Below are positions 1 through 64,000 of a stretch of 64,000 bases of DNA, piece by piece. The stretch covers positions 372,001 to 436,000 of the forward strand of contig JAFCMP010000479.1 of NCBI GenBank assembly GCA_017506865.1, read 5' to 3'. The notes beneath the pieces are model-generated. The model worked only from the letters and a program-made list of their open reading frames with translations. It did not search any database and was not told where the DNA came from. Numbering within the stretch: the stretch's first letter is position 1; every line of letters begins with the position of its first letter. The stretch comes from Tribonema minus. Its lineage: Eukaryota > Sar > Xanthophyceae > Tribonematales > Tribonemataceae. Position numbers and translations under genes: made by a program.

Positions 1-56
1 CAGTTGGGTGTTTTCTCTTTCGTCATGCGTGTGTATGTGGTCAGGCCCCATCCCAG

Positions 57-2447
57 TTGTCGGATGTACAGGAGGAACGGCTGGTGCACGGCAAGCTGGA
101 GGGACTGGCCTGGCAGTACAACACGCTGCTTGCCAGTCAGATGGATCAGCAGCGTGCGTTCTATGAGAAGCAGATTGGGCGCCTGCTGGAAGAGCAGGTA
201 TGTACGTATGGTGGCAAAGGCATACCTACATACCCCTGTAGCAGGTATGCCCTATGGCGGTAGGACATACCTACATACCGCGTGTTACTCAGAGCACTGC
301 TGGTGCTGATGCTGAATGTGTTGTGTGCGTCGGTGTCACGGGAGTGATGAGATGTACAAGCAGTTGCGGACTGTTGACTTGGTCTGGCACCTTGTTTTCG
401 TAGTAGAGGAATGTGCTGTTTCTTGTTGTGATAGGCTCATCAACTCTAGAGTGGTGGCCTCAATGTACTCCTCACGGCGCGAACGACTTTTTGATTGGAA
501 ACAGTCCTAGCTGCTGTTCGTTGACGCAGTCATTCAGCGCACAGTGAAGCTTGTCTTGCCAGGAATGAGATTTTTATGCACAATTGGCCAGAGTGACACT
601 GGACCGATGACCGGATGTCAAGAAGCAGTGCAAAACCGTCATTGTAGCAAGGCCAATAGAATCAGTAACTGCCTCCTTTCTCTCTGTCGCCATTGGAGTA
701 TCTGTATGAGACATGTTTTTGACAAACTGGTGAGCGCTGTGAATTTGTCCGTGTGCTCATGTCAATGTACAGCCATGCACATGTGTTGACCCCCAGGAAG
801 TTCTGTTGCACAGCGAATGGTATGACATCATAGGCCGGTCACCACCAACAGGCTGGCCACCAGCAACACATGTTTGCATGCGGCAACACCTGACCACTGC
901 CAACACCATTACCATTCACAACAATCACTGCACCTTTGCTATTTGTCTGTGCGTTTGCCGCATCAGGAGGAGGAGCGCTCACGTCGTGGAAGGGCTACAG
1001 GGCAAGAAGTGGCGATGGCGCTGCGCCACGAGCAGCGGCAGTTACAACAGAAGGTTCTCAGCCTCGAAGAACGGCTGCGCAAGGTGAGCGCAATGTAGTC
1101 CTTCACAGCATGCTGTTGTGTACGCCTGCCCCTGTTGAACATACTGGAATTCTTGGGCTGATGCCACAGATGCCACAGAGGGTATGACGGCCCCTGCTTG
1201 AGTTGTTAAACTGCCGAGCAACTGCCGACAGAACCGACTTCAGAGACTGTTACTTGTTGCGTTGAGGCTCAAGAGTTTCATCACTGTTGCGCACAGTGAG
1301 GCCCGGTGTCCGAGAGCACAATCCTTGCGACACATACCTACAATGCACATATACACATACATGCCTCTTGCCCGTGTGCTCCTTCTCAGGCTCGCGACGA
1401 CATTGAATTCCAGAAGGAACTGCGGGCCTCACTGGAGGCAAATGAGAATCAGTGGGAGGCTCAGCTGAGGATAGCCGCAGCGGAACTTGAGGCTGCTGTC
1501 CAGGCCAAGTTAGAGTGGGTCCCCCAGCTGGAGGACAAGGTACGAATGTGGCCAATGTCTATGTTCATAGAAGTATGATGCATGTCATGCGCACTTCCCA
1601 TGTGTTTGACATGCACATGAGTCGGTGGCAGACGTCACCAATACATAGCTTCAGGCTGCGACATGTTCATGCATGTATTTTGCAGCATGCGGCAGGCTGC
1701 GATGAGGGTGTGTATGCATGCACGCATAGACGTGCTATGACACAAATTGTGATCGCCACTTGTGTTATTGTCATCAGCCATCGATCAGTGTCAATAATTC
1801 AAAGCCGCTCAGGGGCTCTTGATGCTCGCATCAACTCTGACCTTGTATTTTGGCATACTGCTAGTTCCCATGGAAATCAAGTTCAGTCAACGAGCCTTCA
1901 CAGATGTACAGCCACATGGGACGCGAAGTTACCAGGTGCGGCTAGTGCTCGTTGCAGAGGTCATGCTTGTGCAAATGTGCTGGCTTGCTGCTTTGTAGCG
2001 CAACTGCTGATGCACCTGGACCTCGACTCGCGGGGGTGTCACCACTTGCACTTACACTTGCTCGCAGGCGCATTATCACCGGCAATTGAGCTGTTGTAAC
2101 TTGCATGGGGCTCCAGTGCCAGTCCCTGCCACGACGCCATTGGTGCGAGCTTCACAGCGATTGATTTAGCACATGCTCTCAAAGCGTGCACATGACCACA
2201 AGGCCCATGATTCGTAGTGAAATACACCTAGCCACACCCTCCTCCTAATATACACAGTATGTGAACCCGCTGCTGCCTGTTGTGTAACGCGCAGGTGGCA
2301 GAGCTAATGCAAAAACTGGACGCTAGTGGCGGTGCTGCAGAGGCAAAAGGCATCGCAGCGGAAGTGCCAGTCGCGGCGACGCAATTGCGCAAGGTGTCGC
2401 CAGAAAAGGGGACTGCAGCCAAGGGCAAAAAGGGCGGCAAGACCTGA
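57..2447 (+). CDS. BRAP2/ETP1-type E3 ubiquitin ligase, C-terminal coiled coil (5' end outside window)
   Basis: Four phase-0 exons are visible: 57-197, 967-1083, 1390-1539 and 2295-2447 (stop TGA). Each has a CAG or AG acceptor and a GTATGT, GTGAGC or GTACGA donor. The first exon carries a motif like EGLAWQYNTLLASQMDQQR, which matches the start of the coiled coil after the zinc fingers in BRCA1-associated protein 2 (BRAP2; yeast Etp1). The middle exons are Glu/Gln/Leu-rich coiled coil. The last exon ends in a Lys/Gly-rich tail (KGKKGGKT), as BRAP2 proteins do. Family members are cytoplasmic RING ligases that bind ubiquitin through a UBP-type finger and act as retention or signalling-threshold factors. 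The BRAP2 domain, RING and UBP finger should lie upstream of this window. A further short exon between 197 and 967 cannot be excluded. The assignment rests on the first exon, the heptad pattern and the basic tail. Confidence 0.78.
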
Positions 2448-4235
2448 CATTGTCGCACTTTATTTGATGCAGCTAGTCAACGCAGTACTGAAGGCGCACA
2501 CAAGGGTGCTTGCCTGACCAGAGGCACATGTGATGCCACTTGGCACAGAGCGATATGCAGCAAGATCTTTCAGCCGTTTGCAGCCTGCGCATGTAAGCCC
2601 ATGCAACGGCCCACAGTGAGCAGCACTACGGGCAGCGCAGCATGCCACTAGCGTGCGCATAAGCAGCTTTGCTGATCAACGTGAATGTTGGTGGGGAGAT
2701 GGAGAGTCACCTGCAGCAAGTGCGCCTGACATGGCATGTGCGGGTTCAGCCGGTGCAGCAGATGATTGACGCAAACGGTGCAGAATTGCCGAAGCAAGTG
2801 CCATTGGCAATGGTCATGTGGCACTGGCAATGGCTATGCAGCACCACTGCTCAGTTGCCGCGCCAGCCATGACGCAGAATGCAGTCCATGGCGTAAAGAC
2901 GCGAGGTGCAAGGGCCTGCAGGCTTTGCATTGTGTGTCGATGACTGATCTGCAATGTGGCAGTGCCAAGTCGTGCGTATCAATAGTATGCAGCAGTCAAA
3001 AGATGCCATTTGTTGTTTGTCATGTTCTCCTTGCTCCAACTGCTTGCCTGCAGTATGGTGCGGTGCCAACACATCACATGCAACCCGACTCCATGCCTAG
3101 CATCTGGATATGCACAATTGTGCACATCTACATGTAATGTGGGCACTTGCATGAGACAAAAGGTAATGTGGCATCCATCTCGCCATGACGAGGTGTTCTT
3201 CTAGCAGTACTTCAAGTAGTTGTTGGTTATTTCCATTCATGGATGTACATAGTTGCCTGCGTCTCGTCGCCTGTACCCATTACTCCGCTACTCCTGAAGC
3301 TACTGTAAGCTACTTCGTACAACCACGCAATTCAACTACTGGCCTTGCTGGGACACATGCGCATCAGCCCGCTGCCTGCAAGTGCTAGCTAGCAAGTGGC
3401 GAAGCGGCAGGAGATGATGTTGCTAAGCATCAAACATGCGCAGTTTGTATACCTATCGCAGTGGAGAGCCTAAAAACCACGCATGGCCCGGTGATAGCCT
3501 GATACTTGAAGGTCTGGCTGGGCAGGTAACAGTGAGCGTCTTGCATGATTGTAAATGGCAACAGATGTCTGTTTGCAGCTGACCAACACTAGCTCCAGCA
3601 ATAAACATGTCATTCTTGCTCATCACAAAACTTCACCAATGTTGTCACAGAGAAGATCACATGCGCAAGTATGATGTGATGTTGTGACTCAATGGTCATC
3701 AAATCTCGAGCCTCAGTTTGTCAGCCACAATGATGCAGTATGAAACAGCCAAGAAGCAACCTATTATGTTCTGATCTGTCATGACAGATTTGTTGACTCC
3801 AGTCAGCAGCGTGACCCTCAACTATGAGCACCGTGATCACCAACAGGAGTATCAACCACTGGCACATCAAAGTACTTCTGTGAACGGGCCTGATGCTTGC
3901 AATGCAGCAAACATAAAATGTCGTGTCAGCAGCGACGAAAATTCAGCACCCAGATCCCACCATTGGCTGACAATGTTGACATGATTCACCTGAATGTGGG
4001 GACCATGCACTACGCTGTTGCAGACCCAATGCGATGTGTGGTACTGTTGGCAAACAAAAGCGCAACACCATGACAAACATCATGTGACGTGGGGTGGTGG
4101 CAGTGAAATTGGTCATGTGCCTGCCTGCGCTATTGCCGCAACATGTCAGCCTGCGAGCGGCTCATGGATCATCTAGCCAGCACATACGCCAGGACCGCCA
4201 ACATCCACTGCTTGGCTGCTGCAGCACTTGCATGT
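2448..4235. other. Intergenic region between convergent genes
   Basis: This is the 1.8-kb gap between the stop codons of two convergent genes. Only short open frames without family resemblance are present, and no consistent exon chain was found on either strand. It must hold both 3' untranslated regions. No repeat, RNA gene or mobile element was recognised. Confidence 0.5.
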
Positions 4236-7200
4236 TCAGGCAATAATGTCCAGAACATGTTGCTTGACGCAAGCTATTAATGCTCCAGCAGCAGCCGCAT
4301 CCAATGCTGCGACCCAGTGCTTGCTGACAAAGTGTGTCGACCATAACTCTCGCACCATTTTGACTTGCTGTCGAATGCGCGTTTCTTCGTATGTGTCAGA
4401 GATGTCATGTACGCCCCTGCTGCCTTGTGCAGCTGACTCATACCGGGGCCAAGTGGTCAATGCCCACAAAGACTTGACGAGCGAGACTGTGTCGTGGTGA
4501 AAGCGTGGCACAATGGCGATGTCTTCAGCCTCCAGCCCTGTCAGCACGTCATCTGCGGCAAAGAACAGCGTGCCTGATGGAAGAAAAACAAAAAAACGTT
4601 GGGGTAAATTGTCACAAGAACCCGAAGAGCGCCAACCAAAACTGGTGAGCCTGCGCAGAATGCGTGCAATAGCAATGCAGTTGCGCATGCGCAAAGTATA
4701 CGCCTCAAACACACCTCTGAAGTTGTCCAACAGTTTTACAGACAGGTAAACGGCAGCCTCCCCATATACTGACCCTAGCCCTAACCCTAACCCTAACCCA
4801 AACTCTTATTATCAACCCAGAGGTACCCATGCTCACCTGGCCAAGACGGCAAACTTGTGGACAAATTATTGGCCCTGGACGACTAAAAGGTCACCCAGTA
4901 TATAGTGACACAGCACATGTGTACACGAGTTGCAGATCTTGCTTGTTGATAGGGTTTCCGCCCCTCAAGCGGAAGTAAATAAAGTAAACAGTGGCTCGCA
5001 TAGCAAGCAGACATGCTGCTTTGAGTGAAATGTCTTCACAGTGGCCGCTTTGATCATGTGTGTTGCGCCTGGAGCTGAGACCACAACTTTAACTTTCTTC
5101 AACGAACCAGAACACACCATATGTGAGGTGATAGGTCCTGGACTCTAGCCTTTGAACCATGACTAGCGAGCAGCAAGATCCAGTATGCACATTAATCAAG
5201 GCTTGGACCAAGAAAAAACAAAACGCTTACCAGCGTATCTGATCTTGGGTGGCGGTGGGCTGCCCACCTCTCGACAGAAGCTCAAGTCGATGAGGGCTGC
5301 CATTGTGGCCTTGTCGCCTGTGTCAGCAGTATATGTCCCAATGTGCTTGGGCTCAATGTCGCAATGGACCTGCGAAAGCGTTGACAGGCATAGCAGAATA
5401 GGCAACAAGATGCTGTTCAGTGTAAAGCACCGTGTAGACCAAAAATTGTAGGTAGGATACGGGTATAAGTCAGCCAATTGCCGAGCGGAAATGTGGGAGC
5501 ATACACGTCTGATAATCGCAAGCGAAAGTGGGGTGGCAGCGGAATACAAAAGACAGTTGGTCCCTTAGCACACCTTCCCCAAGTGCACATGTTAGACGTC
5601 ATGCCAGGGACAAAGTGAACACAGCGCTGCAAGGCAAAATGGTTGCAGGCAGTGAGCACTTGCAGGCTCTCAACAAAACCCAGCAAGCGACTTGTTGACA
5701 AACTGGTGCATTGCAGCACCTATCTTACCAGGTGCGCCGCTTGCAGGATCTCCAGGCCTTCAAACAGCTGAGTGACTTGGGCAGCGGTCATGCTGACTTC
5801 TGTTACGGCGCGCATTGCCAAAAAGAGAAGCATTCAAAGCACAATTAGCGCACACTAGCAGCTGAAACACTTGCTTGCAGCACTGATGCAATAACAGAAG
5901 AGCAATCTTCAAGGCCAGATGCTGCGGGCAACACAGCGCTTTGATGTCACCTGGTGTAGCCATGTCCACAATGGGGGTGGTGATGATGACACCGGTGGAT
6001 ACATCGTGTGCCACCAAGCTGGGGAATGTGGTGTTTTCATGGAGCGCCAGCCTCTGCAGTGCAGCGACCTCAAGTTGTTGTGATGCCACACTGAGAGCGG
6101 CCAGCGAGAGGGCATGGAATTTGCAGACCTGCGAGCAAAAAAAAAAGCAAAGAACTAGTGAATGCAGTGACAATATACGTGTACTTCTGTCAGGCAATGA
6201 AAGTAATGGCGCAAGTACCCAGCATCGGCACATGGTGACCACCATCACCATTACCTGGTTGTAGAGCGTCGCAGGCGACAGTGGAAAGTCTCCCTCTTCC
6301 TGGTGGTAGTGACCGGCATACACGCGCGCGCCGAAAGAACCGCTGCCGAGCAGCCGTTCAGGCGTGAATGGCCGTCCGTCTGCCGTGATTGCTGGCGTGT
6401 TCAGCCCAAACTCACCAATGGTGCAGTTAAGGAAGGCAGTGAACAAGCGCCACGCATTCATCTCGCCTGACAAATGCAAACAATTATTCAAGTGGAGCAG
6501 AGGGGTGTTAGTGCAGAGCCACAAGTCCATGTCTTGAAGTCTGCACTTGAAGTCTTGGGGGTAGGCTGCAGACTCAAATCTTCAAGTGTCCTGATTGCCA
6601 GTATGTACATAGCCATGCAGATTGGTAGCCAAAGCTAGCTAGCCCATGCATACGTAACGCCATGACCAATGCGACACAGTCTAGGCTATGTTCGCTCATG
6701 TGGTTCATGATGACAATGCAAACTCATTAAAACGTTATTAGAGTTGATTCTGAAACAGCAAGCAGCACTCACCAGCAGTGATCTCTTGCTCGTCAGTGCA
6801 ACTGACGACAATTCTGTCGGACACCCACTCTGCCACGTACACCTGAAACACGCGCAGGTTGGTCAGCCAGCACATGGCTCTGAGTCGATCAGCATTCAGC
6901 TGCAGCAGGAGGCGAGCATACTTGATGGCCCTGCCCTTGTGTTCGTCGTCAAGGTTCTCCTCTCCATTAGCCTGCACAATCATCAATGTGCCGAACCGGC
7001 AACAGAGATCATCTTTGTGTGACGAAAGGCGTTTACCACATCCACTTCAACGCAGCGCAAGCGCCAAGGTGTCAATACAAACATGCTGCATCATATGAAG
7101 CTGCAGGAGTACAGGCATTAGCATGTGTTCTTTCTGAACATCAATGGCCAAGAGATTGTTGGCATGCACAGGGTACAACACTCTAAGCAGGCACTCATCG

Positions 7201-8886
7201 GAACAGGGACACACAATTGAAGCAGTACTTACCTGGAGCTCAAACACTGTAGCGATGGTGAACGGTGTCGGCAAAAGGGCTCCCCGCACAATGGAAACGT
7301 CAGGAGCCATGTCGTGCAGCATTGCCTCGCTATGCGTGTCTATAACCCTGCATCCCATGCCTGTCTGCACCTGCCACTTTGAACCGTGGACAGCTTTGCC
7401 CCCCATCACTTGTGCCGCTGCTTCGATCTGCTTCTGAAATGCTTGCAGGTACACCTCCGTCTCCTTGTTGCTGGGAGTGCTCTGCAGCTCAGACTTGGTG
7501 AATCCGGACGGAACAGTGCTGATTTTGTCTGCCAGGCGCTCAATCGACGGCCATAGGACAACGTGAAGGTCAACGTTGCCCAAAGCATCCTTGTGGCTTT
7601 CGTAGTACTGGACGCATGATGTTGGCGACGTGATGACTGGGCTCACACCTGAAAGGGCGACAAGAGCAAGAACATTGACAAGACTTGGTTGGATGCAGTG
7701 CCACCCAGCTGTTGCCAACACCTGCTGACCTGTGTATGAGCTTGACAGCTAGACCTAGTAGCCAGACATATCAGCATTCACCATCCATCGCACGCCACTC
7801 TACCCACCTTGGAAGTTTGGGCAACAACAATATCCATATTTAACTAAAATGTTCGTCGACATATGCATACTCGACGAACCTGTTCGGCTGTTTACTTTTG
7901 CTTCAAGATGCTTTGCCACGCATCATGCCTCATTTGCGAAACAACAGATGAGTTTCACCTGCTGTAGAGAACTCTTGCTGTAGAAAATCCGATGGGTCTA
8001 TTGTTCTTAAAGGCAACCCCGAATGTAGAAAAGCCACCGGAATAGGAAAACGAGAGAGATTTTCTACAAGTGAATTCTACTCAAAAACCCTTGAGAACTA
8101 CTTACCCGCCGCTGAAATCTGAGGATGAAGGTTGTTCAGGTTGTCCACTCAGGACACAGCTGTATTCACTGACAAGATACCCACTTGAAGAAGTCTGTGA
8201 GTGTGAGGCTCAAGTGAATGACCGTTTACAAATAGCAAAACAGAAACAGATCATCGCCAACTCTGCAGACAATCAGTGCTGCGAGGAACCCGCCGATGCA
8301 ATCAATATCCAAACGTGATGATGATTGGCTTGAATGGCATGGTGCAGCTAGTGCGGTGCAACATGACAAACCATTGCAAGACTGGCACCATGCAGCAACT
8401 CGTACTGACCTGTTAGCAAACAAAACAGAAGGTACTTACCAGGAGGACGTAGGGGAGGACCCCGAGATGCCATTTGGCGGCGGCGGCGTTTGAGTGGTTG
8501 TCGTTGCGACACTTTCAGACTGTCATACGACATGTAGATTCCTTACAGCTAGATGCCAATCATCTGGGCTTTTTCGCGCCCTGAGCGAGAATTAATAAAA
8601 AGTACTTACCAGATGGTGGCCTCTGGTTTATCAGTATCTCAAGGGCGGCAATTCGCTGCTCCAATTGTGCAATTCTACTGCCTGCACAAGCAGAAGTAAA
8701 GTCAGGGCGCACGGTTGAGGTTTAGAGACTGGCACCGGAGTTTTTCATGTGCACACCAGAGCTGGACGCTCAATGATGACGTACAGTCAAAGAGATTAGT
8801 CCTGAACGAGCTTATGATGTACTTGGTACATACAGCAACCCTCTCACCTTCAGCTGTGCCATCGTCACCGCCACTTTGCGCAGCGT
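4236..8886 (-). CDS. FunK1/Crinkler-like protein: nuclease-fold domain plus protein kinase (start exon not found)
   Basis: Eleven minus-strand exons join in phase: 8886-8848, 8681-8610, 8511-8440, 8147-8106, 7648-7233, 6971-6773, 6466-6255, 6128-5951, 5799-5729, 5369-5231, 4573-4236 (stop TGA), about 590 residues. The N-terminus is a short Leu-zipper-like helix (RIAQLEQRIAALEILI) and a basic stretch. A PD-(D/E)XK-like core follows (APDVSIV, then TIATVFELQ, with Gln where Lys is usual). Next comes the block with QLNADRLRAMC and VYVAEWVSDRIVV that fungal FunK1 kinases carry. The kinase has a glycine loop (LLGSGSFGARVYAGH), beta-3 Lys (VCKFH), alpha-C Glu, HCDIEPKH in place of HRDxxxxN, IDLSF in place of DFG, and a C-lobe (GTLFFAADDVL, HHDTVSLVKSLW). 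The catalytic and metal Asp are kept; the Asn is His. The first coding exon, needed to supply one base, was not located upstream of 8886. Intron 4574-5230 contains a telomere-type repeat. Confidence 0.83.
4772..4800. repeat. Interstitial telomere-type repeat (CCCTAA)n
   Basis: About 4.5 units of CCCTAA, the first degenerate, lie in the last intron of the FunK1-like kinase gene. The tract is short and embedded between unique sequences, so it is an internal repeat and not a chromosome end. Confidence 0.85.
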
Positions 8887-10407
8887 CTGAGAGCAGAGAC
8901 GGACGAGGCGCAGAGGCACGAGGTGTCAGGGTGGATTACTGGCCATATGTTGCAGCACGAAGCGGCAAGATCTGGCCGACCAGCGATAGGCATGGTCAGC
9001 CTCAGTAAGCATACGTACTACACAAACCAAGCTGACATGCATGCATGCATCACAACGAGCTCGCACCGGCGACGTCACAATGTCCGTGTGAACAAAAATC
9101 AGCAGCAGGGGAGCCAGCCCTGAGCAGCACATACATATGTGTTCGCCTCGTACCAGTGACTGGGCAACGGTGACAAAGGCGGTGGCAAAGGGTAAGGTCC
9201 CGAACTAGGGATCGGTAGTGGCACAACGCAGCCAGCAGTCGGCTAGCTAGCTGGCGGGTAGAGGTACGACGACTCGTTCACTATAGAGCAGGTGGAAGGA
9301 TCCCGCTCGCCCAAATCATGTGCAGCAATGGTGCCCCGTACCTCGAGCTTCTGGCAGCATCTCCATTGCCGTCGCGCCCGCTCCCAGTTTGAACCACCCT
9401 CGAAAAAAGCGCTGGCAGTTAAGCCTTGCCGCCAACCTTGGAAAGAGAGCAAGTGGTCATGGCGTGAACGCTCATTCAGTTGTTTTCTGCTGCCCACCGC
9501 AGTGCCTACGCTCTGACTCCACTGGCAGTGTGCTAGCTGTGCTGTGCTGTATTCATGTGGAAGAAAGCCTGCAGGATGCTGTAGGCGAGCAACGTGACTA
9601 CCTCAACAACAACATAACAGCTATGCGGACAGGTTACCTGTTCGTGAGCTATTGAAACCCCCTGCTGCGAGTGCTCGCTCACTCTCTCTATGATGATATG
9701 ATTGATCGTGGAGAGCGTGAGAATAAACGTTTGGGGTCGTCTATTAGCGCACTTCTCCCCTGCAATCCCTCCCTGCGGTTCACAGTATGTTCTTGTCATA
9801 CTCACTAGCATTAGTTCACATACTTTGATGTTGATGGGTTCCACTCATATTCCGGGCTGTAAGTTACTTGCTGGTGTCTCATTGCCAGCGTCCAATACCC
9901 CATTCCTCTTGATGAGGGGATGGGTCAGCAAGATTGGGCGCACAGGCACGCCTGCACTGTGCCACCGCACACAACAGCATGTGCGCTGCACATTAAGATG
10001 ATGAGTGACAGTGACGGTTGCAGTTGATGGGTTGCTTAACAGCCACACTGACCAGCTTTAGTTAACACCAGTTGCTCTTCACCCCTGCAAGTGTCAATCG
10101 AACAACAGAAAGGCAAAACCCACAACAACTCCACATGACTGTATGACAACGACGCCAGATCTCTGTATTGTCTGTTGTGACAATAAATGCATGAGCGCGA
10201 GCGCTGCACAGATACGGTGGACGGACTCTTTGATAACGACGCTGCCGGGACCACCGGCAAGCAAGTGCAAGCGACGCTTGCACGTTAAGACAAACTTCAA
10301 TGCTACAGCGACATGCTGCCCCCCCCCCCCCCCCCCCCCAAGGCACACGAATCGACCCTGAGGCTGCAAGCTAACGCGTCAAGAACCCCGCCAGTTCTGG
10401 GCGTCGG
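8887..10407. other. Region upstream of the kinase gene and downstream of DnaJ
   Basis: This 1.5-kb stretch should hold the promoter and first exon of the kinase gene and the DnaJ 3' untranslated region. Minus-strand open frames at 9497-9243 show no family resemblance, and no donor in the required phase could be chosen with confidence. A run of 21 cytosines ends it at 10319-10339. Confidence 0.4.
10319..10339. repeat. Homopolymer run of 21 C
   Basis: An uninterrupted poly-C run just downstream of the DnaJ stop codon. Runs of this length are unstable and often miscounted by sequencing, so the true length may differ. Confidence 0.9.
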
Positions 10408-13400
10408 TTACTTGTTGAAAAGGCCAAAGCCAATGCTGCCGCGCTTCTTTTTGTTGTCCGCCGCGCTGCCCTTGAGGCCACTCAGCTTCTCGAGCAGTTT
10501 GCGCTCCTCGTCTGACACGCTCTTGGGCAGATCCACCTAAACCAGTGCACACAGTGAGAGCACACAAGATGCATTGAGCGGCTGGAGGAATCCAGAGGAG
10601 TGGTGTGCTGCATACAGTAATGTGTACGCAGGAAGCCTACGCTGCACATTAAATGAGGAAGCCAGTCGATCTGGAGGTGTGAGGTAATTGTTACGTCGCG
10701 TCAGCGTGGCGAGCCATGGCAATTCACACTGGTGCGTAGCGGTTGCTTCGCTTGCTGTGAGTGAATGGTTGCATTGGTCGTGCACAGTCGCTGCCCACGT
10801 ATGCCAACTTGCACTGAACATAGGCCCTGACGTTTGAGATTTGACACCTGACTTTCCCAAACTGAGCCAAGACGCAACGACGGATCTGCATGCCTGCTAT
10901 ATGATGGCCTTACGGTATTGCATCTGCCTTGAGCATACAGAAACCACTTGTGTGTGTTGCAGATCATGAATATTTGCCGCCAACAGGTGGTTCGCTGGTT
11001 TAAGAACCGCTGCTGCATACACTTGATCGCTTCATCGTTGGCATGAGTCATCATCCCTGCAAAAGAAATGTGATATGCTTGACTGTATTCGTCCCCTGCC
11101 TTGCCGTCATGACCTGCATAGCAGCTGTTACAGCAACTGCCCCTGCTCTGCTATGGCACACCAGCAGCAGCGCTCACAACACAGAAAGCCCCACCATCGT
11201 GCGTATGACTGCGCACATTGCATCTGCAGCCGATGCCATAGCCTAGACGTGCGCGTTTATGACATGTGATGACAAATGCGCTGGACTCGACAAGCATCAT
11301 CTGAAAGGCCAGCAAGAAAAAGGAAAAGCGCGCACCTTGACGGTAACGTAGTGGTCGCCACGCTCCCCCTCGCGCCCCCCTAGCACGGGCGCCCCCTTGC
11401 CCCTTATGCGCAGCACGGTGGAGGGCTGCGTGCCTGGTGGCACCTTGATCTCCACCTCCCCGTCCACCACGTCTACGCGCACGGCGTCGTTGCCCAGAAT
11501 AGCATCCAGGTACGAGATCGTTCTGACGCAATGATGGCATGAGGTGAGGGGTGGGGGGAGACTGTGAGACTCATGTTGTGACTCATGTTGTGACTCATGT
11601 GATGGCGCATGTTGTCTTGAGACGCATGTTGTGGCGTAAAAGGTGCATGCTGCATGTGCATTGGGTGTATGTGCGTGTGCATGTGCATGCGTCCTGCTCC
11701 AATGTAACCCTTACCCTAACCCTAACCCTAATTCTAACCCTTATGGTCATTTCTCCCCAAGTGACTGAGCTGTTGACGGCATTGCGCAATGGGGGTGTGA
11801 GGGTCACGCCATAGTAACTGCATACAGTGGCGTAGAAGGCCCCCAAGCAAATTGAAGATGGAGGCCATGATAGTCTTCAACTATGAAAAATGAATGGCAA
11901 CCTGATACTGGCTACAGTTCAAATTATGACTCTGAAAGTGTGGGTTAGGGATAGGGTTAGGGTTAGGGTCAGTCATGACGCAGCATTGACAACAGTAATG
12001 TCTCATATTGACCACAACCCACTGACAAGCAAACAGATCAGCGCTTTCCACGGTTTGAGTGGCCCTTTTGATATTCCACACCAGCAGAAATGCCAGTGAT
12101 TGTACCCATGCTCTGCCCGCGTTTGCGCAAATGCCTGACGTAGACACCAGCATTGCCTTGACTCACTTGTCTGCGTAGATATCTGAGCCCTTCCGCGTGA
12201 ATGTGGGGTGGCTCTTGACGTTGAGGAAGACATACAGGTCACCAGAGGGTGCACCCTTGGCAGCATCGCCCTCATTCCTCACGCGCAGCTTGGTGCCAGT
12301 GTCCTGCAGCATCATCATGATCGCAAAAGGCAGCAATGTAGCACATGTTAATGTCTGAGCACTGCTGCACATGACCACTACAATGTACGTAGGTATGTTC
12401 TTGCCTCTGTGTCCTGCAACATCATCATGATCGCAAAAGGCAGCAACCATGCGTAATGTCAATGCCTTGAGTGATGCTGCACATGACCATCAGACAGTAT
12501 GTAGGTATATACAGCAGCACCAGACGGTGGTCTGCTTTGCTCTCATTTGCACGAGGAATGCTGGGAGATGCATGACGGCAAAGCTCATGGCCGCTGGATG
12601 ATGTGATGACGGCAGCGCTACCAAACAAGCCAGCCTGTTTGATTGCTGACCGCACGGAAATGGCACCTTGAACAATGATCAAGTATTGACACATGTCACA
12701 CGTGCTGCACAGTTCTATCCAAACCGTTTCTTGTTCGTAGCCGCTGCCATGAACAGTCCCCAGTCACATGTACAAGATCAAAGCTTACGAGACTCCTCAT
12801 TGGCTTGTTGGTAAACTTATTGAGGTAGCTTGCTGGTATTGCACTCACCACGCCCGCTGGAATCTTGACCTTGACCTGCTTGGCGGTCTCCACCAGCCCC
12901 CTACCCCCACAGGTGCCACAGTACTCCTCAACGCGCTGGCCGCTGCCCCTGCACACGGGGCACGAAGTTTGCGTCTGGAATGCGCCAAGCGGCGTGCGCT
13001 GAACCTGCGGAATGCAAACAAGATCATCGCAAGCAAAGCATGGTCGTCAAGCGCGTGTAAAACAAGCCTTCCGTGATGACGCACGCGCTTGTGTTGTGGA
13101 GCACGGCCGGGGTATCAGCCGGCTGCAGTGTAACTTTGTCAAAGTACGATTTTGGCATGGAGTTGATTGCAGCGTGAAGGTGGCCACAATGAACGTTTAC
13201 CACGAGATGGTGTAGATGGAAACGACGCAGGCAGACACACAAATGGCAGCATCGCCTCTCAAGTATGACATCACACAACTGGCAATCTGCTAGACTCAAT
13301 CGCACATAACATGCTCCAGGCATCAATGTTGTCCATCATTATGATTTCACTCACTAATGCTGGGGCCGAACCGAGTCTGCCAAAGGTGCAAAACCAGGCA

Positions 13401-16400
13401 CAGCAACAGTCGTCGCAACGAACACCTTCAAGTGCCCTGCCACGTCCAAGGCAAACTTCAACTACCTCAAGCCTGATGACAGTGACTGCTGCAGGGAAAA
13501 GATGTGTATGCATGTGCAGAAACCAATGGTGGCCATCATCACATCAAGGACCCCCAGCAATCACACACTTGAAATCTACAGCGAAGGCAAAGTTGAGCTC
13601 ACATGAGATGCAAAGTTGACCTCCCCCATGTCCACCGAAGGAACTAACACGATACAGCAGACATCAATAAGACAGATGATCAACCCTAGTGATTAGTGAT
13701 TTACCTGTATAACCACGCCCTGGCCCCCGCACTGATCACAGGTGGACACCTTGGCCCCAGGCTTGGCGCCGCTTCCAGTGCATGTGTCGCACGTCTCCAG
13801 GTGACGGATGCGCACCTTCTCCTCACTGCCAAAGCAAGCAGTCTTGAAGTCCAGGTCTAGGTCAACTCTCAGGTCGTCACCTGCGCATGATATAAGCGCA
13901 AATATTAGTGGTCATTGGCGATGATGAAGTGCGGGTCTAGGTCCACCCTCAGGTCGTCACCTGCATGAGATCAGCGCAGCTTATTAGTGGTGATTGGTGA
14001 TAATGAAGTGCAGGTCAGGGTCCACCAGCGCAGCTTATTGGTGGGTTGGTGATGATGAAGTCCAGGTCAAGGTCCAAGCTCAGGTCGCCACTGTATGAGA
14101 TCAGCGCAGATTATAGATTGCTGACTTGGCGGCGGTATTGAGTAGGCAGAGCCTCGCAGGCAAAAAGCGAGGCAAGTATGGGGCATGTCTGTGTAGGTGA
14201 CCACAGCTCGCAGGCTCTCAAAAAATGCACGACATCCGACTCAAGTCTATAAGGTGAGAGCGTCAACCAGACCTTTTGAAGGGGGGGGGGGTCTGACTTT
14301 GCATGCTTGCGTCACGCAAGCAACATGCCTTCATTCTATATTGAGAATCCTGAACCCTGGCTATGGATGGCAACGGACCACCAGCAAACTTCAAGTGCAC
14401 GCCCAGCAATAACTTCAAGTGCTCACTTGTAAACTTCAACAAATGTAAACCCCAACAAAGGGGCAGTACAAAGCGCCATGCCTTAAGCTAGGAAATAGAT
14501 GAGATGCTCTTGCATAGCCTGCGCTGACCTGAGCAGCCACAACATTTGTGCAATGCCATTCACTACAGATACTTTGAAGTATTTGATCACTTCGACATTG
14601 AGGAACAAGATGTTTTGTAAGCGAGTGATTCAATGCCATCAGAATAACATTTGGAGGAGGTATCAACAACGTTACCGTCAATGCTCACAAACACCATGAC
14701 ATTGCGTCCCTCCCTACTGCAAATCTGTATCACTCATTCGTCTTGGCAGATCAATCAAAACTGTTAAACCTTGTCAATAAATATCATATACTATGCCCCG
14801 CCAATGAGCATCACAATGCGAGCCACCGCGCCCTGTTCACTCACAACAAACATTGTGTCTGCCACACCGCTGCTGCTGGTACCGCCGACTTCAACCTATC
14901 ATACTTGAAATACATTACACCATGCCTATCAATGCAAGTGCACACGACAAACGCCTCCGCCTGCCGCACAAGGCATGCCCATGTCACGCACTCACCGCGC
15001 ACAGGTGCCCTACTGCGTGCGCCGCCGCCCCGCCCGCCCCTCATGCCGCCTCCAAAGAAGCTATCAAAGATGTCACTCAGGTCGACATCACCCATACCAC
15101 CGGGGCCACCGCCCATGCCCCCCTTCAGGCCTGCCTCTCCAAATTGATCATACCGCTGCCGCATTTCCGGGTCCGATAGAACCTGTGGGTGTGGGCATGG
15201 ATGACCGTATGATGAGCTACTTGACATGCCTTATTACAACTGCACTTGAGATATGCACTGGTAGAGATCGCGTGGCAAGAGCAATCGGAACTGCCAGCTC
15301 TCAAACAGTAACTATGCCACAACGGTATTGAAATTTGACAATTTAAATATGGACAAAAGACAAAGCTTCACATGCACAAGCAAGTACATGATACCTGTGA
15401 GTGTTCTGTTGCCTATATTGTACACCAGCGCAATGCATGCACAGAAACCAATTGCACTGTGATGGGCCTGAAGTTCAGTCGAAATACGACAGGTAATGAC
15501 AAATCCAGACTGTTGCGGTATGATATGTGCTCAAAAGGTGTCCTAGGAGTAGAATAAATCTGGAGGCATAGTTGTTCAATGAGTAAAACGAAAAGGTACA
15601 GTATGTGATGTGCAGACATGTAAAGCATCATTATTACCATGCCACACACGCTTGCTGTCACCCCAGGTATACATGCTGCATACATAAGGCTGCTTCCACC
15701 TACAGACAAAAAGCATGGAAGAGCTCTGCTTATCGTGTTGGAGTACGGAATGGCGTATCAGATTGCTGCCAATATGGCTGTGGATGGAGACCTATATCAC
15801 ACTCACCTCATAAGCCCTGTTGATCTCCTTGAATTTCTCTTCTCCATTTGGGTTGACATCAGGATGAAACTCACGCGCTAGCTGCATACAAGAGCATGAA
15901 AACGCATGATGCACACTTTCAGTACAGATGCATTCCAGTACATTCAGTTACTGTGCTGGCATACCAAGCAATTCTGTTCACAAAGGTGCGCAACTCAATG
16001 CAGGGAACAGCTGCTAGGCAACAGAGTGCCAGGACATCAGCACTTTGCGAAAGACATGCTACAGATTTGTAACGACAGAAATCGCACACACACAGACATG
16101 CTGCAAGCCTTCATGCTCAGCAACTGATGTTCATTGCTGGCGTGGCCAACTTCCCGAACAATTCGTGAATGAAGGAAACAGATGCTGCTGTTGATGCAAC
16201 ACGTCTTGCAGTGATTAGCAAGCACACTTAGTATTGCAAAGGCATCCAGCAAAAAAAATAGCATCATGAGCATGCAGGCAGCAACATTACACGTGTATCA
16301 AGACTGACCTTCCTGTAGGCCGACTTGATGTCCTTCACATCAGCCGTGCGTCCAACCCCAAGCGTCTGGTAAAAGTCAGCTGCCATACATAGTGGGCTTA

Positions 16401-16584
16401 CACTTCGAGGCCTGCGAGCGCCGTACCGTTGGTGTTGTCGTTGAGCCGCAGGTGCAAAGCTTGATTGGGGTGATCGCCAAGTGCTTGCTGAAAAGCTGGG
16501 AGATGATAAGAAGGCATTTGTCAGCGCTGCCAGCTGTGCTGCGGCCACCAGGGCCAGCGCCGCTGCTGCGGACAGCTTGCACAT
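10408..16584 (-). CDS. Chaperone DnaJ (type I Hsp40), predicted plastid-targeted
   Basis: Eight exons join in phase: 16584-16309, 15881-15807, 15182-14996, 13880-13705, 13004-12849, 12303-12167, 11522-11336, 10536-10408 (stop TAA), about 440 residues. The leader is a hydrophobic signal peptide ending ALTNA, then a Phe and a Ser/Arg-rich transit peptide, and a second likely cleavage near CMAA, so import through a secondary plastid envelope is inferred. The J domain ([22 protein letters not shown] to FHPDVNP) keeps HPD. A Gly/Phe-like region ([13 protein letters not shown]) follows. All four zinc motifs are present: [24 protein letters not shown] and CGTCGGRG. The C-terminal substrate-binding domains end with KGAPVLGG and [10 protein letters not shown]. 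It should deliver unfolded stromal proteins to plastid Hsp70. Introns 3, 5 and 6 carry duplicated splice junctions and inverted telomeric repeats. The ATG lies 131 bp from that of a divergent monooxygenase gene. Confidence 0.96.
11704..11742. repeat. Interstitial telomere-type repeat, CCCTAA orientation
   Basis: Degenerate (CCCTAA)n inside DnaJ intron 6 (12166-11523). It faces a TTAGGG tract about 200 bp away in opposite orientation. Confidence 0.85.
11942..11970. repeat. Interstitial telomere-type repeat, TTAGGG orientation
   Basis: About 4.5 units of GGGTTA, in the same DnaJ intron as the CCCTAA tract at 11704-11742 but inverted, so the two could pair in single strands. Confidence 0.85.
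12301..12518. repeat. Tandem 110-bp duplication containing a 3' splice site
   Basis: Segments 12301-12410 and 12411-12518 share the block GTCCTGCARCATCATCATGA, then CGCAAAAGGCAGCAA, and later GCTGCACATGACCA and GTAGGTAT. On the minus strand the first segment holds the acceptor of DnaJ exon 6. The second lies upstream in the intron and keeps a matching TTGCAG|GAC acceptor. Confidence 0.8.
13848..14125. repeat. Four imperfect tandem copies of an intron-exon junction
   Basis: The unit, 52-79 bp, starts with GAAGTSCRGGTC and contains AGGTCGTCACCTGC and GATCAGCGCAGC. The first copy (from 13848) is the real start of DnaJ exon 4 with its acceptor. Copies from about 13927, 14006 and 14058 lie in the intron. 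The 13927 copy keeps an in-frame GDDLRVDLD coding block behind a CAG acceptor; the 14006 copy has lost the splice site. Confidence 0.8.
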
Positions 16585-16715
16585 CGGTCGCGGAGTGAAG
16601 TGCTTGGTGGTTTGCCTGTGTATGTTTTTTCTCGAAGGTGAGGCTCTGCCAGCTCACAGAAGTTGGCACTTGAAGAAGAAGTTTGTCCTGTTTTGTGTGT
16701 CATGCACAAGTCAGG
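16585..16715. promoter_or_regulatory. Compact divergent promoter region between DnaJ and FMO
   Basis: Only 131 bp separate the start codons of two divergently transcribed genes, so core promoters and both 5' leaders must overlap or extend into coding sequence. No TATA box or other known element was recognised. The DnaJ start gives a good signal peptide and the FMO start precedes the FAD motif closely, so both starts are well supported. Confidence 0.45.
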
Positions 16716-19700
16716 ATGGAGGGCGGCAAGCAAGGATGCGCAGAGCCACTGGATGTAAAAACGGTGGCGGTAATTGGCGCAGGCCCCTCAGGTCTTGTCA
16801 CTCTCAAGTACCTCCTGGATGCAGGTCTGAAGGCGACATGCTTTGAGCAAGGATCGGATCTTGGCGGGACCTTCGTCAACAAGGCGTACGACGATGCGAC
16901 GCTCGTGTCCAGCAAATTCCTCACGCCATTCAGCGACTTGAGACTGCCCGAGGAGTGCGCTGCGCACCAGACGTTGCCGGAGTGCTGCGCGTACTTGCAA
17001 GGTAGGTAATCATTTGCACCTCGAAATCAGATTTCTGCCAGCCTCACACTGTTCTTAGCTCACCATCCAATGCATGTCTGCCGTCTCTGAAATTGTGACA
17101 TGAATCGATGCGGTGCTTCGGTTGCATCCCTGAATTACATTTACTGCTGCCATCTACATAAAGATTTGCGACAACAAATACATATCGAGCATCGTGTCGC
17201 AAGCAGCCTGCTTGAAACAGTTTTGTCCAGGGCATATTCTATTGAGATGGGTGCATGTTTTGGCACATATACACTGCAGTTCACTGTGCATATTGTCATG
17301 CCTGCGCTCATACTGAGGATACTGATACCTCAAAGTATTGCTCATGCTGGCGTAGGTACAAGGAAGGACACATAGATCATGAATGCAACATTGAGTTCAA
17401 GCAACAACCTTCCAGGTCACAAATGCGCCGCCGTGCCCTGCCGTCTCTTGCTGTGCAGAGTATGCTGCTACGTTCAACCTGCTGCAGCACATCGAGTTCA
17501 ACACACAGGTGACCGATGTGTCTCGTGCCACTAGCAGTGGAAGATACAGGGTCACTACGGCTCCTGTCACTGCAGCAGGCAGAAGCAGCAGCTGTGTCAG
17601 CTGTAACGCGTGGAATGACAGCGCAGGCGCAAGCACCGGGCCGTGTGCATGCGATACTCATGCTGGAGCAGTTGCAAGCAGTGACAATGGCAGCAACAGG
17701 GTCAGTGGCAGCAGCCGTGGTGGAGGCAGTGAGAGCGGCGGCAGCACAGTACACCATTTTGACGCAGTGGCGGTGTGCAGCGGGCTACACAATGTGCCAC
17801 GGGTGCTACGCATTGCGGGCCTGGAGTCTTTCACTGGTACCATAATGCACAGCTCGGAGTACAAGGAGAGGAGCATCTTTGCTGGGAAGCGCGTGCTTGT
17901 GGTGGGCACCGGGGTAAGTGGCCCCCTGATCATGAATAGCCCTTGACATTATAGCACTCAAGTCTGTTCACCAGAGCCTTATGCTGTGTCTTCATCATGT
18001 GCTACTAGCGGTGATGAGTGGCAACCTAGAGTGCCGACAGGGAACTTCAAGTTGAGCAATAATGACATGCAGTGCAGACAGCTGGTGTGCTGTCAGCACC
18101 CCCAGGGACTTGCTGGCTGGAACACAACATTGAGAAATGGATGTTTAGAACCAGCTTGAGTCAAGACTCATTCATGTGCTTGCATCTAGAGGTGGACGCA
18201 TGGTTGATGAAAGCCGCTCATGTGTACTGCATACATCGAAGACAGGTATTTCTATGAAGGCATCTCACGGCTCCCTATCGATAGAGCGTTCAACTGCTCG
18301 AATAACAGTGTGCATGATGCACTGTGCACATGCCGGGCGTGGCTGTGAGCGCAGCAATACTCCAACAGGCATCACGGTAGCATCAGCGCCATTGCGAACA
18401 CTTTTGCTGCTACAGTACCCGCTAATGCTGACTCTGGGTGCAGTCCTCATGAAACGTGAAAGCGGCAAACAAGCACGGTGCTGCCCATTGCTATATCTTC
18501 GTCATTTCCACACAGGCCCGCTGTATATAGGAGTCTGCATGTCCGCCGCCAACGCTTTGAAGCAGCAGCGTGGCCCAATGCCCTCGTTGTCTTGACGCAG
18601 CAGCATGGCTCAATGCCTGGTCTTGTGACTCGTGGCAGCAATCTGTGTGCGAGAACTCACCACTCACCCCGGGTACGTATGTATGCGTCTCATTGCGCGT
18701 GCAGGAGACGGGCCTGGACCTGGCATACAGGGCAGTGCTCAGCGCGTCAAGCGTCACGCTGCTCACACGCAGCGGCTTCCTCAGCGTGCCCGCCATATTT
18801 GGCGACAAGCACAGCGGTCTGCCGCTGGACACACTCATCACCAACCTGGTGAGTGCACCCGCATATGTATGAATGAAAACGAATCAAAAGATCGTAGAGC
18901 TCTAGGTGTGTATGTTCGAATGGATGGATGGATGCGCGTGAGGGTTTTCATGGGTCACTGAGAGTTTAAGTGTACTGCTACGCACCGTGTTGGGATGGTC
19001 GTGAGGGTGATGCAGTCTTAGACATGCCACTGCTCTTCTGTGCAGCTGCTTCAAGTGGTGAGCAGCAACAGCTGTGTGTGGAATGCATGCAGTAATTGCA
19101 GTGCTGTGGTAGTGTCGCGACTGGCATGTCATAGGTTTTGCTTGGAACATGGATAGAAGTATGTCTATGATTTCGCAATTTTCAACCGCTGTTCACGGAT
19201 CAATGTAGTGTTGAAGTTCGTGGTACGGCCTGGATGCGGTGCTTTACACTAACCAAATCACGAAGGCATCTTGTACACGATTTGCTAGTGTACATGCAAC
19301 ATTCATGTCTTCTTATCGCATCTTTGATACAACACCAAACATGATCCTGTGGCTGCGCTGACTTGAAATGCTCAGATCATAAACATGGCCATAGTCACAG
19401 ACAGAATGGTAGCAGCAACTCTAGGGTAGCGTGTGACATGCAGCAACCAGCAGTGATCAAGCCGAATGCATACTGCATCACTCATGGCCCGCTTTATGAG
19501 CTGAAGCACCAACCGATCTAAGGATACTGCTAAATGTACCAGCCTGTGGTAGCCAACTGTGTGTACATTCCATTACCTTGCCTGCACGCGCCACCTAGAC
19601 CTCGCCCTTGAATGCTCATGCGTGCACGTTTACGGCTTCACGATGATATGTTTCTATGACGCTTACATGACCTGTGACCATGCACTCGTCAACCATCATG

Positions 19701-22700
19701 TGCCTCTCTGACAGTTTGAGTCTGCCTACGAGCATCACTGGATCCACGCTGCGCGGCTCAAGTGGGCAGTCACCGCTGTCCTGATTCGCGTAGGGTTTCT
19801 GCTGGCCACCGGCTCAAGCAAGGGCTTCAATCAGTGGGCGGGCCATGTAACCCCTGTGCGTCGGGGGTACCACATCATCAACAAGGTATGTAGGTATCCT
19901 GGAAAAGAGGAAATGATTGCGCAGAGGCTGGTACAGACCTGCAGAGTATCTGGGTCGGTGTTGGCAGCATCGACTGTTGAGTGTGGTGGCGCCAGCTGTC
20001 GAGGCATTGTGCACGGGCAAGCACGACTTTGCTGTCTTAACAACAGATAGGTATGCATGCTGCACAGCGTGAGGCGTGCACTTTGAGATTGCAGCAAGTA
20101 CGTGATACGCTTGCCACAGATGATCAGGTGACAGCGCTCACTCGTGACGTCGCTTTGATGAGAAGAGAAGGGTGCCAAGGTGAGCGCTGTTGCATACGCG
20201 GAGGAGGTGGGGATGGCTGGCAAAACATTCAAGTCCGATGCCATGAACCAATGCAACTGCCACGTGTCTGCCACGCTGGACAGCAAGCTGCTGCAGGCGT
20301 GGCACACACAGTAGTGTCGAGTCATATGGAACGTAAATTATGGGGCTTAGGGTTTAAACGCGCGCAGTTGGGATGTGATCTCATTCGCTGTCATCTGGAA
20401 GAGAGTTGAAGTCAAGACCCAGGTTGTGCACGACATTACGGTTGTCTACCGCCCAGCTACAAGGAGCAGGCAGCCTATCTCAGTAACGCGTACTTCGCCT
20501 GTTGTGAGTTTATCGGGGCTTGTCAAGCTGCACTGCTATGACCTTCAAGGCTAAATGGTGCTCGCTGTCATTGCAACAAGAAGCTAAGCTGCCATCGGCA
20601 TTGTTAGCGCAGTTTGTATTCATCTGTCAGCACATGAAGCACGTGCTGACACATAAGTCAAGGTGCTGAGTTCGCATACAGTGTGATTGTGGTGCGCGCA
20701 GGAAGGTGTCACGCATTGGCACTTGGCGCTGACATACTTAGGGCAGTGCCATTTTTGAGAGACTCCATTGCTGATGCAGCCTATGCAATTCGGTCACGTC
20801 TCCATGATGATCATTGCTCACAAAGTGCATGTTATTTGCGAGTGTCACCTAACCGGGCACAAGTAACATGCACCGAGTAAGACCCATACCATCCCTTTTC
20901 AGCAGTCACTGAACAGTTACATTTTATTCTCCTCGGATTGCAATCACAACTGAGCCGCTGCTTCAACTGTAATTGTGTGTGCGCAGTCCACGGCGGCCAT
21001 GCCCTACATTAACCGCCCCTACAAGCGCCAATCAGTGCTCGGCTGCCTGCTGTACAGCTGGTGGGACACACCAGCCAAGGCCGCTGTTGCCAGCAACATG
21101 CACATCGACCTGCGCCGCGGCTCAATTGCTCGAATCCAAGGCTCGCGTGTGTACTTTACCGCAGGGAGCAGGGGCAGCGACGGCGGCGATGCATGCTGTG
21201 CTAGCACTGACAGCTGTACGAGGAAGCCCTGCACCAGCGGTGGTGTCAGTGAGTTTAATGGCGCTGGTGCAGCCGGGCACAGCAGTAACGGAGGAGTGTG
21301 TGGCAGCTGCTGCACAGGGCAGCACGGTGCAGATGACTGCACTAGCACCTGCAGCAGTAGTTCTGACTGTCGCGACGGCAATAGTGGCTGCAGACACGCC
21401 AGCAGCAGCTTGGGCTGTGATAATGGCACAATCGATGGCACCAGTGACAGTTCTGCGTTATCGCAAGAGTATGACGTGATCATCTTGGCCACTGGCTACA
21501 GGCAGCACTTTCCCTTCTTGCATGGCAACATGATGGATGGCGGCGTGGATGGTCATGGCGTCGGAGAACCAGGTGCGCCTCGACAGTATAAATTGAAGCC
21601 GCACTTTTGGTAGCATTGTTCATGTCTAAACACTTCGTGCTCTGTTTAGTCAGAGTATCGCTGTGACAGCCTTGCCATCCGGTGTATCGCGCAATGGCGA
21701 CTTGTGTGATGAGGGGTTTGAAAGCTGAGAGCGCACAACACTCAAAACCGAGTTTCACTAATTGTTGCATCAGCATGCCGCAATGCATTTGCGCCACAAC
21801 AAGCTGCTGATGCCACCAACACGTGTACGCCTCACAACGTCTGCACTGGCATCATGTGGCAAACCCACATGTCCCTGACGCTGCTGCAATCCTGGTGTGA
21901 TCATCAACAAACTGAACATCGCCTTGTTTCTGAGCAGGTGCCTCGGCGACCACCTCACAGCAATCTTCAGGCCCTCCGATACATCAAAACCCCACCGAAG
22001 ACCCTCTCCCCCCCGCCAGCGAAGGCCACCACATCGTGTCAGCACAGGAGCCCACGCTGGCTTTCATCGGGTTTATCAGACCCAATGTGGGGGCGATACC
22101 GCCGATGAGCGAACTCCAGGTATGTGCTGCACATGTGTTGAAGTTGAAGTTTGTTGTAAATTGAGCACGACTCCTCTGATCTGAGGTCATTCGCAATCGC
22201 TCTCCGCACAAGTCCTGAGCAAGGCCACAGGTGATGGTTATGTCGATTACCATTGCTCTCTGCCCACCTCAGAGCAAGGCTACAGGTGATGATTATGTGG
22301 ATCTCCCATTGCATGACGGAGCAGTGATGTCAAGACTGTCTGGCCCGCAAGTGCTGCCCTGTCCATCTGATGCATTCTGAGTTCAACAATCATGCATGTG
22401 GAACAATGAACTTGTACTTGAAGTAGAAGTACCATACTTGCCTTACATGCTACGACACCAGGCGCCAGTGCACACATTGCGAGTGAACTGATCATTGAAT
22501 GCCTGAAGTCAATTGTTAGTTAATGTGGGGGTGTTGAGTTCGATCAAGCTTAGGGTACTAGCACAGTCGCACTGCGTTGCAACCGCAGATTGAATTTTGA
22601 AATGCCACCACTATGGAGGAGTATTTGGCAAGGAAGGGTACATAGACTGTCAGTAATGTACGCATACTTCAAGGTATATCATATGCATGCGTACAATCAC

Positions 22701-23880
22701 ATACTTCGAAGTACACACTTGTGTATGTGCATACGCGCATGCGTAGAAGCACCTGAAATGCATACCTCAAGGTATAGACAATCCCATGCCTGCATTTATA
22801 TCGAATTCACATAAAATGAGTGCATCTGCACCAAACCCAGCAATCTCAGGGTTCCTTTGACGCCATGCGAGGCTGACTCATGTGACTGTTGTTTTCCGGC
22901 CTGTCGATCAACTCAATGATTGTTGGCTGCTTTGCGCGTGCTTGCCGTTCAGGTTATGTGGTGGCTGGAACGCCTACGAGGCAGGGTTGTAAGACCCAAG
23001 TGCGCACCATCATACCACGTGCTCGCCCGAAAACTGCCATATGGCGTTGACTACGGCGCCTACATGCACCAGGTTGGTACCAAGCTCGGAAGCCATGCAG
23101 CACACGATTTGTCGTCATGATTCATGTTACTGCGACAGCCTCGTAATAATTCATGTTACTGCGACAGCCTGTTGTGTACATGGAATGGCTCCTCAATGAT
23201 AAGCTGTCATCAGGTCCCATTGCGCTCATCTGCTAGCAATGGCCTTGCCGTAAACTCATTGATACTGGCCCTCAACTGGCTTGTTGTGGTTGTATGCCAG
23301 TGCATGTTAATGCACTTGTTGTACATAGTCAGGGTGTCCATGCACTTGCCTGGTGTGCGCCCAGGTGCTGTCGATAGAATGCAATGCATCTCCAAGACCG
23401 AAACCAAGATGCGTAGTATCGACAACATCTGCACGCACACCACAAGCTACATCATGCCACAATGCGCACACAGCACCCTCAAGTGGGGCCAACACCTCCC
23501 ATTTTCCACCTGTCTGTACGCAACAGGTGGCACGTGACATCGGCGCTGCCCCTAGCCTGACAACACTCCTATGCAAGGGCGGCCCCAAGGCCCTCATCGC
23601 ATATGCCCTCGGTCAGGCCTACATCAGCTTCTTCCGCATCAGCGGACCCTTCGCGTCGCCGCACGCGCTGACCGCAGCGCGCAGTGAGCTGTGGGGCCCC
23701 GTCGTGCAGCGCGGCTTTCTCGCCAACGCGGCGTTTACAGCGTTGCTCATACCGTTTGGTGTTCTCAATGGTGCCGCATGGGTGCTGGATCAGGTGTTCG
23801 TGCAGCGGAAGGCAGCGTCTGCAGTGACCATAGCGGCTGCCGCTGCAGCAGCCGCGGCATTTCGCCGCCTGCGGTGCTAG
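16716..23880 (+). CDS. Flavin-containing monooxygenase (FMO family)
   Basis: Eight exons fit in phase: 16716-17001, 17459-17913, 18705-18848, 19715-19885, 20987-21572, 21938-22119, 22953-23072, 23527-23880 (stop TAG), about 765 residues. FMOs use FAD, NADPH and O2 to oxygenate soft nucleophiles (N or S atoms). Visible motifs are the FAD loop VIGAGPSG near residue 20, the FMO signature FTGTIMHSSEY, the NADPH loop VVGTGETG split by intron 2, YDVIILATGYRQHFPF, and the C-terminal LAFIGFIRP...PPMSELQ. Two inserts make it longer than the usual 450-550 residues: a Ser/Gly/Cys-rich block in exon 2 and another in exon 5. The C-terminus ends in an Ala-rich hydrophobic stretch (LIPFGVLNGAAW, then poly-Ala) that could be a membrane anchor. 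The junction 21572/21938 is the least certain, since a short extra exon could lie between. The substrate cannot be inferred. Confidence 0.94.
22209..22312. repeat. Two tandem copies of a ~55-bp intronic unit
   Basis: GAGCAAGGCYACAGGTGATG with ATTATGT-like continuation occurs at about 22212 and again at about 22270, inside an FMO intron. Confidence 0.65.
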
Positions 23881-24925
23881 GATGGCATGTGCCGATTGCC
23901 AAGGCAAGCAGCAAGCCGCGCTGTCATTTCACAGCAGGTGTGCAGCGTTTTGTTATGGCCTCGTGGTCATGTAGGTGCTTAAGTGCTCGCCCGGAATGCC
24001 ATCAGCAGCAGCAGGTGGTGGTGAGCTTCACTCTTGGATTGTGGCGGCAGCTGCCCCTAGGGTCAGTGCGAGGCGCGTGTATATTAGAAGCACCTGTCAC
24101 CACAACTGTACGGCTTGTGTTGCAATGGCAGCCTGTCAGTGAGCGCCACCTGTGAGGCGATGGCAGCAGTTATCAAAATGTCAGCTCCAGCAGTGGTGAA
24201 TCCGCGCTCAAGCCACACTGTAACACATAGCGCAGCTCCAGGTGCTGCGTGCATTTGGCCTGCAGGTAGGCAGGCGCCTGCTAGTTGATGTCACAGTGAT
24301 GAATGTAATCAGCCCATTGTCACGAAAGCCTCAAACAGGCATCAGCTGGTTCAAAGAGGCACATCAGTGCATCGAGTACATTACCGGAGACATGTCTGCT
24401 ATACGGCTCTGCTATAGTAATGCTGTATACAACACCACTCATTTGCCATTCACTGGTGATTGTTGTGTTGTGCGCCAAGTCTGGTCACTGATGCTGTGCA
24501 CCCGTTGCCGACTTTTCAGTTCTGCGGTTGCCCCTGGCTTGAATTTCACCTGCTTCACAGTCTGATCGTGCCTGATGCAATGCAGCATGTCTCTTCGCCG
24601 ACATGAGGTGCAAAGGATACGGTGGACGTGTTACCTTGGGCATCATCTGCTGCTCGTGAAGAGGCAGTAGCTTGCGCGCACTGTGATGCCTCATGATAAT
24701 GGGTAGCAGGCGGGGTTGGAACAGGGCTGGTTGTGGTTCAGGTTAGCCTCGTGTAACAGCATCTGCAATCCAAGTATTAGTGTCTGGTGTCCAGTGATAA
24801 GAGTTGGCAACACTGTAATTCTTTCTTGCAATAGAATTGGCGGCGACCAAACATGTGGCAGTAGCGTCGGCAACAAATTTGAAGGTCACTGGCGCACTGC
24901 TGTGTTGCCACCTCTTGATGCACTT

Positions 24926-24955
24926 TGAACTGGTAGGTATATACCTACCAGTTCA
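24926..24955. repeat. Perfect 30-bp palindrome
   Basis: Arms TGAACTGGTAGGTAT and ATACCTACCAGTTCA are exact reverse complements with no spacer, centred between 24940 and 24941. It could extrude as a cruciform or mark joined transposon ends. Confidence 0.9.
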
Positions 24956-24984
24956 TGCTACCGTGTCATGTCACCAGCTCATAC

Positions 24985-25110
24985 TTGGCAGTCGTACTTG
25001 TGGGTCATACTTGGGGGTCATACTTAGGGGGTCATACTTGGTGGTCATAGTATTACTTAGGGGGTTGTACTTGGGGGTCGTTCTTAGGGGTCGTACTTAG
25101 GGGTTGTACC
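24985..25110. repeat. Short tandem array of GTCATACTTGGGG-like units
   Basis: About nine degenerate 12-16-bp units of GTCRTACTTRGGGG follow one another. The array is strongly strand-biased, G+T-rich on the plus strand. Confidence 0.8.
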
Positions 25111-25634
25111 CGCCGGCGGGGTCACACTCATCGTGTGAGGGGTTGTATGCTCAAGTTGGGTGACTATTTTGTCTCTCTTTCTTATACTTCCAAAGCATGC
25201 ATATGATGTCCTCATATGCAGTCCATCATCAGGAAAAAGGGGTGGTCTCATTTCCTTGTGAGACGCCACGTTTTGCCGGCAAACCATCCGCCGTTGCCGT
25301 CGGCTGTCGGTTTGCCGGCGATTTGCCAGAATGTTCTGCGGCAAGTGTGCGGCGAGCGTAGTGAAAGCCGCTTGATCCCGTGAATGCTGGCTGACTGCCG
25401 AGGTGTCGCCATTTGCATTTGCTGGCTGACGGGTATGAGAAATTGCCAGAGCATTGCTAATAAAGGGCTGACGGATGTTGAGCACCTGACAGCTGCGACT
25501 TGAACTGAATTGTACACACAGCAAGAGTGCGCCTGGGCTGGAGCGATGCAGTGTTGCTGGCGTATGTGGCCTTGAGCTTTCCAAAGTGCTGCATGCATGC
25601 AGTTCGCCAATTGCTGGACTCCACAGCTGAAACT

Positions 25635-25728
25635 CTCCAACGGCCAGTCGATTGCCACCTTCTAGGGCACTGCAGCACAACTCCAACGGCCGATCGACTG
25701 CCACCTTCAAGGGTACTGCAGCACAACA
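25635..25728. repeat. 47-bp tandem duplication
   Basis: CTCCAACGGCCRRTCGAYTG to CACTGCAGCACAA-type ends occur twice in direct succession (25635-25681 and 25682-25728) with a few substitutions. Confidence 0.8.
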
Positions 25729-26429
25729 CACAAGCAGAAATCGCGCACTTAATCTCAGAGGCTACTAAGTGGGCAACTTGAAGTGGAGGCCAGGGACACT
25801 GGCGTGCAAATTGGTTTTGTTTCATATGCAGCACTTGTCTTTTGCAGCAGCTTTTGAGAGCACAACTGCAATAAGCCTTAGGGTGTTGAACAAAGTTCAG
25901 AAGCAGTTAGGAAAATGAAGCGTGCTGCGACTTGAACAAAATACAGTTGACGTGATAGGTTTGAGCCAGACCCACTTGTGCGGTTCTGGTGAGTAAAGCC
26001 TCGCAGACCTGAAACCGTCACAGGGTCGACACTAGCAGATTCACAGCATTCCGGTCCATCCCGTGTTCTGTCACACTCTGGCAAGTGCATCCATTCTTGT
26101 GCAGTTCATTCCTGCATCTGTAGCCATTCTGGGCTACTGTGCCCTGGCACCAGAACAGACCCAAAGTACACACAGAACAGATACTCTGGAGGACCAGAGT
26201 CTCAGCACCATTGTCGGCAAGTCCTGGTGCTAATAAACAGCCTGGTGTCACTGGCCACTGCCAGAGTGTTATGGCAGTCATTGCTTCATGGTGATTGCAT
26301 TCCCGTGGCAGTCATTGCTTCATGATGAATGCTGTAGAGGGTTTGCAATGGCCGTGAACTGCTTAGCTGTGGCATTCACTGCAGTGCCATGGCAAGCAAA
26401 TCCGTTACACAGTATATCCTTATCTAGTA

Positions 26430-28167
26430 CTTCCTCCGTTCCATAAGTATTTTTCAGTCATTTCAAGCAGCCGCAACAACACACAAAACACAGAGACCAC
26501 CGTTATGTGCATAAACCACGTTCTATATTAAGTGTAGGGGTGTTATGTGTCAAAATCTCAGCGCGTAACTCCTCAAACTGCCTGCCAGCGACCAATTGCC
26601 TGCAGGCCAAAAAACCGCGCCGGTTCACCGGAACCCGCGCAACAGTTCACCAGCGCACTGCTTCTTGGACACCCCCGTATGTGGCAACTTGAAGTCGTTG
26701 TCACCCCTATGCTCAAGTATGCTGTTGCACACATTGAACTGCGCTTGCCACACCCTCTCTAGGGTATCTGGGTCATAATCCCAGTAACACAGCTCTACCG
26801 CGTCCAACAACTCACTGAGGCTCTCTGGGTCTGTGTCGTCAGCCAAATGGGCCAACGAGTTGAAAAAGCCTACGTCCAGCGTATTGAGGTCGGGGGACTG
26901 TGCTGGCTGCGTCACTACTTCGATGCTACGTCCAGGGAACTTGCGCGCCAGCATCTCAGGCCAGTACTCACCATTGCCCTTCCCCGTGTGTGGCGTAGCG
27001 CCATGCTGGTAGACTAGTGTGCGCCCCCCCTTACCAGCCCACAGCATGGCGTGTACAATGGCTGGCAGTATTCTCTCCTCCATCATCTCCCGATAATACT
27101 CCGCAGTGACTGATACATCCACCTCCATCATATCCACAGCTGCATGGTTCTTACTGTTGCGCTGCGCCTCCACTATCTTAGTGCAGGAGAAAATGCCTAC
27201 TTTGCCGTTGAAATCGCGAGCAGGGTTTGGCCTCGCCGTGAGTGCGATGAACATGGCCTTAGGGATGTGGGATTTGTGCTGCACCTTAGGGGGGTTAGGT
27301 AGCTCCTCTCCCGGCGCTACCAGCATATGACTGCCGTCCTTAAGCTTCACAAACCACTCTTCGTCACCATGGATAATGTCGAGATGGTCGACAAACAGCC
27401 GGTGGCGAGAGCTGAGAGTGGTCGGATCTATGCGGCTAAGCACAGAGGCCATGCGGTGCAGCTTGTGCTTCTTGCTGAGCAATGGTTTGATGTATCGAGC
27501 ATGCCTCTGCACCTGCTTTGCCTTGGCCCATCGGTATAAAGTCGTTGTAGGTATGCCTGCCGCTTTTCCCCATTTCCGATAGTGCCTCCTCTTGTGCACA
27601 GGCAGGCTGTCCAGCACACCCTGCCAAGCTCCTCCCTCGTCAAGGCCGGAGGGATGACCCTTTCTCTTGCCTCGTGACATGTCCACAGCGCCGCCACCGA
27701 GCAGCTGGCTGTTAAACTTGCGGAATGCTGCTGAAGCTGTTTGTGATGTGATCTGCCAGGCTCGGCAAAGCTGGGCCTTGGCGCCTGGCACAATGGCCCT
27801 ACCCCACTCGGCGACTAATGATATCCGCTCAGTGGTAGTCAATTCATTCCCTCTAGCACTGGCTGGCCGCCTCTCTGGCGTGATGGCGTACATGGCCAGG
27901 CTTTCTGTGTCTGCTCCTATATTTTCAAAATCTGAAAAACTTCAAATAGAGGTCATTGCCGCCAAATCGGGGACCCGGAACATGTTTCCTGGGGTTTAAC
28001 GGTCTGTAACGGTGCATGAATTTACTTGTTTCAACATTTGAGGGTATGTACGGGACGGCGACGGAGTCAGCTTTCAGTTGATCATGGTTTCACATTTTTA
28101 TCAGGTGATCTGCAACAGATAGCTTTGAGGTCACTTTTGGTGAAAAAAACTTGTGGAATGGAGGAAG
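26430..28167. mobile_element. Tc1/mariner-superfamily DNA transposon, 1738 bp
   Basis: The left end starts CTTCCTCCGTTCCATAAGTA. The right end, read inward on the other strand, starts CTTCCTCCATTCCACAAGTT. About 24 of the first 27 positions match. Both ends are flanked by TA (26428-26429 and 28168-28169), the target duplication of this superfamily. A single transposase ORF lies inside on the minus strand. The CTYCCTCCGTTCC-type terminus is also known from plant mariner-like elements. Confidence 0.9.
26625..27893 (-). CDS. Mariner-like transposase, intact ORF with altered second catalytic residue
   Basis: A 422-residue uninterrupted ORF sits between inverted repeats. The N-terminal third has helix-turn-helix-like segments (LTTTERISLVAEW; GIPTTTLYRWAKAKQ) that should bind the element ends. 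The DDE/D core shows the first Asp in IIHGDEEWF (residue 177) and the third motif AQSPDLNTLDVGFF (Asp 340), a form common in oomycete and diatom relatives. The second motif, normally QDxAxxH or QDGAxPH, reads YQHGATPH, so residue 297 is His in place of Asp. The codon is CAT, one base from GAT. Metal binding should therefore be lost, although the frame is open and ends are well kept. It may have died recently, or an error may affect this base. No intron is needed. Confidence 0.92.
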   Translation of the reverse strand: MYAITPERRPASARGNELTTTERISLVAEWGRAIVPGAKAQLCRAWQITSQTASAAFRKFNSQLLGGGAVDMSRGKRKGHPSGLDEGGAWQGVLDSLPVHKRRHYRKWGKAAGIPTTTLYRWAKAKQVQRHARYIKPLLSKKHKLHRMASVLSRIDPTTLSSRHRLFVDHLDIIHGDEEWFVKLKDGSHMLVAPGEELPNPPKVQHKSHIPKAMFIALTARPNPARDFNGKVGIFSCTKIVEAQRNSKNHAAVDMMEVDVSVTAEYYREMMEERILPAIVHAMLWAGKGGRTLVYQHGATPHTGKGNGEYWPEMLARKFPGRSIEVVTQPAQSPDLNTLDVGFFNSLAHLADDTDPESLSELLDAVELCYWDYDPDTLERVWQAQFNVCNSILEHRGDNDFKLPHTGVSKKQCAGELLRGFR

Positions 28168-29087
28168 TAGCATACTTGAAGCAAAAAAGTGGAGGTGATG
28201 GCCACTGCAGCCTCCATTGTCAAATCGTCTACTGAGTTGAGGATAACCATTGTCCTTCTTGCTCTTCTGTGTGTGACCAAACAAAATGTGGTGCGCTTCA
28301 ACTCTGAGAACGGCAAGCTTGTCAGTGAAAACTGAGCATATGCAAAGTATACTTATACCAAATGTGTTTTAAATGACCTACTAGTAGGCAGACCCGATCT
28401 GGCCGCTCAAGGGCAACATCAGCTTATGTTAAACATACTGTGCCAGTTGCAGTCTCCAGCGCTGGCATCTTTCACACCTAGGCGTTAATCCTCTCAAATG
28501 ACACCATCGTCAGGGTGACAAATCTTCAGCAAAGTGCGAGTACAATACGAAAACCTTAAGGTCCATGGTAATGGCTCTTGTTTACAGCCTGAGCATCCGC
28601 TGCATTCGTCACGGTCACCTGGGACACCCTTGTCCATCAAGTGCGCAGCTGCGTGGTACTTTGTTTTTTATTGCAAACGCGGGCTTGGCATCAGCCATCC
28701 TGACTCCTTCGCTCTGACACACGGAACTGTTTGGTGCGCACAACAGTTAAACTGTTACTGAGAGCATGCAACCTGCGCAGGCGTCAACTCGCTAGAAATG
28801 ACTAATTAGTACCGTCGGTTTAAGATTTGCTGATCGCGTGCAGAGCTGGCGACATCAGCGCACGGCAAATCCTGATTCTACCCCTTAGTATGATAATGAA
28901 AACTCTGACGCTAGGCGCAGTCCTGTCCTGACCCTGACCTGTGCTAGTAGTACTCCTAATCCTAACCCTAACTTCGACGACGCAGCGCGCGCATACACCA
29001 CCAGCCGAGATGAGCAAGGCAGGATGAGGGCTCGGGGTTGGCAACAGACAGCAGCGCTCCTCCAGATCCAGAACACATATGTCATGA
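28168..29087. other. Spacer between mariner element and 180-bp satellite
   Basis: No gene recognised. A weak telomere-like string (CCTAATCCTAACCCTAAC) lies near 28953-28971. Confidence 0.5.
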
Positions 29088-30715
29088 CAGCTTGCAGGGT
29101 TGAAGTGTTATGCCGCTCAAGCGCTCAGCTGAGCCAGTGGCACCTGACTTGAAGCTGCTGCGACGCCGCCAGCTGCCCTGCAAGTTACAGACACATGCAG
29201 GCTTCACAAGCTACCAGCTCATCGCCTGCACAAGCTGTGCGTTCACCATCGGGGACTGCCACTCATGACAAATGGAATAGACAAAGTGAAGTGCCAGGCA
29301 AGGCGGCACTCGACTGAGCCAGCGGCACCCGCCCTGATCTGCTGCAACGTCGCCAGCTGCCACTGGCACTCAAGTTACAAACACGTATTGGTTTCATACC
29401 TTGCTAGCTCATCGCTTGCGCAGGCTGCACATTCACCAGCGGCGACGGCCAATGATGAAAGTTCGTGAGTTGAAGTGGTGCGTCAGACAAGCGCCTGAAC
29501 CAGCCTGTGGCACCCGGACCGAGCGGCCGCGCGGCCGCTAGTTGCTGCACATGTCACAAACGCACAAAGGTTTTCAAAGCTACCCACTCGTTGCTTGCAA
29601 CAAGCTGCGCTACCACCACTGGCATCCGCCAGTCATGACAGCTCGCGGGATCGAGTGTCTGGCAAGATGAGTCTTCGGCTGAGCCAGTGGCACCTGGCAC
29701 TGAGCTGTTGCAACTCCGCCAGCTGCCACGCAAGTTACAACGCATATAGGCTTCAAATTACCGGCTCCTCGCTTGCACAAGCTGCGCGTTCACCATCTGC
29801 CCCCACCAATCATGACAGCCCGTGAGATTGAATGGCTATGCCAAACAGGCAGCCAGCTGGGCCAATTGCGTCCGCCCCACGCTGCTGCAACATCGCCAGC
29901 TGCCGCGCAGATTGCAGACACATGTAGGCCCCATGAATGACCAGCTCAGTGCTTGCGCAGGCTGCACGGTCATCAGCGGCATCTGCCGGTCATGACAGCT
30001 TGCGGGGTTGAAGTGGTAAAATAGTTCCAGACTCTGTTGGACAAGCTCTCAGCTGAGCCAATGGCACCCGCCCGACTGTCCGACTGTGCCGCCGCCATTT
30101 GCTGCACAAGTTACAGCTACATGTACATGAAAGACCTGTTCATTGGTTGCTTAGGCGGCGTGTTCACCAGTGGCATCTGCCGATCACAACAGCTTGCGAG
30201 GTTGAAGTGGTATGGCGACAAGCGCTCAGCTGAGCCAATTGCACCTGGCGCCGGAGCCTCTGCGTTGCCGGAAATTGCCGCAAATGTTACAGGGACAAGC
30301 ATGTCCCATGAATGACCATCTCGTCGCTTGCACAAACTGCGCGTTCACTTCCGGTTACCGCTGGTCATGACAGCTCAAGTGTTGAAGTGCTACTCCAGCG
30401 TGAGACAAGCGCTCAGCGGAGCCAGTGGCGTTCGAGCAGGAGCTGCTGCGATGTCGCTGGTCGCCACTCAAGTTACAGACACATGCAGGTTTCATACACA
30501 TCATCGCTTGCACAAGCTGCGCAAATCACAGTCGGCGGCCACCAGTCATCACAGCTCCCTGATTTGGATTGCTATGCCATGGCAGGGGCGCGTTAGCTGA
30601 GCCAATGACACCCGACCCGAGCGTCCGCGACGCCGCCAGTTGCGGCACAAGGTACAGGTACATGGAGGCTTCTCAAACTACCGATTTGTCGCTTGCACAA
30701 GCTGAGCTTTCACTT
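29088..30715. repeat. ~180-bp satellite array, about nine units
   Basis: The signature CGCTTGCACAAGCTGCGCG, followed by TTCACC and later TCATGACAGCT, recurs at about 29222, 29411, 29591, 29767, 29948, 30146, 30323, 30504 and 30690. Spacing is 176-198 bp. Other shared blocks are GCTCAGCTGAGCCA with GGCACC and CAAGTTACAGACACATG. Units have diverged through many substitutions, so the array is old. The frames opened across it are by-products of the repeat. Confidence 0.9.
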
Positions 30716-31949
30716 AGTCGAATGGCGGTTTTTGCTAGCGATGTCTGGTACTACGGAAGGGTGGCTCCCCAGTTCATCAGGCCCACACATCCCCATAGGG
30801 TTTAAGTTTATGCACCTGATCCATTCTCTCGATACTGTAAAGTGACCAGTCATGCCCCTGCACCTGCTTCATAAACCTTCATGTGCCTAATACCTGGCTC
30901 TCACGGCGGAATCTGCCAGGGCCATTACTGGCATGGAGCGACTGAAGAGTGCGACACACGCAAAGCAAGCAATTGCAGAAGGAGATCTGAAAGTACATCT
31001 CTCACCATTCACTGTGTATAGTCAGCATCCACGAACGACGGCAATAGTAGTTCAGGCGTGCATGTCAGTGTACCAGTAACAAGCACCTGAACGACGGCGC
31101 CAAAAAATCGGGCAAGTAACAGCAACCAAAGCACATGTGCGAAGGTGCCAGCGTGAACAGTGACGACAACTCAAATAGACTAAGTGTACAACTGTTACAG
31201 TGTGAGCAACAGGATCAGCAGCCACAAACGCACGGAATGACGCAGCGCAAGACCACCAAGATGCAGCTGATAAAATTTGATAACAATCAGTGGCACGTCA
31301 ATGGACGTAGAGCTCGATTCCGTGGACTCAGAGCCTGCACGTAATAACCTGCATAAATACAATTGCTCCATCGCTGCAACCACTGAAGAAGTATGTGCTC
31401 TAATCCTGAGCTTTGTTTACCTGCGTTTCACAGAACAATTTTGCCCACGCCCTGCACAGCGAACGGGTGCCGAAATGACTGTGTCACATCAAGTGCGAGG
31501 TAGTTGCCGATATGTAGCACATGCTCAGCATCTGTCCCATCACTGTACACTCTCTAGTGCCTCCAGGCAGATCCGCTCCATATGCATCTCACCAACACCG
31601 ACACAACCGCCAGCATCTGCGAGTGCCGCTGCTTGTCGCGCTTGTGGATGACAAACCAAAACCTGGATCGTGATGGTGAGGTTTGTGAAACTAGGTACAG
31701 ACACCAAAACACCCTGTCTGTGTACGGAACAGAACAACTTGTAGCTGCCTTTGCCGTTTGCACCAACTCATCACTCCACAACAGTTACTCTGAATCAAGG
31801 CGAAACGTACACTTCGGCATAGCGCCGCTAGTGTTACACTTGCGGATGACATGAAGACATGAATGAGGTGGAGATCATAGCACATACTGTGCTGCTTGCG
31901 CTTCAAGACTGTTGCAACGTAGCTCACGTTCCTCCTGCTCGATCATTGC
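30716..31949. other. Spacer after satellite, no gene recognised
   Basis: Only short unmatched open frames on both strands. No structure beyond ordinary sequence was seen. Confidence 0.4.
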
Positions 31950-32710
31950 TTACGCCTCTGGCCAGTCGGCGAACATCGCCACGGTGAGTGCGAGACTGCG
32001 CATCGCTGCGATTATTTCAGCAGCACGAGGGTCACACCCGGCGGTGATGTCATTGATCACCCGCTTAAGAACGACCTTGAGTTCGTGCACTTGTGCGTTC
32101 TCATCTCCAAGGTAGCAGGTGGTGGGCAGTGTGAGCTCACACAACTTATTGACGTCCTTCACAACTGGGTCGTACTGCCACAGAAAGTGGTAATTCCGTT
32201 GCATGTACTCCATTTGGCAGCCCAGCATGTACGCACCTGCGCCTCCGCGTACATGGCTTTGTGAATGCGACTGAGCGTGATCGCCAGGATCCCAATGTTG
32301 TCTTTATTCCTTTGCACGACCTTACACAGGCGCAGCATGATGGTGTTGAGCTGTGCCTTGTCGTCTCCTTCCCACTCGTCAAACGCTGTATGTTTGTTCA
32401 ATACCAGTGGACGGAGCAGTTCCTCCGGGGAAGGGTGCGTGGGTTGTACGCACTCGTACGCATCTGACAAGACGCCGCCACTTACCTCGAAGTCGTTAAA
32501 TCCGTGCACGTTCACGTCGATGAGTCTGTCGGACGGGGCGGGTGGTGGTGGTGGTGGTGGTGGTGTGTCCACGGTCTGGCCCCTCTCCTTCCTGCAAGGC
32601 GTGCAGCCTGGGTCGCTTGCTGTAGCGAGCGGCTTGTGGACACGCAGGAAGCGGCAATTGACCAGAAAAAGGTGTCCGCTGCAACCAACACTTTGATGAC
32701 CGTGCGCCAC
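31950..32710 (-). pseudogene. Unknown protein ORF pair, probably one frameshifted coding region
   Basis: Minus-strand frames 32710-32159 and 32228-31950 read as one protein if the frame changes near 32235. The first has a poly-Pro run (from a GGT microsatellite at 32540-32568) and a helical part with NTIMLRLCKVVQRNKDNIG. The second continues with MLGCQMEYMQRNYHFLW and ends TVAMFADWPEA. A GTGCGT donor-like site lies at the junction, so a very short intron is an alternative to a frameshift. The family is not recognised. A helical gag-like or structural protein of a mobile element would fit its position between two satellites, but that is a guess. Confidence 0.3.
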
Positions 32711-32719
32711 ATGGCACCT

Positions 32720-32932
32720 CTATCCTCTGATGCACCACGCACCACGCACCTGCACTGTACTGAAGCGATCGCAGGGCCTGGTGAAGCTGAGCTGAGCTGC
32801 ACCTCTCTCGATCAGCTGAGACCAGACACTCGCTGATGAGAATGTGGCGATACCGTGGTCATCTTGATGCTGCTGCAGAGCGCACATAATCATCTCGGCG
32901 CTGCCGTTAAAGCTGTCTCCATCCAGCCACAC
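32720..32932 (-). pseudogene. Possible Ulp1/adenain-like (C48) cysteine protease fragment
   Basis: The frame begins just after a stop with VWLDGDSFNGSAEMIMCALQ and continues with TFSSASVWSQLI. This resembles the WLxDxxI-type entry helix and the following strand of Ulp1-fold peptidases. The catalytic His, Asp and Cys are not visible, so it is at best an N-terminal fragment. Such proteases occur in Polinton-type elements, some DNA transposons and viruses. It lies directly upstream, on the same strand, of the unknown ORF pair at 32710-31950. Confidence 0.25.
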
Positions 32933-33084
32933 ATTTTATGCACAGGTCAGGGCGCCCTTGTTGAACTGAGTACCGCTGTTCCCGGCCGCTGTTTGTTTGC
33001 CGCTGATTAAGCCTGCACCGTGAAGCGATGTTACCGCCGCAGCGTACCGTTGCTGTCAGCAAGGCGATTACACCTGAGTCCTGA

Positions 33085-35280
33085 TCATCTGCGGCAGGAC
33101 AGCATGGCGCTATACATCGTTTGCGGTTTGCGATTAGACCTGAGTTCTGCAACCTGCGGAGACAGCAAAGCGCTATCCGTCGTTTGCGGTTTGCGATTTG
33201 CGATTAGACCTGAGTCCTTCCACCTGCGGAGACAGCAAAGCGTTGTACGTCGTTTGCGGTTTGCGATTTGCGATTAGACCTGAGTCCTGAACACCTGCGG
33301 AGACAGCAAAGCGTTATACGTCGTTTGCGGTTTGCGATTTGCGATTAGACCTGAGTCCTGAACATCTGCAGCACGACAGCAAAGCTCTATAGTATTACGT
33401 CGATTGCGGTTTGCGATTTGCGATTAGACCTGAGTCCTTCAACATGCGGAGACAGCAAGCGTTATAACGTCGTCTGCGGTTTGCGATTTGCGATTAGACC
33501 TGAGTCCTGAACATCTGCAGCAGGACAGCAAAGCGCTATAGTATTAAGTCGTTTGCGGTTTGCGATTTGCGATTAGACCTGCGTCCGTCCACCTGCGGAG
33601 ACAGCAAAGCGTTATACGTCGTTTGCGGTTTGCGATTTGCGATTAGACCTGAGTCCTGAACATCTGCAGCAGGACAGCAAGTGCTATAGTATTGCGTCGT
33701 TTGCGCTGTACGATTTGCGATTAGACCTGTGTTCTGCAACCTGCGGAGAGAGCAAAGCGCTATACGTCGTTTGCGGTTTGCAACTTGCGATTAGACCTGA
33801 GTCCTTCAACCTGCGGAGACAGCAAAGCGTTATACGTCGTTTGCGGTTTACGATTTGGGATTAGACCTGAGTCCTGAACATCTGCGGAGACAGCAAAGCG
33901 TTATACGTCGTTTGCGGTTTGCGATTTGCGATTAGACCTGAGTCCTGAACATCTGCAGCAGGACAGCAAAGCGCTACAGTATTACGTCGTTTGCGGTTTG
34001 CGATTTGCGATTAGACCTGAGTTCTGCAACCTGCGGAGACAGCACAGCGCTAAACGTCGTTTGCGGTTTGCGATTTGCGATTAGACTTGAGTCCTGAACA
34101 GCTGCTGCATGATCAGGACAGCAAAGCGCTATAAGGAGAGAATTATTTGGGGCAATCCCCCAATACTAAAAGGCACCACAGGACATTTATTCAATGATCG
34201 AGTTGAAGATTGCACAACCATTTGACCGAACATTAACAGTTCGCTTCAGCTCGCTCTGCGGACGATAGTGCAACTTTCAAACTTCAAATTGGACAAAGTT
34301 GACTCGAGGCGCTACTGTAATTGAAGTATAACTTCAAATTGTAGTTTAACATCAACTGTCCCGCTCAATATCGACCATCATCTTCAATTTGAAGTTTGAA
34401 GTATGCATTATCATCCGCAGAGCGAGCTGAAGCAAACTGTTGATGTTCGGTCAAATGGTTGTGCAATCTTCAACTCGATAATTGCATTAATGTCCTGTGG
34501 CGCCTTTTAGTATTGGGGGATTGCCCCAAATAAATTCTCTCCTATACGTCGTTTGCGGTTTGCGATTTGCGATTAGACCTGAGTCCTGAACATCTGCGGC
34601 AGGACAGCATAGCGCTTAAGGTCGTTTGCGGTTTGCGATTTGCGGTTAAACCTGAGTCCTGAACATGGACAGCATGGACAGCATAGACAGCATAGCGCTT
34701 AACGTCGTTTGCGGTTTGCGATTTGCGATTACACCTGAGTCCTGAACATCTACGGCAGGACAGCATAGCGCTATACATCGTTTTGCGGTTTGACATCTGC
34801 GGCAGGACAGCATAGCGCTATACATCGTTTTGCGGTTTGCGATTTGCGATTACACCTGAGTCCTGCAACCTGCGGAGACAGCAGAGCCCTATACGTCGTT
34901 TGCGGTTTGCGATTTGCGATTAGACCTGAGTCCTGAACATCTGCGGCATGACAGCAAAGCACAACACATCGTTTGCGGTTTGCGATTTGCGATTAGGCCT
35001 GAGTGCTGAACATCTGCTGCAGGACAGCAAAGCACTATACGTCGTTTGCGATTTGCGATTTGCGATTAGACTTCCGTACTGCAATCTGTACTTAGACTGC
35101 ACGTCGTTTGCGGGTTGCGATTTGCAATCAGACCCGTTTTGCAAAACTGTGTGTGGAACAAAGCACTACACGTCGTTTGCGGTTTGCGATTTGCTGTTAG
35201 ACCTCCGTACTGCAATGTGTATTTCAATGGTAGCACTGCAGTCGTTGGCGATTTGCGATTTGCGATTAGGCAGTTCAACT
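33085..35280. repeat. ~70-75-bp satellite array, about 25 units
   Basis: Each unit contains CGTCGTTTGCGGTTTGCGAT then TTGCGATTAGACCTGAGTCC, a variable CTGAACATCTGCGG segment and a GACAGCAAAGCGYTATA end. The core itself is built of a 7-bp motif, RTTTGCG, repeated three times. Units at the right end (35040-35280) are more divergent. Two sub-forms alternate, one with GGAGACAGC and one with GCAGGACAGC. Open frames across it are repeat by-products. A 410-bp foldback element interrupts one unit. Confidence 0.93.
34134..34543. mobile_element. 410-bp foldback MITE with long inverted repeats
   Basis: The ends AGGAGAGAATTATTTGGGGC and its near-complement are the start of inverted arms of about 150 bp that match at well over 90 per cent. 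The remaining centre is AT-rich with AACTTCAAATTG-like strings. A 3-bp ATA flanks both sides (34131-34133, 34544-34546), consistent with a target duplication as made by PIF/Harbinger-type transposases. There is no coding capacity, so it must be mobilised in trans. Confidence 0.9.
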
Positions 35281-36858
35281 ACGGCGAAGGTGCGAACTTC
35301 AACATGACATCGTGCTGCTGTTCCCTCCCTGCAGGTGGACGGTGACAGCCGCTGGGTGGCGGGGACCTAGACAGGATCGGGACGCCTGGAACACGGTTAG
35401 GCCAAGCGTGCACCGGCCCTAAACAACCGGTATTACCAACTGGCCCTTGTCTTGCTGAGATCAGAGGTGCAAATTTCACATTTTGATACAGTGAGACAGC
35501 CCTGTTGTCTTTCTTTGTGAGACAGTTGGTGTTTTACGTAGGTTTCTGTAATCAGGTAAAATCTGTTGTCCCCTTGTCCCAGAATGTCTGTTGGAGTACT
35601 TGGAGATTAATCGACGAGGTTGAGTGAATTTTTGATGACACCAACTACTGGGACTACTACTAGCCTGTCCCAATCCTGCCCCACATGCCCTGCCCCATGC
35701 AACCCCAAAGCGTCTCATGGACCAATGCGCATACATGTGAAGAGTACCTTGATTCTGAAAGTGGAAGTCGGCTTTTGGCAGAGAGAAGTCAGCGTTCATT
35801 CCTCAAGAAAGTCTACATGTTCGGAGTCCTGCATGGCAGGCATTGCGGTCAGCTGCTTTCGTTTGAACGACTCCAGTCTGGCTGGCTCTTCAGCGTTTAA
35901 ATTGTACGACTGTTTGCATCCGACTGCTTGTTGTCAAATGCAAACTCTCTGGCCACGCGCTTGCGCATATTGGCGTCCGACCTTTGCGCATCTCGCGGCC
36001 TCGTCATGGCAGCTTCGGCCTTTCGCTGTACATTGCCCTGAGTGTCTTTGACCTCTTTACACCCCACATGTATTTCCACATATTCTTCGACGGCGTCTGC
36101 GCGACGACTAAGCGCTGCACCGGCACTTCGTCAGGCACTCCGTGTTGCGCGCGTTGGGTTGGATCGCAGGCTGAGCATCATCGCCTGTGCCAGGCACTGT
36201 TCACGCCGTGCACGCTGTGCAATCGCGGCCTGATCACTGACGACTTCTACTGCCATGTGATCACGGTCAAAGCGTCAGGCACTAGCGTGCCTACTGCAGT
36301 TGGCAGTTTCTGTTGCTGCTGCGCGTCAAGCGCGAGCTGAGGCGGGTTATCTCACGGCGCGTATCGCCGAGCCGCTGCAGCTTGCCGCTCTGTAACTGCT
36401 TATGTGTCCCTGCATACCCTGATGCTACGCAAGGCTCATCACGCCTGTCGCTTGCTGCAGGTTGCTGGTGGGCCAGGCCTTCGAGTTGCACTTTGAATGA
36501 GACCGGGTTGCTCGCGCAGTGCACCTTGTCACCCATGTTCGCAGCAGCGGCAGCGGCGCACAGCGCGCGCTTGCTGGGATATCTGCACCTTCAGCATGTC
36601 CAGCCTGCGCTTCCACCGTGACAGCTTCCACCTGAGCGTTGCCCGCCTCATGGAGCGTGCGCTGCTCTGCTAACTCGCGGCGCAGCTGGAGTTCATGCAG
36701 CGGCCCCACAGTCTGCTGGATCTCGTCCATTAATATATATATTTTGGGCGGCCCCATGTGGCTTGTGTGCAAATGCATACAACGACTCCATCCACCATGC
36801 AAATGCTACAATCACTCAGCGCGCCGCTGCCAGCAGTGACGACACCGGGCGCACCGCC
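35281..36858. other. Region with possible decayed element sequence
   Basis: Minus-strand frames at 36802-36425, 36536-36291 and 36079-35897 read as Arg/Gln/Glu-rich helical peptides (LQLRRELAEQRTLHEAG; LGDTRREITRLSSRLTR; ANMRKRVAREFAFDNKQ). They could be broken pieces of one coiled-coil ORF downstream of the retroelement fragment at 37340-36859. No family was recognised and no gene is claimed. Confidence 0.3.
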
Positions 36859-37338
36859 CTACCGCCCATCTGCGCGCAGCGCACGTACGCCAAAATACGC
36901 TCCGCCAGCTCGCGCGAGGGCGGCAGACAGGGTGACAACAATGTGCCGGCGCACCACACTTCGCCGCCGAAGCACCACCCGCTCGCTGCCGCCCACACGT
37001 GCAGCGGCATGCGTCGCCAAACGCGCGATGAACGCGCGTGCGGCGCCACCCAAGCGCCCGAAGGTCTCTTGAACGAAGGGCACCACCACCCACCGCTCGG
37101 CGTTGAAGTGCCCCACGTACCGCGCGCGCTTGTACGCCTCCGCCGAACGCGCCGCAAAGCCATTGACCGTCGCGGCCGCCCCACGCTCGCAGTACTTGGC
37201 GGCAGCAGGTGCACACACGCAGTTGTCGAGCGCCACGCCCTTGCGTTCGAAGTCGGGGTCGCCACACATGTGTAGGACGCCAGGAAGGATTACCGTATCG
37301 ATGCGGTCGCCTTCGTGATCAGAGGACGTGATGGGTTC
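36859..37338 (-). pseudogene. Retrotransposon ORF, C-terminal domain fragment
   Basis: The open frame runs from after a stop at about 37341 to the stop at 36859. It reads ILPGVLHMCGDPDFERKGVA then LDNCVCAP, an Ala/Arg/Lys-rich linker with EAYKRARY, and VVVPFVQETFGRLGGAARAF. This order (Cys-containing loop, vDxxV strand, K-rich helix, PF-x-ET-G helix) matches the domain behind the reverse transcriptase in many algal and oomycete non-LTR elements. The palm domain is not present upstream within this window, so it is a truncated copy, as 5'-truncated insertions usually are. Assignment is from pattern memory only. Confidence 0.5.
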
Positions 37339-37724
37339 GTTTCACTAGATGCGCAGTCCCTGTTTCGCGTTGGCGAGCGCCTCAGCAGCCATCTTGAACC
37401 CTTGCAGGAAGCCATCACCGCCGCCGCCGCCGCCGTAGACGCTATCGCTGGCGCTACGGCGGCTCGATTCTCCGCCGTACGTTGAACGCGGCGCTGTGCT
37501 CGCGCCATCGCAGAAGCCACCTGCAATGGATATATTGATGCTGGGCGACGCCAATGCGAGCGCCTGCGGCGCCGGCACTGCCATGGTGTTAATCGGCTCG
37601 CCTATGCTGAGTGGCCCGTTATCTGAGAAGTCACATTGCCGAGAGCTGACATGTGTTCGTCGAGCCATTAATGCGTGACCGCTCATGCATGTGCCTCACA
37701 TGAAAGAAACCCTCTCTCTTGCAG

Positions 37725-39319
37725 GTGGAGCGGGAGACCGGCGTGGAGGAGGTGAACGCCCTCCTGAGCGCTGCTGCGAGTAAGGGCCCGCTGAAGGGCG
37801 TCCTGGGCTGCGCGACGCGCCCGCTCCGTGGACTACATCATGAGGAGCGCAGCAACGTCATGGACGCGCCGAGCACCACGGTGGTGAACGGCACGTCCGG
37901 CAAGCTGTACGTGTGGTACGACAACGAGGTCAGTGCCTGCAAGTTATGCTGGTGATAGAAGATCATGTCCGTTACAATGGTCCCTCCATATTATGCTATT
38001 CGGAGGTGTATTTTCCACGGTGGTGAATGGCACCACGGTGGTGAATGGCACGTACGTCACGCTGTACGTATGATATGACAATGAGGTCAGCGCTGGTACG
38101 TTGTTGGTGCTAGTGGAACGAAATCAAGGAAGGGGTGTGAATGTGATTGTTGATGACATGAGTCAGAGCTGTGCGTGTAGCCGCTGCGTTGCTGCGCTAG
38201 TGGAAGGGGCTTGCAGCGATCATTGTGGGTTACGGCACGCAATGACCTGTGTAGCAGACGCCATGTGCAGCGGGCTGACCATCTGGTACAGTATGCCTGC
38301 TTCAAGAGTCATTGCGGTGCGCTGCAGTCAACGAGTACACGCACGGGGCACTGAACAGAAAGGCATATTTGCGCGCGATACCAAGGCGTCAAACCGTACG
38401 CGCGTCAGGTTGTAGAGTGTGGTATGCAGGTTAGACCCGCCAGCTTTGCGCATCGTGTCATGATGCTGTCAGTGAAAAGCAGGGCAATTGAGAAATCAAG
38501 ACGTCTGCTATGGCCCTGATCATTTGCGTGGAAGGACCGCATCACCACGCTCTGCGAGGTTATTGAAAGCAGAGGTGTGCGCGCAGAGGCGAGCACGCTG
38601 CACTTCACCGCGCAACTTCACAGCCGCAGGTATGAGCAAGGGAATGTTTTTTGAATTGAACAACGGAACCACGTCTCGCAAACTGCAACTGAGGGTCAAT
38701 TGGACATTTGGGTGGCACCGCATCGTGAGGCAAAGCGCAGATACGGCATTTCAATGCACCAGAGTTGCTGTTGCCATCGGCAGTCATCCATGAGCCTGCC
38801 GGCAAGTGAAGCACTGATGCCCAAGGTAAAGCTAGCTTTTTGCGAAGTTTATACTTGACAGCTTTCCGAGTACGAGCTGTTTTGCGGTGTGCCGTGCAAT
38901 TGTAGTGAACGAGACTGACGCAGGTGAGCAGGCAGACCCATGCAGCACCCCAGCGAGGTCGCGCTTTACAAGAACTTCAACACAGTACAACAAAGCTGCC
39001 GCACAGGAGCAAGTAGGTTTAATCTCAGAAGGGCCTCCTCTCGCACATGCGTAGTGTCAGTGTCCACTCCTCCTCTCCTCCTCCAGCACACGTTGCTTCG
39101 CTCTTCGGCTTCATTACACTCCATGAGTGTGGCTTACTGGACTCCTCCTGGTGTTGCGTTGTCTTGCAGTGGGACAACAGTATGAGGATGGCTGAGCCGA
39201 TGGCCAAGGCGGATAAGATGGTGGAGCAGCGTCCTCATGCGCGTACCACCAGCTTCTTTAGCTGCGCTTGCTCCCAACGCGTGCGGCTAGGCCCTACTGG
39301 GCCATTATACTTTGTATGA
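37725..39319 (+). pseudogene. Glyceraldehyde-3-phosphate dehydrogenase, last two exons (likely relic)
   Basis: Exon 37725-37928 (phase 0, TTGCAG acceptor, GTCAGT donor) reads VEKETT-like GVEEVNALLSAAASKGPLKG, then VMDAPSTTVVNGT and LYVWYDNE, the conserved C-terminal half of the GAPDH catalytic domain. Exon 39170-39319 continues with WDNSMRMAEPMAKADKM, matching the C-terminal WGYSxRxxEL helix, but with Asp-Asn for Gly-Tyr and a new 30-residue tail to the stop TGA. The Rossmann domain and active-site Cys exons are not found upstream, where satellite and retroelement sequence lie. Either a very long intron separates them or the gene is 5'-truncated. The intron contains a degraded second copy of the first exon's end (38015-38096) with a stop. 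The changed C-terminus and missing exons favour a relic; the open frames favour recent decay. Confidence 0.75.
38015..38096 (+). repeat. Degraded duplicate of a GAPDH exon end with its 5' splice site
   Basis: ACGGTGGTGAATGGCAC occurs twice here, and the second copy continues CTGTACGTATGATATGACAA then TGAGGTCAGCG. This parallels the end of the true exon (37899-37935) including its donor. A TGA replaces the Trp codon of the WYDNE motif. Confidence 0.8.
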
Positions 39320-39845
39320 TATGTGGCTGCCATCACTGGTGTCGGCGTTGCGGGGTTAGCACTCAGGCCCTTGTGATGTCTGTACAGCTACTGCTAGTGT
39401 TCTGTGTGTGATGAGTGTTACGGATTCACCCCATGGCCGGTGCTGGATCTGCTATGAGCAGCCGCTGCACAAGGGAGCGACCTGCAGCGAGCATCAATCG
39501 ACCAGGCGTCAATATGCAAGATGACGTTTGAGTGCATCAGTCCTGCGTCTGTTCGTGTCCCTGCTGCGCGAATTCAAAATCTGAGGTAGCTCAAACATCA
39601 CGCGCGCTGCCACCTGATGTTTACTGCGTGCGGCTGCCACCGCACCTGCGTTGCACTGATTACGCTCCACCGACAGTGTGCCCCCTTGGAATCCAGAAGT
39701 GGCAGCAGTGGTTCTGTTCATATGCCATATCCTTGCTTGCTAACGAAGAAGACACAAAGCCCAAAGCTGCTGGCAAAAGTAACGTTATGATTGCAAGGTC
39801 ATAGGCATATCGCTAATGACTCTTTTCCTTTTGTGGTGTTGTAGC

Positions 39846-39943
39846 AGTTTGATGTTGCATGTGGAAGGTACAGTAGCACGGCGTATGTGTTGTAGCAGTT
39901 TGACGTTGCATGTGGAAGTACAGTAGCACGGCGTATGTGTGAG
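39846..39943. repeat. ~53-bp tandem duplication
   Basis: TGTTGTAGCAGTTTGAYGTT and GTACAGTAGCACGGCGTATG recur in the same order twice. Confidence 0.8.
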
Positions 39944-40494
39944 TTTAAACTGGTTTGGTATGCGCAGGAGCTGCCAGCAAAGTGGAGCCAGGTGCAAACA
40001 TCAAGAAGTTCAAGTTCATTGCTGTCCTGTTATTCGTCACGGATTACACGTGCACTCGATGCAGCTCTCCTTCTCCGAAGTGAGACTCGAACGCATCACG
40101 CCCCCCCCTCCCCCCCCTTCAAACTGCAGTCAACATCACATAATCAGGCCAAACTTAGGGTTGCCCTGCCGCAGAGCATGCTGGTCCCATTTTGAATCAG
40201 GTTAATGGAGGCCTGGGTCACCTTGGACAGTGCCCAGAACTGAGGACTATGCCAACACGTCTGAATCAAATCTGTAGGAGAAATGATCTAATGCCAACAA
40301 ACCCCACCCCAGCCTCACCCCGTCCCCACTATTCCATTCCGCTGCACCAATGCGTCCAAGCTACCAATTCTTTGCGAGCAGGCCAGCTTAAAGGTCACCC
40401 ACCCATGTCACTGCCATAATGGTCCCAACTGCATTCAGGCCAGGGTACACAAACCACTGGGTACCAGGCACATTAGTATCTCAACGGAGCAGCA

Positions 40495-40645
40495 TCAACA
40501 CACACAACTGCTGCAACAGCAGCAGTAGCAGCTGCAGCGCCAGCAGCGCCAGCAGGAGCAACAGCAATAGCGGCAGCAGCCGCAGCAGCAGCAGCAAATT
40601 CAGCGGCACCAGCAGCAGCAGGAGTGGCAGCAGGCTGAGCAGAGG
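40495..40645. repeat. CAG/CTG-rich imperfect microsatellite
   Basis: A dense run of CAG and related triplets (CAGCAGCAG, CAGCRGCAGC) interspersed with GCGCCAGCA. All six frames stay partly open because of composition. Confidence 0.8.
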
Positions 40646-41207
40646 CGGCGCCAGCAGCAACACCGGCGACCACGCCAACGCGGCAACGGCAGCCGCACCT
40701 ACCGCAGCAGTGCTGCCACAGACGCTGAGGCGCGCAGCCACTGTGCTTGCTGATGGTGGCAGCTTCGCTGCCTCTGCTGGCGCACCTCCTCAGCCGCGCG
40801 GTGGCGCCGCTCAATGATGGCGGCGTGCGCGTCGCGCTGCGTCGTGCGGACGCCTCCTCCATAGGCCACGCGTTTGCGGCAACGGCAGCGGCGGCGAGGC
40901 GGCAGCGCGCTGAAGCGCAGGAAGGTGGTGCGATCGCGTTGTCGGTCGATCGGCGCAGCAAGCATGATGTCTTGCTTTTGATGTTTGCAGTGACTGCGGT
41001 CACTGATGCTTGCCCTACCCATGACCCTGCCTGCTGAACCCCATATTTTAGCCCGCCGGGCCAAAACAATTGGGTTAGCGCGCGGGTCAAGCCCTAGGCA
41101 GCATCCACCGGGCGCCCATACACTTGCAGTCACCAAAGCGCGCCTGTCCCTAGGACACGTGACAATGTACGAATCTGGCGCACTTCCTGAATTGGTAGGT
41201 ACATGCG

Positions 41208-41760
41208 TATGTATAGCTTGTCGCTTGCGCAGGCTGCCTGTTCACCAGCGGGGACCGCCGGTCTTGACAGCTCGCGGGGTTGAACTTGAAGTATCGGACA
41301 AGACAAGCACCCGCCCAGAGCGTCCGTAAGGCTGCCACCTGCCCGCCAGTTACATACATATGTAAGACATATGCACTCCCAGCTTGGCGCTTGCGCAGGC
41401 TGCGCGTTCACCAGTGGCGACCACCATTCATGACAGCTCAAAGGTTAAAGGGCCAGACAGGACAAGCGCTGAGCTGAGCACGAGCGCTGCCGCCAGCTGC
41501 CACGCAAGCTACAGACACATGTAAATTACCAGCAAGGCGCTTGCGCAGGCTGCGCGTTCATCAGTGGCGACCGCCAATCATGACAGCTCGCGTGTTAAGT
41601 TGCCAGACGAGACATGCGTTCAGCTGAGCCAACAGCACCCGCCACCAGCTGCAGCATGCTGTAATGCTGCTGCCAGTTACAATGTGCATTTCAGGCACAT
41701 GCAGGCTAGCTTGTTTCTTACCAGCTTGGCGTCTTTTATGCCTGTATTAAAGGCTAGCCT
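41208..41760. repeat. Second locus of the ~180-bp satellite, three units
   Basis: CGCTTGCGCAGGCTGCGCG followed by TTCACCAGTGGCGACC and TGACAGCTC recurs at about 41219, 41389 and 41538. The units match those at 29.1-30.7 kb in sequence and order and have the same orientation. They are shorter, 149-170 bp. Confidence 0.88.
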
Positions 41761-42056
41761 TACGTATGACTGAAGCCCAATCGAAGAACGCCAAGGTGCG
41801 GATTGGCGTGAGGCCGCGGCACGCATTATAGCAGCTCAATGACGATCACGTTGCGACCGAGCGCCTGTTTGTGCGGATTTGTTACCTGAGAGTTTGAAAT
41901 GTGCTGGGTATGTCTGCAGGAAGGGCATGTTGATTGTGGAGACAAGTCTGCGATCGACAACATCTTCGGGCGGTTGCGCGTTCAGTGTACCCGTATGGAA
42001 TCTGAAATGTGCCTGCACGTGGCATGCTGTACACAAGACAGTCGTGTCTAATGTTG

Positions 42057-42400
42057 ATGGTTTATTATGTGGCTCACACTCAAAGAATATGTCCGCCGAC
42101 AAGAATGCTACCGCCGCCGCCGCTCTCATTGCACACATGACGAGCGACCCCACTCTTGACCCTGCCGATCGCAACGCGGTCAACGCCGCCATTTTCCATT
42201 GGGCCTCTGAGCAGGTGCAGTTGCATGCCCGGTACAAGGCCCGGCTAGCGGATGGCAGGCAGGGAGACGCAGCTCAAGTAAGGGCTGATAACGGCGGCTT
42301 CGTCAACGGCGCCGCAACGCTGAGTCCGTCATCACCAAGGCCCGCCGCACGCTGCCTGAGGGCAGCGCATGGGCGCGCCATTGCTATGCGCCGGCGCTAA
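42057..42400 (+). pseudogene. Probable N-terminal part of the recombinase, in another frame
   Basis: The end of the 41879-42400 ORF, from about MSADKNATAAAALIAHMTSD through HWASEQVQLHARYKARLADG, is helical and Ala/Asp-rich like a core-binding arm. It shifts frame near 42300 relative to the catalytic ORF that starts at 42406. A single-base indel or a short intron would join them. The first part of that ORF has no recognisable feature. Confidence 0.35.
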
Positions 42401-42405
42401 AAACC

Positions 42406-43275
42406 ATGGTGAATGATGCGAGCGCCGCCAGGGTCGACTGTGCCTCCCCGAGCCGTATTGAATATTGCACCGGTGAGATAATTAGGTGGGCCACTGAGCA
42501 GGCGGAACGCGCTGATCACCCAGATGCCGAGAAGGTCGCGCTGGCACTTGGGGCGCTCGGCGGCAGACGCGCCAAGGAGGTGCTGTACGGCAGCGAGCAT
42601 CCCACGCGCAAGGTCGGCGAACACCGTGTTGCCGCCGTGCTCTGCGTGAAGGGCAGAAAGCGCGAAGCTTCGGAGGAGGAGTTCGACACCATCATCCCGG
42701 CCGATCTCTATCTGCACGCCGTCGCCTTCGTGCGCAGCCGCATCCCTTGTGAGACTGTTGCCGACGTCAACCGCGCGGAAGCACGGATGCTCAACCGTAT
42801 GGAAAGCACCCCTCTGCTGCGAAAGTTCAAGGCCGCGTTCCTTGATCACTTTAAACACCGCCAGAGGGCAGGCATCAACCTAATGAGGACGCTGTACGCC
42901 ACGGAGATGACAAAGGGATCTCAGCGATCGCTCGTCGACACCGCAAGGGTGCTGTGTCACCGCCCTGTCAGGCACGCCGCGAGACACTACGATATGATTC
43001 GGGCAGTCCAGGCGGACACCTCTGAGCCCGCAGCCGCCGAGCTGGAGCCGGTCTGCTCGCCCTGCGCTACGTTGGCCACCGCACAGGACAGCACCGTCGC
43101 AGACACATTTTCAGATGCGGTCCAGGATGAACACGTGCCGACCAGGGCCGTCAAGCGCCAGAAGACAGCACCCGCTATGCGTATCAAAGACGCCGTCACC
43201 GTTGTCATCCTGTGCGCCGCTATGGCTGCGCTGAAAAACAACGGTCACACCACAACCCAGCTGCCGCCGTACTGA
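42406..43275 (+). CDS. Tyrosine recombinase, telomere-resolvase-like catalytic domain
   Basis: The ORF of 289 residues shows the spacing of a tyrosine recombinase. Arg 55 is in LGGRRAKEV (box I), a Lys-rich turn VKGRKRE is followed by an IPADLY strand, box II reads NLMRTLYATEM (Arg 161, Asn at the usual His), and CHRPVRHAARHYDM gives His 185 and the candidate nucleophile Tyr 195, nine residues apart. The KGRK...IPAD layout and R-xx-YAT resemble protelomerases (telomere resolvases) more than phage integrases; Crypton recombinases are the alternative. The tail is Ser/Ala-rich with a basic RAVKRQK patch. The reading frame continues upstream of the ATG to about 42276 (RRNAESVITKARRTLPEG), and a second frame (41879-42400) precedes it. 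The true N-terminus may therefore be broken by a frameshift near 42300. It would cut and rejoin DNA of its own element. Confidence 0.65.
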   Translation: MVNDASAARVDCASPSRIEYCTGEIIRWATEQAERADHPDAEKVALALGALGGRRAKEVLYGSEHPTRKVGEHRVAAVLCVKGRKREASEEEFDTIIPADLYLHAVAFVRSRIPCETVADVNRAEARMLNRMESTPLLRKFKAAFLDHFKHRQRAGINLMRTLYATEMTKGSQRSLVDTARVLCHRPVRHAARHYDMIRAVQADTSEPAAAELEPVCSPCATLATAQDSTVADTFSDAVQDEHVPTRAVKRQKTAPAMRIKDAVTVVILCAAMAALKNNGHTTTQLPPY

Positions 43276-43448
43276 CACACTGGCACTAGCCGAGCGCCTT
43301 ATGACTTGCGCTGGCGAAGTGGCTGCTGTCGTGTCACTGGCGTGGAGGGACTGCGAGGCACACCTGCGCGGCAAATGTCTCCACAAAAAAATATCGTGTA
43401 CAAGTCCTCTGAACCGTGCCTGCCGCCTAATGCAACTGGAATAAAGTC

Positions 43449-43829
43449 ATGCCGAGCCCAGTCGGACATGACGTTGCTTGGCAGCGCAGGCTTGAAGCGG
43501 GAGCACCATCCAAGCGGCCGCGGCACAAGGCGCCGCTGCCTCACCTGTGCAACAATTTGGTCAGGCGCATTCGGCGCGAGGGACGCCAGATCAGCGAGCA
43601 CCTGAACGCCGAATACCACCGTAAGCGCTATGCAGACATGTCCCCCCACATTCAGGGCCTGCGCACGGCACAGTCGCAGCTGGGTATGCTACTGCACTGG
43701 ATCCGCTGGGAGCGCACATGGTCAGCGGCGGGATCCAAAGCGTCTTTCTACCAGGGCTGCACCATAAGGCAGGCACTTGAGGGCCTCAGGAGCGACGACC
43801 GCCACCGCGAGCTGGAGGACGAACGCTGA
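43449..43829 (+). CDS. Unknown small basic helical protein
   Basis: A 126-residue ORF follows the recombinase on the same strand. It reads largely helical and charged (NNLVRRIRREGRQISEHLNA; SQLGMLLHWIRWERTW; ALEGLRSDDRHRELEDER). Codon choice is GC-rich like the preceding ORF. No family recognised. Its position suggests that it belongs to the same element. Confidence 0.3.
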   Translation: MPSPVGHDVAWQRRLEAGAPSKRPRHKAPLPHLCNNLVRRIRREGRQISEHLNAEYHRKRYADMSPHIQGLRTAQSQLGMLLHWIRWERTWSAAGSKASFYQGCTIRQALEGLRSDDRHRELEDER

Positions 43830-46000
43830 ACACTTTCGCAGTCAGCGACGTCTCGACTCTGAGTGTCGTCACGCACAGTGTGCGAAGCAAGCCACAGTGG
43901 CATATGCCAGTCTCGCGTCACATGCGTGTGATGCGCCAAGGCCCGTCAGTCAGTGTCTCAATATACTTATGATACCACTCAACATTCTTCGCTGCTTTCG
44001 CGCCCTACGCTTGTGTTTCTGTCCGCCTTGAAATTTTCCTGCACCTCAGTCTAGTGACCGAGTACCTTCGCACGCAAGAACGTGCTCCCGCCTGCTCCTG
44101 CAACTGCTACTGGTAAAGGTTTGATGCGCTACAGCACTCCTGCCATGAATGGCGCGCGCGTGCTAAAGCCGCTCATGCGAGCAATGCCCACACTCTACCT
44201 CAGCCCCGATCGCGCTGAGTTATACTGCGTGCGATGCTCACCATGCTCCCTGGTACTCGTCTGCCATGGCGGTGACGTTGCTCCGGCGCGAGTGCATCAC
44301 AGCTGGCGACTGCTAGGTGCTACAGAGCATGAGACATCCAGACGCCGAGGCAGAGCGCAGCGCTGTGTGCACACGGCTGCTGCCGTCACGGTGTTCACGC
44401 ACCCCGGCCTGCGTCCGCTTCGAGAGCGCGCTACACGTACTTGAGACTCCAACAGGCCATGCCATCACAAGCTGCAGAACCACGCCAGCAGTCGACGCCC
44501 GTCAGCACTGCGAGCTGGCCCAGGGGTGAATTGTTGTGCGCGTCCATCACCGAGGCGATATCGCGGAGCAGCTGCGCATTCTGCTTCGCCAAACTGAGTG
44601 CGGCCGCGTGCAGAGGATAATGTACGCCTGCACACCGCTAAAGACTGCTGGGTCCGCGTAAAGTTACAAGGACATCGGGAGACCTGGGCAGAATCAGCAC
44701 GCAATGACGGTGAGCAAGCTGGCAGCCAGGTTAAAATGCAAGCTACACTACAGGCTCCGAATGGCCTGACCCGCACAGCAAACGCAGCAGCATCAAGGCT
44801 TAGCCCTGCAGCAGCAGCAGGTGCAGGCCGGGTGGCAGGCCAGCGCTCTTCTGGCAGCAGCGGCAGGCATCAACAGGAGGAGAAAGTGGAGACAGCTGGC
44901 GTTATAAGCCCTGCAGCAGCAGCAGGGGCAGGCCGGGTGGCAGGCCAGCGCTCTTCTGGCAGCAGCGGCAGGCGTCAACAGGAGGGGGAAGTGGATACAG
45001 CTGGCTCTAAAAAACCCTGCAGCAGCAGCAGCAGGGGCAGGCCAGGTGGCAGGCCAGCGCTCTGCTGGCAGCAGCGGCAGGCGTCAACAGGAGGGGGAAG
45101 TGGAGACAGTAGCAGTGGCAGCACATACAGAGGTGACCCTGAACCACCACCCTGGCGGTGCTGGCGGCAAGTGAGATGGCTGAGTGTAATGATCAGATGT
45201 GGTTGCCACTCGCACCATTCCCAGGCCCTCAAGGGGGGCAGTGCCACCTTTGGTGGGCGTGATGGTATTCAGAACATCGAGACGGAGGAGTCCATCATGC
45301 CACTACTACTAGTACGGCCTCAAGAGCACCTTTGTGACCACCAGGGACATCCAGACGGGCAGGAGCTGCTCACGCGGTATGGACCCTCACTGAGCGCCGG
45401 AACACCGTGGAGGCTCCGAGTGGGAGTCCGCCACAGACAGAAGGAATTTGTACGGCAGTGCAGGCGCTCGCTGCTGCTCAGCATCAGATCAAGTCTGTGC
45501 TCAGCGCCGCCCGGGAGCTGCGTGCATTCAGCGCATGGTAGGCATTGGCGCGCGGCCCGATAGGTAGCGCCAAGTACTGCAGGCAGTGCCATAGGCTCTC
45601 CACTGCCGACTCAGCCGGGGGCCAGGCACACAGACGCACAATCAGTGTGTGGTACACTGCGCTCGAAGCGCTACAATGGCACAGCTTATAAGCTACCAAC
45701 ACATGTGCGCCAATTTCCAATCGCGCTCAAACATTGAAAGGAATGGTTTGCTTGCTCTATTGAGTGTGCCCACCGGGTGGTCTGTCACCTGCAGCATCTT
45801 GCCGTTGCCAAATTCTTGTCGCTCTGGAGCGGCCACGGCAAGGGACCGTCGTCAATGGTCTCGCAGGGCATATCCGGCGTGCTTGCTGTATTGTTGTTTG
45901 AACATGTGTCGGCTGCCGTGCGTGCACGCCGTGTCCTAGATGACCGACGCCCTGCGGGCCGCTACCTTCATCACCCACTCGTTGTTGCCTTGCCACTCCG
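43830..46000. other. Inter-ORF region of the putative island
   Basis: No convincing gene. It carries a three-copy ~105-bp repeat that keeps a long composition-driven frame open (44598-45563). Confidence 0.4.
44801..45115. repeat. Three tandem copies of a ~105-bp unit
   Basis: CCCTGCAGCAGCAGCAGG, GGCCGGGTGGCAGGCCAGCG and CAGCAGCGGCAGGCRTCAAC recur in order, starting at about 44801, 44906 and 45012. The first two are in register by multiples of three; the third is shifted. Confidence 0.88.
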
Positions 46001-47191
46001 TCACGTACTTTTGCAAACCACTGTCACTTTCAGAAGATCGCCCCGTAGCCACAACTTGTGCGGAAACTCTTGTAACTCCACAAGGCCATCCCGGCGCTCC
46101 TGCTTCACCGTATAGATTTCCCTCGAAAACACAGCTTCGTGACTAGATTTGAACTGCCCTATTTTTTTCAGCGCCTTCTTGGTGTTGTCGAGCGCCACTC
46201 TGTCTACACGCACAGTACTGAGTGGCTCCAGCTTTGGGTTGAACCTACGATTAACGTCTCTCCCTGCGGCCAGCCGTCGCAGGCGTTCTCGCACTGCAGC
46301 TAGTACTGACGCGGGACAAGATGTGTCGGCGAGGTCTCGCGGTCTCTTGCCAGTGGCGCTGTGGACGCTGCTGTTGTACACCCTCAAGACTGCGTTCAGC
46401 GCTTGCTGCACTGATATCTGTTTGTTGTCTAGGATGGAAAAAAGCATGGTGACAATCGTTTTGTTGGAGACCTCGGCCAGCCCGTTGCTCAACGGGTTCG
46501 CTGCAGTGGAGAGGATCTGCTTGATGTGCCCGAACCTTCCACGCACTGCTGTGAATTCTCGCCCTGTGAATTCTTTACCATTGTCGCTGCGAATGGCGCC
46601 TACACGCACACCAGCTGGTAACGAAGAGAGTATCGAATCCATGGCAGCGGCCACGAGAGGTCCCGATTTGCGGGCCAGTGCCCTCGCGTAAATTACTTTT
46701 GTGAACATGTCTGCGACCACCAGCAAGAACTTGGCCTGCCCGGCACGGTCGATCTGGGTCAGGTCACATACAAACACCTTGAATGGGCCCGTGGAGACGG
46801 ACGGCTTGGCCTTTTGAGTTCGCTTGCGGTGTCGATATTCCTGGTGCACTTGATGCGTCGCCAAAAACCGAGCTACCTGCGACGCACTGATCCCCCAGTA
46901 TTTTGTGCGCATGTACGACAGCAGCCGTTGGCGCCCCAGCGATGCTGGCATGGCGGCGAATTCTCTCTCCAGCACATCAAAAACCAGTGGCTGTGCGACG
47001 ACGACTCTACCCCTGTACAGGGGGATGCCGTCCTCGATCTGCAGTCCGCCAAATGGAAAACGAGCTTCAATGTCGGCGAGGTCCCGGAATTTGAATCGGG
47101 CCAGCGTGAAGTCTCTGCGCTGCTGCTCCGGGTCGGCAGATGGCCTGTCGCCGCTCAGGTCTCGCGCTTTTGCTATCGTCTCTTCGGCCAT
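46001..47191 (-). CDS. Stand-alone retroviral-type (rve) integrase
   Basis: The ORF of 396 residues starts at an ATG (MAEETIAKARDL). Residues 90-125 (YMRTKYWGISASQVARFLATHQV) correspond to the N-terminal integrase domain, though the zinc-site CxxC is not seen. The rve catalytic core is clear: Asp 143 in VFVCDLTQIDRAG, Asp 203 in IRSDNGKEF and Glu 240 in ANPLSNGLAEVSNK, so the DDE triad is complete. Then comes a YNSSVHSATGKRP segment, and a C-terminal SH3-like or chromo-like part (GQFKSSHEAVFSREIYTV). There is no gag, protease, reverse transcriptase or RNase H nearby in frame. Single-ORF integrases of this kind occur in Polinton/Maverick elements, Polinton-like viruses and Ginger DNA transposons. 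The open frame and intact triad suggest recent activity. A 255-bp MITE lies 170 bp upstream of the start. Confidence 0.9.
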   Translation of the reverse strand: MAEETIAKARDLSGDRPSADPEQQRRDFTLARFKFRDLADIEARFPFGGLQIEDGIPLYRGRVVVAQPLVFDVLEREFAAMPASLGRQRLLSYMRTKYWGISASQVARFLATHQVHQEYRHRKRTQKAKPSVSTGPFKVFVCDLTQIDRAGQAKFLLVVADMFTKVIYARALARKSGPLVAAAMDSILSSLPAGVRVGAIRSDNGKEFTGREFTAVRGRFGHIKQILSTAANPLSNGLAEVSNKTIVTMLFSILDNKQISVQQALNAVLRVYNSSVHSATGKRPRDLADTSCPASVLAAVRERLRRLAAGRDVNRRFNPKLEPLSTVRVDRVALDNTKKALKKIGQFKSSHEAVFSREIYTVKQERRDGLVELQEFPHKLWLRGDLLKVTVVCKST

Positions 47192-47362
47192 GGATCTGTT
47201 GTGGCTTGCACAACAAAATAATTTGCAAGATGCCTCGCGTGACCATGAGCTGCCAGACTGAGTGTGCAATGCAACCCGGCGGCGCAGCGCTCCAAGCGTT
47301 GCTGCGGCAACCTGGCCAGTTCAGGTTTGCAGCCCTGCGTTCACTTCTATCGTGTCCCAATG

Positions 47363-47617
47363 GGATCCACTCCGCTCATCCGCGACCCTGAAAGCCAAAA
47401 AGCAACCGAGCACCTATGCTACAGTGAGGTCAGTCAAGACACCCAAATTGATCAGGATCAATATCAACTTCAACAAGTGAGCAGTCACCAGATGCCCCTG
47501 ATATAGGGCTACATGACATAACCCAACTTCAATACCACTTCTGCCCTGGAGGCTTTACTACTGGACAAGGGTCTCGGTTGCTTTTGGCTTTCAGGGTGGC
47601 AGATGGGCGGAGCGGAT
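47363..47617. mobile_element. Foldback MITE, short copy
   Basis: The ends are inverted repeats of about 45 bp: GGATCCACTCCGCTCATCCG with CGACCCTGAAAGCC and AAAAAGCAACCGAG, matched by CTCGGTTGC...GGCTTTCAGGGT and GGGCGGAGCGGAT at the right. The interior shares ATCAGGATCAATATCAACTT and TGCCCCTGATATAGGGCTAC with the copy at 61793-62225. It has no coding capacity. Confidence 0.88.
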
Positions 47618-48509
47618 GCTAATGGTCCATGATGGCATGATGATGGCATGCTTTGTTAGCACGCTAGCCATGCAGCACCCTCCTTGCTCAAGTCCCTGCA
47701 GCCGCTGGGAAGCGCAACCAGCGTGTGCGCTATGCCACTGCTGCAGCCTGCTCAACGCTGCACGACGAATGCGATGGCCATGTTGCTACAGGCAAGGACA
47801 AGACCATGCTTGCGCAGCTGCTAGGCTGCGACAATCTGCCAGTCTGAGAGACGTGCAGTGCATGTTCAGTGCAGACGCGGCGCATGCCATGCAGTGCACG
47901 CAGTGCATGTGACTTCAGTCACAGACTTGTCAACTGTGATAATCATTGATGATCGGGTAAGCATGGGTCAAGCACTGCACCTTTCCGCGCACAGTTCTGG
48001 GCACAACATTCCAGTACACCGGTCGACTTCTGAATCAGTCACGTCCTCTTTGCATGGTAAACGCACCGAAAACAGGTAGACGTACTACTGCGTCCATGCC
48101 GTTTGTAGGAAACAATGTCTGACTCACCTGAAAATTCCGACCTGAGCTGCAGCGCACCGGACGAGTGGCGCAATTGCCAGTGTGCCTCACACGGCTGTGT
48201 GAAACCGCCTGCATAGCACCTTGTCGCCGGCCGTCCACTCTGCAGCTGCTGCTGTAGCCTGAGTACGTGCATCGGCCTCGCGCAACGGCCCTCTGTGCGG
48301 CAATGGTCACCGTGCACAAGGTTGCCGTCCGGTGGTGACGCAAGCTGCGCCGCAAGCGGCGAGCGGCGACGCAGCCGGCGACCTCACCAAAGTGTCGCTG
48401 CGTGCCACTAGCGCGTTAGCGGTGCGACGGGCAGCTCAAAACCACGATCGGTCAGCGTGAAATATTATATGTTGCTGCTGGCATCACTGACAGAGTCCAC
48501 GGGCTGAAA
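47618..48509. other. Spacer between MITE and KilA-N-like gene
   Basis: No gene recognised. A short plus-strand frame near 47690-47855 reads VATGKDKTMLAQLLGCDNLP, which has no secure match. Confidence 0.35.
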
Positions 48510-49639
48510 ATGGAACTGGCTGATATCCCCGCCGCCATTCGCATCGATCTCGCTTCGGGCATGGGCAGCGTGCTTGATGTCATACGCCTTGTGAATCCTG
48601 AGTTACCCTCAAACCAGGCGTCTTCCACCGTCAAGAGGCTGGCAACAGAGTTGCCAGACGTGGCGCCGTCCTGCCGCCAACTCCGAATCAACGGCAATGG
48701 CAAACACTCCGTGCGCTGACGCACGAACGCTGGTGGAAATTGTTTGGTCGCTGCCTGGCAAGCCAGCACGCGCATTTCGGCGTACTTCGGCGACGACTGT
48801 GTGCCGCGTTCTTGGCGGGGATGTCAGCTTGGTCGATGAGATTGAGTGGTGGTGCCGTGCGCTGCAGGCGACAGAAGTGGGTCGCACCGCGCAAGACTTC
48901 CTGATCGGTGACGGAAGCGTCAAAGTATCGAGGGAGCTGCCTGCGGAGTTACAGTTGGCCACTCCCGAGCAGCGGACCTTGTTTGTTGCGAGTTGGATCC
49001 ATGAGCGCAGACTGGCGCTGATTGACCGTGAGAAGACTCAGCAGCTGGCTTTGATCAAGAATGGTTTTGACCTCCTCGGCAGTTTCGGTGTCGCTGACGC
49101 GCGTGACAGGATCGCCTTCGGAGACCTGGTGCGCCGTGTTGTACAGCCCCCTGCACATGATGACGGCGCACTCATTGTCGCACGGCCGATGAGCGAGGAT
49201 GACCCGAGCGTGGCAACGCCCTTGGCGCAGGTTGCGCACCGAGGCCCCGAAATAAGCATGCACTCGGTCGCAGCCGAGATGGGTGTCCGCATCAAGGCAG
49301 GCACCGTGTTTGATCGGGAAGAAGGTGAAGGCTTTGTACACCATCAAGTACGGCACGGCTGCGGCTGCGGCGATCCCAAAGCGAAATATTCCTTTTCGGG
49401 GCCAGATATGCGCTGAGAACACATACTGGAAGCGCGATCAGGACCTCATGGAGGAGGCGATCCGCACGGTAACCATGCTGAACCGCTGCGACACAACAAG
49501 TGCCGATTGTCGACTCTGTCAGTGCAGGGCGGGTCGTCCTGGTACGCCGCTGCCACCGCTGCTTCTGCTGCAGCAGCTGCTGCTGCTTGACACGACGAGC
49601 ATGGTGTGTCTATTCGGGCTGGCACTCGCACTGTTATAG
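48510..49639 (+). pseudogene. KilA-N/BRO-type viral DNA-binding protein gene, frameshifted
   Basis: Three plus-strand frames follow the order of one family found in large DNA viruses and in virus-derived genes of algae and oomycetes. Frame one (48510-48719) has GMGSVLDVIRLVNPE and RINGNGK. Frame two (to 49416) has CADARTLVEIVWSLPGKPAR, FRRTSATTVCRVLGGDVSLV and DEIEWW, the usual LPGK/FRR/LGGD core, then a helical part with VADARDRIAFGDLVRRVV and EISMHSVAAEMG and a C-terminal HGCGCGDPKAKYSF block. Frame three (from about 49400) continues with ENTYWKRDQDLMEEAIRTV. The first shift coincides with an AAA run at about 48702-48704, where one extra base explains it. The second is at the TGA at 49414-49416. 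The product would bind DNA through its KilA-N-like domain; here it cannot be made whole. Confidence 0.65.
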
Positions 49640-51273
49640 TCACTCTCTTCGTGCTGTAGCTTGCCCATACGGATGACACTGGCCCGTCAGGGCTCAGCCC
49701 AGTACCGGCCGGGTAGAGCCTGCGAAGCCATGATGGCAATTGTGGCAATAAATGCAGTGCGCCTGACTTATTTTGTGTATTGGTGTAAACATTCTTCATC
49801 AGTTTCTGCAGCTGCTTCTTGCGCAGTGCACGCCTGTGAGGTGGTCACTCTTGTGGGGCGCCACATCCATGTTTGCCATACTATTGCTGTTATGTTGTTT
49901 GCCTGCAAGTTGTCTCTAACTTCACACTGTCGCTCAGGCTGGTTGTGCGCCGCTGAGTGCGCAACGGTCACTGTGGACGACTAGTTGAGCTGGTTGCACA
50001 AGGCTGAGTGTGGTTGGTGAACTGATGGTCTAGGATTTATAGCGACCAGGGTGGGCCCGGTTTGTGGGACGCCTTCAATGAACTCAGTCTGGTAATGCAG
50101 AACAATGTGCAGGCTAGGCTGCTGCATAGAGGTGAACCAGAGAATGCATAGGACACCATGCCTCTGTAGGTGCCTTTGAAAGTATAAGTCATTCAGTATG
50201 TGCATCATCGGGAAGTCTGAGCGGACTAGATACACTGCCAGTGTGTGACAGCCGTGCCTGCGAAACGGACGCAGAGACTGCTGAGCTCAGCACGGTCGCA
50301 GGTGACGCCACGGCCCCAGCGCACACCTCACACTGCTGCTGCTGTTTATGATGCTGCAACAAGTGCTGCACATGCGCTGCTCCTGAAGGGCCACTGTGGA
50401 GCGCCGCAGCTGGCACGGTCTCGGCGGGTGCCCTCTCCACGGCTTAAAAAAAATAAAAATTGCCCTGGTCATTGACAGGGCGAGATGGTGCTGTTTGCCC
50501 TGGTCATTGACAGGGCGAGATGGTGCTGTTGGTGCTTCTCATCTGGCGCCCCTTCTTCCTGGCAGGGGGATGGCCAACGCTGATCAGTGCCGCACTGCGT
50601 GGCATGCATAGTTGTCGCTCTCACAAGGCGACTAACGCCCCACTGCTGGTAGCCGCATCTTCTCGCCCGTCCGGGCTGATGCCTAACGCAGAGCCCGCTG
50701 ATGCCCATCAGCAGCAGTAGCAGCCTTATTTTGCATGGCCGTGCACAAGCCACCTCAATCAGTCTGGCAGGTGCAACATGATGGTGAAACACTGTCGGCT
50801 TCGTTGATGCCCTCACAGGCCCGGGGCCCGTTGTACTGCACCCAGGTCCTTCAGAAAGACCACTGCGTCCGTGCCGTGCAGGGCAAGCACACCTGCGCTG
50901 CAGCGCACCGGACAACTGGTGCGATCACCACTAAGTCTTCCATCCGTTAAAAAATGTTGGTATGCAATCAACACGGCACATGACTTCACTAGCGCTCGCC
51001 GAGTTGCTGCGGAAGGATATTCTAAGGGACCTCAAGGCAGTGGCTGGTTGCCTGCAGCAGCACCGCCCCAACATCTGTCACGATGACACGCTGTGCCTGA
51101 GGCGCACATGGCGCAAGACCTCTGGCGATGACGTGGTCAAGAACAGCAGCACGTACAAGGCGGGACTGAACGAGGTCATCGAGCGCGCAAAGCAGATGGC
51201 GCGCGGCGCCACAGGACGTGAGGAGAGAGCATGGGCAGGGCGGGTCAAGGAGCGCGTCATTGCCTTTGACGAA
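49640..51273. other. Region without recognised gene
   Basis: A plus-strand frame from about 50990 to 51423 reads as a helical charged peptide (ALAELLRKDILRDLKAVAGC; GREERAWAGRVKERVIAFDE) that could belong to an element, but no family was recognised. A 34-bp direct duplication lies at 50462-50528. Confidence 0.3.
50462..50528. repeat. 34-bp direct duplication with internal dyad
   Basis: CCCTGGTCATTGACAGGGCG with AGATGGTGCTGTT follows itself directly. GCCCTG and CAGGGC in each unit can pair. Confidence 0.8.
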
Positions 51274-51990
51274 CTAAGCATCTGCAATCAACGCAACCTC
51301 AAGGCGAGCGGGCGCCTTGAGCAGACCGCGGCAAGGTCTGACACCGGCAGCTGCCCGTTGCAGCAGATCGCGCAGCGCCCGCCACGCGCCGTCGTCCTGG
51401 CGCCAGTCCTGGTACCAGACTGAGGGCAGGAGCAGTGCGAGGGCCGCTGCAGCATCATTGCTGCCGCTGCGCAGCTGCTGCAGGCAGGTAGCTATCTGCG
51501 TGAAGGTGAAGCCGTAGCGGGCGTGCTCCAGGACGCAGCTGCGTGCCGCGACTGGAAACGCCGCCAGTGCCGGTCCCATGCACTCAAGGGTGCGTGCAGC
51601 AAATGCGGCACATGCACGCGGCGCCGCGCCCAGCACGCCGAAGCCACCGCTCCCCAGCCGCAGATGCACGCGTACCTGCTGGTGTTCTGGTAGCGTCACT
51701 GGGGCCTCGCCACCCCAGTCGGCGCCGCGTGCCCATGCCACTACCGCCACCCACAGAGAGGGCGGCGCCGCAGCCGCCGCAACTGCCGGCGGGCCGCGGC
51801 GATCGTCACCAGCCGCCGGCGCGCCCTCGTGGACCGGCGACGCGCCCTCGTGGGCGGGCGGCGTAAGACCCGCCGATGGCTCCTGAGCCAGCGCGGCCAC
51901 GGCCGCTAGCGTGATGGCGTCGAAGCGCCGCAGCTCCTCGTGCTGTAGTGGCTTCAGAATATGTGGCATACTGTGGCAACGCATGCGCAT
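51274..51990 (-). pseudogene. Non-LTR reverse transcriptase, region behind the palm (fragment)
   Basis: This 238-residue open frame reads LQHEELRRFDAITLAAVAAL, a linker with AHEGASPVHEGAP, then LPEHQQVRVHLRLGSGGFGV and AACAAFAARTLECMGPALAA-like text. The LRLGxGGxGV...AAF pattern is the conserved segment after the reverse transcriptase palm and thumb in non-LTR elements of algae. The catalytic YxDD is not present upstream, so the copy is truncated at both ends. It may sit in an intron of, or just upstream from, the gene that begins at 52176 on the other strand. Confidence 0.5.
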
Positions 51991-52175
51991 GTGCCTGCCT
52001 GGCTTTTGCGAACACTGCTGTCATTGAAGAGTTGTGTCACAGTGCTGTCATGGGGCATGTATGCTGATGCAGCGTGCGCCATGCATGCTGACACCAGTGT
52101 CATAGCACCACATGCGAGGGTGTAATCAACGCTCCTGCTCATGACCTTAAATGCCTCAATGTGCATGTTGCCCAG

Positions 52176-55100
52176 GTGATCTGGAACTACGTGTCTGTGT
52201 TTTTCAGCAGCAGCTGGACGCTGGCTGAGAGAGCGGAAGCAGCATCATATGTGCTACACTTCTTGCGGGTGTGGCGCTCTTGGCTGCTACGCGCGGAGCG
52301 GCTCACCTTGAAGGCAAACTTCATCAGCAGGGAGTGCTATGAGGACATCACCATCTCTGTGCACAACGTCATCCTCATCATCAGGTGCCCCTTGTCATGA
52401 ACTATCACGAACATTTGTTGCAGCTTGACATTTGTTTTAGGCATGCATCACCATGTCTGCCACACGCATATGCTCACAGCAGAGTCCAGATGTCAATCCC
52501 GCTCATAAGCTCTTTGCGGCCTTGTCATGTGATCGTGTGCTGTAGGATTAAAAATACTGTGTATAGTTTACTCGCCTTCCACCGCCTGCTGAGTATCATG
52601 CATGATGGTGGACCTACAGAGTATGAAGATACTGCGGAGCTCCATTTCATGACTGTTGTGGCCGCACCATTGACCATTCTGTCAGTGTGTACAGCATGCA
52701 CACACAGCAGCGGCATTTGCCTGCATGCTTGCACGGGCAGTCTTGCGCGTGCGGTGCAAGAATGCGGACCGAAGTTAATTGACAAAGCCCAGCCAAGGTA
52801 ACAAAGTTTGGTCGTACACATCATACAACTCTTGTACGACAACTGCTTATATCATTGCCAACTTGACTCTTTCATCTGACAAACATGTCGCTGTGCGCTT
52901 TGCACAGGTTCTTCCGCGACTTCACCCCCGGACTGCCTTGTGCTCTCACGCAAGATGGCAGCGACTGCTGTGAGAAGGTGTTCTCGGAGCTCTGCGGGAG
53001 CGGCGCATCATCTACAATGCAGCGCATCTACACACACTACGATGCATTGCGCGCGGTGCCGAAATACTGGCATGTGGAAGAGCAGATGTGCAGCCCAGAT
53101 GCGCTGCTGAAGAAACGCAGGCATGAGAAACTGTGTGATGTGTGGCACAAGGTCAGTCATTCGCTACATTGACAGAATGAGTAAGTCATCTCATGTGCTC
53201 CTGGATCATGTGCACCATTACAAATTAATCCTATACGCTGTACGCAGCTTTTGAATTCTCAGAACTGCAACACAAGGCGTAAGGATTTTTTGCCATTGCA
53301 CAAATCGGATGCCAACTTACCCTATGTATTATTTCTCGGTATGCAATGTGTCCGCAGGATGTCATGCCTGGCGATGACATTCGTGCTGATGGGCCTCCTG
53401 CTGCTGCAGATCTCTCCGTGTACCCCAGGTGAGTACTTCATGAGACAATTTTATTTAATCTTATGACAACGGAATGAACATCACAAATGTGAAGCTTCAG
53501 ATTCTGCTTCTTTTCTATTGTCAGCTGAGAGTGCTGCCTCATGTTGCGCAAAGCGTAATGCTTAAATGCGGTGATTGCGTTCAGAATTTCTCCGTCATAC
53601 GGCAGTGATGCAACGCGAGTGTACCTATGCCTTAAAAAGCATGCGCTTTCAAGAATGACTTGAAGACAGGCCTTTCCAGCTGTTATGTGTGACTAATACA
53701 TGCGATCTATGGTCTTTCAGCTTTCTTATGTGGCGTTGCTAATAAAACGTGCTTCTGTAGTATGTATTCCCAATCAAATGGTGATCCTACTACTCAGCTT
53801 TACGCTAGAGCTAACTTCTTGATGACTATATGTTGCCCGGTTTTGCAGCGACGCGGAGCTGACGCTGCAATGGACACTGGGGCAGCAGCGAGCAATGCGT
53901 TTTGCCTGGAACGTGGGCATCAGACCCCCATCCCTTGAGCACTTGCTCTCGCCGCCGCCTGACTTTCCTACAGCTCTGCCTTCGGCGTTTGCTGAGGCCG
54001 ATCAGTGGTACATTGAGCCATGGGCAGAAGAGGAGACAGCACTTCTGCACATGCGGACAGCAGACCATGATGATCAGGGACACGAGGCGCCCATGGACAC
54101 CATTCCCGCAGATCCTCACAGGTGCGTGCTGCTGTAGTGCAATGTAATCATACTGCGTTGTTCGGTGATCTTGTAGCAGTTGATAATACGTGATGTTATC
54201 AGGTGAGCCCCAAATTTTTGCCTCTGTCTAGGTTAGCTCACAGACGCAACCGGAGAGAGACGCATGCAGGCAATAAATACCATGACAAGCAATGGCTACA
54301 ATGACAACTTCAAATGGCTCAGATGGTTCGCTCACTCTCAGGCTGCACACGCTCATGCCAGGATGCGATGCCACTGTGATTGCAGGCCGGCTGGAGCACA
54401 CGCGCCTGTCCGCAGTGTGGAGCCGGGTCTGCCAACTGCCGGCGTCATAGCACAAGCGGGCCCAGAAGAGACAACGGCGAGGTATACATGATGGCATTCT
54501 TCTGACTGCAATGGCAAGCTTCTGACTATGCCCTTTGACATGCATGTCGGACACTATACGAGTAGCGGCTGGCAACATTTCATAGAGGCCATCCCTTCTC
54601 GTACACAAGGTTTTGCATACGACATTGTAAACTTTTTTGCAACCCACTTGACAAGTGCACCACTGGATTTGTGGACTTGCATAACATGATCACTGCTTTG
54701 TTGATGCATACCCACTGCACGCCCATCCGATCGTGTGTCATCGCATGCTGATGGTAAGCTTCTTTGTGGCGTGATGACCTATGCAACATGTCAGCACCAC
54801 TACGGCCATAGGCTAAAATCTCACGATATCTTGAGCAGGTGCAACCGTGCAATTACTCCACGTCCTAACTCTTATGCTTGTTGCCTTCGCAGGGTCGAAG
54901 GCCATGCGCCGCCATGGCGCTCGGAGTCTGACACGGACGATGACGATGGGGATGAGGCTGATCATCAGCACACGTTGAGCGCCAAGGCATTGACAGGCTG
55001 TCAGCCCAGCGACGTGGACCTCCATGATGATCCAGGCATGGCGACTCACACATTCAGTGTGATTGAGGATGACTTCGGAGTGGCGCAGGAGGTGATTATT

Positions 55101-56452
55101 GGCGGCGCGAGCCGCGACAGCGACAACGCACGCAGCGAATTGCGCGCCATTGTGGACACGCTCATCACAGAGAACATCAGTGATGCACCATCGGAAGGCG
55201 GGCCTGCGATGGTGACCATCAAGAACGATGGTGGGGGGGGGTCTGCGGGCAGCAGTACGAAGATTTGCCCCCACGTCATGGTGCCAGAGCGTGGGCTTGT
55301 CTCCATACAGCAGCTGGTGTCGGAGCTGAACCATGTCAAGCCTGGTGCCAAGCTGTCCAAGGACCGGCTCACGCGTGTCACTCAGGGGAGCAGCGAAGCA
55401 CCGAGCCAGCGAACAGTGTTTCAGGTGACCACATTTGATTTACGAGCACCTATACACGCATGTTGGTGTTGCAACATCTGCACACATCAGAGAATCGTGG
55501 AAGCGGTTGTGTTTTAACATTTCGATGTTGAAGTCCCCCAGACAATCACGACGTTACATCCTTTAAGTTTGTGCACATCTGCAACGGTACATCATGCATA
55601 ACATGCTGTAGTTCGTTATGGTGGTGATGCTAGTATGTTAATGATTGTGCCGACACATGCGGATATTTCGTGCTGAGACAGTGCAAGACACCAACTTGTG
55701 CAGTGCGCATGAGCAATGTTATAGTGTGTATGCGGTTTACACTTGCGTGGGTGCTCTAATCTGTACACCGCCAACATGTGGCATCATGTGTCATTTCGCA
55801 AGAAGCCTCAAAACCTTTTAGTGGTAACACTCTGTGTTGTCTCCTCTTGTACTGTGTTGTCATCTTACAGGCACTGGAGCTCGAGCGGCGCATGCTGGGT
55901 CTACAAGGGGATTTTGCAATGATCTTTGAAAACGGCTCGGAGATGCGCACCAGCCAGCAGCCATACCATTTTTGGCTTGGCAAGGTGCAGCGGTTGATCA
56001 AGCTTGCGGGTCGTCGGAGATTCGACTACCGAGAGCCGGTTGACCTCGACAGCTATGAGGGCAAGATTGTGGTGGTCGCACACTGGTACAAAGCTGCGCA
56101 AGCTGATGCCAGCGGCCCTGATGTGGACAGTGTGTATGTGTTGAACGAGCCTGATCATCAGTGCTACGACATTGCGCATGTGTTGGCCCCTATCACATTG
56201 ACGTCCAGCCTGAGGGCAGTGCAGGGTGCTGATGGCACTGAGTCGTTTGAGTACGTACTCAGCAAGATTGACAGATATGCCCTTGATGCTGCTATCGCTG
56301 AGATTGCAAAGAGCGAGGGGCTGCTTGGCAGTACCAGTGGCACCAGTGCCAAACGCAAGCGATCTCAGACAATGGCGGATGACGGACGGGAAACGCGCAC
56401 CATCACTAGCACGCGCGGCCGAATGATCACCGCTGTGCAGTATAATGCATAG
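52176..56452 (+). CDS. Transposase-like protein of unknown family (5' end unresolved)
   Basis: Six exons join in phase: 52176-52384, 52908-53151, 53358-53428, 53849-54121, 54893-55424, 55871-56452 (stop TAG), about 636 residues. Exon 1 has ERAEAASYVLHFLRVWRSWL and NFISRECYEDITISVHNVIL. Exon 2 has GSDCCEKVFSELCGSGASST. This order (FLRxWRxWL, NFISxxCYxxI, CExxFxxL) resembles a large protein family seen in cnidarians and algae, where the Glu of the CE motif may be the last acidic residue of an RNase H-fold transposase core. Exon 5 is acidic and low in complexity (SDTDDDDGDEAD). Exon 6 carries WLGKVQRLIKLAGRRRF, VVVAHWYKAA and YDIAHVLAPITL, then a basic tail (KRKRSQ) that could be a nuclear signal. 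Upstream exons were not found. It may be a transposon gene or a domesticated copy; intron density favours the latter. Confidence 0.62.
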
Positions 56453-58281
56453 TGGGTGCTGCAACTGCACGCCATCGCTCGCCGTAGGTGTCTACATATA
56501 TGTGTGTGTATACACGAGCAATTACGGATTCATCGTCATTCTATTATTTGCCCTGTGTCACATGCACGGGTTTGCATGTCAATGGATGCCAACATGTGTT
56601 GATGCCTCCAGCTGATCAGCAAGGCCAGTATCAGCATAGTAAGATGCTAGTGCAAGCGCTGTGTTCTCATTGTTTTCATGGTCGTTCATTTTGCCCCATA
56701 ATGTGTGCCACAAGTGTGCTACACACACGTCGAGTACAAGGGGGCCAGGTCACCCTTGCTTGTTTGCCCAGGGGCAAAGTTTGACGCCTGTGAAGAACCT
56801 TAGAATCACTTCACTTTTTCTATTTGACTTCACCATCGTATTGTACACACCGAGAGCTGTTCAAAAACGCCCTCGAATAGGTCAGGGGTATTGATAATAG
56901 GCCGCAATAGAAAGTGGGGGGGAGGGGGGTTCTGGCGCCGCGGAGCCGGGGGGGGGGGGGGAGGGAGCTGGGACCCCGGGAGTGTGCTTTGCCTTTGAGT
57001 TTTGAGTCCTTAAGCTTCGCATAGTATGCGCGAGCCTCCTTGGCCAAGTCAGGCCCCGGATCATGATTATCGCTGTCCATTGCGCTGCGCTGCGGCCTTG
57101 TTGTGGTTGGAGGTGATGTGTGCTCAGCAGGCCTTGGCGCCAACATTTTAAACCCTCAACGGTTGATGCCACTGTCAGAAACAGCGGCAAATGGCTTCTG
57201 GCTGTTGCTGCAGTCGCAGCGCGATGTTTGGTGCGATTTGAGGTCGATCCATAGCAGGAAATAGGCCAATATACGCCAAAATACGGATTTTTCCAGCTGA
57301 AATCCCACATACGGTTATTTAGTACGGATATACGGATGTACGTATCATGTACGGAATACGGAGTTGCCAACCCTAGTCCTTAGAGATAAAGCGTATGGGG
57401 GCAAAAACCAGGGCATGCCCATGTGACACCAGTGCACGCACTCAAACAGCTATACAGCACCACGCAAGGGCACAACGCAGGTGGCGTGCATGTGCAATGT
57501 GAGGGTGCCACCGTCGAATCATGCGATGCCTTGTGATGTGCATTCGCGTTTTTTCTGACTCTTGAAGAAGGTCTTCGGAAAGACCAAGAACCCGACAATT
57601 AGGTGGTGACCAGCGCCAATGCGTCGCTGTGCGTGGCTTCTTGTGTTGTCTGTGTAATATAGCTGGGCATGGCTGGACGCCATCCATTGATTAAGATGCT
57701 TATAAGCGCTGCTCGGCCTGACAGTCGGTCCCAGTAGAGCACACACTGCGCGGTGCCTGATGATCACTTGACAGCTACAGATAGTGTCGTGCATATGCTA
57801 GCGCGTACATCCAACACATGTCGCCGTTGAATACACAGTCATGCATGGCTCAGGATGGTACATCAAAGCGAGAAGGAAGGAAAGAGGGCAAACGGGAAGG
57901 GGGCGACCTACTAATAACGCCTACTTGGAAGTGCAGATTGCTACATTCAAACACTGTGGGCTGCAGCCGGCACTCTGTGTGATGTGTGTGCGAGGCGCAG
58001 AGCGGCGGACTTGGCGAACAGCGCTTGCACTCATCGAGGCCTTTCAAATCTGCTAGTCTCCCTCTCAGCCGTGCGCTGGTCAGTATTGGAGTTCACGGCT
58101 CACACGCCAAGCACACCTCCGCGATAGCCCTGTGATATGAAGAAGCATCATGGAAAAATTTTGATTATCAAAGGCCACCACACATGCACAGGGCGATATT
58201 ATAATGGACAACTCCTGATTGTATGGAACTCTTTGCATGGCGAATGGAACATAAGTACCATTTCGGTGTAGCTATAAAGTG
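56453..58281. other. Intergenic region between convergent genes
   Basis: No secure gene. It holds G-runs (56917-56966), a minus-strand frame 57146-56820 with KEARAYYAKLKDSKLKGKAH that might be a small protein but has no match, and a cluster of ATACGG motifs (57270-57365). Confidence 0.4.
57270..57365. repeat. Cluster of TACGG/TACGTA motifs
   Basis: TACGG occurs seven times in 96 bp, several as ATACGGA, with a TACGTA palindrome, in otherwise AT-rich sequence unlike its surroundings. Confidence 0.6.
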
Positions 58282-61049
58282 CTAGCAAGTGCAGTAGCGT
58301 TTGCTCCTGTAAAAGCACGGCAGCGCTTGCAGATGCGCACACTCACTTGGCCAGCTGCGCGTTGGTGCCGCAGCACCCTCCCAGCACGCTGAAGTGTCCT
58401 GGCAGCTTGGGCAGCAGCGCCTTGTAACGCGTGGCCAGGTCCACATCGTCACCACAGTCCAGCGTTGTGCACTGCAGCAGAGGCGCAGCGGCGCAGCAGA
58501 GCGCAATTCTGCTAGTCAGCACACAAGCTTGCACATTGCTCGGTCAGACGGCCGGGCGAGTGGTGTGTGCGTCTCGCTGACTGCCGCGCTGCACTAGGCT
58601 AGCCACGCCATGCAAGCCTCTACAAGAGAATGAGACTGACGTAGCCGTGGCAATGCGGCTTCAATGCCTACCGTCTCTGCCCAAGTGCTGCAGTGCGCGT
58701 GAGTTCATTGGGATGCACAACAGGCTGCATCGTACTGATGCGTTATGATCGCACCAACGCACCTTTTCCAACTCTGCGTGGCTCTTCTTGGACGCGTTGG
58801 CGCGCAGCGCGTGCAGACGGTGCAGCCACGGCTCCCCGGCCTCGGCTGCCGCCTCCAGCGTGGTCGCAAAGTGCACGGGGTGAGCGCAGTTGATGCCGTA
58901 GCCGATGGGCCTCTTGCCAGGACCTGCAACACGTCATGTAATGTTTTGTTGACAGGTTGATGTCGAAGATCATGTGTGGCCTCAAGGCACGCAGCACTGC
59001 ACGCGAGCAGTTCAAATGGAGTATGGGGCTTTGCGCAACCGAGTCACCATGGACTGTTCTGCAATTTGACACACATCCCTCGATACTCATGTAGTAGTAT
59101 AGAGAGTAGTATATATGTTGCAGTGCAGGTCACTCACCGAGGCTATCGCAGGCGGCGTCAACGGCCTCAATGGCCTCGCGCAGCGTCGCACCACTAGGCA
59201 GCTTGCCGTCTGTCTCAACAGTGAAGGATATCACAATCGGCATGTTAACCTCCGCCGCCGCCAGCGCCAGGCCCGCAGCCTCCTGCAGTGTGCAAGGAAG
59301 GAATGAGTATAAGCAATACACTTTACAGTGAGACGCTCATGTTAAGTCAATCATTGCGTGAAGCAGCCGTGTCAACAGTTTCAGCGCCGCACATTGTCTT
59401 CACTCGTCCTATGCTTTCAGCATTCACTTTGACTGCATCGTCACGTCCCAACTCAAACCATGGTCACTAGACTGCCTGACAATTAAGTATTCTATAGCGG
59501 TACACGCAAAAGAGTTGATGCAGCAACAGACGCTACTCAGGTGCAGCAGGTCATTAGCGCTCACCTCCGCATAGGTCATGGTGTACACGGTGATGAGGTC
59601 CAGGGCGGTGGAAGCCAGCGTGCGCACCTGCTGCATGTGGTACTCCTTGGCCTCCTGTGATTACAATCATTTGATTACAACCATGAGCAAAATCAGCAAA
59701 CGACACAAGAGCATACACAAGTTTGAGCGCCTACAGGGCTCAAGTTGTTGCAGTCAAAGTGTAGCGCGCGGAACAGCAGCTGGAAGGAAGCATACCGCAG
59801 ACTGGTGCTGCGGCTATCACAAGCTGTGCGCGCAGATGTGTTTGCAGGCAAACACAGCTTCAAACCATTGGCTCTATCCTGAAATGAGCTCTCGCTGACT
59901 TCATGCCATAGTGGTTGATGGGCAGACTGCACATGTGCTAGCGCATACCTCTTGAGTCATGGTGGCACCAACGACGTAGCCATCCCCTCTGGGTCCCATG
60001 GCACCGCTGGTGATCATCTTGGTGTCATCACTGGCATACTCGTCCCTGTGCAGGGTCACCGCGCGAAGATGGCGTGCCGCGCACATCAGCACAGGGTTAG
60101 CGCACCCAAGTGTGTTGCGACGAGGAGGCTTTCATTGGTCAGTGGCGTCGTCATTCCACCCAAGTATTTCAGAGCGGGAAAGCGTGGCGCGCTATTGTGT
60201 AGTAGTTTAGATTGGACTGCTTTGCAAATGCAAGAGCAAGTTACAAGGCAGGTCGTACCTCAGCCTCACGATCATGTCCACGGAAGCTCTGGCGACGTCG
60301 TCAAGGTCCTTGGCAGAGTAGCTGCGCGACGATGGCAATGATGCGGCAGTGCAGCAATGGTGCAGTCAGAGGCTGCGTTGATGATCTGTATCGTCATCGC
60401 TTAACACTTCCACATCAGTATAGCAGACATGCGCGCTGTATTTGATGAATTGACCACTTCAATACGTGCTGGTATCACGGGATGTGCAGCAAGTCAAAAT
60501 ATTTGGCTCTGGCGCAAGACGTACCCGAGCTTATCTCCCCAGTCCTTGCTGGCGCGCCACGTGACGGTGTCCAGATACATGTTACGACCATGCGCCTTGG
60601 CCACGACACAGAAGTCCCTGTGCAGCATCGAGGTGAGGGTGTGTGGGTACACGTACACATTGCGAAAGCGTGAAACTTCGAAACGGAGAGAGGCACGTAT
60701 CAAGATGCAGTGGCGGGAAGATGCATGCGGCAGCATGCAAGCATGTTCACACGACGTGGAAGAAGTGACATGAAGAAAGATTGTGCTCGGCAGGTGTGTA
60801 CTGCAAGTGCACTTCCTGAAGGTTAGGATCTTGTGCACACCTGTAGAAGCTCTCCACGCGTTTCGCCCCCGCTTCAGTCTTAAGCATGGTGAAGGAGGCG
60901 AAGCAGGGGAGGGCGATCTTGTCGCCGTACACGAGAGCAGTCTCCAGGCCCGCATCGCAAAGGAATGTCTCGTTAGCCAAGATGTCGGCGACGCAGCTGC
61001 GGTACAGCGGCGTGGTGGAAGAAGTTGTGGTGGTGCTGGTAGAAAACAT
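58282..61049 (-). CDS. Homocysteine S-methyltransferase
   Basis: Nine exons join in phase: 61049-60841, 60617-60525, 60321-60259, 60045-59949, 59654-59565, 59282-59138, 58923-58763, 58471-58347, 58306-58282 (stop TAG), about 336 residues, the normal family length. The enzyme moves a methyl group, usually from S-methylmethionine or a related donor, to homocysteine and makes methionine. The barrel is visible from FLCDAGLETALVYGDKIALP through LDTVTWRASKDWGDKL, GAMGPRGDGYV, EYHMQQVRTLASTALDLI and PIVISFTVETDGKLPSGATL. Zinc ligands are Cys in GYGINCAHP and the pair in GGCCGT. The N-terminus is a short Ser/Thr-rich stretch with no clear targeting signal. The final 25-nt exon, which gives KSKRYCTC at the end, is the weakest part; another last exon further down is possible. 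Confidence 0.94.
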
Positions 61050-61792
61050 TGTCTCGCCTGCTGGAGAGGTAGGGTCTGTTGATGTGTGCTAAATGTGATT
61101 GTGAGTGAGGTATGCTTGACCTGTTCCAGGCGGCGTGCTTGACCGGACGGAAGGAATTTGCCACTTTTGATTACGGTTGATGAACGTGAAGCAGAAAATT
61201 TCCTAATCGTTCCCCGCTTCTTTGCGAAGATATCTGTCCCCTTCTGTGCAGTGCAAGTGTGCGGGAGGTTAAGCTCGGAACAGTTGGTACACGTGTGTCA
61301 GCTGGAGTTCATATTCACTTCAGGCCCACCTATGTTGTACCCACGTTGGTGACTCTTGCGCTCGACAAGTGGTCACGGGGTGATCTCGTCCATTGCTTGG
61401 CAAGCTCAGGCGATGAGGTTTGTATTGATGATTTGCCACTACACGCACGCACATCGCTGTCGATTGCTGACATCAGAGTCACTCTGACCAGCACATGGAA
61501 GTGCTCAGGGCACTGCCCATAATTGTTAATTGACTGTTTTGCGGCATGCACGCATTACTTGCGGCCATGGCATGCGTGCACGGCGGCAGCTCAAGCAGTT
61601 GAGATAGGGAAGCAGTGATTGCATGCGTCACAAATAGCGGTACACATGAGTGTCGTATATATGATGCTTCATCTGTTGAAGTGAGTTGTGCTCTGGTGCA
61701 CTGCTGTTTGTGCGGGTGTTGTGGTCCGCTCAGGTAATGTTACGCGAAAAAGTGACATACCGGGTATGTCACTTTTTGAAAGTTGAAGTTCA
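61050..61792. other. Upstream region of the methyltransferase gene
   Basis: No gene recognised; it should contain the promoter of the minus-strand methyltransferase gene. A 31-bp near-palindrome ends it. Confidence 0.4.
61747..61777. repeat. 31-bp near-perfect palindrome
   Basis: Arms AAAAAGTGACATACC and GGTATGTCACTTTTT are exact complements around a single G. It lies 15 bp left of a MITE copy. Confidence 0.9.
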
Positions 61793-62225
61793 GGATCCGC
61801 TCCGCCCATCCGCGACCCTGAAACCCAAAAAGCAACCGAGCACTTATGCTATAGTGAGGTCAGTCAAGACCCTCAAACTGTTGAAGTTAGATAATAGTAG
61901 GTTGTTGGCCTCACTCAGACACACCAGAAGAGCTCTTGGTTGTTGAAGTTGAGATGGGCAGAGCCGTGCTATTGCACGTTGAGCAGTGACATGACAGTTG
62001 AAGTTAGCATGGAGTTGAGGTTGGTATATCACCATTGAAGTTCAATATCACATCAGGATCAATATCAACTTCAACAAGTGAGTAGTCAGCAGATGCCCCT
62101 GACATAGGGCTACAGCATGCCATAACCCAACTTCAATACCAGTTCTGCCCTGGAGACTTTACTACTGGACGAGGGCCTCGGTTGCTTCTTGGCTTTCAGG
62201 GTCGCGGATGAGCGGAGCGGATCCC
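61793..62225. mobile_element. Foldback MITE, long copy
   Basis: Ends GGATCCGCTCCGCCCATCCG with CGACCCTGAAA and the matching right end GGTCGCGGATGAGCGGAGCG then GATCC form inverted repeats like those at 47363-47617. The interior shares its right half with that copy and has about 180 bp more, rich in GTTGAAGTT strings. No target duplication could be defined with confidence. Confidence 0.88.
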
Positions 62226-62566
62226 TGGGTCCCGCAGCATGACTGTGTGAGGTGGCAGGCACAACTCGTCCAGGTTGAGCACATACTGTGCAGTGCCGCT
62301 GCGTGCATCGCACGACAGATCATATCTACATGTGTTGGTTGGTGTGCATGCGCTACCGTCTGCTCAGTATGCATCGACAATACATACCGTGCATGGCTGC
62401 TACATGCACATGTCAGATCACATTCACATGGGCAACTACATGTGCATGCCATAGTGTCGGCATGAGTACGTGGAACAGAAAAAGAGGCCTCACGGGCGCG
62501 AGGCGACCCAATGCGACTACTCGCTGCTCCGTGTGCGGTTGGTGTTGTTGAGGGTGCTGGTGCCAG

Positions 62567-62770
62567 TATGCAACGGCGTTTACGCCGCACTGTTTCACAT
62601 TGGTCAAGCTGTGCGAGTACGCCAGGGCGGCGGTGGCTCGGCCGGCGGACCTGAATGGGCAGTCGCAGCTGGCAGTTACTGTACTGCAGCGACAGTGGAT
62701 GCAGCGGGAGGCAGAGGCGGCGGCGAAGGCGGACGAGGAGGGGGAGATGACGCAACTTCGGGAGAGTTAA
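62567..62770 (+). CDS. Possible terminal exon of an unknown gene
   Basis: An open frame after a GTGCCAG acceptor reads YATAFTPHCFTLVKLCEYAR then VTVLQRQWMQREAEAAAKAD and ends with TAA. It has the helix-rich, charged look of a real C-terminus, but no upstream exon or family was found. It adjoins the MITE copy. Confidence 0.25.
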   Translation, partial: YATAFTPHCFTLVKLCEYARAAVARPADLNGQSQLAVTVLQRQWMQREAEAAAKADEEGEMTQLRES

Positions 62771-63070
62771 AAAAATGTGGTGCCACTGGATTGGTGCCAC
62801 CTGGTTCAACTTGTCTCTTCTTCAAGACAGTTCCAAGACAGTTCTTGGAATGGCGGTTTCAGTTATTGATTTGGTTGATCTCTTCTGTCACTGCAGAGTG
62901 AGATAGCCTGATAACACACACACACTTGCTTGAGGGGTGCTGTGAGGGTCAGTGTGCTGTCTGCTCTGTTCGTCATTGACCGTCTTACAGTAGTGCAAAC
63001 ACGTTAATTGGTTCCAGGTACGAAAGCAGCCTTCCATTAGACCGTATCAGTTACTGCTGTAGCGAACAGC

Positions 63071-63196
63071 ATGCCGATTGACAGGGAGCGCCAGCATGGC
63101 ACGCGCAAGTCTATTGCCGACCGAGTTTTGCCGCTCCTAGGCAATCTGTCCGCCGAGAAGGCGAAGACTGAGACCACGTGGTACTGCGCGTGATGT
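63071..63196 (+). CDS. Possible short ORF
   Basis: Begins ATG and reads MPIDRERQHGTRKSIADRVL with AEKAKTETTW before a TGA, 41 residues. It might be a fragment of the same decayed coding region as the coiled-coil ORF at 63697. Confidence 0.2.
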
Positions 63197-63696
63197 CGAC
63201 AATGGAGAGGACGGGCACCGCCTCTTCGCTGTCCCTGCTGTGGCGGAGGATCCGCTGCAGCCAGTAAGCCACGGCGACGAGACAACGACCGCAACAGTGC
63301 CGCCTGCTGTGCTCCGGCAGGACGCCTTTGTTGGCCTGGGTCTCGCTCCTCGTGCACCCTACGTCGGTGCAGCAGCAGGCGATCGCCAGTTGTCTACAAC
63401 TAGCACATCGGCGAGGAGCTCCGTCGCCAGTGGTGGTCTCGGCTTGGCCGCTGGGGCGCCCCGTAGCGAGGAGCATATATCTGTCCACGGCGTGGCCGTG
63501 GGCATCGGCAACACCTTTAACGTCGCCCTGGAAACCGCCAGCGTCGGCACCAGCGGCAGCAGCTTCCGCGATCACCGTCATGATGGTCACATTTCCACAC
63601 CCGACGGCCTGAGGGAAAGGGGGGGTGCGGAGCAGCTGGACTATTACCAGCAAATTAGGCATGCTGAGAGCTGGTTTTGTTCTCGCCCCGCTTAGC

Positions 63697-63987
63697 ATGG
63701 CCGTCAGCCTGATCGATGACCTGCAGCACAAGTACGCCACAGCAACAGAGCAGATCATCGGCCTACAGGACATTGTAGGTGAGCAGGAGCGCATGCACGC
63801 ACAGTTTGCAGCATCTTTGCAATCTGAGCTGGACAACTTCCAGATGCGTCTGGAATTGGCTGAATCTAGGGCCAAAAGCAACGGAACGTGCGCAGATAAT
63901 GCAGAGCTGGTGGTTGAGGTCCTGCAGCGGCAACTCAATGAGGTGATGAAGACCGGCAAGGGCAACCACCAGCTTGCGATGAATTGA
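63697..63987 (+). CDS. Small coiled-coil ORF
   Basis: Ninety-six residues with heptad-like content (LIDDLQHKYATATEQIIGLQ; SLQSELDNFQMRLELAESRA; LQRQLNEVMKTGKG). Long central helices are predicted by composition. It may continue a longer gene whose upstream part (63200-63695) is in a different frame. A 284-codon frame covers the same bases on the minus strand but is Ser/Ala/Cys-rich with no motif. No family recognised. Confidence 0.3.
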   Translation: MAVSLIDDLQHKYATATEQIIGLQDIVGEQERMHAQFAASLQSELDNFQMRLELAESRAKSNGTCADNAELVVEVLQRQLNEVMKTGKGNHQLAMN

Positions 63988-64000
63988 GAACCTCACACGC

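Follow-up and report, generated by a model that had tools for sequence, protein, structure and literature searches.

Telomere resolvases are known from phages, from bacteria with hairpin-ended replicons and from the giant viruses of brown algae. In the record of phage N15 a 56-bp inverted repeat adjoins the resolvase gene, and the N15 prophage is an unintegrated plasmid. Polintons (Mavericks) and Polinton-like viruses combine a giant size with an rve integrase and terminal inverted repeats; the target duplication of Polintons is 6 bp. Cryptons and other tyrosine-recombinase transposons are eukaryotic DNA elements carrying a tyrosine recombinase; they are not known to have a DDE integrase, to end in inverted repeats or to duplicate their target. 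The endogenous phaeoviruses of Ectocarpus, integrated in a related stramenopile alga, possess an N15-type telomere resolvase and a palindromic telRL-like site; they are giant viruses of 288-407 kb that encode capsid and polymerase, a separate tyrosine recombinase inserts them at CC, and their telRL site is internal (PMC13236599). Chlamydomonas punuiviruses are giant viruses that end in long inverted repeats, duplicate their target and have a supposed DDE integrase; the sections consulted mention no resolvase palindrome (PMC13236599).

Analysis of a window of 64,000 nucleotides from contig JAFCMP010000479.1 (C479) of Tribonema minus showed the left two thirds of a multicopy element that resembles these systems in part; coordinates are those of the window unless prefixed by C479. 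What sets it apart from the phaeoviruses is the DDE integrase, the presence of 5-bp duplications and of long inverted repeats, and a palindrome at both ends; from the Polintons it differs by palindromic ends, telomere-resolvase-like genes and a 5-bp duplication, with no capsid, ATPase or PolB seen in the DNA read. As in phages N15 and PY54, there is a perfect inverted-repeat site, and the family of one of its proteins (YR2) matches protelomerases by sequence; however, the Tribonema palindrome is shorter (30 bp) and terminal to an integrated element. Each enzyme family in the element is already known. The element was not seen to have all the defining features of any known kind considered, and a search of the open-licence literature found no transposon with resolvase-like genes, a DDE integrase and palindromic ends. 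The element is probably a giant transposon that is inserted by its integrase and is released or resolved at its palindromes by its resolvase.

Ends of the element and the terminal palindrome

The earlier note had described a virus-like island at 41879..49639. This extent was wrong; the unit measures 64,919 bp (~64.9 kb) and runs from a sharp left end at 24926 to C479:461844, 25.8 kb beyond the end of the window. The C479 element is a decayed, broken copy. Its 5-bp target-site duplication, CACTT, lies at 24921..24925 and again directly after C479:461844. The element starts with a perfect 30-bp palindrome (TGAACTGGTAGGTATATACCTACCAGTTCA, 24926..24955), which is the sole perfect palindrome of the window (arms of at least 12, more than 2 letter types), and the left boundary falls at the palindrome in C290 and C190 as well. 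The left terminal inverted repeat (24926..33058, plus strand), interrupted by an insertion at 26430-28165, pairs in inverted orientation with C479:454836-461844 in five pieces (90-97%). The inverted terminal repeats of this copy are ~7 kb, with a 30-bp perfect palindrome at each tip; the terminal arms of C290 and C26 are far longer. Assembly errors are possible in the repeats of the element.

Exact 5-bp duplications flank all four pairs of facing palindromes on the same contig: CACTT (64,919 bp), AGCTA (66,672 bp), GTCAT (111,200 bp) and AATGT (71,889 bp). Each of these pairs encloses a copy of the DDE integrase of at least 90% identity, and three of the four enclose a resolvase match, the exception being C190. 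A solo palindrome, the one clean case only, is flanked by the 5-bp duplication CCCTG. In C57 a 5-bp flank common to both ends was not found, and in C26 the flanks of the element ends are runs of C. The anatomy of the element, comprising its ends, inverted repeats and duplications, is well supported.

The terminal palindrome is present at 28 places in the genome (reversed-pattern control, 0); as 5 of the 28 have common flanks, they represent 24 contexts. Element sequence lies on the right only in 17 cases, on the left only in 8, on both sides in 1 and on neither side in 2. The last two are the solo palindrome and C530:157662, which was rejected as a second solo because ~10 bp of the interior are still there. 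In 24 of the 28 palindromes all 14 non-central pairs are intact, the remaining 4 showing damage at the outermost positions. Three places carry a symmetric variant (GGTACG/CGTACC); apart from this variant and the damaged positions, only the centre pair departs from symmetry. C290a has different palindrome variants at its two ends, and so has C190. Ends broken near the palindrome centre were seen in C57 and in an array of joined ends in C159. The palindrome, the outermost sequence of the element, begins with TG and finishes with CA, as integrase ends often do. Contig C350 was rejected as hairpin evidence; it is a 9-kb fold-back contig whose 1-nt centre differs from the terminal palindrome.

Genes of the element and their linkage

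The telomere-resolvase-like recombinase reported in the earlier note was borne out. This gene, YR1 (42089..43275, plus strand), is frameshifted around 42322-42325, its 5' part (42089-42325) lying in a different frame from 42406-43275. The latter part matched Pfam ResT-TelK_cat (PF16684) with E 3.5e-4, its 20.6 bits falling short of the curated cut-off of 27, and phrog_5272 with E 2.7e-6 (about 3e-6 overall); YR1 copies scored 19.4-21.7 bits against PF16684, under the 27-bit cut-off in each copy scanned. Against a profile of phage and virus-type resolvases five YR1 sequences scored 6.8-23 bits, where the best of 200 shuffles reached 3.9, and against a profile that includes YR2 (with one wrong-frame member, C223) the score was 8.2 bits, narrowly above the 6.2 of the shuffles. 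The 3' part contains the motifs GGRR, VKGRKR, LMRTLYA, LCH and HYD, and YR1 apparently carries the telomere-resolvase catalytic set R, K, R, H, Y; the first R and the K were placed by profile alignment, and RTLYA, LCH and HYD (H, Y) by eye. The tyrosine is present in 7 of the 8 aligned A1 sequences (N in P0008), a ninth sequence being divergent at that end. The YR1 profile found no resolvase in the PDB, in a profile comparison YR1 and YR2 did not recognise each other, and AlphaFold gave no usable model of either protein (pLDDT 39 for YR1 and 49 for YR2).

YR2 is represented in the window by an N-terminal piece only (50980..51351, plus strand), cut off by a LINE-like fragment. Other copies exceed the 27-bit cut-off of PF16684 in C26 (31.7), C7 (30.7), C171 (30.6 and 30.5), C319 (29.5), C530 (28.5) and C49 (27.6), while those under it include C201 (26.4) and C239 (26.1); this curated profile places YR2, by sequence, in the telomere-resolvase family. 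The sole match of the YR2 profile in the PDB, up to E 10, was the protelomerase 2v6e (E 9e-6). A conserved H...Y C-terminal to D.RALY was sought in YR2 and not found, leaving the protein without a recognisable catalytic tyrosine.

The DDE (rve) integrase (45942..47320, minus strand; 463 aa in intact copies) is frameshifted near 46013-46016. Its ORF 46001-47269 matched rve above the cut-off (E 3e-9), in agreement with the earlier claim of a DDE integrase, and the integrase matched PF00665 with E 1.8e-9 (38.2 bits, cut-off 32.6); matches to IS481 and IS3 were under the cut-off. The triad was read by eye in CDLTQID, SDNGKEF and GLAE, and profile and triad together identify a retroviral-type DDE integrase. 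The gene at 48420..49486 (plus strand), first called KilA-N/BRO, is real, as are its frameshifts, of which the C479 copy has two; it encodes 357 aa and is intact in 4 copies, with a dN/dS of 0.25-0.33. Its KilA-N/BRO identity had to be dropped, since neither the intact 357-aa homologue (Pfam, PHROGs, NCBIfam) nor the ORFs of the window (Pfam) gave a KilA-N or BRO match.

Of 8 other loci that were compared with the window, 5 (C201, C239, C188, C530 and C171) are co-linear with it over the region of YR1, the integrase and the 357-aa gene, at 85-96% DNA identity, and the dN/dS of the element genes is mostly 0.15-0.39, indicating purifying selection. A resolvase match lies within 12 kb of the DDE integrase at 14 of the 22 places of family A and at 8 of the 11 places of 62-80% identity, where chance would give ~0.01 per place. 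No resolvase match was found within 12 kb in 26 of the 27 DDE relatives below 60% identity. A second family (C1, C536, C224, C112, C519 and C157), with an integrase 62-75% identical, has its integrase and resolvase genes linked. All copy numbers are minimum values, as genome searches score the best candidates only. Intact paralogous genes elsewhere and flanking inverted repeats, which the earlier note had advised looking for, were both found. Its refuting condition, each gene inside an unrelated transposon family, did not hold: the genes occur in each other's company in many copies, as well as in the second family.

Origin and proposed mode of transposition

The earlier reading as remains of a virus-like element was right about a decayed mobile unit, but an origin from a Polinton-like virus, virophage or large virus gained no support from the sequence read. 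Pfam searches of 103 ORFs of the element (centres read in part) gave three resolvase domains, two rve and one hAT piece, and no structural-gene, packaging ATPase or PolB domain. Genome-wide, none of the 10 matches listed for the NCLDV capsid model used (PF04451) and none of the 26 listed for PolB (PF00136) lies inside the delimited elements; PF03175 (protein-primed PolB) had no match in the elements and none in the controls either. The NCLDV capsid, PolB and duplication-free insertion that characterise endogenous phaeoviruses and xanthoviruses were not found in the element. In the viral contigs scanned, no relative of YR1, the DDE integrase or YR2 was confirmed and the terminal palindrome had 0 matches, and at all 12 high-scoring virus-type resolvase places the DDE integrase of the element is lacking within 12 kb. 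The missing capsid, PolB and structural-gene matches, the viral contigs and these 12 places argue against an endogenous virus, or an element derived from one, whose virion genes have been lost (be it a Polinton-like virus, a virophage or a giant virus). We consider this reading unlikely, even though integrase, inverted repeats and target duplications would then be the signature of a provirus and YR2 is 23-30% identical to the virus-type resolvases of the Tribonema minus genome. Also in its favour are the supposed DDE integrase, long repeats and duplications of the punuiviruses and the telomere resolvase and telRL-like palindrome of the phaeoviruses (PMC13236599).

It is quite improbable that the palindromes of a DDE-integrase giant transposon serve integrase or replication only, the resolvase-like proteins being cargo or acting at other sites. 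The outermost position of the palindrome, its TG...CA and the YR2 protein without recognisable H...Y would fit; however, a DDE enzyme does not need perfect two-fold symmetry, of which a symmetric variant exists, integrase and resolvase genes are linked in two families and are under purifying selection, and some ends are broken near the palindrome centre. A chance meeting of three unrelated mobile genes, for which the many nested insertions, among them a LINE-like fragment, a hAT piece and a transposase-like ORF, might speak, is extremely improbable and such clustering is refuted by the copies, with their co-linear genes, common ends and target duplications.

For the giant transposon moved by integrase and resolvase, we infer from the sequences that the resolvase acts on the palindromes. 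The DDE integrase would insert the element, producing the 5-bp duplication, and YR1 would cut at the palindrome centre, perhaps with YR2 as a non-catalytic DNA-binding partner. An extrachromosomal copy could in this way be resolved by YR1 to a linear, hairpin-ended molecule; alternatively, YR1 could join both end palindromes, in which case excision would leave one palindrome. Hairpin opening would restore the full palindrome as a substrate for insertion by the integrase. Because the candidate enzymes lie next to a repeated, sequence-defined palindrome that also has symmetric variants and occurs at a solo site, this action is directly testable. More tentatively, the element may represent a class of giant transposons that exist part-time as linear DNA with closed hairpin telomeres, in which catalytic and non-catalytic resolvase paralogues make or fuse the ends, 5-bp duplications arise when the integrase inserts the opened ends, excision gives a solo palindrome, and the phaeovirus resolvase is a relative exchanged with transposons of this class. 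If true, hairpin telomeres would also be a transposition strategy in the eukaryotic nucleus, coupled to a retroviral-type integrase, and the element offers a possible source or recipient of the phaeovirus resolvase.

Insertions and repeats within the C479 copy

The nested insertion at 26430..28165 (minus strand) is without counterpart in the right arm and in C290, and holds a 438-aa transposase-like ORF (26625-27941; labelled by eye, no Pfam match). Tandem repeats with a unit of ~70-73 bp occupy 33064..35270, and a 600-bp insertion at 36731..37330 is missing in the copies of C290, C188 and C201. The fragment that interrupts YR2 (51351..51943, minus strand) is reverse-transcriptase (LINE-like) sequence, a long homologue of which matched RVT_1 with E 1.7e-8. 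The repeat at 52000..56985, a candidate part of the element, recurs in C171 and C62, both of them element loci, and at C112:1598354. In the remainder of the duplication-bounded element in the window (56986..64000) other genome repeats are nested.

Extent and termini of the element

The window corresponds to C479:372001-436000 of the T. minus assembly. A DNA search of that assembly with window positions 44–46 kb gave 52 match rows. Homology to eight other loci spanned window 24926-51351 (75–97% identity across the matching pieces, with nested insertions between them), well past the region delimited in the earlier note. Genome searches score the best candidates, and copy counts are lower bounds. 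The telomere-resolvase-like tyrosine recombinase (YR1), the DDE (rve) integrase and a third gene, named KilA-N in the earlier note, were co-linear in five of the eight loci (contigs C201, C239, C188, C530 and C171); the stretches compared from C190, C290 and C350 contained one or two of them.

The left homology boundary, at window 24926, is shared by C290 and C190, where the flanks are unrelated. The outermost 30 bases of the element, TGAACTGGTAGGTATATACCTACCAGTTCA, form a perfect palindrome, the sole one in the window with arms of at least 12 and more than two letter types. It was found at at least 28 places in the genome (up to 3 mismatches; reversed-pattern control, 0), representing 24 distinct contexts, as five places (C49, C74, C255, C260 and C362) have common flanks. 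Element interior was present only to the right of 17 palindromes, only to the left of 8, and on both sides of one (C159); two scored as neither, C201:41109 (solo) and C530:157662, where about 10 bp of interior are left. All 14 non-central base pairs were intact in 24 of the 28; damage in the remaining four was at the outermost positions. Three of the palindromes are a symmetric variant in which GGTACG pairs with CGTACC. C159:115650-116000 contains an array in which several ends, broken close to the middle of the palindrome, are joined, and a complete end then follows.

Four facing pairs of ends were identified on three contigs, and in all four the flanking 5-mers were identical: C479:396926-461844 (CACTT), C290:771308-837979 (AGCTA), C290:160795-271994 (GTCAT) and C190:674692-746580 (AATGT). 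The 6-mers were not identical. Chance odds of four such matches are about 1e-12, assuming equal base frequencies and pairs defined in advance. At C201:41109, the solo palindrome has CCCTG on each side. The two ends on C57, of which the left is truncated close to the middle of the palindrome, have no common 5-mer, which counts against the duplication pattern, and the C26 end flanks are C runs and uninformative. An extra partial palindrome precedes the target duplication at the right end of the 66.7-kb C290 element (C290:837957-837979).

An inverted repeat of the window element's first 8.1 kb lies at C479:454836-461844 in five pieces (90–97%); the window insertion 26430-28165 is absent from it. 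The right arm matches stop at about window 33058, so this copy has probably been deleted or rearranged. Both arms also carry YR1 and integrase in the 66.7-kb C290 copy, and YR1, integrase and the second telomere-resolvase-like gene (YR2), in inverted order, in C26. Assembly error may occur in such long inverted repeats. The 19-kb contig C350 is a single 9-kb inverted repeat (arms 99.8% identical, centre of 1 nt) and probably an assembly artefact of the fold-back type.

Element genes and proposed mechanism

Intact frames were present in other copies for YR1 (approximately 395–400 aa from Met), YR2 (approximately 410 aa from Met), the integrase (463 aa), the third gene (357 aa) and a 630-aa ORF to which no function was assigned. 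Between intact copies dN/dS was 0.17–0.23 for YR1, 0.15–0.17 for the integrase (0.65 in one pair of near-identical copies), 0.25–0.33 for the third gene and 0.32–0.39 for YR2. The window copy has frameshifts in YR1, integrase and third gene, and a fragment of a reverse-transcriptase element truncates its YR2 at 51351.

YR2 exceeded the Pfam ResT-TelK cut-off (PF16684) in several copies, and the single PDB match of its profile up to E 10 was protelomerase 2v6e (E 9e-6). A metagenomic YR2 relative weakly matched nine phage records (E 5e-3 to 5), labelled protelomerase/telN (6), gp29, the N15 gene (1), unannotated (1) and hypothetical (1). A recognisable H...Y was not found in YR2. YR1 is more distant from resolvases than YR2: it scored below the Pfam cut-off, its profile had no resolvase match in PDB, and comparison of the YR1 and YR2 profiles gave no match. 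Against a phage and virus-type resolvase profile five YR1 sequences scored 6.8–23 bits, versus 3.9 for the best of 200 shuffles; with YR2 added to the profile the margin narrowed to 8.2 versus 6.2 bits. By eye, the TelN motifs GRR, GQAKKR, RAIYA, LGH and HY recur in the same order in YR1 as GGRR, VKGRKR, RTLYA, LCH and HYD. PF16684 also exceeded its cut-off in Synechococcus elongatus, one of the control genomes.

Each of the four delimited elements has an rve gene, and this, with the 5-bp duplications, points to insertion by the integrase. We infer that the resolvase may act at the element ends, because a resolvase-like enzyme is paired with perfect palindromes, these vary symmetrically, some ends (C57, C159) are broken close to the palindrome centre, and there is a solo site. 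Copying or opening of a hairpin would then restore the full palindrome, which would account for the constant agreement of both arms.

Related families and the virus question

Among 60 DDE integrase places, a resolvase match within 12 kb was scored at 14 of the 22 with more than 80% identity (family A), at 8 of 11 with 62–80% identity and at 1 of the remaining 27; the chance expectation is about 0.01 per place. Some family A misses carry YR1 undetected by PF16684, e.g. C188. A second family (C1:1513757-1518347, C536, C224, C157, C112 and C519) has a 68–75% identical DDE integrase, with a single resolvase-like gene or a pair of them no more than about 7 kb away; the members of such pairs point in opposite directions. 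YR2-like genes with long open frames (472–644 aa, approximately 43–50% identity) lie on C235, C50, C150, C226 and C353, as oppositely oriented pairs on C226 and C150; further element families of this kind may exist.

The earlier note had regarded the region as remains of virus-like elements. None of the genome matches to NCLDV capsid (10) and PolB (26) lay inside the delimited element spans, and Pfam searches of 103 element ORFs, with element centres read in part, returned three families only. A search for protein-primed PolB (PF03175) was silent, as were its controls. For phaeoviruses, a telomere resolvase is described together with a telRL site that is internal, and integration by tyrosine recombinase is contrasted there with DDE integration (PMC13236599). 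None of the 12 high-scoring resolvase places in T. minus (at least 70 bits) had a DDE integrase nearby. For seven of them (C179, C90, C21, C181, C112, and C223 twice) the same contig also has matches to NCLDV capsid or PolB, and these places are for this reason read as putative endogenous giant viruses (xanthoviruses).

Two further repeats were seen in the window. A 433-bp repeat (61792-62224; more than 30 listed genome places, about 96–97%) is related to the insertion at 47451-47617 and looks like a young miniature transposon. The repeat at 62776-64000 matched C312, C423, C66, C522 and C279 at 92%.
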